Origin: a virus | Direction: 5' to 3' (one strand) | Virus record (IMG/VR): IMGVR_UViG_3300046656_000525 | Span: 1 to 41,514 of that record | DNA: 41,514 nucleotides | Shown: piece by piece, positions 1 through 41,514 of the stretch | How positions within the stretch are numbered: position 1 is the first letter of the stretch | How the letters are laid out: every line of letters starts with the position of its first letter | The notes under the pieces: model-generated | Told to the model about the DNA's origin: nothing | Database searches by the model: none | What the model saw: only the letters and a program-made list of their open reading frames with translations | Program-made: the position numbers and the translations under genes

Positions 1-74
1 CAATAGCTCAAACAACACGCAAAGAAATCGAAAGATTGTTTACTGGCCGTGGCATCCAGTTAGGGGGCCTATGA
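1..74 (+). CDS. C-terminal end of the tape measure protein (wraps from window end)
   Basis: Reading from base 3 gives 23 residues ending in GRGIQLGGL and a TGA at 72-74 that overlaps the next ATG. The last base of the window plus bases 1-2 form the codon ACA, so the frame left open at 41514 continues here without a shift. The joined tape measure would be 1728 residues. The position, directly upstream of tail-tip genes, is where a tape measure gene should end. The continuity is seen in the sequence. That the ends really join (a circular or circularly permuted genome) is inference, since frame agreement alone has a one-in-three chance. Confidence 0.8.
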   Translation, partial: IAQTTRKEIERLFTGRGIQLGGL

Positions 75-331
75 AAAAATTACGAGTCAATCGACAGGTC
101 AATGATGATGGAATCGTGTATTTTATTAACATAGAAAGCATGGACCTATTTTTCGATACCCAGAAAGAAGCGAATAGCGCACTAGAAGCTATGATCACGC
201 TGTTAAGAAGGAACAGCGGCTTGGCAAAACAGAAAGAGCGCAATGTGATTGCTGATAAACTCTATGATAACGGGTTTCCATTGGCGGCCGATTATCTAAA
301 GGGAGGCGAAAGTGGGCAATCAGCGAATTGA
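71..331 (+). CDS. Small tail-module protein of unknown function
   Basis: An 86-residue protein starting at an ATG that overlaps the tape-measure stop (ATGA), with an AGGGGG ribosome site just upstream. It has no transmembrane segment or cysteine motif; the middle is helical and rich in charged residues. Its place between the tape measure and the large tail-tip proteins is where siphoviruses carry small distal-tail or tail-assembly proteins, so a structural or assembly role is inferred. No family recognised. Confidence 0.75.
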   Translation: MKKLRVNRQVNDDGIVYFINIESMDLFFDTQKEANSALEAMITLLRRNSGLAKQKERNVIADKLYDNGFPLAADYLKGGESGQSAN

Positions 332-2201
332 TTACAATCATCGAATCTCTTATTTAGTCAATACCGATAATGCGGTGGGTCCCACAACAAGCCTGAGTTT
401 AAGGACATTAGACAATCCCAGCCCTACCACTGGAAACGCTATCTGGCTCGCTATGCCGGGAACACCCGGGGCCACGGATGCTGGGGCAAATACAACAAAC
501 GCCACCGCCGTAGCTAGTGCAGCAGTGCCAGTTGCTACCCTTGAAAAAGCTATTGACGTAATGCAGGCTCAGCCGACCCGAACCACAATCCATATTATTC
601 GCAACAGTTATGTAGGCACGCTATCTTTTGCCGCCACAGACGCACACACAAGCGATTTAATCACTAACATGATAGTACAAGTGGAAAATGGGGAAACAGC
701 TACAATCCTTTTTTCATCAAGTCCCTTCGCTGGCTGGGGTGGCAGCTCTTCATTTGGCGGCAATACCAATCTATTATCTGGTCTAAAATTAAATGGCTTA
801 TATCTAACATCCGCGGGTGGGCTTCCAATTAAGATACTCAATGGCAAGGTCCGATGGTGCCAAGTTGATTATATCATCGATACCGGGGCCACGTCTCTTA
901 TCGATATTCAAATGCACGATACCACAAACGTGTTTACGAACAACCGTTTGAATGGCCGTATCCGCTTAACTGATGGCACACTCTACGCTGCTGCTTACGG
1001 TGTCAAGTTTTTCAACGCTAATAATACGGTCCAAGAGTGTATTTTTGAAAACTACGATAGCCCAACTGGCGCTGCAATTGCCGGGGTTGCCCCAAGTATC
1101 CCAAACAAGGTCGTAATTGCACGTAACTGCGATTTTGTGCGGTGTAGGTACACATACTTAGGCACAAGTGACATAGATTTTGCATTGCAGAATAGCATAG
1201 TTTGGGACGCCCTTTGGCCGGCTAACGATACGACAGGGGATGCGGCCAGCCCTGATGTCACGATTACGAATAGCCTTATCAATTATGGCAACGTCAATGG
1301 GGGCGCCCGGTTAGTGACAGTGACTGATTGTTTGCAAGGGATTAACCCGCTTTTTTATGATGTTTCCGGCGGCGATTATCATTTACAGGACCAAAGGCAA
1401 TTGGCGCCCGATTCCATGGACCTTTTCGCCTTTACATCTAAGGCAGTTTATAATCCTGCAATAGGCCAGCAACCCGGCGATAATTCGCTTGACCTTGGAC
1501 CATATATTTTCGGCTATACACTAATACAGGATGAGTGGCGCGAGCTGGAATGGGATAACGAGTTTTGGAATGATAAAGTTACAATAGAAAAAACACTGAC
1601 AGATTATGATGGGTTTGAAGACCTACGCGGTAATTTTCACCGAGTATTTGATGCACCCCGCCGTAAGATCAGCTTCACGGCTATAAATGATAACTGGACC
1701 GGTACCAAAGCGAGCTATGATTTGCTTGACTTAATCGAAGCGTCAGGGGCAAAGCGCTGGTATCCACGAGGTGATACAGGGGTTTGGGATGATGAGGATA
1801 GGACAGTTACCCAGCAAGCCGATGATTCATGGCTTGTGAATGTAGAATTGAGTATTCCGCTTGTACGCAATTCATTCAATGGATTTATCTGTCATCTTGC
1901 CAGTGGTGCTAATGATTTCTATCTCAGGATCCGTAGCCACGATACAAATCCTACGCTCGGCTTTGATATCGTATTAGAAGACCATAGAGAGAACCAATTG
2001 ACTATGGCAGCGGGTGTATATGATATTACCTGCCTTTACTTACCTGTTGAAGTGGATCAAGCCGGAACGCCAATGGTATTTGAAAACTGGGATCCCCAAT
2101 TAAATCCACTAATGCGACCCGGTGCTAGTGATTGCGATATTGGCCACCAAGAGGGCAATGTGCGATTTCTAACAGTAAGGGAGTGCGAAATCGACGAATG
2201 A
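312..2201 (+). CDS. Tail protein with right-handed beta-helix region
   Basis: A 629-residue protein from a GTG start preceded by GGGAGGC, overlapping the upstream gene by 20 bases. Residues about 95-360 show the short repeating beta-strand pattern of parallel beta-helix (pectate-lyase-like) proteins, ending in the signature NPLFYDVSGGDYHLQ, which closes such helices in many secreted and phage proteins. The last ~230 residues, rich in Trp and Asp, form a separate domain that may attach to the tail tip. Beta-helices on phage tails usually bind or cleave surface polysaccharide. That role is inferred here; I see no identifiable catalytic residues. Confidence 0.75.
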   Translation: MGNQRIDYNHRISYLVNTDNAVGPTTSLSLRTLDNPSPTTGNAIWLAMPGTPGATDAGANTTNATAVASAAVPVATLEKAIDVMQAQPTRTTIHIIRNSYVGTLSFAATDAHTSDLITNMIVQVENGETATILFSSSPFAGWGGSSSFGGNTNLLSGLKLNGLYLTSAGGLPIKILNGKVRWCQVDYIIDTGATSLIDIQMHDTTNVFTNNRLNGRIRLTDGTLYAAAYGVKFFNANNTVQECIFENYDSPTGAAIAGVAPSIPNKVVIARNCDFVRCRYTYLGTSDIDFALQNSIVWDALWPANDTTGDAASPDVTITNSLINYGNVNGGARLVTVTDCLQGINPLFYDVSGGDYHLQDQRQLAPDSMDLFAFTSKAVYNPAIGQQPGDNSLDLGPYIFGYTLIQDEWRELEWDNEFWNDKVTIEKTLTDYDGFEDLRGNFHRVFDAPRRKISFTAINDNWTGTKASYDLLDLIEASGAKRWYPRGDTGVWDDEDRTVTQQADDSWLVNVELSIPLVRNSFNGFICHLASGANDFYLRIRSHDTNPTLGFDIVLEDHRENQLTMAAGVYDITCLYLPVEVDQAGTPMVFENWDPQLNPLMRPGASDCDIGHQEGNVRFLTVRECEIDE

Positions 2202-3235
2202 TAGGCAATTCAAATCGACACATCTATCTTGGCGGCTACGATGTTACTCGCTATGTCCTGAATACCAAAGTGCCAACGGCTATGCAGTTTAAGCCTGAAT
2301 GGGGAGAATTGCCTGCAATTTCGAGATTAGAGTTTGATTTACTGAATGATACCGGGATTTTCTCTTCTAAAGGCCTTAAAAGTGTTTTTAATAATATAGA
2401 TTTGACAAGCATTACAGCCAAGGTCACGTTAGAACAGGGCTCAACAGTAACAACTGAGTGGGATGGCGTTGTTGAAAACATATTAGAGGACCATAGGACA
2501 CGCCGAACGACAGTTACTGGCATTACTCAATTCTCGAAATTACTTGATTCCCCTTCACTCGTGACTCTTGGCGCTAATACGCCCTCTGAATTATCCAGAT
2601 TGGTATTTGGTTTATACAATATCCCAGTGGATGAAATCGCCTATGCCAAAGCTAACTCGCTATTATCAGGTTTAGTGCTAGCACAGGTCGATCCGAACCT
2701 ATTGGATAGCCATCTAACATTGATGGAATTGCAAAAACAACTCGCAGCGGCCGGATACGCCCGGATTTATTCAATAAATGGATTAATGGTATATGAAGTT
2801 TTTGATGTAGAAGCCACGCAAGCCCCCGGTTTCAGTATAACAGAGCGCCAAATAATGGAACACCCAGTCATAACCAAAGAGACCCGTTTACCCACTGCAT
2901 ACACGGTAGAAACCCTATTTGGCCGCACTGAATCGCCTGATTGGCAAACCGGTAGCAATTCCAAGAATTTGGATTTTGGCCCAAATGCAGCAGTGAAAAT
3001 CACGAGTTTAAGTGCTGGCCAGCAAGTGGCAACCCAATGGGCCGTAATTGACCGATTACAGACAAGCCGTATTGAGTTTGCAGTTTTGGATGATATCGGC
3101 TTAATGTTTGATCTGAACACGTTTATAAACTTCACTTGCGAGCCAATCGCCATCATAAATGCCACTATGGAAATTATCGGAATCGATCGCTCTGATCATC
3201 GATATACCAAACTGACAGGACGGGTGGCATCATGA
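2198..3235 (+). CDS. Probable tail hub / baseplate protein
   Basis: A 345-residue protein. The ATG at 2198 overlaps the preceding TGA and has AAGGGAG upstream; an earlier in-frame ATG at 2132 lies deep in the previous gene and is less likely. The N-terminus (YLGGYDVTRYVL, then alternating beta strands) and the mixed alpha/beta middle resemble tail-hub proteins that cap the tube. It lies between the beta-helix protein and the large fibre protein, which supports a tail-tip role. There is no enzymatic motif. Function rests mainly on position. Confidence 0.6.
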   Translation: MIGNSNRHIYLGGYDVTRYVLNTKVPTAMQFKPEWGELPAISRLEFDLLNDTGIFSSKGLKSVFNNIDLTSITAKVTLEQGSTVTTEWDGVVENILEDHRTRRTTVTGITQFSKLLDSPSLVTLGANTPSELSRLVFGLYNIPVDEIAYAKANSLLSGLVLAQVDPNLLDSHLTLMELQKQLAAAGYARIYSINGLMVYEVFDVEATQAPGFSITERQIMEHPVITKETRLPTAYTVETLFGRTESPDWQTGSNSKNLDFGPNAAVKITSLSAGQQVATQWAVIDRLQTSRIEFAVLDDIGLMFDLNTFINFTCEPIAIINATMEIIGIDRSDHRYTKLTGRVAS

Positions 3236-5070
3236 GATTGACAAACATAAACCCACGGCCAATCACAGAGACCGGGAAGCAGGTTGCCACGCGTGTTAGA
3301 TCAAACACTAAGAATTACCCAGACAATCTACGCGGGGTCTTCAAAAATATCTCAGGGGATAACGTCCAATTCGGACCCCTGGATAAGGGGCAAGGGCAAG
3401 AATATATTCGCTTTACCTTTGAGATTTCTGATGAGGCGCTGGCCTACAAAACTAACGAGACTTGGACCCTTGACTTATCCAATACTGGTATAAATCTCAG
3501 CACTTTTGCGGGCGGGCGCGTGGACACGCTTGCACAGGAAGCGGATCGGCAATATTTAGCTTGGGCATTTCTGGATAGCAATTTTGAATGGGCTGGAATC
3601 GGAATTACCCGCAAACCGTATTCAGCATTTTCAGCAGTGAGCTCAGGCTCAAAGGGATCGACTGGGACATTTACAGTCACAAATGGATATCAGTTTACCA
3701 TAGGTGCGCGCGTGTATGTGCATAATGACAAGGGTACGACAAACCTGATTGAGTCAAATTACGGCACGATAGCCTCAATAGCCAGCTCGACAAGCATAAC
3801 AATCACCCTCGATAACGATGCAAGTTATGGGGTTAACATCACGGCTGCCACGGGTGGCTACATTTTACAGCATAACGAGTTTAGGCCTTATATCGTAGCC
3901 TCGGGATCACAAACGCTATATTCAAATTATTATTGTCTGATTGGTGAAATCGATACGGTTTCCACAAACATTTTCAACGCTAAAATCCTACCTATTCAGA
4001 GCGGTGAAATCAGCTTCCAAGAGACGGCCGTAACTGTGAAAGAACAGACCCTTCCATTAATACAGGGGTGGTTTTTCGGCGCTGTCACTAACAAGAAGGT
4101 CTTGATCGATCCGTGGCGGGACTGGATCCAAAGGAAATATTACCTATTCCCAGTTGGTGAAAAGGTCTTCAAAGTCCCATATTCAGCGACCAATCCGCTT
4201 TTCATTGACTTATCCACAACAGGCCTGAATGGTATTATCGATACAATAGCCTTCCAAAACGGCCGTCAATATCTTGTCTGGGCAATAACCAATGGGCCTA
4301 ATAACGCGGTATCTACAATCGTGGCCACCCGCAAGCCTTTTTCCGCATGGACAACATTCACTGGCTCGGGTGCTAAGGGCAGCACCACTTTCCAAATCAC
4401 AAACGTAACCAATGGTTATCAGTTCACAATTGGCGCTAGAGCAGTGGTGCGAAATACCGTAGGGACGGCCCCGCTTTTTGAGTATAACTGGGGAACTATT
4501 ACAGCTCAGACAAACACAAGTCTCACATTGACATTGGATAACGTGGCGAATTATGGCACTGCAATCTCAGCAGGTACGGGCGGTGAGGTAAAACAATGGG
4601 ATACCTTTTACCCTTGGGTAGTCAGCTCAGGCTCACATACTCTTTATGCTCAGAATTACGCATTAATGGGTGAGATATATACCGACCTTAGCACAGGCAA
4701 TATCCACAACGCCTATCGAGTCGATGATGAGTATCGTACTGGCCAACGGAAAACAGCAACGGATCAAACAACGGCGGTGGTCGCGGCTACGGCCTTCACT
4801 TTTGCCCGCGATATCCCGCTTTGGGCCGATAAGATCAACGCCCAAATGTATGTAGAGCAGAATAAACCACTTGTGAATACATTGCTTTTTAATCATAATG
4901 GCAATGACTTGGTTTGCTTTATCACAACGGCAGACGGCTACACGTTTATTGATAATACAGGCTATGTGGATTTGGATCCATATGCTTCATTGCAGTGGCA
5001 GAAAAATCACACAATTCGGGCAGCGGTGCTAGTGCTTGATTTTAGGGTAAAAGGCGGTATGCGTTTATGA
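3232..5070 (+). CDS. Tail fibre / receptor-binding protein with internal duplication
   Basis: A 612-residue protein joined to the previous gene by an ATGA overlap. Two segments of about 150 residues (roughly 95-245 and 330-485) are clear copies of each other: both contain NGYQFTIGAR, a run ending in LDN, a Gly-rich turn, a YP/YI-V-SGS strand and a final LMGEI/LIGEI. Composition is beta-rich (Thr, Ser, Asn, Gly) with no helices, as expected for a fibre. It is the last tail gene before lysis, a common place for the receptor-binding protein. The duplication is directly visible; receptor binding is inferred. Confidence 0.7.
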   Translation: MRLTNINPRPITETGKQVATRVRSNTKNYPDNLRGVFKNISGDNVQFGPLDKGQGQEYIRFTFEISDEALAYKTNETWTLDLSNTGINLSTFAGGRVDTLAQEADRQYLAWAFLDSNFEWAGIGITRKPYSAFSAVSSGSKGSTGTFTVTNGYQFTIGARVYVHNDKGTTNLIESNYGTIASIASSTSITITLDNDASYGVNITAATGGYILQHNEFRPYIVASGSQTLYSNYYCLIGEIDTVSTNIFNAKILPIQSGEISFQETAVTVKEQTLPLIQGWFFGAVTNKKVLIDPWRDWIQRKYYLFPVGEKVFKVPYSATNPLFIDLSTTGLNGIIDTIAFQNGRQYLVWAITNGPNNAVSTIVATRKPFSAWTTFTGSGAKGSTTFQITNVTNGYQFTIGARAVVRNTVGTAPLFEYNWGTITAQTNTSLTLTLDNVANYGTAISAGTGGEVKQWDTFYPWVVSSGSHTLYAQNYALMGEIYTDLSTGNIHNAYRVDDEYRTGQRKTATDQTTAVVAATAFTFARDIPLWADKINAQMYVEQNKPLVNTLLFNHNGNDLVCFITTADGYTFIDNTGYVDLDPYASLQWQKNHTIRAAVLVLDFRVKGGMRL

Positions 5071-5333
5071 AAGGCGAACTTGAGCGGCTTGCAATATTAG
5101 AAACTGAGGTGGTCAATATGGAAAAAATAACCGACGGGCTTATAAGCAAACTGGAAGAGCTTAACACGGCACAAGTGAGCGGCTTTAATCAGATAAACTT
5201 GCACTTATCCGATTTGAATAACAAAATAATCCAATGGGAAAAGCGCTGGAATTGGTTTTCCCGCTTGACTCTATCGATCTTAGCTGCTATTATTGGTGGC
5301 GTACTAATGCTTTGGATAAAGGGTATGCAGTGA
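5067..5333 (+). CDS. XhlA-like coiled-coil membrane protein (lysis accessory)
   Basis: An 88-residue protein with a long N-terminal coiled coil (residues about 1-55, heptad Leu/Ile pattern) followed by one C-terminal transmembrane helix (about 65-84, Leu/Ile/Gly rich). This layout matches the XhlA/haemolysin family found beside phage holins. It is joined to the fibre gene by ATGA and precedes the holin and endolysin genes. A lysis-accessory role is inferred from architecture and position; a small tail or membrane protein of other function remains possible. Confidence 0.6.
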   Translation: MKGELERLAILETEVVNMEKITDGLISKLEELNTAQVSGFNQINLHLSDLNNKIIQWEKRWNWFSRLTLSILAAIIGGVLMLWIKGMQ

Positions 5334-5614
5334 TATTCGATAAAATGTTACCCGATATAAAAAAAGCAGCGACGGGTGTAGGTGCAAGCCAAGAGTCAAT
5401 CGATAATTTTGAAAGCTGGGTAGAGATCTATACACCTGATTGGAATCAAGATTGGAATAGCTTCCGAGTGGCGGCTGGCCCAGACCGAGAATTACTGATT
5501 ACCCTGCTAAATGCGGTGGCTGAATTGACGATGACTTTCCGGCGAGAGCTGAACAAGACCTTAATCGTAGAGCGGAAGTTAAACTCTTTTAAAACAACAA
5601 AATATGATATATAA
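5330..5614 (+). CDS. Small protein of unknown function in the lysis region
   Basis: 94 residues from a GTG at 5330 that overlaps the stop of the XhlA-like gene, with AAAGGG upstream; an ATG five codons later is the alternative start. The protein is soluble-looking and mostly helical with several Trp. It lacks transmembrane segments and recognisable motifs. Its tight coupling to the XhlA-like gene suggests co-expression with the lysis genes. Confidence 0.6.
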   Translation: MIFDKMLPDIKKAATGVGASQESIDNFESWVEIYTPDWNQDWNSFRVAAGPDRELLITLLNAVAELTMTFRRELNKTLIVERKLNSFKTTKYDI

Positions 5615-5624
5615 AATTGCGATA

Positions 5625-5655
5625 CCCAGTGAGAATACGTATGGTTCACACTGGG
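5625..5655 (+). repeat. Imperfect stem-loop upstream of the holin gene
   Basis: CCCAGTG (5625-5631) pairs with CACTGGG (5649-5655). After one A-A mismatch, GAA pairs with TTC, leaving a 9-base loop. GCGATA flanks it on both sides as a direct repeat. No T-run follows, so it is not a standard terminator. It fills most of the 95-base gene-free gap before the holin. Confidence 0.5.
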
Positions 5656-5664
5656 CGATAAACC

Positions 5665-5695
5665 TTGACAACAGAAAACAGGTTAAATCTGTCAA
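5665..5695 (+). repeat. Inverted repeat TTGACA / TGTCAA before the holin
   Basis: TTGACA at 5665-5670 and TGTCAA at 5690-5695 are perfect complements separated by 19 bases. TTGACA matches a -35 box, but 17 bases on I see no credible -10 (TCTGTC). The element may be a regulator site or mRNA structure directly ahead of the AAAGGA ribosome site of the holin gene. Confidence 0.35.
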
Positions 5696-5709
5696 AAGGA
5701 AAATAATAT

Positions 5710-5934
5710 ATGAACGGTAAATTGACAAGTAATATCACGATTTTCGTGACTGTCGTAACTGGCTTGCTGATTGCAGCTGGCTGGCCATCCCAAGCCGAGG
5801 CATTTCAGCAAGTAGCCTTATCGCTTGCCCCTATTATGACTGCACACATGGGTGCTATCTGGCTTGGGAACAAGTCTGCGGTAGCGAAAGCTGCGGAAGT
5901 AGTTCAAGCGGAGGTAAAAAATGGACCTGCTTAA
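5710..5934 (+). CDS. Putative holin
   Basis: 74 residues with an AAAAGGA ribosome site. Two hydrophobic helices are predicted (about 9-25 and 35-52) joined by a short turn, then a charged C-terminal tail ending in KNGPA. Size and topology fit a small class II-like phage holin, which makes lesions in the inner membrane to time lysis. The gene overlaps the start of the peptidase gene by 14 bases and follows the XhlA-like gene, completing a lysis cassette. No family-specific motif was recognised, so the assignment rests on topology and context. Confidence 0.6.
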   Translation: MNGKLTSNITIFVTVVTGLLIAAGWPSQAEAFQQVALSLAPIMTAHMGAIWLGNKSAVAKAAEVVQAEVKNGPA

Positions 5935-6505
5935 AACCGAACATGACAACCAAAGAGATAACAAATACCGACCCTATGAAGTCTGTAATATGTGCTCTGC
6001 ATGGACATTTATTAAATATTTCAGACCCGATTTCCCGCTTAATTCGGATGATCTCTATACCCAAGCTAACACGTCTAAAATGTGGGATTGGATTAAGGCG
6101 AACGTACCGGGGTCGAGTTGGATCAAGAACTTTTTCGATATCAAGTCGGCTAATCAGGTTTGGTGCGTAATCGAAAGGCTTATCGATATCCACTTGGCAG
6201 GCATTGGCGACTGCTATTTCAAGGGGATAAACAGTTATAAGCAAATTGAGACGGAAATAAAAGTCAATAAAAATCCCGTTATCGTCGGTACTTCATTGAC
6301 GGGCGCAGGACACATTATTGTAATTGTAGGCATAGAAGACTTTGGCGGGGATCCGAACAAGCAGGGATATTTCATTTGCCAAGATCCCTATGGGGATGCC
6401 AACACGAATTACGCTAATCCAGACGGGAAAGAAGTGCATTACACGTATAATTTTTTGTGGAATAAGATCTACAAAGATCGCGGGTTGTTTTTCAGGAAGA
6501 CTTAG
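5921..6505 (+). CDS. C39-like cysteine peptidase, probable endolysin
   Basis: 194 residues. The N-terminal stretch QRDNKYRPYEVCNMCSA matches the substrate-side motif of the C39-like peptidase family (Gln, then Cys22 as likely nucleophile). GAGHIIVIVGI carries the probable catalytic His131, and CQDPYGD the Asp155. These spacings and motifs are typical of papain-fold phage lysins and bacteriocin-type peptidases that cut peptide bonds in cell walls. There is no separate wall-binding domain and no signal peptide, so export would depend on the adjacent holin. It converges with the leftward operon, the two stop ends overlapping by 14 bases. Confidence 0.7.
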   Translation: MDLLKTEHDNQRDNKYRPYEVCNMCSAWTFIKYFRPDFPLNSDDLYTQANTSKMWDWIKANVPGSSWIKNFFDIKSANQVWCVIERLIDIHLAGIGDCYFKGINSYKQIETEIKVNKNPVIVGTSLTGAGHIIVIVGIEDFGGDPNKQGYFICQDPYGDANTNYANPDGKEVHYTYNFLWNKIYKDRGLFFRKT

Positions 6506-6713
6506 GCTTATCACTCATAAAATTAAGCCCTTCCGCTGTAATACGGCAAACTCTTTCATTGCCTTCTCGGCTGATTTCGACGATATATTCATTGCCGATC
6601 AGGTGCTTGTAAGTGCCTTCCTCATGTTGGTCGGATATCGTGTAGATGATGTGATCCGAGGCCATGTTTTCGAGCAGCATGTTATGCAAGAGTTGTTTCT
6701 GTTCATTTACCAT
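6492..6713 (-). CDS. Small protein, paralogue of its upstream neighbour
   Basis: 73 residues, last gene of the leftward operon, with a strong GAGGAGG ribosome site inside the end of the preceding gene. It begins MVNEQKQLL and aligns along its length with the first ~65 residues of the next gene (6714-7154): shared MVNE start, a Tyr-Ile-x-Glu-Ile-Ser strand and a C-terminal Thr-x-x-Gly. It probably arose by duplication. The alternating basic and acidic residues suggest a small winged-helix-like or beta fold; function unknown. Confidence 0.75.
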   Translation of the reverse strand: MVNEQKQLLHNMLLENMASDHIIYTISDQHEEGTYKHLIGNEYIVEISREGNERVCRITAEGLNFMSDKPKSS

Positions 6714-7154
6714 TTAAGCCTCCTCAATTGGTCCAAATGATTCGATGTAAGCATCCGTCATACCCTCTCGATTCAAGTAAAACTGAGCCCATTCAATTGA
6801 AACTTGCGAAATATCATTACTGCCATATTTCCAAGTGAACCAATTGCCATTCTTTGTCCGATAAAGGGCTTGCTCTGTCCTACATCGATTATTGTCATAA
6901 TAAATGACCAATTCCGATTTAGAAATATCATATAACTTGCCATCAAGTATTACCTTCGCTTTAGCGTGTAGTCGATGTTTACCCTTTTGCGTTAATTTAT
7001 ATACCCAAGGTTTTTTATCATAGCTGATTTCAATATAGTGTTTCGATAATAGAATTGTCCGTTCTGGATCATTTTCTTTAATTTCAATTCCATAATGATA
7101 TTCCGTCGCTGATGGGAAAAAGCGCTCAAGAAGTGCTCTATCCTCATTTACCAT
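6714..7154 (-). CDS. Unknown protein with duplicated N-terminal domain
   Basis: 146 residues. The first ~65 residues match the 73-residue neighbour. The rest adds a domain rich in Tyr and Trp (KNGNWFTWKYG) with a predicted beta-rich fold. The gene overlaps the membrane-protein gene upstream by 11 bases, so all are translated from one mRNA. No family recognised. Given the operon position opposite the replication genes, host takeover or lysogenic-conversion functions are possible but unproven. Confidence 0.75.
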   Translation of the reverse strand: MVNEDRALLERFFPSATEYHYGIEIKENDPERTILLSKHYIEISYDKKPWVYKLTQKGKHRLHAKAKVILDGKLYDISKSELVIYYDNNRCRTEQALYRTKNGNWFTWKYGSNDISQVSIEWAQFYLNREGMTDAYIESFGPIEEA

Positions 7155-7482
7155 TTATAACTCCATGTTGTTCTATTTGTAACAAAAGCCATCCGAGTTG
7201 TTGCCGTGCCTCGCTAGCCATTTTAACCACTGCACTTAAATCGCATGTATCAACCCGATCCAGACTGCCCTTTAAGTACGAAACTGTCGTCCGCGCATTA
7301 AGAAGAGGCTGTTCCATTTGGCTCAATTTTAAGATTTGCTCCCCATCTTTTTCCATGCGTGTAATGCCGTACCACACCACACCGCCGAGAGTTAGTGAAA
7401 GCACTATTATAATGCTAATCAATACCCAAGCGAGTCGCATAAACCAATGGCGAGCGTATTCATAATCGAGATATTTAATCAT
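7144..7482 (-). CDS. Membrane-anchored small protein
   Basis: 112 residues with one strong transmembrane helix (about residues 17-40: WVLISIIIVLSLTLGGVVWY) after a short basic N-terminus, followed by a helical, charged outer or periplasmic part of about 70 residues. Topology is that of an inner-membrane anchored protein with its bulk outside. ATGA overlap with the preceding gene. It could be a Rz-like or superinfection-exclusion protein. Neither has specific support. Confidence 0.7.
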   Translation of the reverse strand: MIKYLDYEYARHWFMRLAWVLISIIIVLSLTLGGVVWYGITRMEKDGEQILKLSQMEQPLLNARTTVSYLKGSLDRVDTCDLSAVVKMASEARQQLGWLLLQIEQHGVINGK

Positions 7483-7661
7483 TCGCTTGGCCCCTTATAG
7501 TTATCAAGTGTGTGTTGGCTTGCTTCCGTCAATGTTTCGTAATCGTCTTCAATCGGCTTTGGTTGGCGCTTATTAATCACGGCACGGCTTGCCACGTCTG
7601 AGCCGAAATACTGCTTGTAATATTCGTGGCGCCGTTGACGGTCTTCTTGTGTATCAGTCAT
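7479..7661 (-). CDS. Small hydrophilic protein of unknown function
   Basis: 60 residues from the ATG at 7661, preceded by AAGGA; the frame stays open to 7712, but no ribosome site supports that earlier start. Begins MTDTQEDRQRRHEYYKQYFG, very charged and helical. No motif recognised. It overlaps the membrane-protein gene by ATGA, so the two are likely translationally coupled. Confidence 0.6.
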   Translation of the reverse strand: MTDTQEDRQRRHEYYKQYFGSDVASRAVINKRQPKPIEDDYETLTEASQHTLDNYKGPSE

Positions 7662-7722
7662 AATATAATTCCTTATCGCCCACCACATACGCGACGAGCG
7701 AAGTGTATGCAAGATATTTTTC

Positions 7723-7887
7723 TTACTTCTTTACCCCACCACAAGGTGAGGTCTCTGTTTTATCAGAGCAGGCTATATCGGCCAGTAGTGTTTCTAAAAA
7801 GCGATCGACCTTTTGGGGGTCTGGGTTTTCGATGGATTCTTCTAAAATCATAGTCGCTTCTATGTTGTTAATTTCATGTTGAGTCAT
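7723..7887 (-). CDS. 54-residue acidic protein of unknown function
   Basis: A short gene with AAGGAGA upstream of the ATG at 7887, ATGA-coupled to the preceding stop, and ending in CGGVKK. It is acidic and helical and contains the segment NPDPQKVDRFLETLL. Start, ribosome site and coupling make it a convincing gene despite its size. About 60 bases without a gene separate it from the next one downstream. No function suggested. Confidence 0.65.
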   Translation of the reverse strand: MTQHEINNIEATMILEESIENPDPQKVDRFLETLLADIACSDKTETSPCGGVKK

Positions 7888-8183
7888 AGTGTTTCTCCTT
7901 GCCCAGATTGTTCGGTTTTATCGAAAAAATCTTTAATCATTTTTCGTCCTTCTGCAACAATTTGATTGCCATCAGCTGGGATATCCCATGTAAAATGAGG
8001 ATTGGCAAGGCAATGCAATTTATCAAATATTTGCAACATCGCTGTCTTAAGAGCAGAATTAGACGATTCATATTTCAAGCGGATATCAAGCATATGTCGT
8101 TCATGTTCCATTTTATCCAATTCTATCTGCCGAAAATTTGCTTGCACGTTCCTCACGACGTCCAATCCATCATTGCGTGCCAT
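7884..8183 (-). CDS. Helical protein, paralogue of the 8170-8538 product
   Basis: 99 residues with a CGGAGG ribosome site. The central and C-terminal parts match the next protein: AMLQIFDKL against AMLEIFAKM, then a Pro/Asp stretch, then EGRKMIKDFF against DGEKMVKEYF. The N-terminal half is a probable coiled coil. The pair looks like a tandem duplication. No enzymatic motif; function unknown. Confidence 0.7.
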   Translation of the reverse strand: MARNDGLDVVRNVQANFRQIELDKMEHERHMLDIRLKYESSNSALKTAMLQIFDKLHCLANPHFTWDIPADGNQIVAEGRKMIKDFFDKTEQSGQGETL

Positions 8184-8538
8184 TTTCGCCTCCGGTAAGT
8201 TTGAAATATTCTTTAACCATTTTTTCGCCGTCGGAAAAAATATCTAAAACAGACTCAACTTCACACATATCCCCGTAGCTTATATCATCTGGAAGTGTAG
8301 GCAAGCTGCTGATCTTATTTTTCATCTTAGCGAATATCTCTAACATGGCTTTCTCGGTTATGGCGTTATGCTCTTTGAGACTTGCAAAATCAGTATATAT
8401 CTGGTTAAGCTCAGCCTTAAGAGCTCTTTCATAATTACATTGGGCGTCGCAAACGTGCTTTTTATTATGCTCAGATTTTGGCAAGTATTGTATTTTCGAA
8501 CCATTGGGGGAAATTAGATTATGTGGGTCTTTATCCAT
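8170..8538 (-). CDS. Helical protein, paralogue of the 7884-8183 product
   Basis: 122 residues, sharing the AMLxIFxKM...KMxKxxF core with its downstream neighbour. It has an extra N-terminal part containing a CDAQC motif near residues 30-34 that its paralogue lacks. Its start lies within the end of the preceding gene. Function unknown; conservation of two diverged copies suggests a real interaction surface. Confidence 0.7.
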   Translation of the reverse strand: MDKDPHNLISPNGSKIQYLPKSEHNKKHVCDAQCNYERALKAELNQIYTDFASLKEHNAITEKAMLEIFAKMKNKISSLPTLPDDISYGDMCEVESVLDIFSDGEKMVKEYFKLTGGENGTQ

Positions 8539-8743
8539 TATCTACCTTCTTTTTCGCCTGACTCTTTGTCCAAGCCGTGAAATATGCCAAGAATTGCTTC
8601 TCGGTTAGCTCTAGTTGCCGATATACGAATAGCTGAAAATCAGTCATTGACTTGATCTTCATGCCGCGGGATCCCGCTTCTTCTTTGATGTTCTCAAATT
8701 GAGCTTCGCTAACGTAAATAGCACAGCCTTGGTTTCTTTTCAT
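8531..8743 (-). CDS. Possible ribbon-helix-helix-type regulator, first gene of leftward operon
   Basis: 70 residues. A short beta strand (AIYVSEAQF) followed by two amphipathic helices (IKEEAGSRG and DFQLFVYRQLEL) loosely resembles CopG/Arc-type DNA-binding proteins. It lies directly behind a promoter whose -10 ends six bases before the ATG, so its mRNA would be leaderless or nearly so, as for some phage repressors. AGG directly before the ATG is too close to act as a normal ribosome site. The regulatory role is inference from position and weak fold resemblance. Confidence 0.55.
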   Translation of the reverse strand: MKRNQGCAIYVSEAQFENIKEEAGSRGMKIKSMTDFQLFVYRQLELTEKQFLAYFTAWTKSQAKKKVDNG

Positions 8744-8749
8744 GCCTAA

Positions 8750-8778
8750 AAACTAACACCGATAGCCCGAATCGTCAA
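8750..8778 (-). promoter_or_regulatory. Leftward sigma70-type promoter (leaderless candidate)
   Basis: On the minus strand, TTGACG (8778-8773), a 17-base spacer, then TAGTTT (8755-8750). Transcription would start at about 8743, the A of the ATG. The end of the spacer, TCGGTGTTA into the -10, is identical in position to that of the rightward promoter. Confidence 0.6.
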
Positions 8779-8882
8779 GCATTAATTATAAAAAATCGTG
8801 CTTTTTGTAGTACCTTCTATTATATAGCGTTTCAAAATCGCTCACTTTTTCTCTTTTGCACTAAAAAAATAGTGAAAACCAC

Positions 8883-8911
8883 TTGACGCCGATCGGATTC
8901 GGTGTTATATT
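8883..8911 (+). promoter_or_regulatory. Rightward early promoter
   Basis: TTGACG (8883-8888), 17-base spacer, TATATT (8906-8911). This is the best promoter in the divergent region and heads the recombination/replication genes. The spacer contains the palindrome CCGATCGG and the TCGGTGTTA motif shared with the leftward promoter, a plausible common operator. Confidence 0.75.
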
Positions 8912-8957
8912 TCTTTTATCAGGCTTTAGGGCCTTAATCAAAAATAAGGATTTGAAA

Positions 8958-9197
8958 ATGAACTTCGATTTTGTTAAATCAATCAAAAACGGCGAAACGC
9001 ACAAAGAAGCCCCTGTGTGTGGGGATGGAATCGCTGAATATAATACCGATGATGGCGTTATCGAATATTGGGCGGTTGAGGCTGGTCAGGCCGCTGATTT
9101 CGTCCAATGGCTTAAAGATGGTGAAAACATGGATGAATCACGCCATCAGATTTCTGGGTCTTACCCTTACTTCTATCGTGAGAATGTGACCGCGTAA
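8958..9197 (+). CDS. First rightward early protein, unknown function
   Basis: 79 residues from an ATG with AAGGA upstream. The frame is open back to 8883, but that would start on the promoter -35, so the later ATG is chosen. The protein starts MNFDFVKSIKNGE and is acidic and soluble. As the first gene behind the strong early promoter, it may act at once after infection. No family recognised. Confidence 0.7.
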   Translation: MNFDFVKSIKNGETHKEAPVCGDGIAEYNTDDGVIEYWAVEAGQAADFVQWLKDGENMDESRHQISGSYPYFYRENVTA

Positions 9198-9209
9198 TTT
9201 ACCCCAAGG

Positions 9210-9230
9210 CCCCTCTTTAATTGAGGGGCT
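9210..9230 (+). terminator. Hairpin, possible weak terminator
   Basis: GCCCCTC (9210-9216), a 7-base loop, then GAGGGGC (9224-9230): a perfect 7-bp G+C-rich stem just after the first early gene. It lacks a T-run (TGATATT follows), so it may only attenuate transcription or protect the mRNA end. Confidence 0.45.
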
Positions 9231-9255
9231 GATATTAAACTTAAAAGGAATGAAA

Positions 9256-9411
9256 ATGCTAAAACAATTATGGTTTTGGTTTAAAGTCCGCTTGCTGGTG
9301 AGACGATTGCGAAAACTGCATAAATCGCAACTTGATAAAATGTGCAAAATAAAAGACATGGCATCATATTATTGGATCGAAAGTGAGGCTAATAATGGAA
9401 TCGAAAGCTGA
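9256..9411 (+). CDS. Small basic protein of unknown function
   Basis: 51 residues, AAAAGGAA ribosome site, rich in Lys, Arg, Leu and Trp (LWFWFKVRLLVRRLRKLHK), forming an amphipathic basic helix. Its 3' end overlaps the ERF gene start, indicating coupled expression. It may bind membrane or nucleic acid; no evidence decides. Confidence 0.55.
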   Translation: MLKQLWFWFKVRLLVRRLRKLHKSQLDKMCKIKDMASYYWIESEANNGIES

Positions 9412-10237
9412 GTTAATCCCAATAGAAAATCCCAAGGCTGCCATGATTCGAGATTTAGCCAAGTTTCAGGGCCGAGTTTCGATTGCTGAAAAAGACGAAA
9501 TCAATCCGCATTTTAAAAAAACATACGCGACCCTTGCAAGCTATGTCTCTGCGATACACCCACATTTAGAAGAGTGTAATCTGGCTTATACCCAGACGAT
9601 AGAAGGGACCAAACTTGTTACGACTCTTTGGCATACGAGCGGTGAGTCAATCAAATCTGAGTGCGAGTTAATCGGTGCGCGCCAAGACCCCCAAGGAATT
9701 GGATCGGCTCTTAGTTACTATCGTCGATATCAATTGGCTGGAATCTTAGGCATGGCAGCGGCTGATGATGATGGAAACGAAGCGCAACCGAAGCCAGTGA
9801 AAACTAAAGCCGAAAAGCAACAGGGCTACAAAGATTACAAAAATGGCCTGCCAAGCGCTGAGGTATTGGCTAAAGCTAAGGCGGATAATGACGCGCCACC
9901 TTGGAACGAAGCGGAAGGCGAAAAAGCTGACCTATTTGACAAAGTCACTCAGACCGAAAATCAAATCGCTGCAATAGTCGGCTTTAACTCTGCTGATTTT
10001 AAGAAAACCTGCGCTCTGCTCTATAACCGACATAACGCTAATTGCGCTGATGGCGAGAAAACAGGCAATTGGAAAATGGCATTGGCTTCAGCTGAGGCGC
10101 TATTAAAGGTCGCTAAGACTTATATACCGCCCACCCCCGCTAAATCGCAAGCACCTGAAGACACTGATTTCAAATCAGCTAATCCTATTCCAGCTCAGCC
10201 AGAGCTATTAAAACAAGGAGATTTAACACATGGGTAA
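9395..10237 (+). CDS. erf: ERF-family single-strand annealing protein
   Basis: 280 residues from the ATG at 9395, behind GTGAGG. The N-terminal 130 residues carry the ERF signatures: NPHFKKTYATL (about 37-47), TTLWHTSGESIKS, and PQGIGSALSYYRRYQLAG (about 99-116), ending in an acidic ADDDGN. ERF proteins bind and anneal single-stranded DNA for phage recombination and genome circularisation. The C-terminal half is Ala/Lys-rich and variable, as in relatives. It sits directly behind the early promoter together with the Gp157-like gene, a common recombination pair. No partner exonuclease was recognised in the genome. Confidence 0.9.
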   Translation: MESKAELIPIENPKAAMIRDLAKFQGRVSIAEKDEINPHFKKTYATLASYVSAIHPHLEECNLAYTQTIEGTKLVTTLWHTSGESIKSECELIGARQDPQGIGSALSYYRRYQLAGILGMAAADDDGNEAQPKPVKTKAEKQQGYKDYKNGLPSAEVLAKAKADNDAPPWNEAEGEKADLFDKVTQTENQIAAIVGFNSADFKKTCALLYNRHNANCADGEKTGNWKMALASAEALLKVAKTYIPPTPAKSQAPEDTDFKSANPIPAQPELLKQGDLTHG

Positions 10238-10391
10238 TCGAATACGGAAGTGGATAATTATAATTTGTGCTGGGGTCGCCTTTATAGCACACGGCTTAAC
10301 GGCCGAATCGGAAATATGGCGCTATGTTTTTGGTTTTAGCATTGGCCTTTTGGTCAGTATAGCATTAGGAATTGAACAGGAGAAAGAATAA
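10230..10391 (+). CDS. Small two-helix membrane protein
   Basis: 53 residues, with AAGGAG upstream of its ATG, which lies within the end of the ERF gene. It has two hydrophobic segments (about 7-24 and 31-47) and charged ends. It is coupled to the next gene by a TAATG overlap. Small membrane proteins in early operons often affect host physiology or superinfection; no specific role can be assigned. Confidence 0.65.
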   Translation: MGNRIRKWIIIICAGVAFIAHGLTAESEIWRYVFGFSIGLLVSIALGIEQEKE

Positions 10392-10843
10392 TGGAAGATT
10401 TTAAAGTATTTCCAGAGGACATCCAATGGAATCCCGAGACAGGAGAAATCATCGAAACCCCACAATCGGACTATCCCGAGCAGCTGGGCCGAGCCTACAT
10501 GAATCACTCTTTTTTCGGCGACTTATTGGACGCTGAACTAGAACGGCTCAAAGCTCGCAAGGCAGCCAATGAAGTACGGAAAGACAAGCTGAAATTAGAA
10601 CTGGATCGAGTAATACCAGAAGGGGCCAATCTGAAACGCCCTGAGCTTGGATTTACGATTTACCGATCTAAGTCTGAATCAGTGCGAGTTGTGGATGAAA
10701 GCGCTATCCCTGCTGATTATTGGCGGGTCAAGACAGAGCGAGCTTTGGATAAAAACATGGTTAAGCAACAACTCAAAGACGGGCTGGACGTGAATGGCTG
10801 TGAGCTTGATGTTAAGGACAACTTGATTATCAAGCGGACTTGA
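10391..10843 (+). CDS. Gp157-like early protein
   Basis: 150 residues. The C-terminal half matches the siphovirus Gp157 family pattern: a basic helix, then GFTIYRSKSESVRVVDES, AIPADYWRVK, LDKNMVKQQLKDG and a final GCELDVKDNLIIK. The N-terminal part carries a helical, Lys/Arg-rich segment as in the family. Members sit beside ERF or RecT genes, and one has been linked to phage resistance in Streptococcus; the biochemical role is unsettled. Position directly after ERF fits. Confidence 0.75.
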   Translation: MEDFKVFPEDIQWNPETGEIIETPQSDYPEQLGRAYMNHSFFGDLLDAELERLKARKAANEVRKDKLKLELDRVIPEGANLKRPELGFTIYRSKSESVRVVDESAIPADYWRVKTERALDKNMVKQQLKDGLDVNGCELDVKDNLIIKRT

Positions 10844-10866
10844 TTATCCCCTTATTTTTGAAGTGA

Positions 10867-10904
10867 AGCGCCTATGAATCTTTGGTTTGTGGGCGCTATT
10901 TTTA
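10867..10904 (+). terminator. Possible terminator hairpin
   Basis: AGCGCC (10867-10872) and GGCGCT (10892-10897) form a 6-bp stem with a 19-base loop, followed by ATTTTTA. It overlaps the leader of the next gene, whose AGGAGG starts at 10904. Weak; partial attenuation is possible. Confidence 0.4.
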
Positions 10905-10914
10905 GGAGGTATTT

Positions 10915-11121
10915 ATGATTTTTTTCTGCCAAAACCTAAAATGCAACTTCTACGCCATGTGGGAATGCGAGCGCTGTGGTTGTAAAACCTGCAATAAGCA
11001 CTTCGCGTCTAAAATGCCCTTGCTTTGCGAGTGGTGTGCGCGTGGCGAACGAGAAGACTGGGAAGATAAGCGAGCTAATGGACGAGAGAAGGTCGAAGAG
11101 ATGGAGGCCGAAAATGGCTAA
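10915..11121 (+). CDS. Cys-rich zinc-binding mini-protein 1
   Basis: 68 residues behind a perfect AGGAGG. Cysteine pairs CQNLKC, CERCGCKTC, then His in NKHF, and CEWC give a cross-brace zinc-finger pattern similar to B-box or AN1-like fingers. The tail is acidic and charged. First of six consecutive Cys-rich genes, overlapping the next by 8 bases. Zinc binding is inferred from Cys/His spacing; target unknown. Confidence 0.75.
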   Translation: MIFFCQNLKCNFYAMWECERCGCKTCNKHFASKMPLLCEWCARGEREDWEDKRANGREKVEEMEAENG

Positions 11122-11323
11122 TGGAATAATTGAATGTACATATTGTAAAAATGATGCGGATTACAAATGCGATGGATGCGGTTATCATATTTGCAGATTT
11201 CATTCAAATTGCAATTCAACTCGATGGGTTCTACACAATCTTTGCCGCGGGTGCTTTAATGAATGGGAGAATATGAAAAAAGCGGAAGTTAAACGGCTTG
11301 CGACAACAGAGAGGGGGGAATAA
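11114..11323 (+). CDS. Cys-rich zinc-binding mini-protein 2
   Basis: 69 residues from the ATG at 11114; the frame is open to 10976, but this ATG has GGAGG upstream and follows the overlap pattern of the array. Motifs: CTYC, CDGCGYHICRFHSNC, then CRGC. Same arrangement as protein 1, with His residues in the third pair, so the two are likely paralogues. The C-terminal tail is Lys/Glu-rich. Confidence 0.7.
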   Translation: MANGIIECTYCKNDADYKCDGCGYHICRFHSNCNSTRWVLHNLCRGCFNEWENMKKAEVKRLATTERGE

Positions 11324-11324
11324 A

Positions 11325-11516
11325 ATGGCTAATTGTAAATGCAAAGATAAATATTGTGGCAACTGTCATGGCTGCGGTATTAAGGTCCGTTGGTGTATGG
11401 ATGATTGTGTGTTTGTGGATATGAGCGGATTTGGATTGGACGCGATGGCTTATTGGTGCAAAAAATGCTGGTCTGAAATTGAAAAAGAGAGTGAGGGAAA
11501 AAATGAAAAAGAATAA
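11325..11516 (+). CDS. Cys-rich zinc-binding mini-protein 3
   Basis: 63 residues starting MANCKCKDKYC behind GAGGGGGG. About eleven cysteines: CKC, CGNCHGCG, WCMDDC and WCKKCW. The start MAN and its DNA context resemble protein 2, suggesting duplication. Its end overlaps the next gene by 14 bases. Enough cysteines for two zinc sites. Confidence 0.7.
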   Translation: MANCKCKDKYCGNCHGCGIKVRWCMDDCVFVDMSGFGLDAMAYWCKKCWSEIEKESEGKNEKE

Positions 11517-11706
11517 TTGGATTTGCGGGGATTGCAGGGAGAGTATCCCAAAAGGCAAAGAAGTTTATTTAGAGAGCCTTATAATATGCCAAGGATGTAA
11601 TCAAGAATATCATCAAGAGTATTGGGACTCGAAGGAATCTTTAGGCGCATCTTCCAAGATAGAACAAGAACAAATGACGGAAGAAATAGAAAGTGAGGAC
11701 GAATAG
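11503..11706 (+). CDS. Cys-rich zinc-binding mini-protein 4
   Basis: 67 residues from the ATG at 11503 behind GTGAGGG. CGDC near the start and CQGCNQEYHQEYW later form a CxxC-CxxC-His pattern, like RING or PHD-type half sites. The acidic tail ends in SEDE, the same ending as protein 5, and the 20 bases across this stop and the next start are repeated exactly at the next junction. Confidence 0.7.
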   Translation: MKKNNWICGDCRESIPKGKEVYLESLIICQGCNQEYHQEYWDSKESLGASSKIEQEQMTEEIESEDE

Positions 11707-11918
11707 ATGAAGCTCTTATGCTACGGTTGTGGGGCGCAAGCCGTTTATCAATGCGATTCTTGTCTTAACTTCATTTGCGAAGCGGATACAATCATATTGG
11801 AAGGCGCTTTTAGTTGCTGTCATCTATGCACAGAGGTTATTTCTGATCATAGAAAAAGTTTGGGAAAGGAAACAAAATCAGCGCCCCTAACCCAAAAAAG
11901 TGAGGACGAATAGATGAA
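11692..11918 (+). repeat. Exact 20-base direct repeats at gene junctions
   Basis: The same 20 bases lie at 11692-11711 and 11899-11918. Each covers the last codons of one gene (SEDE), its stop and the ATG of the next. A second repeat, AAAATCAGCGCCCC, lies at 11874-11887 and 12087-12100. Together they indicate tandem duplication of a gene-sized unit of about 207-213 bases. Confidence 0.8.
11707..11913 (+). CDS. Cys-rich zinc-binding mini-protein 5
   Basis: 68 residues. CYGCGAQAVYQCDSC, then FICEAD, and CCHLC give the same cross-brace spacing as proteins 1 and 2. The tail ends KSEDE, as in protein 4 (ESEDE). The ribosome site is the GTGAGGACG inside the preceding gene. Likely a zinc-binding adaptor; partner unknown. 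Confidence 0.7.
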   Translation: MKLLCYGCGAQAVYQCDSCLNFICEADTIILEGAFSCCHLCTEVISDHRKSLGKETKSAPLTQKSEDE

Positions 11919-12084
11919 AAGCTGTTGGTGCATTTTCGCATTCCATAAATGTCAACACTGTAAAAAATGGATTTGTGAAAAACATGGGGTCTATCACAAA
12001 CATTTATATGGTCGTAATAAAAGCGGCTGGATTTGTTTTAATTGTGAAGAAAGACATTTTGGTTATGATGGGCCAGATTGTTAA
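11914..12084 (+). CDS. Cys-rich zinc-binding mini-protein 6
   Basis: 56 residues starting MKSCWCIFAFHKCQHCKKWICEK. CxC, CxxC, C and CFNC cysteines with several His give a B-box-like pattern closely similar to proteins 1, 2 and 5. It ends the array; a promoter and the replication gene follow. It has the same ribosome site repeat as protein 5. Confidence 0.7.
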   Translation: MKSCWCIFAFHKCQHCKKWICEKHGVYHKHLYGRNKSGWICFNCEERHFGYDGPDC

Positions 12085-12147
12085 ATAAAATCAGCGCCCC
12101 CCGAATCTTTGGCTAAGGAAAACCAAGAGGATAATGATTTAGGGGGC

Positions 12148-12176
12148 TTGACTTTTTGATTAAGCTGGATTAGCTT
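12148..12176 (+). promoter_or_regulatory. Promoter for the replication gene
   Basis: TTGACT (12148-12153), 17-base spacer, TAGCTT (12171-12176), 18 bases before the ATG at 12195. The first bases, GGCTTGACTTTT, are repeated at the antirepressor promoter (18565 on). Just upstream GCCCCC (12096-12101) can pair with GGGGGC (12142-12147), a possible end for the Cys-rich operon. Confidence 0.6.
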
Positions 12177-12194
12177 TACATCAAGGATTTCATT

Positions 12195-13643
12195 ATGAAC
12201 AATACTAACACAATTCTACCTTCGCGTCAAGTGGAGGGCAATTTTATTATGCAACCCGTCTCCGTTATAGATCAAAAGGTCTATCAACACCTTCCAAAGG
12301 GCTGCTCACAACTTTACGAAACACTCAAGACCTTTGATTACGCAAACCGTAAGGGTTATGTCTGGCCTACAATAGAAACATTGGCAGCACGTCAATTTGT
12401 ACACCCGAACACGGTAAGGACGCGGTTAAAAGCCCTTGAAAAAGCTGGCCTTATCCAGCGCGAACGCGTGGCGGGTCGGCAAGACAATTGGTTTTTTTGT
12501 AACCCCCAACCTTCATCGTCTCCTATAACAACGCACGTTAGACTTGTTAAGGCTAACGCAGCGGACGAGGCTAGCCCCGAGGTAAATCACTCGATTACTA
12601 GACAGAGTATGCCTTTTCCTCGGGCTAGTTTGGAGATTAAGCCAGATAAAAAAGCATACCCTAACAATTCTCGATCACTTCCGCCTGCAGAAATTGTAGG
12701 GGGGGGTAACAAACTGCCTGTTAGAGGGGGCTACAATACGGGTGTTCACGAAGAAGAAGAAGCTAAGAATAAAAATATAAATAATCAAATCAATGTAGCT
12801 AATCATTCACACCTAGGAGGTCTAGGGGGAGAACAACAACTAATCGACCTTGGTGATTTTAAGCCATTGCAAATCGAATCGCCTGTTCAAACTGTTGCAA
12901 AAACTGCAACGGTTGACGTTGCACCTGTGGGAACTGATTTGAGTGATTATAAATCTTTTCTTAGCTCAAAGTTCGACCGTCAAAAGGTCACGGATAAGCT
13001 ACTCGATTTGATCGATGATGACTTCAAAGCCAATGCTAAAAACGCAATCACGACACTGCACAATCAGAAAAACCATTTAGCTTTATTCCCAGTCTCGCTT
13101 TGCCGATATTTACGGGACAATCTTGGGAAAATCAATAACAAGTCAGCCTATATCTATGGGGCGCTGACTAACCCAGAGAAATACGATATGATTGTTACCG
13201 CAGCGAGTCAACTTGATACCGCTTGGCGGATTGAGTATGCTGATACAAAATATCTTAAAAGACAACAAGATCATTGGCGATCGATATCGCTTGATAACAC
13301 GCCATATTCAGCCGAAGAACTGGAAGAGAAGACCCGATTCCATGCGAAATTACGGGCTGACATTGCCGCCAAAGCTGGGAAACTGGACATGTTTGACAAA
13401 GACGGTAAACTTGACATGCGTACCCCCCGCCCGAGAGGCTTAACTGAACGTGAATGGTGTCAACAAAATGGCTGGGAATATGATGAGTGGTATAAGACGA
13501 ACCATGACGGCAAAGATTGGCGAGAAGAGCAGAAAAAAATTGATGATTTGGTTCGTAAAGCTGGCGGCCAAATTAATATTCGAGATGATCGAGAAGATAG
13601 TTTATTTGCAAAATTGGGGGCTGGCTATGATATGTCAAATTGA
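12195..13643 (+). CDS. Winged-helix replication initiator-like protein
   Basis: 482 residues. The N-terminal region (about 25-95) is a winged helix-turn-helix: GYVWPTIETLAARQFVHPNTV, then TRLKALEKAGLIQRER, as in phage replication proteins of the O/DnaD-like class. A low-complexity linker (about 110-250, Pro, Gly, Asn and Glu rich) separates it from a helical C-terminal region with several Trp and basic residues. Such proteins bind the origin and recruit the host helicase or loader. It has its own promoter. No polymerase, primase or helicase was recognised, which supports the host-dependent initiator idea. The origin may lie inside this gene (see the inverted repeat at 12890). Confidence 0.7.
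   Translation: MNNTNTILPSRQVEGNFIMQPVSVIDQKVYQHLPKGCSQLYETLKTFDYANRKGYVWPTIETLAARQFVHPNTVRTRLKALEKAGLIQRERVAGRQDNWFFCNPQPSSSPITTHVRLVKANAADEASPEVNHSITRQSMPFPRASLEIKPDKKAYPNNSRSLPPAEIVGGGNKLPVRGGYNTGVHEEEEAKNKNINNQINVANHSHLGGLGGEQQLIDLGDFKPLQIESPVQTVAKTATVDVAPVGTDLSDYKSFLSSKFDRQKVTDKLLDLIDDDFKANAKNAITTLHNQKNHLALFPVSLCRYLRDNLGKINNKSAYIYGALTNPEKYDMIVTAASQLDTAWRIEYADTKYLKRQQDHWRSISLDNTPYSAEELEEKTRFHAKLRADIAAKAGKLDMFDKDGKLDMRTPRPRGLTEREWCQQNGWEYDEWYKTNHDGKDWREEQKKIDDLVRKAGGQINIRDDREDSLFAKLGAGYDMSN
12890..12914 (+). repeat. Inverted repeat inside the replication gene, candidate origin site
   Basis: AACTGTTGCA (12890-12899), loop AAAAC, then TGCAACGGTT (12905-12914): ten paired positions with one T-G wobble. 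It is followed by GACGTTGCACC, a partial third copy of the core. It lies in the linker-coding part of the initiator gene, where lambda-like phages keep their origin. Confidence 0.45.
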
Positions 13644-13845
13644 GGCGAAGTTAAATGATTTCTGGTTTTGGATAAAATACAGATTGTTTAACGCGCATTT
13701 GTCTAAATTGATTGACGAAAAACCCAGAGGTATGAGTGTCAGCCAGTGGATTAAGCTATCTGGATGGACGGAAGCGGACTTAACTCAAAACGAAAGAGAG
13801 TTTTGGGCTGAGCTTGATAAACTAATTAAACAGGAGAAAAACTAA
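13627..13845 (+). CDS. Small protein of unknown function
   Basis: 72 residues. The ATG at 13627 follows TTGGGGGC and lies inside the end of the replication gene. The C-terminal half (GMSVSQWIKLSGWTEADLTQNE) looks like a small helical, possibly HTH-like unit. It is coupled by TAATG to the next gene. No clear homologue. Confidence 0.6.
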   Translation: MICQIEAKLNDFWFWIKYRLFNAHLSKLIDEKPRGMSVSQWIKLSGWTEADLTQNEREFWAELDKLIKQEKN

Positions 13846-14174
13846 TGTCAAATCCAAACAATAAGCACTTTTGTGATATCTGTCCAAATGGCTTACAATG
13901 CGGATTCTGGGGAACTTGTAATACCCCATTACGAGAAGTCGATCAAATGCACTCGCCACTAGTGTTGCTGCGGGATGTATTGCGTACTGACTATATAGAT
14001 TTTTCTGATTTCGAGCATAGGCTAAACCCGAAGGCATCCGAAATGTATAGTGAGGGAGTTAAAGACGGATTGCAAATAGCTATTGAACGCATTAACGCAA
14101 TGCTTGACATAGACACGCTTGGCGAGTTTATATGCAAGACAGAACAACTTGATTTTGAGAAGGAGAAAAATTAA
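13845..14174 (+). CDS. Small protein with N-terminal Cys cluster
   Basis: 109 residues. The first 30 contain CDIC, LQCGFWGTC, a likely zinc site; the rest is helical and acidic. The ribosome site CAGGAGA precedes the ATG. It overlaps both neighbours by TAATG. Function unknown. Confidence 0.65.
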   Translation: MSNPNNKHFCDICPNGLQCGFWGTCNTPLREVDQMHSPLVLLRDVLRTDYIDFSDFEHRLNPKASEMYSEGVKDGLQIAIERINAMLDIDTLGEFICKTEQLDFEKEKN

Positions 14175-14383
14175 TGGGTAAATGGCTTAAATTGACGGGG
14201 GCTTCGGATGGAAGTACAATTATATTGCTTTTCGGCAAGCGCGGTGCTTTTCGCGTTGAGATAAGCGAAGGCATAACATCTTGCGTGATACGCGAAAATA
14301 GTCATAATACCACTGGTATATTGGTCAAAGAAACTCCAGAACAAATCTACGATATGCTAATGGAGGAAGAGAAAAATGATTAA
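14174..14383 (+). CDS. Small beta-rich protein (FlbD-like appearance)
   Basis: 69 residues. The strand pattern (KWLKLTGASDGSTIILLFGK, then VEISEG and IRENSHNTTGILVKETPEQIYDML) recalls the short FlbD-like proteins common in phages. The ribosome site AGGAGA is inside the preceding gene. The similarity is impressionistic; function unknown. Confidence 0.6.
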   Translation: MGKWLKLTGASDGSTIILLFGKRGAFRVEISEGITSCVIRENSHNTTGILVKETPEQIYDMLMEEEKND

Positions 14384-15089
14384 CATCTCAATGCGAGACC
14401 CAAAGAACCTTAAAGAGTTCAGCCCGTTTGCACCATTTTGGGTCGATTTCCCAATGTATAAATGGGATCACAAATCAGTCCTAATCTGCATTCACGGCTA
14501 CAATACGGAAGACAAAGAAGCCCAAGAAATGGGTGCCAATCTGGACCGATTCCGCAATGGACGTCCCTTCAACCTTACTATGTTAAGCTGGCCTTCAAAT
14601 GGCAAGGCACTCAACTACACGGCAGACCGATGGGACGCCGTCGAAGCTGGGAAGCGATTGGCAGCTTTGGTTACCAGCCTTAATTTTCAAGGAAAGCGGG
14701 TGTACTTACTGGCTCACTCAATGGGTAACTATGTAGTGGCCAATGCACTCAGCCTCTTAAAATATGGGGACGTCTATCGCTGGTATTCCTTGGCGGGTGA
14801 TATAAGCGCTTCTGAATGTGAGCCTAACGGGAAGTGGGGGGTCCAATGTGGGAAGACCGTATTTGCTCACTTCTATTACACCCGATCTGATGGCGTTTTG
14901 AAGTGGATTAGCACCCCACGGCATTTGTGGAATCGGCGAATAGGTGAAGTCGGCTTGCCTGATAATCATCCGTCAAACTGGTATAATGAAGACGCCCGAT
15001 CCCGTTGGGGGGTGAAGTCGCATAGTGGGTACTTTGAAGTACCTGCGATTTTTGAAGAGATTTTTGATCAAATTGTGAGGGAAAATTAG
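14376..15089 (+). CDS. Alpha/beta hydrolase (DUF900-like)
   Basis: 237 residues. SVLICIHGYNTE (about 34-45) is the oxyanion-side HG motif. VYLLAHSMGNYV holds the nucleophile elbow with Ser115. Asp172 (TRSDGVL) and His216 (KSHSGYF) are in the right order to complete a triad. LSWPSNGKALNYTADRWDAVEAG between them is typical of the DUF900 branch of serine esterases. No signal peptide, so it acts in the cytoplasm or at lysis. Substrate is unknown: a lipid, a peptide or a small ester. Unusual cargo for a phage early region. Confidence 0.8.
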   Translation: MINISMRDPKNLKEFSPFAPFWVDFPMYKWDHKSVLICIHGYNTEDKEAQEMGANLDRFRNGRPFNLTMLSWPSNGKALNYTADRWDAVEAGKRLAALVTSLNFQGKRVYLLAHSMGNYVVANALSLLKYGDVYRWYSLAGDISASECEPNGKWGVQCGKTVFAHFYYTRSDGVLKWISTPRHLWNRRIGEVGLPDNHPSNWYNEDARSRWGVKSHSGYFEVPAIFEEIFDQIVREN

Positions 15090-15418
15090 TGCATTACCCA
15101 ATAGAACTAAAGAACGGCTGAAAATCCGAGATCGCCGACAACAAAGTCTATGCCTCGGTTGAAGGCGATACGGTCAAGCTATTCGGTACTATCACTGGCG
15201 GCGAAATCGGTATGTACAAAATTATTGGCATTATGGACCTTGACATTGCACCTGATCGCCAATTAAAGTTTGATATTAAAGGCGAACTATCGACTGGCTT
15301 TGAGAGTACTATCGCAATCGGCATAGATATTTACGGCGCAATCACAATTATGAGCCATAATAAAAACATCGATACTATCTTCCTAAGCGGGATACAATAC
15401 AAAAAGGGGCTGACATGA
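15089..15418 (+). CDS. Tail-fibre-type domain protein interrupted by in-frame UGA
   Basis: A GTG at 15089 overlaps the TAG of the hydrolase gene and has a well-placed AGGG. The frame reads HYPIELKNG, then TGA at 15119-15121, then runs on open to 15418 (KSEIADNKVYASVEGDTV and so on). With Trp at the TGA, the protein is 109 residues and matches a beta domain frequent in phage fibres: a conserved NGW near the start, a V-GDTVKLFGTI strand, GG turn and a final FLSGIQY. Without readthrough, only an internal ATG at 15212 with a poor ribosome site would remain. Either a nonsense mutation of TGG or UGA readthrough by tRNA-Trp. Location far from the tail genes is also odd. Confidence 0.65.
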
Positions 15419-15606
15419 AAGCTGATAAAAATGTGCTATTGGTCCTCAAAGGCCCCCGAACCGAAACGGAAATCTTGGCTGAGCTTAAGAAGTACTACGA
15501 CAAAGAGTTTAGCTTGGCGGACGTTGTTTTAGAGTACCAAGGTCCAGTCGAATATGAAGGGTATATTAAAGCCAATGAAACTATCGTATACGAGGCGGGA
15601 GAATAA
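15415..15606 (+). CDS. Small acidic protein of unknown function
   Basis: 63 residues, ATGA-coupled to the preceding gene, acidic with a helix-strand pattern (TETEILAELKKYYDKEFSL). No motif recognised. TAATG overlap with the next gene. Confidence 0.65.
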   Translation: MKADKNVLLVLKGPRTETEILAELKKYYDKEFSLADVVLEYQGPVEYEGYIKANETIVYEAGE

Positions 15607-15956
15607 TGGCAACTTTATTGAAAGAAGTCCTAAGAAAAGCTCGCAAGCTGCATACTTGTTGTGAATGTGCCTGCAAAATAGAGAGAGGCCAAAGATATCA
15701 TTTTACAACGTATGCGCAGGACGGGGAAGTGTATAGCTCTAAGCTCTGCTCTGAATGTGAAGAAATGCAAAATTGGCTCAACGCAAATCACCAAAAATAC
15801 GATATCGATTTAAGTGAGGTCTATATTGGCCAAATGTGGGAAGTGATTTCAGAGATTGCTTGGGATAAAAAAGGCTTAGAAGATTTATTATTCAGCGCAC
15901 AATTAAGCGATGCCGCTGAAATAAAAGTGAGGGCTAAGGTCTATGTCCGAGACTAA
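15606..15956 (+). CDS. Zinc-ribbon-like phage protein
   Basis: 116 residues. KARKLHTCCECACKIERGQRY and then KLCSECEEM give two CxxC-type pairs, a four-Cys zinc site found in a widespread small phage protein family of unknown role. GAGAATA ribosome context. The remaining 70 residues are helical. Confidence 0.75.
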   Translation: MATLLKEVLRKARKLHTCCECACKIERGQRYHFTTYAQDGEVYSSKLCSECEEMQNWLNANHQKYDIDLSEVYIGQMWEVISEIAWDKKGLEDLLFSAQLSDAAEIKVRAKVYVRD

Positions 15957-16197
15957 CACTCAAAACATACTCGATAAACTAATAGCCGCTGGATATCATC
16001 CTAGTTTCTTTGAGGCGCTGCTTGGGATGGAAGCGGGAGAAGGCTGGGAAATTGACAGGACGTTATATAAACTTTATTATGATCCCAAAACAGGGCCTGA
16101 GCTATGCTTGTGGGATAAAGAGAAAAATAAATGGGTTGGCTGCGCTATTGATATTGAATGCTTAAAAGGAATCTGGACAAGACATGGCCATAGGTAA
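15943..16197 (+). CDS. Small protein of unknown function
   Basis: 84 residues, overlapping both neighbours by 14 bases, rich in Trp and charged residues (GWEIDRTLYKLYYDPKTG). No motif recognised; ends GIWTRHGHR. Confidence 0.65.
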   Translation: MSETNTQNILDKLIAAGYHPSFFEALLGMEAGEGWEIDRTLYKLYYDPKTGPELCLWDKEKNKWVGCAIDIECLKGIWTRHGHR

Positions 16198-16585
16198 TCG
16201 CCCACCCGCACCCAAGACTCCCAAGATAAAAAACAGCGAGCTAATCCAATGGTACAAGTACAACTTCCCCTACTGCGAGCTAAGCCGCTTGGAAGGGAAG
16301 TACATTACAACGGGCGTAGAGACTCATCACATAGAACCCGGGCTTGGGCGCACAGATGAACTGTGGAATCTAATCAGAATAGTTCACTGGAAACATATGC
16401 TTTGCACGACTCACATATATGGCGCTCAAGCCGTGCAGAACAACTATATATGCTTTGGTCTTAAGTTTATCAAAGGTGAAATAAAACAAGCTAAACTTGA
16501 AGAGCTTGGCAAGTGGGACGAAGTGCGGTTTGTAGTCAAGGAATTAAGGCCTATTTATAATCAAGTCAATGGGATTAAGTCATGA
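16184..16585 (+). CDS. HNH-like endonuclease
   Basis: 133 residues. TGVETHHIEPGLGRTDELWN with Asn62, followed by HWKHMLC, forms an HNH pattern: His48/His49, Asn62 and His68/His71. CELS at about 31 may be the remnant of a zinc pair that stabilises larger HNH folds. HNH proteins nick or cut DNA in packaging, recombination or homing. This one sits in the accessory block, well away from terminase, so a packaging role is less likely. Confidence 0.65.
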   Translation: MAIGNRPPAPKTPKIKNSELIQWYKYNFPYCELSRLEGKYITTGVETHHIEPGLGRTDELWNLIRIVHWKHMLCTTHIYGAQAVQNNYICFGLKFIKGEIKQAKLEELGKWDEVRFVVKELRPIYNQVNGIKS

Positions 16586-16806
16586 AAAAACCAACAAAAT
16601 ATCATTTACGATGGCGATTCGCAACAGAACTAAAGAGCTTTCGCCATCGGCATTGGCTGACACAACGCTATTTAGGGCATATTATAGGCTACGATGCAGG
16701 ACAGGTCGCAATGTTTGAACGGCGAAAACGATACCCAAGCGCTTTAGAAATACAAATCGCTTATAATAAAATGCGAGAATACGCGGCGGGGAAGGCTAGT
16801 GACTAA
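16582..16806 (+). CDS. XRE-type helix-turn-helix regulator
   Basis: 74 residues. LKSFRHRHWLTQRYLGHIIG, then GQVAMFERRKRYPSALEIQIAY matches the Cro/CI-type HTH with the recognition helix around GYDAGQVAMFERR. Very basic N-terminus. Coupled by ATGA to the HNH-like gene. Probably represses or modulates nearby genes. Confidence 0.75.
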   Translation: MKKPTKYHLRWRFATELKSFRHRHWLTQRYLGHIIGYDAGQVAMFERRKRYPSALEIQIAYNKMREYAAGKASD

Positions 16807-17014
16807 ATCAGAAGCTCTAAATCTACTCAAGCAAGGCGTTGGCATAGACCTTGGCGATGATTGTTTCTGGACAGAGACATCAGCACTGCTCGGTATGCGT
16901 ATCTGCACGCATGGGCGTTTGAAATATAAGACCTTTTCAACCCGCGCCTTTATGACATTTGAACAATTCTTAGAACGCTATCCTGAAGAGGGGTACACTA
17001 TCCATGACGTATGA
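16799..17014 (+). CDS. Repeated small-domain protein A
   Basis: 71 residues from a GTG (TAGTG overlap; GGGGAAGG upstream). Starts MTKSEALNLLKQGVGI, the helix-then-beta pattern shared by the next three genes. Such 60-70 residue single-domain proteins (helix, then a small beta barrel) are common in phages. DUF2829/Tad2, an inhibitor of Thoeris defence, has a similar opening. Family membership is not established here. Confidence 0.65.
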   Translation: MTKSEALNLLKQGVGIDLGDDCFWTETSALLGMRICTHGRLKYKTFSTRAFMTFEQFLERYPEEGYTIHDV

Positions 17015-17225
17015 ACAGGCACTACCCAAACTTATCCGTGGCGAACAATGGTTTTGCGGCGGATGGCGATTTGCTATCCTAACCGACGGAAAGTTGTATT
17101 ACATGGATATGTTTTCAGCACCCGTCAAAGTATGGCCTACACAATTGGCGGAAGTAAAGCAATCTCAGCTTTGGAACCCAGTCAGGGAACTAAGCTATAA
17201 ACCAAAAACAGAGGTAACACAATGA
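17004..17225 (+). CDS. Repeated small-domain protein B
   Basis: 73 residues. Starts MTYEQALPKLIRGEQWFCGGWR, then ILTDGKLYYMD and a closing WNPVREL. The same layout as protein A: N-terminal helix with A-xx-L-xx-G, a Trp after the turn, and a strand with a DG turn. Overlaps A by 11 bases. Confidence 0.65.
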   Translation: MTYEQALPKLIRGEQWFCGGWRFAILTDGKLYYMDMFSAPVKVWPTQLAEVKQSQLWNPVRELSYKPKTEVTQ

Positions 17226-17626
17226 CAAGACGTGAAATGTGGCAAGCGTTATTGGATGGGAAGCAGGTTATTCATCCAAGGTTAAGTTTTAATTATATTT
17301 TCATGGATCGTGAAGGAAACCCTATCGTAATGACTGATTTTATGCCATCGGGTACTTTGCGAACTGATGAAATTGATGATAAAACCTATGATACTGGCTG
17401 GGAAATCTATTCCCCAATCTGCACGCGTGAACAAGCCATCGAAGGACTTAAACTCGGGGAGAAGTGGAAGGCGCTGGATTTTGTAGAGCACGGATATAAA
17501 TATACAGAACTGACGAATAATTTCGATCTAAACCATATAGGCATCATAACACCATTGGTGACACCAATCCCAATCCTATCCTGCAATCGCTGGCAAAGAG
17601 TCTATGACAAAGGAGAAACCCAATGA
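17222..17626 (+). CDS. Repeated small-domain protein C (two domains)
   Basis: 134 residues, two copies of the domain in tandem. Copy one (1-65) starts MTRREMWQALLDGKQV and closes GWEIYSP. Copy two starts CTREQAIEGLKLGEKWKALD and closes with NRWQRVYD. The internal duplication parallels the duplication of whole genes around it. ATGA-coupled to gene B. Confidence 0.65.
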   Translation: MTRREMWQALLDGKQVIHPRLSFNYIFMDREGNPIVMTDFMPSGTLRTDEIDDKTYDTGWEIYSPICTREQAIEGLKLGEKWKALDFVEHGYKYTELTNNFDLNHIGIITPLVTPIPILSCNRWQRVYDKGETQ

Positions 17627-18036
17627 CCCGCAGAGAAGCTATACCCTATATGCTCGACAAGGGGGCGTATAATAAGAATCATGAAATAAAATATGGGTTT
17701 CGGTCTAAAGTCTTTATTAATGATTTTGGCCGAGTTGTGCAAATTTGGCAGGACGGCGCAACAACAAGCGTAGGGGTGGTTTACAGCAGCTCGCTTTATA
17801 ACGACGGCTGGGAACCTTGGGAAGACCCAATCGAATACGTCGATGGGTTTACTGCGCTAAAGGCGATGGCTGAAAATGACGGAGAGATTTGGATATGGGA
17901 TCTTGATATGGTGCGATATCGAATTACAGCGAGATTGCAATTTTTAGATGATATTGGTTGGCGAGATTCACTGATTAGCGCTGAAATGCTCTTTGATAAA
18001 CTCTGGCATAAATACATACCCAAGGAGAATAAGTAG
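17623..18036 (+). CDS. Repeated small-domain protein D (two domains)
   Basis: 137 residues. Starts MTRREAIPYMLDKG, almost the same opening as protein C, closes the first copy with GWEPWEDP, then a second, diverged copy begins FTALKAMAENDGEIWIWDLD. Ribosome site AAAGGAGA. ATGA-coupled to C. Function unknown. Confidence 0.65.
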   Translation: MTRREAIPYMLDKGAYNKNHEIKYGFRSKVFINDFGRVVQIWQDGATTSVGVVYSSSLYNDGWEPWEDPIEYVDGFTALKAMAENDGEIWIWDLDMVRYRITARLQFLDDIGWRDSLISAEMLFDKLWHKYIPKENK

Positions 18037-18234
18037 ATGGGAATCTTAGAACGCTTAGCGAATTTAAAAGAATACCTAAAAGGAATATTGCCACCTGATC
18101 GCCTATCGACGGCCGAGGTTTATAGGCAAATCGATTTAATCGCTATCGAGTACAAGGCAGCGCACAAAATGCAATCCCGCCGCGAAATTCTTGAGAAAAT
18201 GATAAATGGCGAACTTGACGATACCCAAGGATAA
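18037..18234 (+). CDS. Small helical protein of unknown function
   Basis: 65 residues behind AAGGAGA, directly adjoining the previous stop. Predicted all-helical with basic and acidic faces. The last codons (ELDDTQG) fall in a 15-base repeat that recurs after the next gene. Confidence 0.6.
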   Translation: MGILERLANLKEYLKGILPPDRLSTAEVYRQIDLIAIEYKAAHKMQSRREILEKMINGELDDTQG

Positions 18235-18467
18235 ATCATGAAAAAGCAACATACATCCCGCGGATTTGCATATCGCAAGTTTGACGATATATATAAGTAC
18301 AAATGTATTATACAAGAATCCTCATTGGCAGATAAGCCCGCAATCTGGCTTGGGACCACTGAGGAACGGATGCATATTGATAGGCCATTGGCGCGAAAAT
18401 TAGTGAAATATTTGAATAAGTTTATAGAAACTGGGAATATTTGACGGCTACCCTTGACGATACCCAA
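18214..18467 (+). repeat. 15-base direct repeat CTTGACGATACCCAA
   Basis: Identical copies at 18214-18228 (end of one gene) and 18453-18467 (just after the next gene). They bracket the 68-residue gene at 18238 and could be a trace of its insertion or duplication. TTGACG looks like a -35, but no -10 follows either copy. Confidence 0.6.
18238..18444 (+). CDS. Small basic protein of unknown function
   Basis: 68 residues, basic, starting MKKQHTSRGFAYRKFDD. A strand-rich N-terminus is followed by a C-terminal helix (RPLARKLVKYLNKFI). It is bracketed by 15-base repeats. AAGGATA precedes the start. Confidence 0.55.
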   Translation: MKKQHTSRGFAYRKFDDIYKYKCIIQESSLADKPAIWLGTTEERMHIDRPLARKLVKYLNKFIETGNI

Positions 18468-18490
18468 TAGATTTACAAAAAGGACTAATA

Positions 18491-18571
18491 ATGGAATTGC
18501 TTGAAATTATTGATAATATAGCCAAACTCATTGGTGGCCTTTGCATTTTATATTTAATCTCAAAGGCTTGA
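18491..18571 (+). CDS. Possible 26-residue hydrophobic peptide
   Basis: AAAAAGGA sits eight bases before an ATG; the frame encodes MELLEIIDNIAKLIGGLCIL and a short tail, a single amphipathic or membrane helix. Its stop overlaps the -35 of the antirepressor promoter. Very short, so it may be chance. Confidence 0.35.
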   Translation: MELLEIIDNIAKLIGGLCILYLISKA

Positions 18572-18596
18572 CTTTTAACTAAGTCTTTACTATACT
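18568..18596 (+). promoter_or_regulatory. Antirepressor promoter
   Basis: TTGACT (18568-18573), 17-base spacer, TATACT (18591-18596). This is among the strongest promoters in the genome. The first bases match the promoter of the replication gene (GGCTTGACTTTT), so the two may share a regulator. A leader of about 85-90 bases precedes the ATG. Confidence 0.75.
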
Positions 18597-18634
18597 ATAT
18601 ACCGAGGGGCCGTCGTCGTGGATGGCTTCTTAGC

Positions 18635-18678
18635 TAGCGAGGCTATTTAGTAGTATGCCTCGCTATCCTAACTACTAA
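18635..18678 (+). promoter_or_regulatory. Two mutually exclusive stems in the antirepressor leader
   Basis: Stem A: TAGCGAGGC (18635-18643) with GCCTCGCTA (18657-18665), nine perfect pairs. Stem B: TTAGTAGT (18647-18654) with ACTACTAA (18671-18678), eight perfect pairs, ending just before the AGGA ribosome site. The 5' arm of B lies in the loop of A and the 3' arm of A in the loop of B. They form a pseudoknot or an either/or switch. Alternatively, they are two operator palindromes for a DNA-binding protein. Confidence 0.6.
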
Positions 18679-18690
18679 TAGGACTAACAA

Positions 18691-19440
18691 ATGAACACTT
18701 CTCAAATTATCCCCCTTCACAAAGAACAACCCGATTTTCCCGTAAATCATAAAGAGCTTGCCGAATTCTTGGGCCTCGATTCAGAGACCGTTACTTACTA
18801 TATAGAAGGCAAGCGGGGCAATTTCTGTTTTTCTAATACTACAGACTTTTACCGACAAGTGTCGCTAAAAACGGATAGAGGCCGACCTGCGGTTATCTAT
18901 TGGCTAACAATCAATTCAGCAAAAGAAATCTGCATGTTAGCAGAAGGCGATAAAGGCAAACAAGCTCGGCTGTATTTTATTGAATGCGAACGAGTCGCAA
19001 AAGCGCCCCAAGGCCCGACCAATTTTTTGGAAGCCATGAAATTAATAGTGGCCAAAGAAGAGGAACGGCTTGCCTTAGAAGCGACCGTCAATGTGCAGGC
19101 AGAGCAGCTCGCAATCCAAGCCCCTAAGGTTGACGCTTGGGAAAAGCTAATGAATGCGGAAGGTGGCTCAAATCCGAGCACTGCTTCGAAGGCCTTTACT
19201 GAGTTTGGAATCGGCCCTAAATCTATCTACCCAGCTATGCACGAGTTTGGAATGGTCTTTAAAAAAGGCGATAAATGGTTTGCGATGCAATCAGCGATTG
19301 ACGCTGGATATCTGTTTGTGAGGGATAGTTTTTGGCATAACCCCAAGACTGGGAAGGATCAGCTAACCCAACAAATCTACATAACCGCCAAGGGTATAGG
19401 CTATCTTCATAAAAAACTCACAGAAAAGGAACTAAAATAA
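18691..19440 (+). CDS. ant: AntA-KilAC phage antirepressor
   Basis: 249 residues. Residues about 15-105 match the AntA/AntB family: FPVNHKELAEFLGL, then YWLTINSAKEICMLAEGDKG and KQARLYFIECER. After a helical linker (110-145, Ala/Glu rich), residues about 150-247 match the KilAC/ANT domain: LMNAEGGSNPSTASKAF, GPKSIYPAMHEFG and a final ITAKGIGYLHKKL. Antirepressors bind and inactivate phage repressors to trigger lytic growth. It has its own strong promoter and a structured leader, which suggests tight control. No CI-type repressor of usual size was recognised in the genome. Confidence 0.85.
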   Translation: MNTSQIIPLHKEQPDFPVNHKELAEFLGLDSETVTYYIEGKRGNFCFSNTTDFYRQVSLKTDRGRPAVIYWLTINSAKEICMLAEGDKGKQARLYFIECERVAKAPQGPTNFLEAMKLIVAKEEERLALEATVNVQAEQLAIQAPKVDAWEKLMNAEGGSNPSTASKAFTEFGIGPKSIYPAMHEFGMVFKKGDKWFAMQSAIDAGYLFVRDSFWHNPKTGKDQLTQQIYITAKGIGYLHKKLTEKELK

Positions 19441-19441
19441 C

Positions 19442-19723
19442 ATGTGGAAACGATTTGAGGATTGGTTTGATGACAGCCCGTACTTTCAATTGCTTGTACT
19501 GGCAGTCGGACTACTTTTTGTAACATTTGCAGCGCTTTTTGTTTTAGGTTTATTGATGAAACCAGCAGCGGATGCCGATAAAAAGAAAAAAGAAGACATG
19601 CAAACATGTATAGCGGCTTGCCCTGACTTACTCTGTGTGAAAAAATGTGAGGTTATTTGTGATTGCGAAAAAACGGACACAAGATATATCTACACACCAC
19701 CACCTGTGATTATAGGGAAATAA
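19442..19723 (+). CDS. Membrane protein with Cys-rich tail
   Basis: 93 residues. One transmembrane helix (about 17-40: LLVLAVGLLFVTFAALFVLG), then a Lys-rich stretch and a Cys-rich tail (CIAACPDLLCVKKCEVICDC) ending in a Pro-rich strand. Ribosome site AAAGGAA. The seven cysteines might bind metal or form disulphides if the tail lies outside. Role unknown; a spanin-like protein is possible, but this gene is far from the lysis cassette. Confidence 0.65.
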   Translation: MWKRFEDWFDDSPYFQLLVLAVGLLFVTFAALFVLGLLMKPAADADKKKKEDMQTCIAACPDLLCVKKCEVICDCEKTDTRYIYTPPPVIIGK

Positions 19724-19724
19724 C

Positions 19725-20123
19725 ATGGCCTATCTACACCCAAAAGCTAACCCGGAATGGATAGCCGAAATCAGAGCCCTACAAAAAGAGATCGGCTTTA
19801 GTTTCAAAGACTTAGCCCGAGTGGCGAGTATGAAGGAAGGCAATTTTGCTAATAAAATCAGCGGCAAAAGTCCTATGACAGCAAGCGACAGAGAGCGTTT
19901 ATTAGATGCCGCTAACTGCCTTCGCTATCCACAAACTATGATAATTGAGAAACGCTTGGTAGAGGCTTATGTTGACCCAGAAAAAGCACTTAAAGCAGAG
20001 CGAGAAGAACGAATGTTTGACCGAGCGGTACGAAAGGCTAATAAGATTTTCCGAGCGCCTTGCGACGATACCTATATAAATATAGTGAAAGTTGAATACG
20101 TGACTTATCCGGGGAGGAATTAA
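19725..20123 (+). CDS. HTH-containing regulator
   Basis: 132 residues. Residues about 12-60 (EIRALQKEIGFSFKDLARVASMKEGNFANKIS) fit a Cro-like HTH in which the second helix is DLARVASM and the recognition helix EGNFANKISG. The C-terminal half is helical and basic and could mediate dimerisation. TATAGGG upstream of the ATG. Likely transcriptional control next to the antirepressor. Confidence 0.6.
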   Translation: MAYLHPKANPEWIAEIRALQKEIGFSFKDLARVASMKEGNFANKISGKSPMTASDRERLLDAANCLRYPQTMIIEKRLVEAYVDPEKALKAEREERMFDRAVRKANKIFRAPCDDTYINIVKVEYVTYPGRN

Positions 20124-20225
20124 ATGGTCTGTCTCGTGATAGGATTTATAGCTATAGCCGCCATATTGATCATTTATACATGGATTGCAGAGAGCGTGGC
20201 TAATGAAGATCGGGAGGACAAATGA
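20124..20225 (+). CDS. 33-residue membrane peptide
   Basis: Perfect GGGGAGGA ribosome site; MVCLVIGFIAIAAILIIYTW forms one transmembrane helix with a short acidic tail. ATGA coupling to the next gene. The strong site and coupling argue for a real gene in spite of its size. Confidence 0.6.
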   Translation: MVCLVIGFIAIAAILIIYTWIAESVANEDREDK

Positions 20226-20650
20226 ATAAAATATACCTACACGCCATGATCGAAAGTGGCGATACTTCCAAATGCATTTATTTCAATGAAAGCGCCTATT
20301 TGAGAGCCCTATCCCAATTCGCTGGTAAACGCGTCCGCATCACAATCGAACCTGAATCGAACCCTCGCACTTTATCCCAAAACGCATACCTTTGGGGGGT
20401 CGTATATAAGCTAATAGCCGAGCATACAGGGCATACAGTGGAAGAGATACACGAGTTTTGTAAATTGAACTTCAATGGGAAGGAGCTGCCAAATACCAGA
20501 CAGAATCATAGCAGGCGTTATAGTATGTGGATCGGCGCCTCCACAACCAAACTTGACACTAAAGGCTTTGCGGATTATATTGATAAAATAGCCGTATTTG
20601 CGGCTTCTGAACTTGGGATAGATATACCTAAACCCGGAGAGGTGCAATAA
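20222..20650 (+). CDS. NinB-like recombination protein
   Basis: 142 residues. The stretch RTLSQNAYLWGVVYKLIAEH, then TVEEIHEFCKLNF, and the closing FADYIDKIAVFAASELGIDIP match the NinB/YbcN family of lambdoid phages. Its members bind single-stranded DNA and act in recombination (Orf in lambda). Ribosome site CGGGAGG. It complements ERF in the early recombination functions. Confidence 0.75.
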   Translation: MNKIYLHAMIESGDTSKCIYFNESAYLRALSQFAGKRVRITIEPESNPRTLSQNAYLWGVVYKLIAEHTGHTVEEIHEFCKLNFNGKELPNTRQNHSRRYSMWIGASTTKLDTKGFADYIDKIAVFAASELGIDIPKPGEVQ

Positions 20651-21085
20651 ATGCCAACATTAGTAGAATATCTTGCTACATTCCCGGGGCGCATGTTTTT
20701 GCTGCTTTCGGAAGATCCAGTATATACTCTACATAATACGGTCAGTAACGATTACGTGACTATCGCTAAAATGGAAGCCTATACAATGGCTGATTGCGAA
20801 AAAATAATGACATTGATACGCGATAACGAAAATTGGGAAATCCTTGATGAAAAAATGACTTTTGAAGAAGCGACACATTATTTGGTTACTGCCGCCGCCT
20901 CTGAAATCAGTGCAGCGGTACAAACGGATTTGAATCCTGATATTTATATGCAGATCTATTCGACAGATATAATCCCGCAGCAAATCAAGTTTTTTCTCAA
21001 GGAAGATAATTCAATGGCTGATCTTATTTTCCTTACAGGCATGTTCCAAACACGATGCTGGGTGATATATACAATCCCAGAATAA
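20651..21085 (+). CDS. Unknown protein before the glycosyltransferases
   Basis: 144 residues with a GAGAGG site. Mostly helix and strand with no Cys or catalytic motif; it looks like two halves, the second beginning MTFEEATHYLV. No homology recognised. It is the last gene before the glycan cassette. Confidence 0.6.
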   Translation: MPTLVEYLATFPGRMFLLLSEDPVYTLHNTVSNDYVTIAKMEAYTMADCEKIMTLIRDNENWEILDEKMTFEEATHYLVTAAASEISAAVQTDLNPDIYMQIYSTDIIPQQIKFFLKEDNSMADLIFLTGMFQTRCWVIYTIPE

Positions 21086-21094
21086 AGGTACTTT

Positions 21095-22252
21095 ATGAAA
21101 ATATTGATAATCGGTTTCCATCCCTATCATTGGTCAGGCCTCTCAAAAGCGGGGGCTATGATATTGCGAGCCTTATGTGATTTAGGCCACGAATGCCAAT
21201 ATATGGTTATCCCCAAAGGCGGCGACCATTTAGGTGCTGGAAGATTGCCTCAATTCAACGGGACGCCGTGTTTTATGCAGGCCCAAACGAATTATACCCA
21301 GAAAGCACTTGCTGAAAAGTATGATTTGATGATCTCGATTGGCGATTTATGGTATTTCGATGCGTGTTATGAATTGACTAATGCCCAAGCAATCCCATGG
21401 GCGGCTTATTTTGGGATCGAAGGTCTTGCATTGCCGCCGATTTCTCGCGTCGGTAAAAATGAAGTTATCAAAAATCAAACAATTTTAGACTCGGTATCCA
21501 AGATCTGGGCCTATACTCGCGCAACTGTTGACGCATTACAGCGATCAAGTGGTATTAATGGTGTCGGGTCGATCGGGATTTTGCCTCATTATGGGGAACC
21601 TAAACCTTATTCAATTGTAGGCTTGAAAGACAAGTTGCGGATCCCTAAAGACAAAAAGATAGCGCTATATGTGGGTGGAAACTATTTACGCAAAGGGGTC
21701 GATTTATGGGTGCAAGCGCTTAAAAACTCAAGCAATGACTGGGTCGGTTATATGCACATGCCAGCTTTCGACGAATTAGGCATTGATTTGCGTAGCTTAG
21801 TACCACAACTCGGATTAGAAGGTCGATTGTATTGTTGGGATGATTTAAGCCCTATTCTAAATCAGAGGGAAATCCCTGATATGTTTGTTCAAGGGCTTTA
21901 TTATGAATGCGATTTGTTTTTCCACCCGCACCGCGGAGAAGGCTTTGGCTTAGCCATCCAAGACGCATTGATGAGTCCAATCCGTTGCGCAATTTCAGCC
22001 GCGGGATCAGGAAGCGAGCTTGGTATTAATAAAAAATATTTGGTCAAGGCAGAGCGCCCTTGCTATGTGAGGGCAGGCGGTATCCAGCATCAAATGCAAG
22101 AGATGGAAAATATTCAATCTTTTGATCAGTATTACAAAAATGCACCGAAAACTAATGATTGGCAACCTTATACTTATCAAGAGTTTAAGGACCAAGTCCA
22201 GTTTTTGTTATCAGATCCAATTGAACCGAAATTATGGAGGCAATTCCCATGA
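21095..22252 (+). CDS. GT4-type glycosyltransferase 1
   Basis: 385 residues, GT-B fold. The N-terminus KILIIGFHPYHWSGLSKAG is the Rossmann start with the Gly-rich acceptor loop. IALYVGGNYLRKGVDLW (about 188-204) is the second Rossmann start with the GN..RKG motif. HRGEGFGLAIQDAL (about 278-291) is the EX7E-type nucleotide-sugar site. It transfers a sugar from a nucleotide or lipid donor to an unknown acceptor. No signal or membrane anchor, so cytoplasmic. Overlaps the next gene by ATGA. Confidence 0.85.
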   Translation: MKILIIGFHPYHWSGLSKAGAMILRALCDLGHECQYMVIPKGGDHLGAGRLPQFNGTPCFMQAQTNYTQKALAEKYDLMISIGDLWYFDACYELTNAQAIPWAAYFGIEGLALPPISRVGKNEVIKNQTILDSVSKIWAYTRATVDALQRSSGINGVGSIGILPHYGEPKPYSIVGLKDKLRIPKDKKIALYVGGNYLRKGVDLWVQALKNSSNDWVGYMHMPAFDELGIDLRSLVPQLGLEGRLYCWDDLSPILNQREIPDMFVQGLYYECDLFFHPHRGEGFGLAIQDALMSPIRCAISAAGSGSELGINKKYLVKAERPCYVRAGGIQHQMQEMENIQSFDQYYKNAPKTNDWQPYTYQEFKDQVQFLLSDPIEPKLWRQFP

Positions 22253-23391
22253 CAATCTATTATTTAGGCCACTTCGCTGATTATTCAGGCTATGGCAAGG
22301 CCGCACGGGATAATGTTAAATTGCTGGATTCCCTTGGCTATAATGTGATTTGTGGAAATATCAGTCATGATAACGAACTTATCCACCGAGGGCAATACTG
22401 GGTAGATCGAATCGCAGCAGGGCGTGATTTGCCAGAAGAGATCGATATTTTTATTGTCCACAAATCGCCTTGGAATCAGGATAATATTATAGAGCGGATC
22501 GATCAAGCGCCAGCAGCCCAGAAAGCTAAGCAAAAAATCTATTATACGGTTTTTGAAACGAGTCGCTGGCCTGAGCAGTGGAAAGAGCCTTTAAGCTATT
22601 TTGATAAAATCCTAACACCTAGCACTTGGCAAAAAGAAGCCGCTTTGGCTTTACTTGGTGATGGGTGGAAAGATAAAATCTCAGTAGTGCCTCACATTAT
22701 AGAGCCTACCCTGCATGAGCCCCTCAAAAATGAAATATTCACATTTTATTCTGATTTTTCACGGATTAGCCCCCGAAAAGGGCTGGATATCCTGCTCAAG
22801 GCGTATTTCTGGGCATTCACAAACAAAGATAAGGTGAAACTAAAACTGAAATTGCCGTCCAGTGATGCTTCCCGTCGTGAATGGCTCAAGTTACATCAAG
22901 AGGCCTATGATTGCTTTCGCTGGAAGGCCTCTGAATTGCCCATTATTGAAATCAACGAATCGCTTCTAAGTGATGAACAAATGCTGAAAAATATCCTTGA
23001 ATGCGATTGCTATGTTTGTCCAGCCCGTGGCGAAGGCTTTGCGATATCATTAGCCACTGCGGCAGTGAATGGTAAACCTTGCTTGGCGCCTGCAATTGTG
23101 GAATCGGCTGATGATATCGATGATGTTTTTTCATGGCACGCTGATTATTTATCGCCGAATTGTAGATTCCATGCGGAACAAATGTCTGTGGTTTCTGATG
23201 AGTTTTGGCGGGTAAAAATGATAATCAATACCGATGATATGTATTGGTTAGAAGGTGATTTAATTAGATTAAAACAAGCGATGAGCCATGCGGTTAACCA
23301 TAAAACCGATTTTATACCAGATTCCACCTGTATTGACTATCTAAGCGCTGAAAATGTGGGTAAATTTTTCACAGAGGCTTTTAACGCATGA
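22249..23391 (+). CDS. GT4-type glycosyltransferase 2
   Basis: 380 residues. The ATG at 22249 is chosen because GGAGG lies at proper distance and the ATGA overlap matches the neighbours; an ATG five codons earlier overlaps the ribosome site. YYLGHFADYSGYGKAARDN forms the first Rossmann loop, SRISPRKGLDILLKAY (about 170-185) the middle motif, and ARGEGFAISLATAAV (about 258 on) the donor-binding site. Diverged from glycosyltransferase 1, so the two probably add different sugars in series. Confidence 0.85.
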   Translation: MTIYYLGHFADYSGYGKAARDNVKLLDSLGYNVICGNISHDNELIHRGQYWVDRIAAGRDLPEEIDIFIVHKSPWNQDNIIERIDQAPAAQKAKQKIYYTVFETSRWPEQWKEPLSYFDKILTPSTWQKEAALALLGDGWKDKISVVPHIIEPTLHEPLKNEIFTFYSDFSRISPRKGLDILLKAYFWAFTNKDKVKLKLKLPSSDASRREWLKLHQEAYDCFRWKASELPIIEINESLLSDEQMLKNILECDCYVCPARGEGFAISLATAAVNGKPCLAPAIVESADDIDDVFSWHADYLSPNCRFHAEQMSVVSDEFWRVKMIINTDDMYWLEGDLIRLKQAMSHAVNHKTDFIPDSTCIDYLSAENVGKFFTEAFNA

Positions 23392-24077
23392 AAGTGAATG
23401 TCTGGTATATCCACGCCAAAGAAGATGCCGTATTGAACCTATCGCTTGAGCAAATGCGGAAGTATCCTTGGGTAAATCGCATTATCGCCGTGCATACCGA
23501 TGGCCTGAAATACTATAGCGCCGGGCCTAAGACGGCTGAAGTAATCGAAGATTTCGGTTCAGGCTGGATTCCAATAGAACAAGGCGGCTTTGATGAAATC
23601 AGAGCGCGCAATTTTGCGCTTGAATTAGCCATCCATGATGCTGATTGGGTTTTGAATTGCGATGCGGATGAGTTTTTCACGGAAGATTTTGGCGCTGAAA
23701 TAGAGAAAGCACATTCGGAAGGCTTTGACGCTATTAATGTTAACTGTAATCATTTTGCCGACCCCCGCACCCTAATCGATTTAGGGCATAGTGATTCCCA
23801 TATACGGGCCTTTCGTGCTAATAAAGACATGAAATATATCGCCAATACCAATGCTGAGTTCATGAAGGCGTACCCAAATAAGTCAATGCATTGCACTTTA
23901 TCAGGCGTTTCTAAGGTTAAACAGGTCGAAGGTATGTACCATATACATACTCATGATATGTATCCTTGGAAGCGCCGTGAGTGGCCCAAATATAAAAGGG
24001 TTGACTTTCTTTGGCCTGAGCATTATTTTAGATATTATCTCGCTTGTTGGAAGGTGGTTTTAAATGCCATTCAGTGA
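23388..24077 (+). CDS. GT2-like glycosyltransferase 3
   Basis: 229 residues, GT-A-like fold. ARNFALELAIHDADWVLNCD followed by ADEFF holds the DxD metal site (about residues 92-94) that binds the sugar-nucleotide phosphate. HIHTHDMYPWKRREW near the end could hold the His that coordinates the metal. Short relative to full GT2 enzymes. ATGA coupling to glycosyltransferase 2. Confidence 0.75.
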   Translation: MKVNVWYIHAKEDAVLNLSLEQMRKYPWVNRIIAVHTDGLKYYSAGPKTAEVIEDFGSGWIPIEQGGFDEIRARNFALELAIHDADWVLNCDADEFFTEDFGAEIEKAHSEGFDAINVNCNHFADPRTLIDLGHSDSHIRAFRANKDMKYIANTNAEFMKAYPNKSMHCTLSGVSKVKQVEGMYHIHTHDMYPWKRREWPKYKRVDFLWPEHYFRYYLACWKVVLNAIQ

Positions 24078-24699
24078 TAACTACACACATGCATTCATGA
24101 CAAAAGCTATTGCCGGTTTAATCAAACCCGATGAAAAGATCAAGATCCTTGATTGTGGTATCGGTGCAGGCAACATCGGCAAGGCCATCAAAGCCGCTTT
24201 TCCGACCTTTATTGCCGATAAGTCTATAATTTTAGACGGCTGCGAGGTTTTCTCGAAATATATCGATGATCAACGCCTTGCACACGAAATCGGCTTGGAT
24301 TTATCTGCCTATAACAAAGTCTCTAAAGGCGATCCAGAAGGCAATTTTGCACATCTTTTGGAAAAAGCTCGCAAAGAAGATTACGATATCATCATTTTCG
24401 GCGATTCCCTTGAGCACGTCCATTATCCTTGGGCCGAACATTCACTTTATCACGCATTACGAGTGGCTAATCTGGCCGTAATTGTGAATATGCCCTCGGT
24501 CGAGATGCCTCAAGACCCAGTTTACGGCAATGAATGGGAACGGCATAATTGTTTTATTAGCCCTGATCTAATGGCCTCATGGGGGGCTGAAAAACTGGCT
24601 GATAATGGCTCAGTTGCGTGTTATATTTTCAAGAAAAGCGAATATGAAGCCAAAGCAGTTCGCAGGCTGAAAAAGCATAAGGAGCCAAATAATGGATAA
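24064..24699 (+). CDS. Class I SAM-dependent methyltransferase
   Basis: 211 residues. Motif I ILDCGIGAGNIGKA (about 28-41) is a nucleotide-binding Gly loop; DIIIFGDSLEHVHYPW (about 107-122) matches motif IV with the D-x-LEH signature of small-molecule or sugar methyltransferases; VIVNMPSVEMP follows as in O-methyltransferases. Ribosome site GGAAGG. It sits between the sugar transferases and a beta-rich protein, so it may methylate the added glycan. Acceptor unknown. Confidence 0.75.
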   Translation: MPFSDNYTHAFMTKAIAGLIKPDEKIKILDCGIGAGNIGKAIKAAFPTFIADKSIILDGCEVFSKYIDDQRLAHEIGLDLSAYNKVSKGDPEGNFAHLLEKARKEDYDIIIFGDSLEHVHYPWAEHSLYHALRVANLAVIVNMPSVEMPQDPVYGNEWERHNCFISPDLMASWGAEKLADNGSVACYIFKKSEYEAKAVRRLKKHKEPNNG

Positions 24700-25099
24700 G
24701 ACTTACCAAAGCCGTGTTGTTTTTAGTTTGACTCCTACAAGCGGAGAAGGGTTCAAGTCGGTAGTTCTTTGCGAAGATAGTGGGCTTACTCCGGATCTTA
24801 CCTGGACAGTTTATGATAGCTTTGGCAATGCAAGCGATATTACAATCAACCAATCATTTAATCGAGCCCGTGTTTCTGGTGTAGCTGCGGTAATGACAAC
24901 CCCAACATCAATTTCGCTTAATTTTGAAGACGATCCCCAAGACGCAATCAGCTTAGGTGCGGCTGAGCCTTATAATTTTAACATGCAAATCCCTTTCATT
25001 CAAACATTCAGATTTACACGCCCAATCAATCGTATCCGTGCTATACATGGTGGCGGTGCGCCTTCTACTGATGTCTGTATTGAGCTTTGGAACGAATGA
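24692..25099 (+). CDS. Beta-rich structural-type protein inside the glycan cassette
   Basis: 135 residues with a perfect AAGGAG site. The composition (Thr, Ser, Asn, Asp, few Lys, alternating strands, no helices) resembles phage head-decoration or fibre proteins rather than enzymes. No signal peptide. Overlaps the genes on both sides, so it is co-expressed with them. It might be the glycan acceptor or a virion component; neither is shown. Confidence 0.55.
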   Translation: MDKTYQSRVVFSLTPTSGEGFKSVVLCEDSGLTPDLTWTVYDSFGNASDITINQSFNRARVSGVAAVMTTPTSISLNFEDDPQDAISLGAAEPYNFNMQIPFIQTFRFTRPINRIRAIHGGGAPSTDVCIELWNE

Positions 25100-25710
25100 T
25101 AGCCCTACCTGAACGATACTGGGAAGACAATGCAGGACACTTAGAGCTCGGCGTGCCTTGGATAACCCCAGGGGCGTATTCGTTTTTAGAGTTTATCTTA
25201 GCTAAGACCTCACCAAGGGGCAAAGGCCCTTATTCGTTAGAAATCGGTGCTGGTGGATCAACCCGATATTTTAAAAACAGATTCAATAATCACTTGGCTT
25301 TGGAAACCGACAAAGAATGGGCCGAAAAAGTGGAAAAAACCCTCGGTTTTGAAGGAACGGTGCATTGTTTAGGGCGTCAAGACGAAATAGTCGATGTGAT
25401 CTATTCTATTCCAGCTGAGGTTTTTGAGCTAATATCGATAGACTCGGTTAAGGGCTACAACCGCGATACTTTTCTTAAGGCTATCTTAGATTCAAGGTTA
25501 TTCACTTATAGAGCTATTTGGGTGCTTGATAATTATGCCTCAGCCGATTTATGGCCAGAAACTCATGATTTTACCGTAAATCAAATGATCGATTACATGT
25601 ATCCTGACAACCCAGCTTTGAGACGCTTTGTAGGCATTGATTTTGATGATTCCCATTGGCACGGCAAAGGCACGCGTATAATCTTCCCAAAAGAGCTTCT
25701 TAGCGCATGA
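25096..25710 (+). CDS. Methyltransferase-fold protein
   Basis: 204 residues from the ATG at 25096 (ATGA overlap; an in-frame TTG three codons earlier is less likely). YSLEIGAGGSTRYF (about 45-58) is a SAM-type Gly loop; FELISIDSVKGYNRDTF and AIWVLDNYASADLW follow the strand order of Rossmann methyltransferases. Proteins of this shape occur in glycan gene clusters. Substrate unknown. Confidence 0.65.
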   Translation: MIALPERYWEDNAGHLELGVPWITPGAYSFLEFILAKTSPRGKGPYSLEIGAGGSTRYFKNRFNNHLALETDKEWAEKVEKTLGFEGTVHCLGRQDEIVDVIYSIPAEVFELISIDSVKGYNRDTFLKAILDSRLFTYRAIWVLDNYASADLWPETHDFTVNQMIDYMYPDNPALRRFVGIDFDDSHWHGKGTRIIFPKELLSA

Positions 25711-25961
25711 TTGTTGACCAGATAGAACCCCGCCGCGAATATTCGATCTCAGAACTATTCAACACCATCAAAATCGGCGAAAATACCATTTACCGAGGCA
25801 TATATCGAGGAGAGCTTAAGGCATTTAGGACCAATAACGGGCGCGGCAAATATCTTATTCTCGGGAAAGACTTTATAGAGTGGTATTACAACAAGCCCTA
25901 TGCTTTTTTTTTGCCTGAGAGATACCCAAATCAACCCAGCTCTACCCGAGGCAACGAATAA
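25707..25961 (+). CDS. Excisionase-type HTH protein
   Basis: 84 residues. EYSISELFNTIKIGENTIYR, then GIYRGELKAFRTNNGRGKYL and DFIEWYY match the winged HTH of the MerR/excisionase type. It lies next to the terminase genes, where a small DNA-binding protein might help recognise the packaging site. No integrase was found, so an excisionase role is unlikely. Confidence 0.65.
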   Translation: MIVDQIEPRREYSISELFNTIKIGENTIYRGIYRGELKAFRTNNGRGKYLILGKDFIEWYYNKPYAFFLPERYPNQPSSTRGNE

Positions 25962-26356
25962 TGGGCAAAAGACGGGCGAAAGAAGTGGTCGAAACGCCCA
26001 AAAAAGAAGTCGCAATGGTCGCAGTTCAGAAGCCAAGTGATTATAAGGCCTATAACATCTGGGAACAGATAGAACAGACCCATCGAGATAACGTCGAGGA
26101 CGGAATCGAAATAGCCAAACAAATCCGCGCTATCCTGCGCAGCTCAGAGCCACCCGATCTAAAATCACTCTATGCAATAGCCAGCGCCCTTAAAATCAAT
26201 GGTGAAGCGCTCAGAGATTGGATCGAGCAATCACGGAAATACAACTTTTGGGGCACTATTTCCAATGTTGAGGACCAAATACAGGCTGAGAAGCTAAGGC
26301 AGATTGCCAAAAGAGATCTGCAAATTGAGTCAGAACCCGAACTTATCACAAATTGA
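25961..26356 (+). CDS. terS: Probable terminase small subunit
   Basis: 131 residues, immediately upstream of the large terminase. The N-terminus is Lys-rich; the rest is helical with a possible HTH (PDLKSLYAIASALKINGEAL, then RDWIEQSRKY). Small subunits bind the packaging site and load the ATPase. TAATG coupling to the HTH gene. The assignment is by position, size and helical content, with no diagnostic motif. Confidence 0.6.
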   Translation: MGKRRAKEVVETPKKEVAMVAVQKPSDYKAYNIWEQIEQTHRDNVEDGIEIAKQIRAILRSSEPPDLKSLYAIASALKINGEALRDWIEQSRKYNFWGTISNVEDQIQAEKLRQIAKRDLQIESEPELITN

Positions 26357-26504
26357 CGATCTAATTCCATAACCGAAAAATGCCAATCATCCACGGGCAG
26401 GATAAAAGGTTTGGCGGGAGTAAAATATCGCAACTCTGATCGAATCTGGGCTGCTTCAGTGGCAAATACACGCTACGAGAAGCATACTTCGCAAAGAATG
26501 TGAT
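26357..26504 (+). other. Gap whose open frame probably encodes the terminase N-terminus
   Basis: In the terminase frame the sequence is open from 26424 to 26504, after a TAA at 26421. It encodes NIATLIESGLLQWQIHATRS and RKECDV, typical of the segment just before a terminase Walker A. There is no ATG, GTG or TTG in that stretch. In another frame an ATG at 26380 encodes MPIIHGQDKRFGGSKISQL and stops at 26437-26439. Confidence 0.6.
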
Positions 26505-27740
26505 GTGCTTTTGCTTACGGGCGGCTTTGGCAGCGGGAAAACGGCCGTCGATTCGCATATAGTGCAGAAACTATGCTATGAAGAAAAACGGCAGGGGATT
26601 GTGATTGGAAATACGTTTTCTACCCTCAAGGATACGGTATCTATCACATTAGATGAAGAAATCGGCGAAATCTTTATAAAAAACAAACGCCTTTCAAGCC
26701 CTTTACAGTGGCAGTTCCTGTCGAAACAAGGCGAATCTACCTTACTCTCGCGTACAATGCGGTATGGCCATGAAGCTCAGCCGCGGCTAAAATCAATCAA
26801 TGCAGACTTTCTTTGGTTAGTAGAAGCCACGGAATTGCCACAGGAAGCTTTTACTATCGGGCTAAGCCGGCTGCGTAAAGCCGGTAAGGATGGCTATTAT
26901 CCTATTGTCGTAGAGACGAATCCCAGCTCTAAGCAGAATTGGGTGTATAAGGCCTTCTTGGAAGACTCGGTTGAAAAGTATCGCAATCCCGATAATACTT
27001 GGTGGATCCAAGAGAAGGACGTCCAACATAGGATAGGCCAGACGGTTTATAACCTGAAAATACGTGCTATAAACACAACTACGTTAGCTAATCCGCATTT
27101 CCCAGAGACAACTCTAAGCCTAATGCAATCGACATATTCACCGGCTGAGATTGCGCGTCTGATTTATGGTGAATGGAACGCCAATGAAGGCCGAGTTATT
27201 GAGGTTTATACAGTTTTTGACGTGCCAGCTGACCTAAAGGGCCACGCCTCGAAATATGATAGAATTATCTTAGGCGCCGATCCCGGGTTTGATCATCCCA
27301 CCTGTGTAATGTTTATTGGCCAAAAAGGCGATCAATGGGAAGCATTTGATGAGATCTATGTGAGAGAGTCGAGTATTCGCAAGGTCTATGCGGACGTCAT
27401 GACACGCCTTGAGACATGGGGTCTTGAGAAACGCGAACTTATCATCAACATCGACCCAAGCGCTTCGGGCTGGATGGCTGAGTGGCAAGACATAGCAGGA
27501 CAACGTATTTGGGCATATAAGGCCCGCCACCGCGGCACAGACCCGGCATTGAATAGGGCTATTCGCATAGGCGAGAAATTACGTATCAAAAAATTACAGG
27601 TTTCGGCACTTTGCAAGAATTTGATCAATGATTTTGAGCAAACGGTTTACAAAAAAGGTGCCAAAGAGCAGATCGATAAGCAATCCTATGATCCACACGC
27701 ATTAGATGCCCTTGGCTATGGCATTACTGAGTTTATTTGA
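26505..27740 (+). CDS. terL: Terminase large subunit
   Basis: 411 residues from the first usual start, a GTG. The ATPase domain has Walker A GGFGSGKT at residues 6-13 and a Walker B-like FLWLVEATE near residue 105. The nuclease domain has ADPGFDHP (about 259), NIDPSASG (about 315) and a final DPHALDALGYG, supplying the metal-binding Asp residues of RNase H-like terminases. It cuts and pumps DNA into the prohead. The Walker A lies too close to this start: relatives have 20 or more residues before it, and the frame is open upstream to 26424, so the true protein is longer. Confidence 0.9.
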   Translation: MLLLTGGFGSGKTAVDSHIVQKLCYEEKRQGIVIGNTFSTLKDTVSITLDEEIGEIFIKNKRLSSPLQWQFLSKQGESTLLSRTMRYGHEAQPRLKSINADFLWLVEATELPQEAFTIGLSRLRKAGKDGYYPIVVETNPSSKQNWVYKAFLEDSVEKYRNPDNTWWIQEKDVQHRIGQTVYNLKIRAINTTTLANPHFPETTLSLMQSTYSPAEIARLIYGEWNANEGRVIEVYTVFDVPADLKGHASKYDRIILGADPGFDHPTCVMFIGQKGDQWEAFDEIYVRESSIRKVYADVMTRLETWGLEKRELIINIDPSASGWMAEWQDIAGQRIWAYKARHRGTDPALNRAIRIGEKLRIKKLQVSALCKNLINDFEQTVYKKGAKEQIDKQSYDPHALDALGYGITEFI

Positions 27741-27765
27741 CCTATCCTAATAATCGAGTTATATT
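27737..27765 (+). promoter_or_regulatory. Promoter for portal and head genes (leaderless candidate)
   Basis: TTGACC (27737-27742), 17-base spacer, TATATT (27760-27765). The -10 ends six bases before the portal ATG, so transcription would start at or next to the ATG. No ribosome site is present. The motif TTATATTATA recurs at 31197. Confidence 0.7.
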
Positions 27766-27771
27766 ATATCC

Positions 27772-29430
27772 ATGCTAACTAGTGGCGCTCTATCATCCCT
27801 CGAAGCTCTAATCCCGGCAAAGCAGCGCGAAATGCTGCAAAGGCAGAACTGGCAGACCTTTCAAGCACATATCGACCGACGCTTACGTATGTATGCTGAT
27901 AACTGGGTATCAATGCTCAGGCGTTATATTATCAGCCAGATCAGCCCAGAAACACAGGCCCAATTCTTTGATAATCCAGTGGGCATCAATCGCAATCCGA
28001 CCGAGTTTGATGATGTTGTAGCACCTCGATGGCCACTTCCTATTACCATTAACCTAATCAAGAGGGTAGTAAATGAGATTTCTTTGGTCTATAATACGAC
28101 AGCTAATCGTACATTTAGTCTGGAATCTATTGACGAAACCAATTCGACGGCGGAAAGCCCCGGCGAAACAGTAACAGAAGATAGCGAGCGATTTGCTGAG
28201 ATAGTAGGTGCCGATTACAACAACAAAATGGCCTATGTAAATCGGTTAGTGAACCTATGCAATTGTGTATTAATTAGGCCGGTAGTGGACGCAAATTATG
28301 AATCTGGATTCCGCCTCGATATCATCACGCCCGATATGTTTACACCAATTCAATCATTACAAGACCCAGAACGGCTTATCGGCGTAACGTATGTAATCGA
28401 CCTCACTGACACGCCATCCACATTAAACACTACACGCAAGGAAATCCTGATCTATATGGGTGAAGAAGGTGAAGAGGGATTTATCGCAGAGATTGATAAC
28501 GGCAACTATACGCAACCCGAGAAGAAACCTTACCCTTTCCTTTATAAAAGTGAAAAATACCTACCTTTTGCGGTATTTCGCAATGAGGAACCTTTGCTAG
28601 GTGAGTTTATCAATCGTACCTCAGGGCGTGACCTCTATTTAGGCACATTACAGACTGGATACCTGCTCAGCTTATGGATGAGAGCATATCGCGAGGCGTC
28701 TGGGAAGCAGATTATCATCAGTGGTAAATCAGCAGGTGAGTTTACGCCGAAATCTTTCATCAAAGACGAGGCCGCTGTCTGGATGTTTCCATTCGATAAA
28801 GATACAGCGATGATTGAACAGCTGGATCATAGCCGCGACTTAACAGGTCAATGGGAAGCCTTAGAGCGGTATATGGAATCAGTTCTTAATGGCTATGGAA
28901 TCAGCTTAGACAAGTTTAAGGCAGTACCCCAATCAGGTATTAGCCTTAAAATCCAAAACGAGTCTATCATCCAGCTTATCAAGGGTCAATGGCCATATTA
29001 TCGGCGTGGCGAAACCGATTTAGCTAACATTATCCGCAAATTGAATAATACTACGCCCGGCATGAAAGGGATCCCTGATGATTACGAGTTTGTTATTAAT
29101 TTTGGGCCACTACCCTATGAACCAGAACCAGTCGAGATGTACGAGAAATTGCAACCTATGGTTGATGCTGGATATCTCAGCTCAGCCCAGCTTATGATGA
29201 TGATCGACCCCGATATCAAATCAGAAGAAGACGCCCAAGAGCAAATATTACGCAATTTGCAGGCAAACCGGGCCTTAAAAAAGTCATCAGCTCAATTCGC
29301 TATGCCCAATAGTGCACTTACTCAAGGGGCTCAGGCACCCGTCGCAGCCCCTAACTTGCCAATGCAGCCGAAACAACCTAATCCGCCAATCGATCTAACC
29401 GGGGGCGCTCAAAATGGCCCAGTTAAATGA
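27772..29430 (+). CDS. Portal protein (SPP1 gp6-like)
   Basis: 552 residues. LPITINLIKRVVNEISLVYN (about 85-105) and later QSGISLKIQNESIIQLIKGQWPYY are typical of the SPP1-type portal stem and clip region. The C-terminus has INFGPLPYEPEPVEMYEKLQ, then MVDAGYLSSAQLMMMIDPDI, and EEDAQEQILRNLQANR, a strong signature of that family. Portals form a 12-mer ring through which DNA enters. It follows the terminase and precedes the MuF-like gene, the usual order. The start is by the only early ATG. Confidence 0.85.
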   Translation: MLTSGALSSLEALIPAKQREMLQRQNWQTFQAHIDRRLRMYADNWVSMLRRYIISQISPETQAQFFDNPVGINRNPTEFDDVVAPRWPLPITINLIKRVVNEISLVYNTTANRTFSLESIDETNSTAESPGETVTEDSERFAEIVGADYNNKMAYVNRLVNLCNCVLIRPVVDANYESGFRLDIITPDMFTPIQSLQDPERLIGVTYVIDLTDTPSTLNTTRKEILIYMGEEGEEGFIAEIDNGNYTQPEKKPYPFLYKSEKYLPFAVFRNEEPLLGEFINRTSGRDLYLGTLQTGYLLSLWMRAYREASGKQIIISGKSAGEFTPKSFIKDEAAVWMFPFDKDTAMIEQLDHSRDLTGQWEALERYMESVLNGYGISLDKFKAVPQSGISLKIQNESIIQLIKGQWPYYRRGETDLANIIRKLNNTTPGMKGIPDDYEFVINFGPLPYEPEPVEMYEKLQPMVDAGYLSSAQLMMMIDPDIKSEEDAQEQILRNLQANRALKKSSAQFAMPNSALTQGAQAPVAAPNLPMQPKQPNPPIDLTGGAQNGPVK

Positions 29431-29674
29431 GATAGCCCAAGATTTTGGGGACACTCTATCCATATTTCAAGCTGACAACCGGGAAATAGGCAAAAATCTA
29501 CCTATACAACAGACATTAGAACAATTATTAGCAGAACCGGATAACATAGAGGCAGCGTTTATGCTCTTGCGTACATGGGCCGAGGAAAACTGGGTGCCAT
29601 TAATTTTAGAGCAAGGCACGGAAGCCCAAAAAGCGGCAATCCAGACGGCATTTGCATTGGCAGAGCCAGAATGA
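29414..29674 (+). CDS. Small head-module protein of unknown function
   Basis: 86 residues, acidic and helical. Its ATG lies in the last 17 bases of the portal gene, with GGGGGCGC upstream. It ends in ALAEPE and overlaps the next gene by ATGA. Perhaps a head assembly factor; no family recognised. Confidence 0.65.
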   Translation: MAQLNEIAQDFGDTLSIFQADNREIGKNLPIQQTLEQLLAEPDNIEAAFMLLRTWAEENWVPLILEQGTEAQKAAIQTAFALAEPE

Positions 29675-30126
29675 GTATGAATGTTAAGGGCGGCATTGAC
29701 TGGGATAATATAGAGAAACAGTTATCATACACCAATAGCGAGCAATTCGAGTTTGGATTTATTGTAGTACAGGCAATCGTCGATGGCATTATTGAGCAAG
29801 TGACCTACAAAGGGCAGCCACTGGACATTAACTCAAAGCGCCGATTGGCCCAGAAAATGCGTCTTGGCAAGCCATTGAAAAGCTTGATATTCACGGGGCA
29901 TCTATCGGACGAATCCAGCTATGAAGTTAATTTACGTGACAAAAAACTCACGATTACGCTGGAATCGGGATATGCACCTGTCCATTTGGACTTGATATTG
30001 ATAAGCGGTGCCACTGGAAAGAATTACAAGGATTTTTTCGGCGTATCAGCAGCTGCATGGAAGGAAATTATGGCCCTGGCTCGAAAATTAGTGCTTGAGA
30101 AATTACAGGGGCTCAAAATTGGCTAG
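29671..30126 (+). CDS. Head-module protein of unknown function
   Basis: 151 residues from the ATG at 29671, preferred over an earlier in-frame codon because of the ATGA overlap. A strand-rich core (GHLSDESSYEVNLRDKKLTITL) and a C-terminal basic helix. It may be a minor head or neck protein, judging by position between portal and MuF. No motif. Confidence 0.65.
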   Translation: MSMNVKGGIDWDNIEKQLSYTNSEQFEFGFIVVQAIVDGIIEQVTYKGQPLDINSKRRLAQKMRLGKPLKSLIFTGHLSDESSYEVNLRDKKLTITLESGYAPVHLDLILISGATGKNYKDFFGVSAAAWKEIMALARKLVLEKLQGLKIG

Positions 30127-30970
30127 TCCTAATGTCGAATTGCAGTTACTTGACGCCCGCTTGAATGAATTGCTTCGCACGCTCACAAGTACCCTGCAAT
30201 TAGAGATCAATCAGGCAGTTGCCAATGGCACCGATCCGCAAGCCGTTATTCGCAATATCATCAATCAAATAGAGACGGGAACCGGCCGGTTTGGTGGCCT
30301 AATAAATGCGATATCAGATACACCGACCCAGACTATTCGCCAAATATTCACAGAGACGCAATCACAAGTGGGTGCAGGCATTGCAGCCGGTCAGCCAGCT
30401 GAAGCGGTATTGCCCGCAAGTCAGGGCTATACAGTTGAATATAAACCCGATGGCACAGTAACTGCCAGAAAGCCGAGTTCGCGAACATTGGATGAGAAAA
30501 GACAGACGGCAATGGCGAATGAACGTGCAGAAACCGAGCTTATGTGGATGGCGATTTTTACTAACACTTGCATTGACTGTATTGGGCTCAGTGGGCAAGT
30601 TAAGACATTAGCCGAGTGGAAAGCCTCGGGATATTGGCCCGGCAATGGGCATACGCGCTGCGGTGCTAATTGTAAATGTCAACTCGTACCCACAACTACA
30701 TTGCAAGAGCGATTTGGTGGCGAATCGGTAGAATCAATTCAAGCCCGATTACAGAACGGAATACAACTACAGAAGCGGAAAATAGAAGAGTTAGAGACCA
30801 TAAGAGGTGAAAAGTTTGCAGGCTCTACGTACGACCAAAAACTGGGTCAGGTCAGAAGCGAGTTTTTCAACCCCAATTTTGAGAAACGAGAGCCATTATT
30901 TATCAAGACCGAGCCGAAATCACTTGGCAACGCATTCATCAAAAACGCCGAACAAGCATATGGAGAATAA
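30119..30970 (+). CDS. MuF-like minor head protein
   Basis: 284 residues; a TTG at 30119 with AGGGG at good distance is the likely start, inside the preceding gene. The C-terminal zinc-like module TNTCIDCIGLSGQV (about residue 148), then GHTRCGANCKCQLVP (about 176-190) is the MuF/SPP1 gp7 hallmark. The N-terminal 130 residues are helical. MuF proteins ride in the capsid and aid head assembly or DNA entry. Location after the portal is typical. Confidence 0.8.
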   Translation: MASPNVELQLLDARLNELLRTLTSTLQLEINQAVANGTDPQAVIRNIINQIETGTGRFGGLINAISDTPTQTIRQIFTETQSQVGAGIAAGQPAEAVLPASQGYTVEYKPDGTVTARKPSSRTLDEKRQTAMANERAETELMWMAIFTNTCIDCIGLSGQVKTLAEWKASGYWPGNGHTRCGANCKCQLVPTTTLQERFGGESVESIQARLQNGIQLQKRKIEELETIRGEKFAGSTYDQKLGQVRSEFFNPNFEKREPLFIKTEPKSLGNAFIKNAEQAYGE

Positions 30971-30971
30971 A

Positions 30972-31196
30972 ATGGAAACTTTTCAAGCATCTATAAAATA
31001 TTTTCGTGAGCTGAAAGGGTACAGTCAAACAAGCCTTGCAAAGGCAATTGGAATAAGCAGATCAGCCTATAACAGGCTTGAATTAGGGAAAACAATTCCG
31101 CATCCATTAACGCTTAAAGCTATATGTGATATTTTTTGTTTTGATAAATTGGAAGCTGAATGGCTAAAAAACTTGTTGCCGTCCAAGAAAATGTGA
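30972..31196 (+). CDS. XRE-family HTH regulator inside the head module
   Basis: 74 residues behind GGAGA. YFRELKGYSQTSLAKAIGIS, then RSAYNRLELGKTIPHPLTLK is a clear Cro/CI-type HTH (helices 2-3 at TSLAKAIG and RSAYNRLE). It has no dimerisation domain beyond a short helix. It is placed between MuF and scaffold, where structural genes are expected. It may be a late-stage repressor acting on the promoter just downstream or elsewhere. Confidence 0.85.
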   Translation: METFQASIKYFRELKGYSQTSLAKAIGISRSAYNRLELGKTIPHPLTLKAICDIFCFDKLEAEWLKNLLPSKKM

Positions 31197-31203
31197 TTAT
31201 ATT
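31176..31203 (+). promoter_or_regulatory. Possible promoter for scaffold and capsid
   Basis: TTGCCG (31176-31181), 16-base spacer, TATATT (31198-31203). The 10-base motif TTATATTATA (31197-31206) is identical to that in the portal promoter (27759-27768). It lies between the XRE gene and scaffold, 22 bases before its ATG with AGAAGGA. Confidence 0.5.
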
Positions 31204-31225
31204 ATACAGTTAGAAGGATTTTTAA

Positions 31226-31891
31226 ATGTCAGACAATCCAACAACTGCACCCGATGCGAGTGCTACTAAAGCAAGTATAGATACTCCAGCTGTCCAAGGG
31301 GCAGATAAGCCGAGCACGGAAGCCGCGCCCGCGCCTGAGAAAAAGACCTATACACCTGACGATTTCGCAGCTATGCAGAAAAAGATTAGCGATCTCGAAA
31401 AAGAAACATTCAAATATCGAGAACAAAAACGCAAATCAGACGCTGAGGCTGTAGAAAAGGCTGAGAAAGAAGCCAAAGAGCGCGGCGAGTTTCAACAACT
31501 GTATGAGAAAGAAAAGGGCATCAATATGCCTTTGCTGAATGAGAATACACAACTAAAAGAGGCTATAAAAGGCCTTTTAGAGTCGAATCTCAATTCATTA
31601 TCCCCTGTTGAAAAGAACCAATTTTTAGAATTTTTCGGGGAATTAGACCCACAAACCCAATTAAAGAAATTGAGTGCTTGGTCTAAGACTCTTCCTAAAT
31701 CGCCCGCCAATGGACAATTCCCAGCCGGTACGCTTGCGTCGCAGGTGGGAAATCCTCAACAACAAACACAACAATTCATAGCGGCAATGGCACAGGCAAA
31801 AGAAGCAGGCGATTTAGAGCAGATCAAATACTTGCGTAATAACGATAAAGCGATTTTAGCAGGTAAAGCCTCTATAAACCGTCCAAAGTAG
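31226..31891 (+). CDS. Capsid scaffold protein
   Basis: 221 residues. The N-terminus is Ala/Pro/Thr-rich and disordered; residues about 45-110 form a long Lys/Glu coiled coil (DLEKETFKYREQKRKSDAEA and on); the C-terminal part is Gln-rich with a basic end. This composition directly before the major capsid gene is the usual scaffold profile. No protease gene was recognised, so the scaffold probably leaves intact. Confidence 0.75.
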   Translation: MSDNPTTAPDASATKASIDTPAVQGADKPSTEAAPAPEKKTYTPDDFAAMQKKISDLEKETFKYREQKRKSDAEAVEKAEKEAKERGEFQQLYEKEKGINMPLLNENTQLKEAIKGLLESNLNSLSPVEKNQFLEFFGELDPQTQLKKLSAWSKTLPKSPANGQFPAGTLASQVGNPQQQTQQFIAAMAQAKEAGDLEQIKYLRNNDKAILAGKASINRPK

Positions 31892-31920
31892 CCTTCCCCC
31901 GCTCTGAATGAAGAGCAGAA

Positions 31921-33090
31921 ATGATTGAAGATATTCAACAGCGTCCGGAATTAACGGCCGTTGAGATTGTCCGAGACGTTGAAGCGCGCCTAGAAAGCAT
32001 CCTGACCAAATTCCCGGTAACTGAGTTAATTGTGGTCAATGGTGGCCAATTTGCATCTCAGAACCGGCATGAATGGTTTGATGATCAGGTTACTGAGCGC
32101 TCTACCGCATTAACAGCAGACATTACGGCCCATGCAGCTCTAGCAACTGGGATCGCCGTGGTCGTAGCCGATACGTCTATCTTTAAGGTTGGCGACCAGA
32201 TCTTTGTCGACCTTTTCCGTCCAGTTTACCAAATCACAACTATCACTAACGGGACCGACCTTGTCGTAAAAGAGATCGCGAATGAAGCGCTCGCAAACAC
32301 AAGCGGCAACGGTTCTAGTGTTACTTTCACTCGCGGGGCGCTGGAAATTAGCTCCTTCGATACCTTTGAGGGTGCGCGTGTAGGAACCCAATATTACAAT
32401 TTCACGCAAATCTTCCGTGAAGACGTGCGTGTCTCTGAGGATCTTTGGGAAACTGCACGATTGAAAGGCATCTACGCTATGGATGATCTTTGGAATAATG
32501 CCAAAGAGCAAGCCATGATTCGATTAGCATTCAAAATGTATAGATCGATTACCATTGGCGTAGGCGTAGAGCGAACCACTACGGGCACACTTGGCATGAT
32601 GGGCGGCGTACGTCAATTCATCGATAAATCCGGCGGTAATGTTGTACAAGCCAGTGGTGCGTTAACTCGCACTATGCTGGATGATGCAGCCCGTTTGATT
32701 TTTGAAGACACGGGCAGCCTCGATAATATCGCTATTATCGTACCCACAGCATTATCTGAATCAATCGGCGCTTTCGACGCGAATATTCGACGCTATAATG
32801 ATCCCTCGGTCAACGGCCGAACCGGGACAAACGTGGCGTCTTATATCCCAAGTATTGGCGGAATGCCTGCATTGCCGATTTATATCGATCAGAACATGCC
32901 TCGCAATGAGATTTGGTTTTTAGATCGCCGTAGATTGCAGCTAATCCCATTTGGCTCGCATACCATGCAGTTCTTCGATGAGAAGATCCCGGGTGTTACT
33001 GCCAAAACGGGTTACTTCCGCGGCACTTATACACTTGTGGTCCGTAATGGCTTGACCAATCACGCCATTATCAAAGGCATTACGGTATAG
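31921..33090 (+). CDS. Major capsid protein (SU10/DUF5309-like)
   Basis: 389 residues. The last 90 residues, PIYIDQNMPRNEIWFLDRRR, then MQFFDEKIPGVTAKTGYFRG and VVRNGLTNHAIIKGI, show the pattern of the SU10-type major capsid family, an HK97-fold group. The middle (ARVGTQYYNFTQIFREDVRV) fits the E-loop and spine region. AAGAGCAG upstream of the ATG. Position after the scaffold is canonical. Confidence 0.8.
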   Translation: MIEDIQQRPELTAVEIVRDVEARLESILTKFPVTELIVVNGGQFASQNRHEWFDDQVTERSTALTADITAHAALATGIAVVVADTSIFKVGDQIFVDLFRPVYQITTITNGTDLVVKEIANEALANTSGNGSSVTFTRGALEISSFDTFEGARVGTQYYNFTQIFREDVRVSEDLWETARLKGIYAMDDLWNNAKEQAMIRLAFKMYRSITIGVGVERTTTGTLGMMGGVRQFIDKSGGNVVQASGALTRTMLDDAARLIFEDTGSLDNIAIIVPTALSESIGAFDANIRRYNDPSVNGRTGTNVASYIPSIGGMPALPIYIDQNMPRNEIWFLDRRRLQLIPFGSHTMQFFDEKIPGVTAKTGYFRGTYTLVVRNGLTNHAIIKGITV

Positions 33091-33097
33091 GTGGCGC

Positions 33098-34084
33098 ATG
33101 AATCAGCAATTAGCGATAGTTTTCAATCCCACGGCCAATACTCGCACAGTCGAAGGGGCTCAGTTGCCCAAACAATTCGATAATGCGGGATTAGTTATCC
33201 AAGTTACTGCAGCGACTGCCACCCTTTACAGCCCCGGCGGGACTCAAATGTTCCAAGGGTCTATCTTGGATGGCAAAGTTGTGAACAATAACGGCGAATT
33301 AACGACTATCTGGGATGTGGATACAACGACCGCTTTGCTGGTTCCAAAGGTAAATTACAAGATTATTTGGGATGTGGACGGCGTTTTCTATACGCGTTGG
33401 TATGATGTTGTTTACTGGAAAATGGTCAATCCAATTAGCGAATTGGATCTATTGATCGAAAAGCCAGAAATCGACAAATACCGACCCGAACGAAAGCTCC
33501 GTATCAATACCATTGTTTCGCCGATCAAGTATGTTTGCGATCAGTTATCAGAGCCTGATGATTTTTGGATTGGGTCGATTTTCGAGTCTAATAGCAAGTT
33601 TGTGCCCGATGCGGTCAAGCGCGTTGTTGACTGGGAAACCGATACCAAGACATTAACACTGGATTCAGCTTTCACGCCCTCGGATATGCGCCAAGGTGAC
33701 TACTTTATGTTACGCCGTGGCTTCTATCCTGAGATACAGTCTTCTTGGATCTCGATTCAGGAGATGATCAACTCTTGGGCGCCAAAGTTTTCTGATTCCT
33801 GTACCACAGTAATGTGGACGCTGCCTTGGTCTGATCAGCCAGATAGAAGCAATAAGAATTATCCCGTCGATTCATTTGATTTTCGTAAGGTGCATTTGTA
33901 CCAGACTATGATCTACATTGCAAGAGCACTACGATTGCGACTTAAAGATGAGTTTGACATTTGGGAGAGCACTTATGGCTCATTATTTGGCAAAGCCTTG
34001 GCTGAGATCAAAGCTAAGGTCGATGCGAACAACACCGGGATCCCAAATCTTCAAAGGACAGGCCAAATATGGTTAAGCAGCTAG
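33098..34084 (+). CDS. Head-tail connector-region protein
   Basis: 328 residues with AGGTGG upstream. Mostly beta strands in the first 140 residues (NPTANTRTVEGAQLPKQFDN), then a region with a helical C-terminus (KALAEIKAKVDANNTG). It lies where connectors, adaptors and decoration proteins are encoded. No specific family recognised; two domains may perform head-completion and adaptor roles. Confidence 0.55.
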   Translation: MNQQLAIVFNPTANTRTVEGAQLPKQFDNAGLVIQVTAATATLYSPGGTQMFQGSILDGKVVNNNGELTTIWDVDTTTALLVPKVNYKIIWDVDGVFYTRWYDVVYWKMVNPISELDLLIEKPEIDKYRPERKLRINTIVSPIKYVCDQLSEPDDFWIGSIFESNSKFVPDAVKRVVDWETDTKTLTLDSAFTPSDMRQGDYFMLRRGFYPEIQSSWISIQEMINSWAPKFSDSCTTVMWTLPWSDQPDRSNKNYPVDSFDFRKVHLYQTMIYIARALRLRLKDEFDIWESTYGSLFGKALAEIKAKVDANNTGIPNLQRTGQIWLSS

Positions 34085-34500
34085 AGTCGTTCCAAGAGCG
34101 AATCACGCGGACATTGACTGACGGTCTGAAATCGGCGGGTGAAACACCCACTTATGAGGAGGATTTTAATACAGTCTCCTTGGATACTATCTTAGCTGAG
34201 CCGGTTTTCACAGTGCGCATTCAGTTATTACCCGAAACAATTCGCTTGCGAGCCACGCCTTTACGCATTACCGTTATGGTCGGCGTCCTAAGATCCGCTG
34301 GGAATAGCCCTTTTGAACAAACAAATAAACTAAATAAAGCAGTGGATAATATTTCTCGCTGGATACGGGCTCATGGACCTGAATATTTGCAGGGCCGTAA
34401 TTTCCGTACCACAAACAAAGATACTCAGCAACTAGGGCCGTTAACAATACAGCTCTTACAATTTGAGTGCATCGCATTTTTACGAAAAGGAGAATACTAG
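34069..34500 (+). CDS. Probable tail completion / terminator protein
   Basis: 143 residues, its start 16 bases inside the preceding gene with AAGGA upstream. A helix (LESFQERITRTLTDGLKSAG) and then strands (VFTVRIQLLPETIRLRATPL) in an alpha/beta order similar to tail-terminator proteins. The place just before the tail tube gene is also typical. Inferred. Confidence 0.5.
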   Translation: MVKQLESFQERITRTLTDGLKSAGETPTYEEDFNTVSLDTILAEPVFTVRIQLLPETIRLRATPLRITVMVGVLRSAGNSPFEQTNKLNKAVDNISRWIRAHGPEYLQGRNFRTTNKDTQQLGPLTIQLLQFECIAFLRKGEY

Positions 34501-34503
34501 TAT

Positions 34504-35604
34504 ATGCGACCAGTACTCGACCCATTGCCGATTGTGGTGGAATTAGCCGCATCCGGCGCTTTAGGGATTACATGGAATCAAGTGGATGACATCCGATTGG
34601 ATGCCGCCGCTGCCAGTAATTCAGATACTCAAAATCTCCGTGTAAGATTTCCGGCGCTTTTTGATGGCAATTCGCCTATCAATGGCCTTTATCAGCCGCG
34701 ATTTTTCTTGCAAGGTGCGTTACGTCAAGCCGATGTTACTTGGAATTACCTTCTAACACCAGAAGGTTCTCTCGTATCGACTGACTTTGATGGATCCCCA
34801 CTTGTAAGCCCGGACGCCGTTCCATTGGTTTACGAGAAAAACGAAAACATCACAAAATCCACATATTATGATGCAGTGGACAAGACCCTCGGTGTATTGC
34901 AATTGCAGCTTGCCGCTGGCGCGACCCCAACGCCCTATGATACCGATTATGCCGATCGCCAAGATCCACAATTGGTAATCGAGTTTGAACGCCAAGACGG
35001 TGGCTACCTCGCGTTTGAAGAACCAAATCCCAATTCAGATCACTTATGGCAATTCTCAGATTGCGATATCTACCTGAATGCCCAGACTTCCATGGTCGAT
35101 GGAACCTTGATTGAACGCCGCCACAAGATCGGTTGGTGTGCTGATGAAGATTTCTCGGTAGCTTTACAAAAAGATACCGTGAACTTCATGAAAGGGAAAC
35201 CCAGCGCTACAGCCGTTACTTTCAATGCGAAAATCAACGCGACCATTACCGCCAAGATTGCAGAATTGGATCCTTGGTTCTTTGGTAAGACTTTGGCAAT
35301 TGCGCCCACCGAGGCCGATCGCCGAATCGTTTACAAAGAGACCAACAAACAACGCTCAGTGCCACAATGTGATATCACTTTCGAGTGGTTTACCAATGCA
35401 GGGCACTTGGTGCAATTCCGCATGAAAAAATGCCAAGCCTATCTTGATGGCGAACTCGTACCCGGTGGCAATGAGATTGCACGCCAAGGTGTGAAGTTTG
35501 TGCCATTGGTTGACGCTTGTAATGGCGAAGTTTACGAATTATCAGTGTCAAAAGCCCCCATCATGCGCGCATACGTGTGCGTAGCCTATGGGGTGACTGC
35601 TTAA
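34504..35604 (+). CDS. Probable major tail tube protein
   Basis: 366 residues with a strong AAAAGGAGAA site. Beta-rich and largely without Cys; contains a Gly/Asp-rich linker and NAKINATITAKIAELDPWFF, reminiscent of tail-tube subunits. It is followed by a strong terminator and then the chaperone pair, which is the usual order for the tube gene. No residue-level diagnosis was possible. Confidence 0.6.
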   Translation: MRPVLDPLPIVVELAASGALGITWNQVDDIRLDAAAASNSDTQNLRVRFPALFDGNSPINGLYQPRFFLQGALRQADVTWNYLLTPEGSLVSTDFDGSPLVSPDAVPLVYEKNENITKSTYYDAVDKTLGVLQLQLAAGATPTPYDTDYADRQDPQLVIEFERQDGGYLAFEEPNPNSDHLWQFSDCDIYLNAQTSMVDGTLIERRHKIGWCADEDFSVALQKDTVNFMKGKPSATAVTFNAKINATITAKIAELDPWFFGKTLAIAPTEADRRIVYKETNKQRSVPQCDITFEWFTNAGHLVQFRMKKCQAYLDGELVPGGNEIARQGVKFVPLVDACNGEVYELSVSKAPIMRAYVCVAYGVTA

Positions 35605-35619
35605 AGAACTCCGTATGGT

Positions 35620-35651
35620 GAGGGGCCTTCTCCTGAGGCCCCTCTTTTTTT
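35620..35651 (+). terminator. Strong intrinsic terminator
   Basis: GAGGGGCCT (35620-35628), loop TCTCCTG, then AGGCCCCTC (35636-35644), nine perfect pairs, followed by seven T (35645-35651). It directly follows the tail tube gene. Lowering transcription here would keep the tube protein far more abundant than the chaperones and tape measure. Confidence 0.9.
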
Positions 35652-35657
35652 GGATTT

Positions 35658-36284
35658 ATGGATATACAATTATTAACCGATAAGCCTCACTCAGAGGCCG
35701 ATATACTGAGCTACAATCCGGTTATTTATAAGATAGGCGAAATAATACTCAGATTTGAGCTGCAGTCATTCAAAGCCTACACACGCTTTGAACGTGGGAT
35801 TAGGATTTACACGGCTAAGGCTTTTGGCGGATTGCAAGATGAAAATATCAATGAATTAGACAAATTGAGACTCGAGATCGGCAATTGGTGGGAACCGGGG
35901 TTTGGCTTGCCTTGGTTTCTATGTCAATTTGCCGAGATTGCGGATATGGAAGTCGCAAGACCACTATTAGAAGAGCATTTTAAGCAACATCCCAAATTAA
36001 TCCAAGGCGTAACGGAAGATTATAAAGACCTAAAGTTTTTACGCTTTATGCTTTGCGATTACTTATTCTACAATTTGCGGCCAGACCAGTTTGTAGAGAT
36101 CTGCCAAGAGCTGATCTATTTGCAATCAAACATAAAAAAAAAAGTACTGGCTATACTGGAAAAAGCGCAGGAAAAACCAAGCGAGAAAGCAGCCTTGCAT
36201 CCCTTGTCAGCGTCGCGAGCCAGCAGGGCATCAAAACAGAGGAAGCTCTTGCGTCTTGCAGCTTCCTCTTCCTCCTCACAATAA
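35658..36284 (+). CDS. Tail assembly chaperone (G-like)
   Basis: 208 residues, just after the terminator and before the tape measure, the place of lambda G. Mostly helical with no catalytic motif. Codons 160-162 are AAA AAA AAA within a 10-A run (36134-36143); beyond it the 0-frame tail turns into low-complexity Ser/Arg (SRASRASKQRKLL, then SSSSSQ), which suggests it is dispensable. Confidence 0.75.
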   Translation: MDIQLLTDKPHSEADILSYNPVIYKIGEIILRFELQSFKAYTRFERGIRIYTAKAFGGLQDENINELDKLRLEIGNWWEPGFGLPWFLCQFAEIADMEVARPLLEEHFKQHPKLIQGVTEDYKDLKFLRFMLCDYLFYNLRPDQFVEICQELIYLQSNIKKKVLAILEKAQEKPSEKAALHPLSASRASRASKQRKLLRLAASSSSSQ

Positions 36285-36412
36285 CGGATGAGGCGGCGTA
36301 TAAAAATGAATGTGATTTAAAAGACATGGACGGCAAAGGAAGCTCAGAAGAGCCAGCATTAAAAAACGTATTTATGAAAGGAGGCCGAGCGGTAAAAGCA
36401 GGTGGACAATAG
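36143..36412 (+). CDS. -1 frameshift extension of the chaperone (GT-like)
   Basis: After a -1 shift at the A run, 89 further codons are open to a TAG at 36410-36412, giving a fused product of about 251 residues. The extension is helical (SLASLVSVASQQGIKTEEAL) with an acidic Lys/Glu-rich end. It has no good start of its own. The stop overlaps the tape-measure start by 11 bases. The slip may occur instead at GGAAAAAG (36158) or GGAAAAAC (36170). Confidence 0.65.
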   Translation, partial: STGYTGKSAGKTKRESSLASLVSVASQQGIKTEEALASCSFLFLLTITDEAAYKNECDLKDMDGKGSSEEPALKNVFMKGGRAVKAGGQ

Positions 36413-39400
36413 ACTAGCAATCGAAATCGGGATTGAAAATGAAGCGCTAAAACGTGGCCTATTAGAAGCGCGCCAATTGACTGGAAATTATACTGACTTT
36501 GTTAAACAGAATAGCAAGCTACAATCTCAATACGAGACAGAAGCCGCTGAAAAATCCATAGCCGAAATACGTGCAGCACGGCGTCAAGCATTGACTGATC
36601 TGGATAAAAATTATGCAGAGGCCCAAGCGAAAGCCCAAGGGAATGCGGTAGAGCTTAGAAAGATCGATGAAAATTATATGAAATCCAAAAAATCGATCTA
36701 TGAAGAGGGGGAAAAGTTAGTTGCAAAAGGCATTGCACGCTGGAAAGATGATGTTAATGACATTATCCGGCAAGCCGGGACAGAAGAGGCGGCTTCCGTG
36801 CACGCGACTAAGTTAAAAATCCTTGCCGATTTAGAAGACCAATACAAGCAAGAAGTGGCAATGGCCCGTAAGGCTGGGGATTCAATTGATGATATAAAAA
36901 AAACGCAAGCAACCCAAAGAGCGCATTTAGATATTGGGAAAAGCGAGCACAAAGTAACAGGGCAAACATATCTACCTGGGTTTGGTGATGAGGCTCAGTC
37001 AATGGCTCGGCAATATTCAAGCGCTTTGGGGCCAGTCGGAGGTTTTTTAGGGGCAATTGGCCCTGCGGGCGTGATGGCGGCTGGAAGTATAGGCGTATTA
37101 ACCGCCGGGATGGCCAAGGGCATTGAGATTGCGAATGAATACGATTTGAATATAACGAAAATCAGCACGCTTTTGAATGAGAAACAGGAAGCTGGCTTGA
37201 CTGAATCGGTAGCCCAGTTGCGTACGGCTTCCATGGAAACCGGAGCGCCCCTGAGTGAATTGCAAACGACTATGTACAACCTTATTGGGTCTGTACCAAT
37301 CTTTGCCGACAATCTTGACGCCGCCGCATCGGCAAGCGCAAATGCAGCGAAGACCGCAAAGGCACTAGGGGCATCAACTGATACAGTGGCTTTGGCAATG
37401 GGTAATCTGGGTAATGCCAGCAATCTCAATCTGGCAAACATGGAAGACCAGAAGTTTGTCATGGACGCTATGGCCCAAGTCATGAATGCGGGTGTAATCC
37501 CAAGCGCCGAGGTGATGGCCCAGAACATTGCCAAATCAGCCCCAGCATTAGCGCAATTAACTGCCAATGGTAGAGAAGCTATTAAGATCAACGGGGCGCT
37601 TACAGCGGCGTTTACCCAGAACGGTTTATCGGTCGATACAGCTCAGGACCGCATTAAAGCCTTTGGTGTAGTCTTGGCAAATGCTGATGATCGCATGAAG
37701 CTAATTAAAGCTGGCCTTAAAGGCGTTACCGAGATGGGCCAGATAACCGATATCAACGCATTAGCTGAATCGCTTGGGCAAGATATCACCAAGTTTACGT
37801 CTTTAATAGGCTCACAGGAAGCCAATGAAGCGCTGCGATTAATCGGGAAACAGGGTGGCGAAGCCTTTAAGTCAGTCATGGAAGGCTTTGAAAACATGGG
37901 GGGCGCCGCCGATACCATGTACAACAAAATGGCCAATACTACGCAAACGCAAATGGAACGAATCAAGGCCATTACAAACGATATTTTCTTAACTATGGGT
38001 CAAAATGGCACGGCGGCTATGGGTGGCTTAGCCACCACAACGGCCAACGTATTGCAATTTATCGATAATGCCCTACAATCGGCGGATGCCAAGTACAAAA
38101 AAGCGGCCGCTGAGATCCAAAACCAAACCCAGCTTGCCAATCAAACCGAAATAAGCCTTGGCAAAGTCGATCAGGCCATGGCCAAGTTGAATCAAATCGG
38201 CCCTAATCTCAAGCCATTGGACGATAAGAAAATCATCGGTGGCCTGCAAATCAACTTAGAACAGATTGCCAAAACGGCAGGACCTGCTGCAGCTGCTGAG
38301 ATTGAACGTCTAATGAAAGCGGATGGCCCAATCGGCGAACGTCTTGAAAAGATCAAAGTGCAGTTAGAAGCTATCGACTCACAGGCGCGCACGGGCCAGC
38401 AAGCGGCTGCAATGGACGCCCAGGTACAAGCTGGGAAAGCTCTTAACGATGTGGTGCAACAACAGGGCAATTGGTGGCAGCGCAACCTTGGGACGATATT
38501 ACAAGTCGGCGAATATGTGGCAGGTGGCTTAACAGGGGGCTTAGCAACTGTAGCATTGGAAACCAGTGGTCTTAATAAAAATCTACAAGATATGGCGAAT
38601 GCTGATGTATTTGGCAATTTAGGCAATAAGGTTGTTAATCTCTCGATGGAATACGACTCGTTAATGCAGAAATCCAAAGGGATGGTCCAAGGTTCCAAAG
38701 AATATAATGAGACCATTCAGAAAGCAGCGGGATTGGCTCAGGAATTAAATACAGCTAAACAACAGCAAGCTATAGTTGAGAAAGGTACACAAGAATATGC
38801 AGATAGATCATTAGCAGCGCAAAGCGTCCAAATGGCTAAAACAGGTGAAACGCTTAATGCAGAAAAGGCTTTTATTGATGCTCTTGCATTAGCCCCCCCT
38901 GAGCTTGCCAAAAGTGCAGACTTCCAAGCCAAGTTAAAAGCGGATATTGAGTCGGCAATCCCGGCAATGAATGAGAAGATCACTATCCAGAAAGCCCTTA
39001 CCGATGCCGCCAAACTCGAAGGCGATGAGAGGACTAAAGCCTTAGCCGAGCTTGTCTCAACTCGCTCGGATGATAAAAATGCTCAGCTATTAATCAATGA
39101 AGCCACTGCTCAAGGCCTGAATATAGAGAAAGACTTAAAAGCTGCGATCGAAGCGCAACAAGACGCCCGCATGGCTGGTCTCGCTTCCCTTGAAAAAGCG
39201 GGTGTTACTTTATCTGAAAATGAGAAGCTGGAATTGGCTTCCTATCAAGCTGCCAAAGAGAAGGCGGCAATTCAGGCCAATGAGAAAGAGTTCCAAGCGA
39301 ATAAAAACAAGCTATTAGTAGAGCAGAAAGCCTTAGAAGACGCCGTTAATCTGGCAACTCAGGATATCCTTGCAAACGAAACGCTATCCAATGAAGAGAA

Positions 39401-41514
39401 GGCTAAATCACTAACGGCCTTAGCTGAGATAAATCAGCAACGTATAGCAGAGATCCAAAAACACACAGTATTAACGGCCCAAGAGATGGCTGAGATTGAA
39501 AACCTACGCGTAGCCAACAACGTAATCCAAGACAAAATTAAATCAGTGGAAGGTGAAAGCAAAGCACAGACAGTATTGCATGGAATACTTAGCCAGCAGA
39601 CACTCGAATTAGATCGACAAATCAAAAAACAACGTCAATTGACCGAGTCGATCGAATCCGCTTTGGATATATCGAGTAAGGAATTAGAGCTCAAGCTCGC
39701 ACGCGGGGAAATTAATCAGACCCAATACGAACAACAGAGCCTTGATATCCTGAAAAAGCGCTTAGACGCTGAGGTTGCGCTATTACAGGTAATGTCCAAA
39801 CAGAAAGGGCATCAGAAAGAGAATACAGAGCAACAGAAGAAAGTACTTGACCTGCAAATAGCGATAGCCAAAGCGAGTCAGCCTAAGAAAATCGAGACTA
39901 AAGCCGAGTCAAAATCATCAGTTACTGAAATAAAACAAACCCAGATTGATTATGCCAAAATCCGTGCAGACGAATTAGCGACCCAGAAAGCCCTTAATGA
40001 AGCTCGCGAAAAAGCTCAAAAAATGCAGATCGACAATATGATTGAGTTCGCCAAGACATTGCAAAACCTATCCAATCAATTGCGCGATGCTGGGTTTAAT
40101 AGCGTCAATCAGCTTGTATCAAAATATCGCACGGCGGCCCAGATTTTCCAAGATGCGTTGGATAATATCCAAAAGCAGACTTCAAAAGGGGCCGAGGCTA
40201 TCGCAAAGATACAAGACGCTAACCTAAGAAAAGCGGTAGAAGCCCAATTAGAGTTTAATAAAGTCTATAAAGATGCCAGTAATAATCTCAAAGAGACACT
40301 ATTCTACAATAAAGACCGGGGCTTAGATACAATATCAGGGCAGCAAGGCCCAAAACGCATGGAAGTTAATGCGATAGATCCAAACACAAAGAAAGCATTT
40401 GGTATAAAAACCCAAGAAGATGCGGCGAAGGCAGTCCAAAATATTAATGCCATGGAAGAAAAGGCATTTAAAATAGCGAAAGATTATCAAATCAAAAAAA
40501 TTGAATTAGACGCCAAAGCCCAAGCGGCTTTGGATAACTACAATAAGACTCTCGGCGTCAATATCACTATGCAAGAGTTTGTTGCAAAGGGTCTGGCTCA
40601 GTATAGCGCTGAAATCGAAAAAGCCAAGCAAAAGCCATTATTTACACCAGAAGAAATCAATAACATAACAGGCGCCTTGGCTTTCCAAGCCACCGGGATG
40701 GCCAAACTTACTGATGATTACGATAAGTTTATCGACCGCATTGACAAAGCCTTTTCTATCCAAGGCGTAGCGGCTTATAACAAAGAAATCGGTGTAATAA
40801 TCGACGATATTCAGCGCTACGAGAAAGAGCTTTCAGCTAGTGGCTTTAATATCGATAAAATTATTGCGAATTATGAAGTTACCCGCCAAGAACTATTAGA
40901 AATGATGCGGAAAGCCCCAGAGCAGTTCACAAGCGAGAATAAAGCCCAGCTTGAGATGGTCAATATCCTTAAGACAAAGGCCCAGATCCAGAAAAAAGTG
41001 TTAGAAGACGCCTATAAGATGGCTTCGCTTGAATACAATATCAAAGAAATCCAAGGACAGAACAATAAATTAGCGGCTCTTTATAGCAGCATCACGGCTG
41101 AAAGCGCAAAAAATATAGAAGACGCCGTAAATCCTTATAAGGCAATCGAAGAAATCCTTGCCCAACAGGTCCATTTGCAAGAAGAAATCATCAAAAATAA
41201 TAACAAGCAATTGGCCGTTTTAAATGAAGAGCAGAAAATCAAACAGGAATCAGCCGATTTAATTGACGCCGAAATCACGGCCATTGATGCAAAGATTCGT
41301 AGTAATAACGAGTATTTAGAAACCCAAAAGAAAAGCAATGTCTATGATCTGGAAGCCCTTTCGCTTAAACTAAAACAATTAGAAGCGCAACGTCGCGGGG
41401 CTATCGCCGCTAATGAAGCTAACGAATCACAACTATTAGGGCTGGAAAAGACCGGTAAAGAAATCCAGTCGCAAATCAACGCGCTTGAAGGTGCTGCCAA
41501 AAGCAATTTAATGA
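36402..41514 (+). CDS. Tape measure protein (runs off the window end)
   Basis: 1704 complete codons from a GTG at 36402, the only in-frame start after a TAA at 36387-36389; AAAGGAGG lies 18 bases upstream. Residues about 190-550 match the tail tape measure core: GFLGAIGPAGVMAAGSIGVL, then TESVAQLRTASMETGAPLSE, and long Ala-rich helices. The rest is highly charged coiled coil. The protein sets tail length and may help DNA entry. No stop appears before 41514; joining to base 1 ends it after 1728 residues. Using about 0.15 nm per residue, the tail would be near 250-260 nm, an estimate. Confidence 0.9.
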   Translation, partial: MDNRLAIEIGIENEALKRGLLEARQLTGNYTDFVKQNSKLQSQYETEAAEKSIAEIRAARRQALTDLDKNYAEAQAKAQGNAVELRKIDENYMKSKKSIYEEGEKLVAKGIARWKDDVNDIIRQAGTEEAASVHATKLKILADLEDQYKQEVAMARKAGDSIDDIKKTQATQRAHLDIGKSEHKVTGQTYLPGFGDEAQSMARQYSSALGPVGGFLGAIGPAGVMAAGSIGVLTAGMAKGIEIANEYDLNITKISTLLNEKQEAGLTESVAQLRTASMETGAPLSELQTTMYNLIGSVPIFADNLDAAASASANAAKTAKALGASTDTVALAMGNLGNASNLNLANMEDQKFVMDAMAQVMNAGVIPSAEVMAQNIAKSAPALAQLTANGREAIKINGALTAAFTQNGLSVDTAQDRIKAFGVVLANADDRMKLIKAGLKGVTEMGQITDINALAESLGQDITKFTSLIGSQEANEALRLIGKQGGEAFKSVMEGFENMGGAADTMYNKMANTTQTQMERIKAITNDIFLTMGQNGTAAMGGLATTTANVLQFIDNALQSADAKYKKAAAEIQNQTQLANQTEISLGKVDQAMAKLNQIGPNLKPLDDKKIIGGLQINLEQIAKTAGPAAAAEIERLMKADGPIGERLEKIKVQLEAIDSQARTGQQAAAMDAQVQAGKALNDVVQQQGNWWQRNLGTILQVGEYVAGGLTGGLATVALETSGLNKNLQDMANADVFGNLGNKVVNLSMEYDSLMQKSKGMVQGSKEYNETIQKAAGLAQELNTAKQQQAIVEKGTQEYADRSLAAQSVQMAKTGETLNAEKAFIDALALAPPELAKSADFQAKLKADIESAIPAMNEKITIQKALTDAAKLEGDERTKALAELVSTRSDDKNAQLLINEATAQGLNIEKDLKAAIEAQQDARMAGLASLEKAGVTLSENEKLELASYQAAKEKAAIQANEKEFQANKNKLLVEQKALEDAVNLATQDILANETLSNEEKAKSLTALAEINQQRIAEIQKHTVLTAQEMAEIENLRVANNVIQDKIKSVEGESKAQTVLHGILSQQTLELDRQIKKQRQLTESIESALDISSKELELKLARGEINQTQYEQQSLDILKKRLDAEVALLQVMSKQKGHQKENTEQQKKVLDLQIAIAKASQPKKIETKAESKSSVTEIKQTQIDYAKIRADELATQKALNEAREKAQKMQIDNMIEFAKTLQNLSNQLRDAGFNSVNQLVSKYRTAAQIFQDALDNIQKQTSKGAEAIAKIQDANLRKAVEAQLEFNKVYKDASNNLKETLFYNKDRGLDTISGQQGPKRMEVNAIDPNTKKAFGIKTQEDAAKAVQNINAMEEKAFKIAKDYQIKKIELDAKAQAALDNYNKTLGVNITMQEFVAKGLAQYSAEIEKAKQKPLFTPEEINNITGALAFQATGMAKLTDDYDKFIDRIDKAFSIQGVAAYNKEIGVIIDDIQRYEKELSASGFNIDKIIANYEVTRQELLEMMRKAPEQFTSENKAQLEMVNILKTKAQIQKKVLEDAYKMASLEYNIKEIQGQNNKLAALYSSITAESAKNIEDAVNPYKAIEEILAQQVHLQEEIIKNNNKQLAVLNEEQKIKQESADLIDAEITAIDAKIRSNNEYLETQKKSNVYDLEALSLKLKQLEAQRRGAIAANEANESQLLGLEKTGKEIQSQINALEGAAKSNLM

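Follow-up and report, generated by a model that had tools for sequence, protein, structure and literature searches.

Six consecutive tiny Cys-rich phage genes as a possible cassette array of zinc-folded adaptors

Blocks of tiny genes within phage early regions represent a long-standing gap in knowledge. The nin region of phage lambda is a block of small delayed-early genes beside the replication genes and is dispensable for plaque formation (PMC10695390). Small zinc proteins are also known from phages. Com of phage Mu is a small zinc-finger protein that takes part in countering restriction (PMC6483171), and a small phage zinc protein is known to reprogram the host RNA polymerase (PMC9239242). 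Here, we describe a run of six tiny Cys-rich genes between recombination and replication genes; our literature searches turned up no description of such phage arrays.

The window, that is, the whole stretch of DNA that was analysed, is a complete virus record from IMG/VR and is 41,514 bases long. A simple ORF chooser, rather than a trained gene finder, yielded 66 predicted genes. Six consecutive ORFs of 68, 69, 63, 67, 68 and 56 amino acids occupy positions 10915–12084 of the plus strand, with intergenic gaps, from gene 1 to gene 6, of −8, +1, −14, 0 and 0 nt. All six are preceded by a Shine-Dalgarno ribosome-binding site (SD). Cys accounts for 45 of their 391 residues (11.5%), versus 128 of 10,940 (1.2%) in the 60 other predicted genes. 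At least two CxxC pairs are found in seven of the 66 predicted genes, and the probability that six of those seven would be consecutive is 5 × 10−6. The earlier note on this DNA had described six consecutive tiny Cys-rich genes of 56–69 residues located between Gp157 and the replication initiator. The tiling, the SDs and the Cys enrichment indicate that this array is real, and its placement is confirmed by profile matches. Upstream, on the plus strand, are ERF, a Rad52-like annealing protein (9383–10237), and Gp157 (10391–10843; PF05565, E-value of 5 × 10−15), and downstream on the same strand is an HTH_36 / O-like replication initiator (12195–13643). GC content spans 0.34–0.48 among the genes of the array. 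Codon statistics did not set the coding frame apart for several of the six genes and are uninformative on translation, so we infer that the genes are translated from their SDs, tight tiling and homology. A further small Cys-containing gene at 15606–15956 matches several PHROGs of unknown function.

A terminator-like hairpin with a 14-bp stem and an ATTTTT tail lies on the plus strand between Gp157 and the array (10867–10897, z of −5.24). A scan of the whole genome returned only three other strong terminator-like candidates on this strand. With this hairpin in front of it, the array is probably expressed apart from the upstream genes or at a lower level than they are. A possible terminator-like stem also follows the array (12091–12151, plus strand, fold z of −1.75). 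Both flanking stems contain GAATCTTTGG, which occurs in the genome only at 10876 and 12103; this similarity of the flanks is suggestive only, with 22 of 738 other genome pieces scoring as well.

The array proteins have their ligands in common and little else. In genes 1, 2, 5 and 6, the ligand order is C-x2-C-x7-C-x2-C-x4-C-x2-[H/D]-x(n)-C-x2-C; the first pair is lengthened in gene 1 and shortened in gene 6, and gene 5 has Asp instead of His. All six genes are on the plus strand. Gene 1 (10915–11121, 68 aa) has a C-x4-C first pair, an AGGAGG SD and a moderately acidic tail. Gene 2 (11114–11323, 69 aa) has the canonical cross-brace order, followed in its structure model by a C-terminal helix. 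Gene 3 (11325–11516, 63 aa) contains nine Cys in a variant spacing, and gene 4 (11503–11706, 67 aa) has a single C-x2-C-x17-C-x2-C site formed by Cys residues 8, 11, 29 and 32. Gene 5 (11707–11913, 68 aa), with Asp as its sixth ligand, is 37% identical to a 66-aa phage protein across 40 residues, and gene 6 (11914–12084, 56 aa) has the cross-brace order and lacks a long tail. The cross-brace-like order of CxxC pairs and His proposed at the outset thus holds for genes 1, 2, 5 (with Asp) and 6, but not for the variant gene 3 or for gene 4 with its four Cys only. The statement that most of the proteins have an acidic tail was too strong. Tail net charges for genes 1 to 6 are −4, 0, −3, −10, −1 and −3, making the tail strongly acidic only in gene 4, and four of the six proteins are acidic overall.

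To find relatives, we scanned viral contigs with degenerate DNA patterns for the cross-brace ligand order and discarded the many out-of-frame matches as chance. The in-frame relatives that the scans returned number about 20 and come from diverse phages; ligand conservation among them is partly imposed, as the scan pattern fixed the spacing. A profile HMM-type search with 23 phage relatives and no window sequence (profile A3) matched gene 2 (E-value of 1.2 × 10−8), gene 6 (7 × 10−5) and gene 1 (1.9 × 10−4), each of which beat the best of its 300 composition shuffles. Gene 5 scored weakly, and genes 3 and 4 had no match. Shuffles with fixed Cys and His had a higher mean score than full shuffles and a few of them beat genes 1 and 6; the profile A3 signal is thus to a large extent the ligand spacing itself. 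This independent profile supports genes 1, 2 and 6 as predicted zinc-binding, cross-brace-like small proteins, and ligand spacing supports gene 5 as a predicted cross-brace-like small protein.

The AlphaFold2 model of gene 2, made with 14 aligned sequences, reaches a mean pLDDT of 80, with values above 90 in the core. Its first Foldseek matches were a piggyBac cross-brace, the PML B-box and FYVE, with E-values of 0.12 or worse. VIA-align related the same predicted model to FYVE and Rab-effector zinc domains with Z up to 4.8, including FYVE chains at Z 3.4–4.6, and the best PDB sequence match of profile A3 was the Vps27 FYVE domain (E-value of 0.0011). Each of the Foldseek, VIA-align and profile-PDB matches is weak alone, and they agree on a predicted cross-brace. 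The structure model supports gene 2 as a FYVE/B-box-like cross-brace. We assigned no fold to gene 3, whose model was too weak (pLDDT 69) and which lacked a profile A3 match. A two-zinc cross-brace fold is predicted to be common to at least three of the array genes, a number that probably rises to five when ligand order is taken into account. The description of the array as zinc-binding cross-brace-like proteins can therefore be retained for genes 1, 2 and 6 by profile, for gene 2 also by model and for gene 5 by spacing, but not for gene 4, which is of a single-site type.

Known families added little. None of the six genes matched a Pfam or NCBIfam family at cut-off or had a convincing match in PHROGs. 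Searching phage sequences by tblastn with genes 2 and 6 gave chance-level matches only, phmmer searches of the PDB with genes 2, 4 and 6 gave nothing significant, and Rfam returned nothing at gathering scores in the window. Gene 1 reached 10.1 bits against lambda NinD (Pfam gathering score 35) and 14.6 bits against metallothionein (gathering score 23). Gene 4 had sub-threshold matches to Prok-RING_1/PHD (17.4 bits for Prok-RING_1, gathering score 29.1) and to DksA/TraR. The gathering score of the B-box family PF00643 was unmet by any of the six. Scans with the array-region DNA, Gp157, the initiator and the terminase detected no relatives of this phage, in collections that may omit near records.

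Most of the records behind the relatives of the array proteins contain one match and a few contain several. Multi-copy sets were found in at least four phages, the window included, and this recurrence raises the interest of the array above that of its first description. The matching arrays in other phages that the earlier note had suggested looking for comprise eight genes, about 40 genes and about ten domain matches. In a 60,980-bp record (IMGVR_UViG_3300000317_000001), eight consecutive tiny Cys-rich genes are packed into 1.3 kb, and an SD-like sequence precedes most of them. At this locus (6132–9084), the Cys-rich array lies directly downstream of genes for QueD, QueE and GTP cyclohydrolase, which suggest 7-deazaguanine base modification. 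The gene order in this genome is zinc gene, exonuclease, Sak4 annealase, primase/helicase, Que genes and zinc array. A second record (IMGVR_UViG_3300038416_000116; 54,333 bp) encodes about 40 tiny zinc genes with an LCCxLN motif near the start followed by CxxC-x4-Cxx[C/H]. Some 15 of these lie at 22.3–25.9 kb and more at 41–54 kb; 46 ORFs fit the loose motif, some probably by chance. Members of this set that were tested had no significant PHROGs match, and the one tested by tblastn against phages gave nothing significant. For a phage of 54 kb, this family is very large. The third record (IMGVR_UViG_3300033155_001115) has about ten domain matches, several of them weak, at 11.5–25.4 kb, and many small LCCLVN-type genes are scattered over the same region. 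In a set of genome contigs (loci L018–L060, Acidobacteriota among them), many Acidobacteriota genomes encode a conserved small protein of the form CSICxEPS...CTKDxCxNH...CSDCCxC, whose first six ligands are in the same order.

Our preferred explanation, to which we give a probability of roughly 0.5, is that the six genes, sited among the recombination and replication genes of a tailed phage, are a cassette array of tiny zinc-folded adaptors used for host takeover or counter-defence. A two-zinc cross-brace domain of about 45 residues, together with a short charged tail, is predicted for three of the genes and, on their ligand order, probably for five, and all six form a tight operon-like block behind the terminator-like hairpin. 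The zinc core would serve as a scaffold, and its variable surface would let each gene product bind a different protein partner from the host (or the phage). Early in infection, the gene set would act in taking over the host or in countering its defences. Such an early adaptor role against the host is suggested by the fold, by how far the copies have diversified and by how many there are. The initial idea of rapidly evolving adaptors, possibly with anti-defence functions, is kept in this conditional form; none of the six genes matched known anti-phage defence proteins in PADLOC at an E-value of 0.01 or better. Two of the proteins fit the adaptor reading poorly, namely gene 6 with its basic core (net +7) and gene 4 as another type of protein. 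In addition, single-copy relatives often adjoin recombination exonucleases, which would also fit a role in recombination or on DNA.

Such an accessory role in recombination or DNA binding is the main rival to adaptors. The proteins would bind DNA or the annealing, exonuclease or initiator proteins of the phage, aiding recombination or replication. The location of the window array between ERF-Gp157 and the initiator is consistent with this, as are the zinc genes around the exonuclease, Sak4 annealase and primase/helicase of the 60,980-bp phage, and the top Foldseek match, the piggyBac cross-brace domain, is titled DNA-binding. Moreover, six relatives carry the phrog_1218 exonuclease, and in five of them no more than 2.5 kb separates it from the zinc gene. 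Three of these five records are alike in layout or protein, however, so they amount to only about three independent cases. The acidic character of four of the six window proteins also argues against accessory factors, and sets of six, eight or about 40 diverged copies are not readily explained by one role. On balance, we regard the accessory role as unlikely.

An improbable alternative is that the proteins modulate the host RNA polymerase like TraR or lambda Orf73, to which gene 4 is nearest in zinc-site spacing. The TraR zinc site has the spacing C-x2-C-x17-C-x2-C (PMC9239242), the same as in gene 4, and this gene also has weak DksA/TraR matches. These matches are far under cut-off, though, and gene 4, in which only MKKNNWI precedes the first Cys, is without the acidic helix found at the N terminus of TraR. 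The other five genes are of a different type.

The junctions between the genes bear on how the array arose. The earlier note had reported exact 20-base junction repeats and interpreted them as marks of recent duplication. An exact pair does exist and is 22 nt long. One copy (11690–11711, plus strand) spans the end of gene 4, the SD and the start of gene 5, and the other (11897–11918, plus strand) spans the end of gene 5, the SD and the start of gene 6; the two are identical at 22 of 22 nt. The junction repeat itself encodes the SEDE ends of genes 4 and 5. Among the genome repeats reported (at least 18 nt), it is the only exact pair of at least 20 nt, and it was found in none of the other viral contigs. 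A second pair, identical at 17 of 18 nt, has one copy inside the tail of gene 5 (11870–11887, plus strand) and the other after gene 6 (12083–12100, plus strand). Another repeated SD/start boundary occurs elsewhere in the window (6703–6723 and 7144–7164), before two minus-strand genes that both start with MVNE.

A recent tandem duplication of one gene would account for the exact repeat, for the similar unit lengths of about 200 nt and for the starts of genes 2 and 3, which are 70% identical across 50 nt. Yet in their interiors, the gene 5 and gene 6 units resemble each other no more than shuffled DNA does (z of 0.84, p of 0.22), so recent duplication is not supported. Pairwise DNA scores between the genes are low and their GC content is unequal, and we consider duplication very improbable as the origin of the array. 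As the boundaries are kept while the interiors differ, cassette exchange at stop-SD-start junctions looks like the better fit, on the basis of two repeat pairs in one genome. Genes may have been gained and swapped at these conserved boundaries, possibly with the aid of the ERF recombinase that the phage itself encodes; recombinases of the ERF type join diverged sequences (PMC3945230).

Metal or redox buffering of the metallothionein kind, or a functionless ORF artefact, is hardly credible: the high Cys content and the sub-threshold metallothionein match of gene 1 would agree with it, but the ordered ligand spacing common to other phages, the fairly confident predicted fold of gene 2, the SDs and the tight tiling all speak against it.

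Extending the adaptor explanation to the other multi-copy sets, we tentatively suggest, with the odds leaning somewhat against it, that unrelated phages independently built such arrays as diversifying binders of host proteins, swapped singly at conserved start/stop boundaries. The six genes of the window would then be a small case and the 54-kb phage, with about 40 genes, an extreme one. The compact zinc scaffold, recognisable by its ligand spacing and single in about 20 diverse phages, defines a testable family. Should the diversified copies each recognise a different host protein, the arrays would offer ready-made sets of probes for host targets, defence proteins among them. The conserved boundaries would make gene-by-gene cassette exchange directly testable.

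Among known systems, the FYVE domain of Vps27 (PDB 1vfy) has a two-zinc cross-brace and a CxxC-x4-Cxx[C/H] core like those predicted here, and aligns with the gene 2 model at a VIA Z of 4.6 and an rmsd of 2.1 across 48 residues. Unlike FYVE domains, all six array proteins lack the lipid-binding motif R(R/K)HHCR, and they are phage-encoded and without a FYVE match at the Pfam cut-off. B-boxes (PF00643, PF22586) have the same C-x2-C-x7-C-x2-C-x4-C-x2-H spacing, and several of the phage relatives have sub-threshold B-box matches. The last ligand pair of B-boxes is of the His type, whereas in the array it is C-x2-C after a longer loop. The piggyBac transposase cross-brace domain (5lme) is the top Foldseek match of gene 2, albeit at an E-value of only 0.12, and belongs to a transposase. 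The nin region of lambda likewise is a block of small genes adjoining replication genes, but the array has no significant NinD match, and we know of no cross-brace gene array in the nin region. TraR and lambda Orf73, of the DksA family, are small zinc proteins of phages or plasmids with a spacing identical to that of gene 4; they differ from it in their N-terminal acidic helix and from the other genes in ligand order. Mu Com, like the predicted array proteins, is a small phage zinc-finger protein; its target is mom mRNA.

Follow-up and report, generated by a model that had tools for sequence, protein, structure and literature searches.

An in-frame TGA at the conserved tryptophan position of a receptor-binding-head-like phage gene is probably a recent nonsense substitution

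The window analyzed here is the whole 41,514-base IMG/VR virus record IMGVR_UViG_3300046656_000525, an uncultivated viral contig that, judged from its TerL, portal, capsid and tape-measure genes, is a tailed-phage contig. The head and packaging genes and the tape measure are at 26.5-41.5 kb. The frame of interest is far from these genes, in the early/accessory region, and it is not inside a tail module; rather, it stands alone between a hydrolase gene and small genes (Table 1). The DUF900 alpha/beta hydrolase gene, which is also in the early region and directly 5' of this frame, had no relative in the phage collection; within its end (15025-15046), the stable hairpin GTGGGTACTTTGAAGTACCTGC, with a T-rich run behind it, gave a terminator-like match in a scan (fold z -2.4). 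Elsewhere in the genome, two neighboring small Cys-rich genes (11707-12084) share one leader, GTGAGGACGAATAGATG, immediately upstream of and across their starts, and two glycosyltransferase-like genes of 385 aa each adjoin one another at 21095-23391. Most early and middle genes checked (9000-20700) have strong Shine-Dalgarno duplexes of about -5 to -10 kcal/mol, while those of the second glycosyltransferase, TerL, portal and capsid genes (22234-33000) are weak or almost absent (-2.5 to 0.1 kcal/mol), a contrast for which different modes of initiation or misassigned start sites are possible explanations.

Table 1. Features of the interrupted frame and of the genes that flank it
Feature	Position	Strand	Evidence
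Upstream gene, DUF900-type alpha/beta hydrolase	14376..15089	+	Pfam PF05990, E 1.5e-18; ORF list
GAGG, Shine-Dalgarno-like, 8 nt 5' of GTG	15077..15080	+	Sequence; duplex -6.1 kcal/mol
GTG start and first ten codons VHYPIELKNG, with near-invariant L-x-N-G	15089..15118	+	Profiles; model pLDDT 96
In-frame TGA at conserved Trp column	15119..15121	+	Sequence, profiles
98 open codons, remainder of receptor-binding-head-like domain	15122..15415	+	Coding score, profile, fold match
Hairpin starting 9 nt 3' of TGA	15131..15169	+	-15.1 kcal/mol, z -2.3; weak evidence
ATG (residue 42), sole in-frame start 3' of TGA	15212..15214	+	Sequence
Terminal TGA of the frame, in ATGA overlap with next gene	15416..15418	+	Sequence
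Next gene, 63 aa, own AAGGGG ribosome-binding site	15415..15606	+	Sequence

The frame at 15089-15418 on the plus strand reads VHYPIELKNG-stop-KSEIADNKVY and so on to KKGLT-stop, with the internal TGA as codon 11, an A as the next base, and 98 sense codons between the internal and the terminal TGA. Both ends of the frame are joined to its neighbors: the TAG of the hydrolase gene and the GTG overlap by one base in TAGTG (15087-15091), and the frame ends in the 4-base overlap ATGA (15415-15418). The duplex predicted for the GAGG preceding the GTG falls inside the range of the neighboring genes. Among the 289 open 30-codon stretches that follow stops on the plus strand, none scores as high for coding as that after this TGA (0.70; next 0.46). 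This stretch, which extends from the TGA to the ATG at 15212, has no start codon, and the next-best startless stretch scores 0.29. There is no second stop and no frameshift in the domain, so that only codon 11 is affected, and no other gene on the plus strand of the window is broken in this way. Thus, the observations made in an earlier note on this DNA, that a GTG frame with a good start reads NG-stop-KSEI and stays open for nearly 100 codons past the stop, are both borne out, the former with exact coordinates and reading.

The same note assigned the frame to a tail-fibre-type domain in which relatives have NGW where the stop is, and the profile searches agree. With W at the stop, residues 4-92 weakly match phrog_3285 (minor tail protein); with X, this match is gone. 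From phrog_3285, the family was reached via a tail domain of Bacillus phage PM1 that has the same LxNGW motif, and it includes further relatives from Streptococcus, Geobacillus, Exiguobacterium, Arthrobacter, Stenotrophomonas and other Bacillus phages. Against two family profiles, both built without the query sequence, the frame scores 28.0 bits with W and 22.2 bits with X (fetched relatives; 1000 shuffled sequences reached at most 6.6 bits), and 29.5 bits with W and 21.9 bits with X (80 IMG/VR loci). The part after the stop alone scores 18.9 bits against the profile of the relatives. When all 20 residues were scored at the stop position in the profile alignment, Trp was best, and the L-x-N-G just 5' of the TGA has a chance probability of about 3e-4 based on amino-acid frequencies. 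In relatives fetched by similarity, the column of the stop holds Trp in 16 of 18, corresponding to eight of ten distinct types, the others being F and A. By contrast, the TGG found at this column in all 78 loci located with a W-requiring pattern is not evidence of conservation. In most of the fetched relatives the domain is the end of a longer tail protein, and no frame found was shorter than about 148 aa.

The suggestion that relatives be compared for TGG or TGA at this position could be followed in part. Across 45 viral records, all 54 copies of the family are free of stops, which is a weak measure of Trp conservation because these records were selected by the NGW pattern, and a close relative was not found. 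Specifically, viral_contigs held no close relative of the gene, its two neighbors or TerL, genome_contigs held none of the gene, and a blastn search of 13.5-17.5 kb against phages with distant settings gave no match. Likewise, a search with the sequence around the stop as an exact pattern, leaving third codon bases free, gave no match, and the collection has no second copy of this stretch. The collections searched also had no near relative whose version of this gene carries TGG. A match to phage TC7 was rejected because it covers the C-terminal half only and scores 1.0 and -0.6 bits against the two profiles; weak Pfam and PDB matches (Pizza designs, TMEM132) were set aside as repeats or chance. 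In Listeria phage LP-031 (L011, 1540-1542), a TAG lies just 5' of the FNSGW motif in its copy of this domain and probably terminates the frame before it.

Structure modeling gave a similar picture. Modeled alone, the sequence reached a pLDDT of 37.5; with 35 aligned relatives, the read-through 109-residue sequence reached 94, with residues 1-10 at 96. The best PDB match of this model is 6r5w, Listeria phage PSA gp15 (TM 0.72-0.75, E 1e-4, 17-19% identity over the whole domain), followed by TP901-1 ORF49 and the p2 RBP, and a BFVD fold search with the model matched many phage tail proteins. We conclude from the operon joints, the coding score, the NGW-domain profiles and the fold model that the frame was plainly a gene with Trp at codon 11, and its predicted product is a free-standing receptor-binding-head-like domain of ~109 aa.

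A single UGA at a Trp position could mean that the host or the phage reassigns UGA to Trp. In the window, however, TGA is the normal stop of many genes, often in ATGA overlaps, 185 TGG codons are used across the 37 genes counted, only one frame is interrupted, and the window is without a tRNA gene. Reassignment is, therefore, close to refuted, in line with the view of the earlier note that the genome is not recoded. Similarly, selenocysteine at the TGA was rejected because the relatives have Trp and not Cys. Alternatively, translation might re-initiate at the ATG 3' of the TGA, in which case the real product would be a truncated protein of 68 aa; this ATG is in frame and is preceded by a weak duplex (-4.8 kcal/mol). 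Such a product would begin past the conserved L-x-NGW and lose the first strands of what is a compact fold, no startless stretch in the window scores better for coding than the 30 codons 5' of this ATG, and the ribosome site of the GTG is better and is accompanied by the operon overlap. On this evidence, re-initiation is very improbable.

Based on these data, we suggest that the TGA probably arose recently, by a nonsense substitution in a lone and dispensable RBP-head gene, and we favor a ranking in which this reading comes first and an error in the consensus next. In other words, the gene would be an accessory one that encodes a lone, ~109-aa RBP-head-like domain, and one recent nonsense change at its sole Trp codon would have broken it. 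The gene encodes an otherwise intact homologous domain with a stop at a position that is sense in relatives, as expected of a pseudogene formed by a nonsense change. Of the 34 single-step nonsense changes possible in the gene, four are transitions, and two of these are at codon 11. Because half of the transition-type nonsense changes hit this codon, a stop at W11 needs no special cause, and a stop on a conserved Trp does not in itself point to readthrough, since the same outcome would often be expected of an ordinary first nonsense mutation. The recent date of the change would explain why the rest of the frame is intact, and from its location outside the tail module the gene is probably dispensable. 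As no near relative with TGG was found, we infer the age and the direction of the change. Ribosomes starting at the GTG would make a 10-residue peptide and then terminate, and full-length protein, if any, would be limited to what background misreading of UGA by host tRNA-Trp allows. A study of in-frame stops in otherwise intact genes of bacteria reports them as widespread and mostly short-lived, and its authors assume that most lack functional recoding (PMC7918605). Against a plain mutation, there is no sign of decay except at one codon, and the gene may thus still function via leaky reading.

The second-ranked reading, which we regard as unlikely but deserving of attention, is that the TGA stems from an error in the consensus or the assembly, or is a minor allele, and that most phages in the sample have a sense codon here. 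The sole record available comes from IMG/VR, and the gene, of which the collection holds no second copy, is perfect except for a one-base break. On the other hand, no other coding-strand gene in the window is broken, so that the contig is not error-rich, and errors in short-read consensus sequences are rare.

The earlier note pointed to leaky readthrough as in Q-beta A1. In a functional form of this mechanism, UGA would be decoded as Trp infrequently, and a small quantity of the RBP-head domain would thereby be made on purpose. The stop is exactly at the Trp column, and the downstream frame is intact and strongly coding, as is equally expected after a recent nonsense mutation. A 3' A favors readthrough, and the note had stressed this base as a leaky context; here, it is unremarkable, because A also follows 49 of the 185 TGG codons and TGAA terminates three of the 37 genes counted. 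The hairpin downstream of the TGA is mediocre, being among the most stable 2% (49 nt) or 7% (80 nt) of coding windows, and this after several looks; an Rfam search gave no match, and a search for tRNA genes found none in the window. UGA is known to be leaky and is read as Trp in E. coli (PMC7918605) and in Q-beta, where its misreading gives rise to A1 (PMC6526423, PMC5967308), and some full-length protein could, therefore, arise from UGA misreading in any host. As a working mechanism, readthrough is not supported: none of the family copies carries TGA, with the reservation about NGW selection given above, the sequence context is ordinary, and a stop at codon 11 yields no useful or functional short product. 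We consider functional readthrough improbable. Even less probable is a more specific variant, in which the phage keeps the UGA so that free RBP head is made early and only at the host misreading rate, acting as a dose-controlled decoy or receptor blocker. Should the stop be genuine and the protein nevertheless be produced, this would be a rare use of a leaky UGA by a DNA phage inside a domain core and not between domains. Even as an ordinary nonsense change, the locus indicates that free-standing receptor-binding-head genes exist outside tail modules, and gene callers miss or truncate frames such as this one.

The design of this locus can be compared with several known systems. The modeled fold matches the heads of siphophage RBPs (PSA gp15, TP901-1 ORF49 and p2) over the full length of the domain. 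However, the gene described here is a lone early-region gene of ~109 aa with an internal stop, and its product would be without a stem or a baseplate anchor. The C-terminal NGW domains of minor tail proteins in phages of Gram-positive bacteria (PHROG 3285; Bacillus phage PM1, Streptococcus and Geobacillus phages) share the L-x-NGW, V-x-L-x-G, P and G columns with it (28-29.5 bits); by contrast, identity is 13-25%, and these domains end long tail proteins and have a sense codon at the Trp column. The short-lived in-frame stops of bacteria (PMC7918605) likewise consist of a single stop in an intact, coding-like gene, while the present case is a phage gene without close relatives. Finally, an in-frame UGA followed by a long open extension, with Trp expected on misreading, is a likeness to Q-beta A1 (PMC6526423). 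In Q-beta, however, the stop ends a complete and abundant coat protein, while here it comes after 10 residues.

Follow-up and report, generated by a model that had tools for sequence, protein, structure and literature searches.

A run of overlapping small phage genes with at least two related domains, one of them with a predicted Tad2-like fold

Tad2 is a phage protein that sequesters immune signals of bacteria, and is known as an anti-Thoeris protein. It has been described as a homotetramer with pockets for gcADPR or cyclic dinucleotides; several loops, among them beta1-beta2 and beta3-beta4, form these pockets, and cyclic dinucleotide binding goes through an insertion that lies between beta2 and beta5 (PMC12043709). 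Ligands shift within the Tad2 family, since that of MoTad2 is His-ADPR and that of SPO1 Tad2 is gcADPR (PMC13299392, 2026). The locus considered here can also be compared with a family of small phage proteins of the phrog_6670/phrog_3474 type, reached through a weak tblastn match to a protein of Salmonella phage gmork_2. With that protein as tblastn query (E ≤ 1), 385 places were found in 370 phage records, mostly one place per genome, unlike the array described below. A literature search, largely outside subscription journals, found no description of tandem arrays of Tad2-like proteins.

The window, that is, the whole stretch of DNA analysed, is a virus record, unclassified and 41,514 bases long. 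An earlier note had singled out four adjacent genes at 16799-18036, with overlapping stops and starts and MTxxEA or MTRRE N-termini, as holding six copies of one small domain. The coordinates are correct; the overlaps are 11 nt between g1 and g2 and a 4-nt ATGA at both g2/g3 and g3/g4, and the N-termini read MTKSEA, MTYEQA, MTRREM, and MTRREA. The run of overlapping genes begins at 16582, g1 to g4 continue it, and two more small genes follow directly. In each of the four array genes the annotated frame is the one favoured by codon usage. The features are as follows:

16582..16806, + strand: small HTH-like gene directly upstream of g1, which it overlaps by 8 nt; weak HTH_31 and phrog_8 matches
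16799..17014, + strand: g1, 71 aa, GTG start; proposed copy 1 (MTKSEA...GYTI), supported at the level of the helix only
17004..17225, + strand: g2, 73 aa; proposed copy 2 (MTYEQA), marginal
17222..17626, + strand: g3, N-terminus MTRREM; copy 3a in its N-half and copy 3b in its C-half
17222..17419, + strand: copy 3a (g3 N-half), predicted Tad2-fold domain; phrog_6670 match, E 0.0011
17420..17626, + strand: copy 3b (g3 C-half), likely second copy; low pLDDT here in the g3 model
17623..18036, + strand: g4, N-terminus MTRREA; copy 4a in its N-half and proposed copy 4b in its C-half
17623..17832, + strand: copy 4a (g4 N-half), family member
17833..18036, + strand: copy 4b (g4 C-half), proposed copy, unsupported
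18037..18234, + strand: next gene in the run, 65 aa; weak HMM rank only, no clear copy
18238..18444, + strand: phrog_3849 protein (E 1.1e-20), an unrelated conserved phage gene ending the run

The array is surrounded by the HTH-like gene and by genes for ERF, Gp157, a DUF900 hydrolase, an AntA/KilAC antirepressor, and a NinB-like protein, a neighbourhood consistent with an early region. The DUF900 alpha/beta hydrolase lies at 14376-15089 (+ strand; E 1.5e-18), within this region. At 21095-23391 (+ strand) there are two phrog_2170 glycosyltransferases, with the NinB-like gene on one side and the terminase on the other. Promoter-like sites near the array were about as numerous as expected by chance, and tRNA and Rfam searches matched nothing. 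Close relatives of the phage were not found when g3, g4, g2, the terminase, and the phrog_3849 gene served as queries in tblastn and IMG/VR scans; the terminase gave only distant matches, all below 60% identity and at about 22-26% among the matches listed.

Identity among the window copies is 17-31%, and pairwise comparisons of the six were mostly at shuffle level, the exceptions being copy 2 against 3b (p 0.006) and 3a against 4a (p 0.04). A first family profile, built from outside proteins without any window sequence, put g3 at the top of the 428 window ORFs (E 7e-6). The same profile placed g1, g2, and g4 third, fourth, and fifth, each with a score that alone lies inside the shuffled-sequence range, and this ranking is partly circular in that g1 to g4 had been chosen by their MTxxEA starts. 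A DNA pattern scan of viral contigs gave further family members, and wider profiles were scored against a null set of about 1,460-1,510 unrelated ORFs. With the widest of these, copies 3a, 4a, 1, and 3b outscored every null ORF (1,464 of them for copy 1); with wider profiles, copy 2 was marginal (p 0.01-0.03) and copy 4b gained no support (p 0.13-0.14). When the N-terminal helix was removed, 3a still scored (0 of 500 shuffles), as did 4a (p 0.022) and 3b (p 0.042), while copies 1 (p 0.19), 2 (p 0.66), and 4b were at chance. Alignment to the outside family with hhalign gave 97% for copy 3a and 88.6% for copy 4a over 62 columns, and less than 3% for copy 4b. Full-length matches to the phrog_6670/3474 profiles were obtained for 3a and 4a, and partial ones or none for the remaining copies; 3a and 4a have the helix and a terminal GW in common with this family.

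By these profile comparisons, copies 3a and 4a can firmly be assigned to the phrog_6670/phrog_3474 type family as full domains, and 3b is a likely further member. Copy 1 is supported through its N-terminal helix, copy 2 is marginal and likewise depends on the helix, and copy 4b is unsupported. The six copies in four genes originally counted are thus retained for 3a, 4a, and probably 3b, are helix-based for 1 and 2, and lack support for 4b, leaving g3 as a likely two-copy gene and g4 with a C-half unsupported as a copy. The Trp-ending strand attributed to all of them does not extend to copy 1, which ends GYTI. Two other + strand stretches, 15943-16197 and 20651-21085, look copy-like by eye (Trp-ending strands and an internal MTFEEA); the profiles give no support for counting them as further degenerate copies.

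The earlier note had also seen a likeness to Tad2 (DUF2829, PF11195). The PF11195 profile found nothing at E ≤ 10 in g1 to g4, nor any match elsewhere in the window genome, and Pfam and NCBIfam held no credible match for the four genes. Among outside family members, seven of 12 match PF11195 below the cut-off (best E 1e-4), and one array gene of Klebsiella phage FBKp27 clears it. Profile comparison of the family with Tad2 gave a probability of 88-96%, over the N-terminal ~32 columns only; direct comparison of the window domains with Tad2 reached 26% at most. The motif WNG followed by K, N, or D occurs in nine of 10 Tad2 sequences and in none of the six window copies, and no family or window member compared has the WNGK loop. 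Window domains and family members are also shorter, at 58-73 aa, than the compared Tad2 domains, at 77-97 aa.

AlphaFold2 models of g3 and g4, made from alignments of IMG/VR family members and the window sequences, had mean pLDDT values of 66.4 and 59.6, respectively (moderate or low confidence). Residues 1-64 of the g3 model matched all seven Tad2 entries listed (from SPO1, Myroides odoratus, and SptTad2) with Z 6.3-7.1 and rmsd 2.3-2.8 over 60-62 residues, although Z values below 8 can reflect a common arrangement. These entries held ranks 1 to 7, and the next chain was at Z 2.4. Foldseek alone returned Tad2 for the g3 model only at E 3. From a viral structure library the same model drew DUF2829/Tad2-like proteins, as well as phage proteins, uncharacterised and 122-133 aa long, with alignments spanning all of g3. 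For the g4 model, Tad2 was not among the matches listed. Copy 3a is therefore predicted, on a model of moderate confidence, to have the Tad2 monomer fold, like that of SPO1 gp34.65. The proposed likeness survives in this predicted fold and in the weak PF11195 matches of outside members; it fails for g1 to g4 themselves at the level of PF11195 and the WNGK loop.

The suggestion that such arrays be sought in other phages was borne out in four cases. In Klebsiella phage GADU21 six of the seven matches fall in 41671-42826, in partly overlapping genes, and Klebsiella phage FBKp27 has five in 42629-43584. In both of these Efbeekayvirus genomes adjacent, partly overlapping genes carry divergent domain copies, as in the window, but these are single-domain genes. 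The GADU21 copies share just 16-29% identity among themselves, yet three have FBKp27 counterparts at 65-95%, which fits copies that keep separate roles. In Lactobacillus phage Semele, six genes of 117-131 aa follow one another at 113015-116093, similar in length to g3 and g4 (~120-130 aa), with Tad2-like N-halves. The C-halves of these tandem genes (region 112500-117500) are a separate conserved domain type (YRL...D...W), to which comparisons of the window C-halves were negative or marginal (4b p 0.04). An IMG/VR contig (region 300-6500) has five small copies, in adjacent groups of two and three, plus a true Tad2 gene at 5222-5446. A relative of single-copy type, in a T5-like phage, sits in the left terminal repeat, known as the first-step-transfer, host-takeover region.

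A reading that would accommodate these results, and for which the chances seem about even, is that the array encodes early-operon minimal Tad2-fold proteins for host takeover or counter-defence, binding immune signals or host proteins. The proteins, with one or two domains of about 60-70 aa each, would be expressed from a single early polycistronic run and would act early, by oligomerising. Their partners could be small immune signals, as with Tad2, or host proteins, with host defence or metabolism blocked as a result, and divergent copies may have different partners. Partners other than gcADPR would be expected, because the WNGK loop and most of the extra residues of Tad2 are missing. Diversification against several targets, as the earlier note had it, would agree with the arrays elsewhere, which fit the idea and do not prove it.

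It could instead be that the domain is common to g3 and g4 only, and that g1, g2, and the g4 C-half are small early proteins unrelated to it that converged on an amphipathic MTxxEA helix. The mostly shuffle-level pairwise similarity and the chance-level scores of copies 1, 2, and 4b once the helix is removed make this a tenable if somewhat doubtful account; copy 1 nevertheless outscores all null ORFs, and array members elsewhere are clearly related at identities as low as 16-29%. That the Tad2 match is simply a generic alpha-beta arrangement, with a domain unrelated to Tad2, seems improbable. The Z values under 8 and the short N-terminal span of the sequence link to Tad2 would allow it, but Tad2 entries take all of the top seven places, well clear of the next chain, the whole domain is covered, and the sequence links independently indicate the Tad2 family.

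Instead of small signals, the same Tad2-like fold might bind host proteins or nucleic acid, thereby taking over transcription, replication, or CRISPR-Cas. The absence of the WNGK loop throughout the family and window members and the position of a relative in the T5-like early host-takeover region point this way. So do chains in the PDB that bear the names AcrIIA7 and "Inhibitor of Type II CRISPR-Cas system"; they match the SPO1 Tad2 sequence and so tie the fold to more than one activity. No result here points to a protein partner or interface, and this reading is considered rather unlikely.

Returning to minimal Tad2-fold proteins of the early operon, such arrays extend the fold to short, double, and tandem forms missed by PF11195, so that the number of Tad2-like proteins in phages has probably been underestimated. 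Should the copies differ in the signals they bind, the arrays would be ready-made counter-defence collections and could reveal immune signals not yet known. A broader and distinctly speculative version is that several phage lineages carry tandem-amplified sets of minimal Tad2-fold proteins, in which every member is adapted to its own immune signal or host target; the window array, with its double-domain proteins, would be a deeply divergent case.

Two other parts of the window showed repetition by eye. The translation of a large protein encoded at 3232-5070 (+ strand) has an internal duplication, and at 10915-12084 (+ strand) about six small ORFs in a row are Cys-rich and zinc-ribbon-like, apparently giving this phage another array of repeated small domains.
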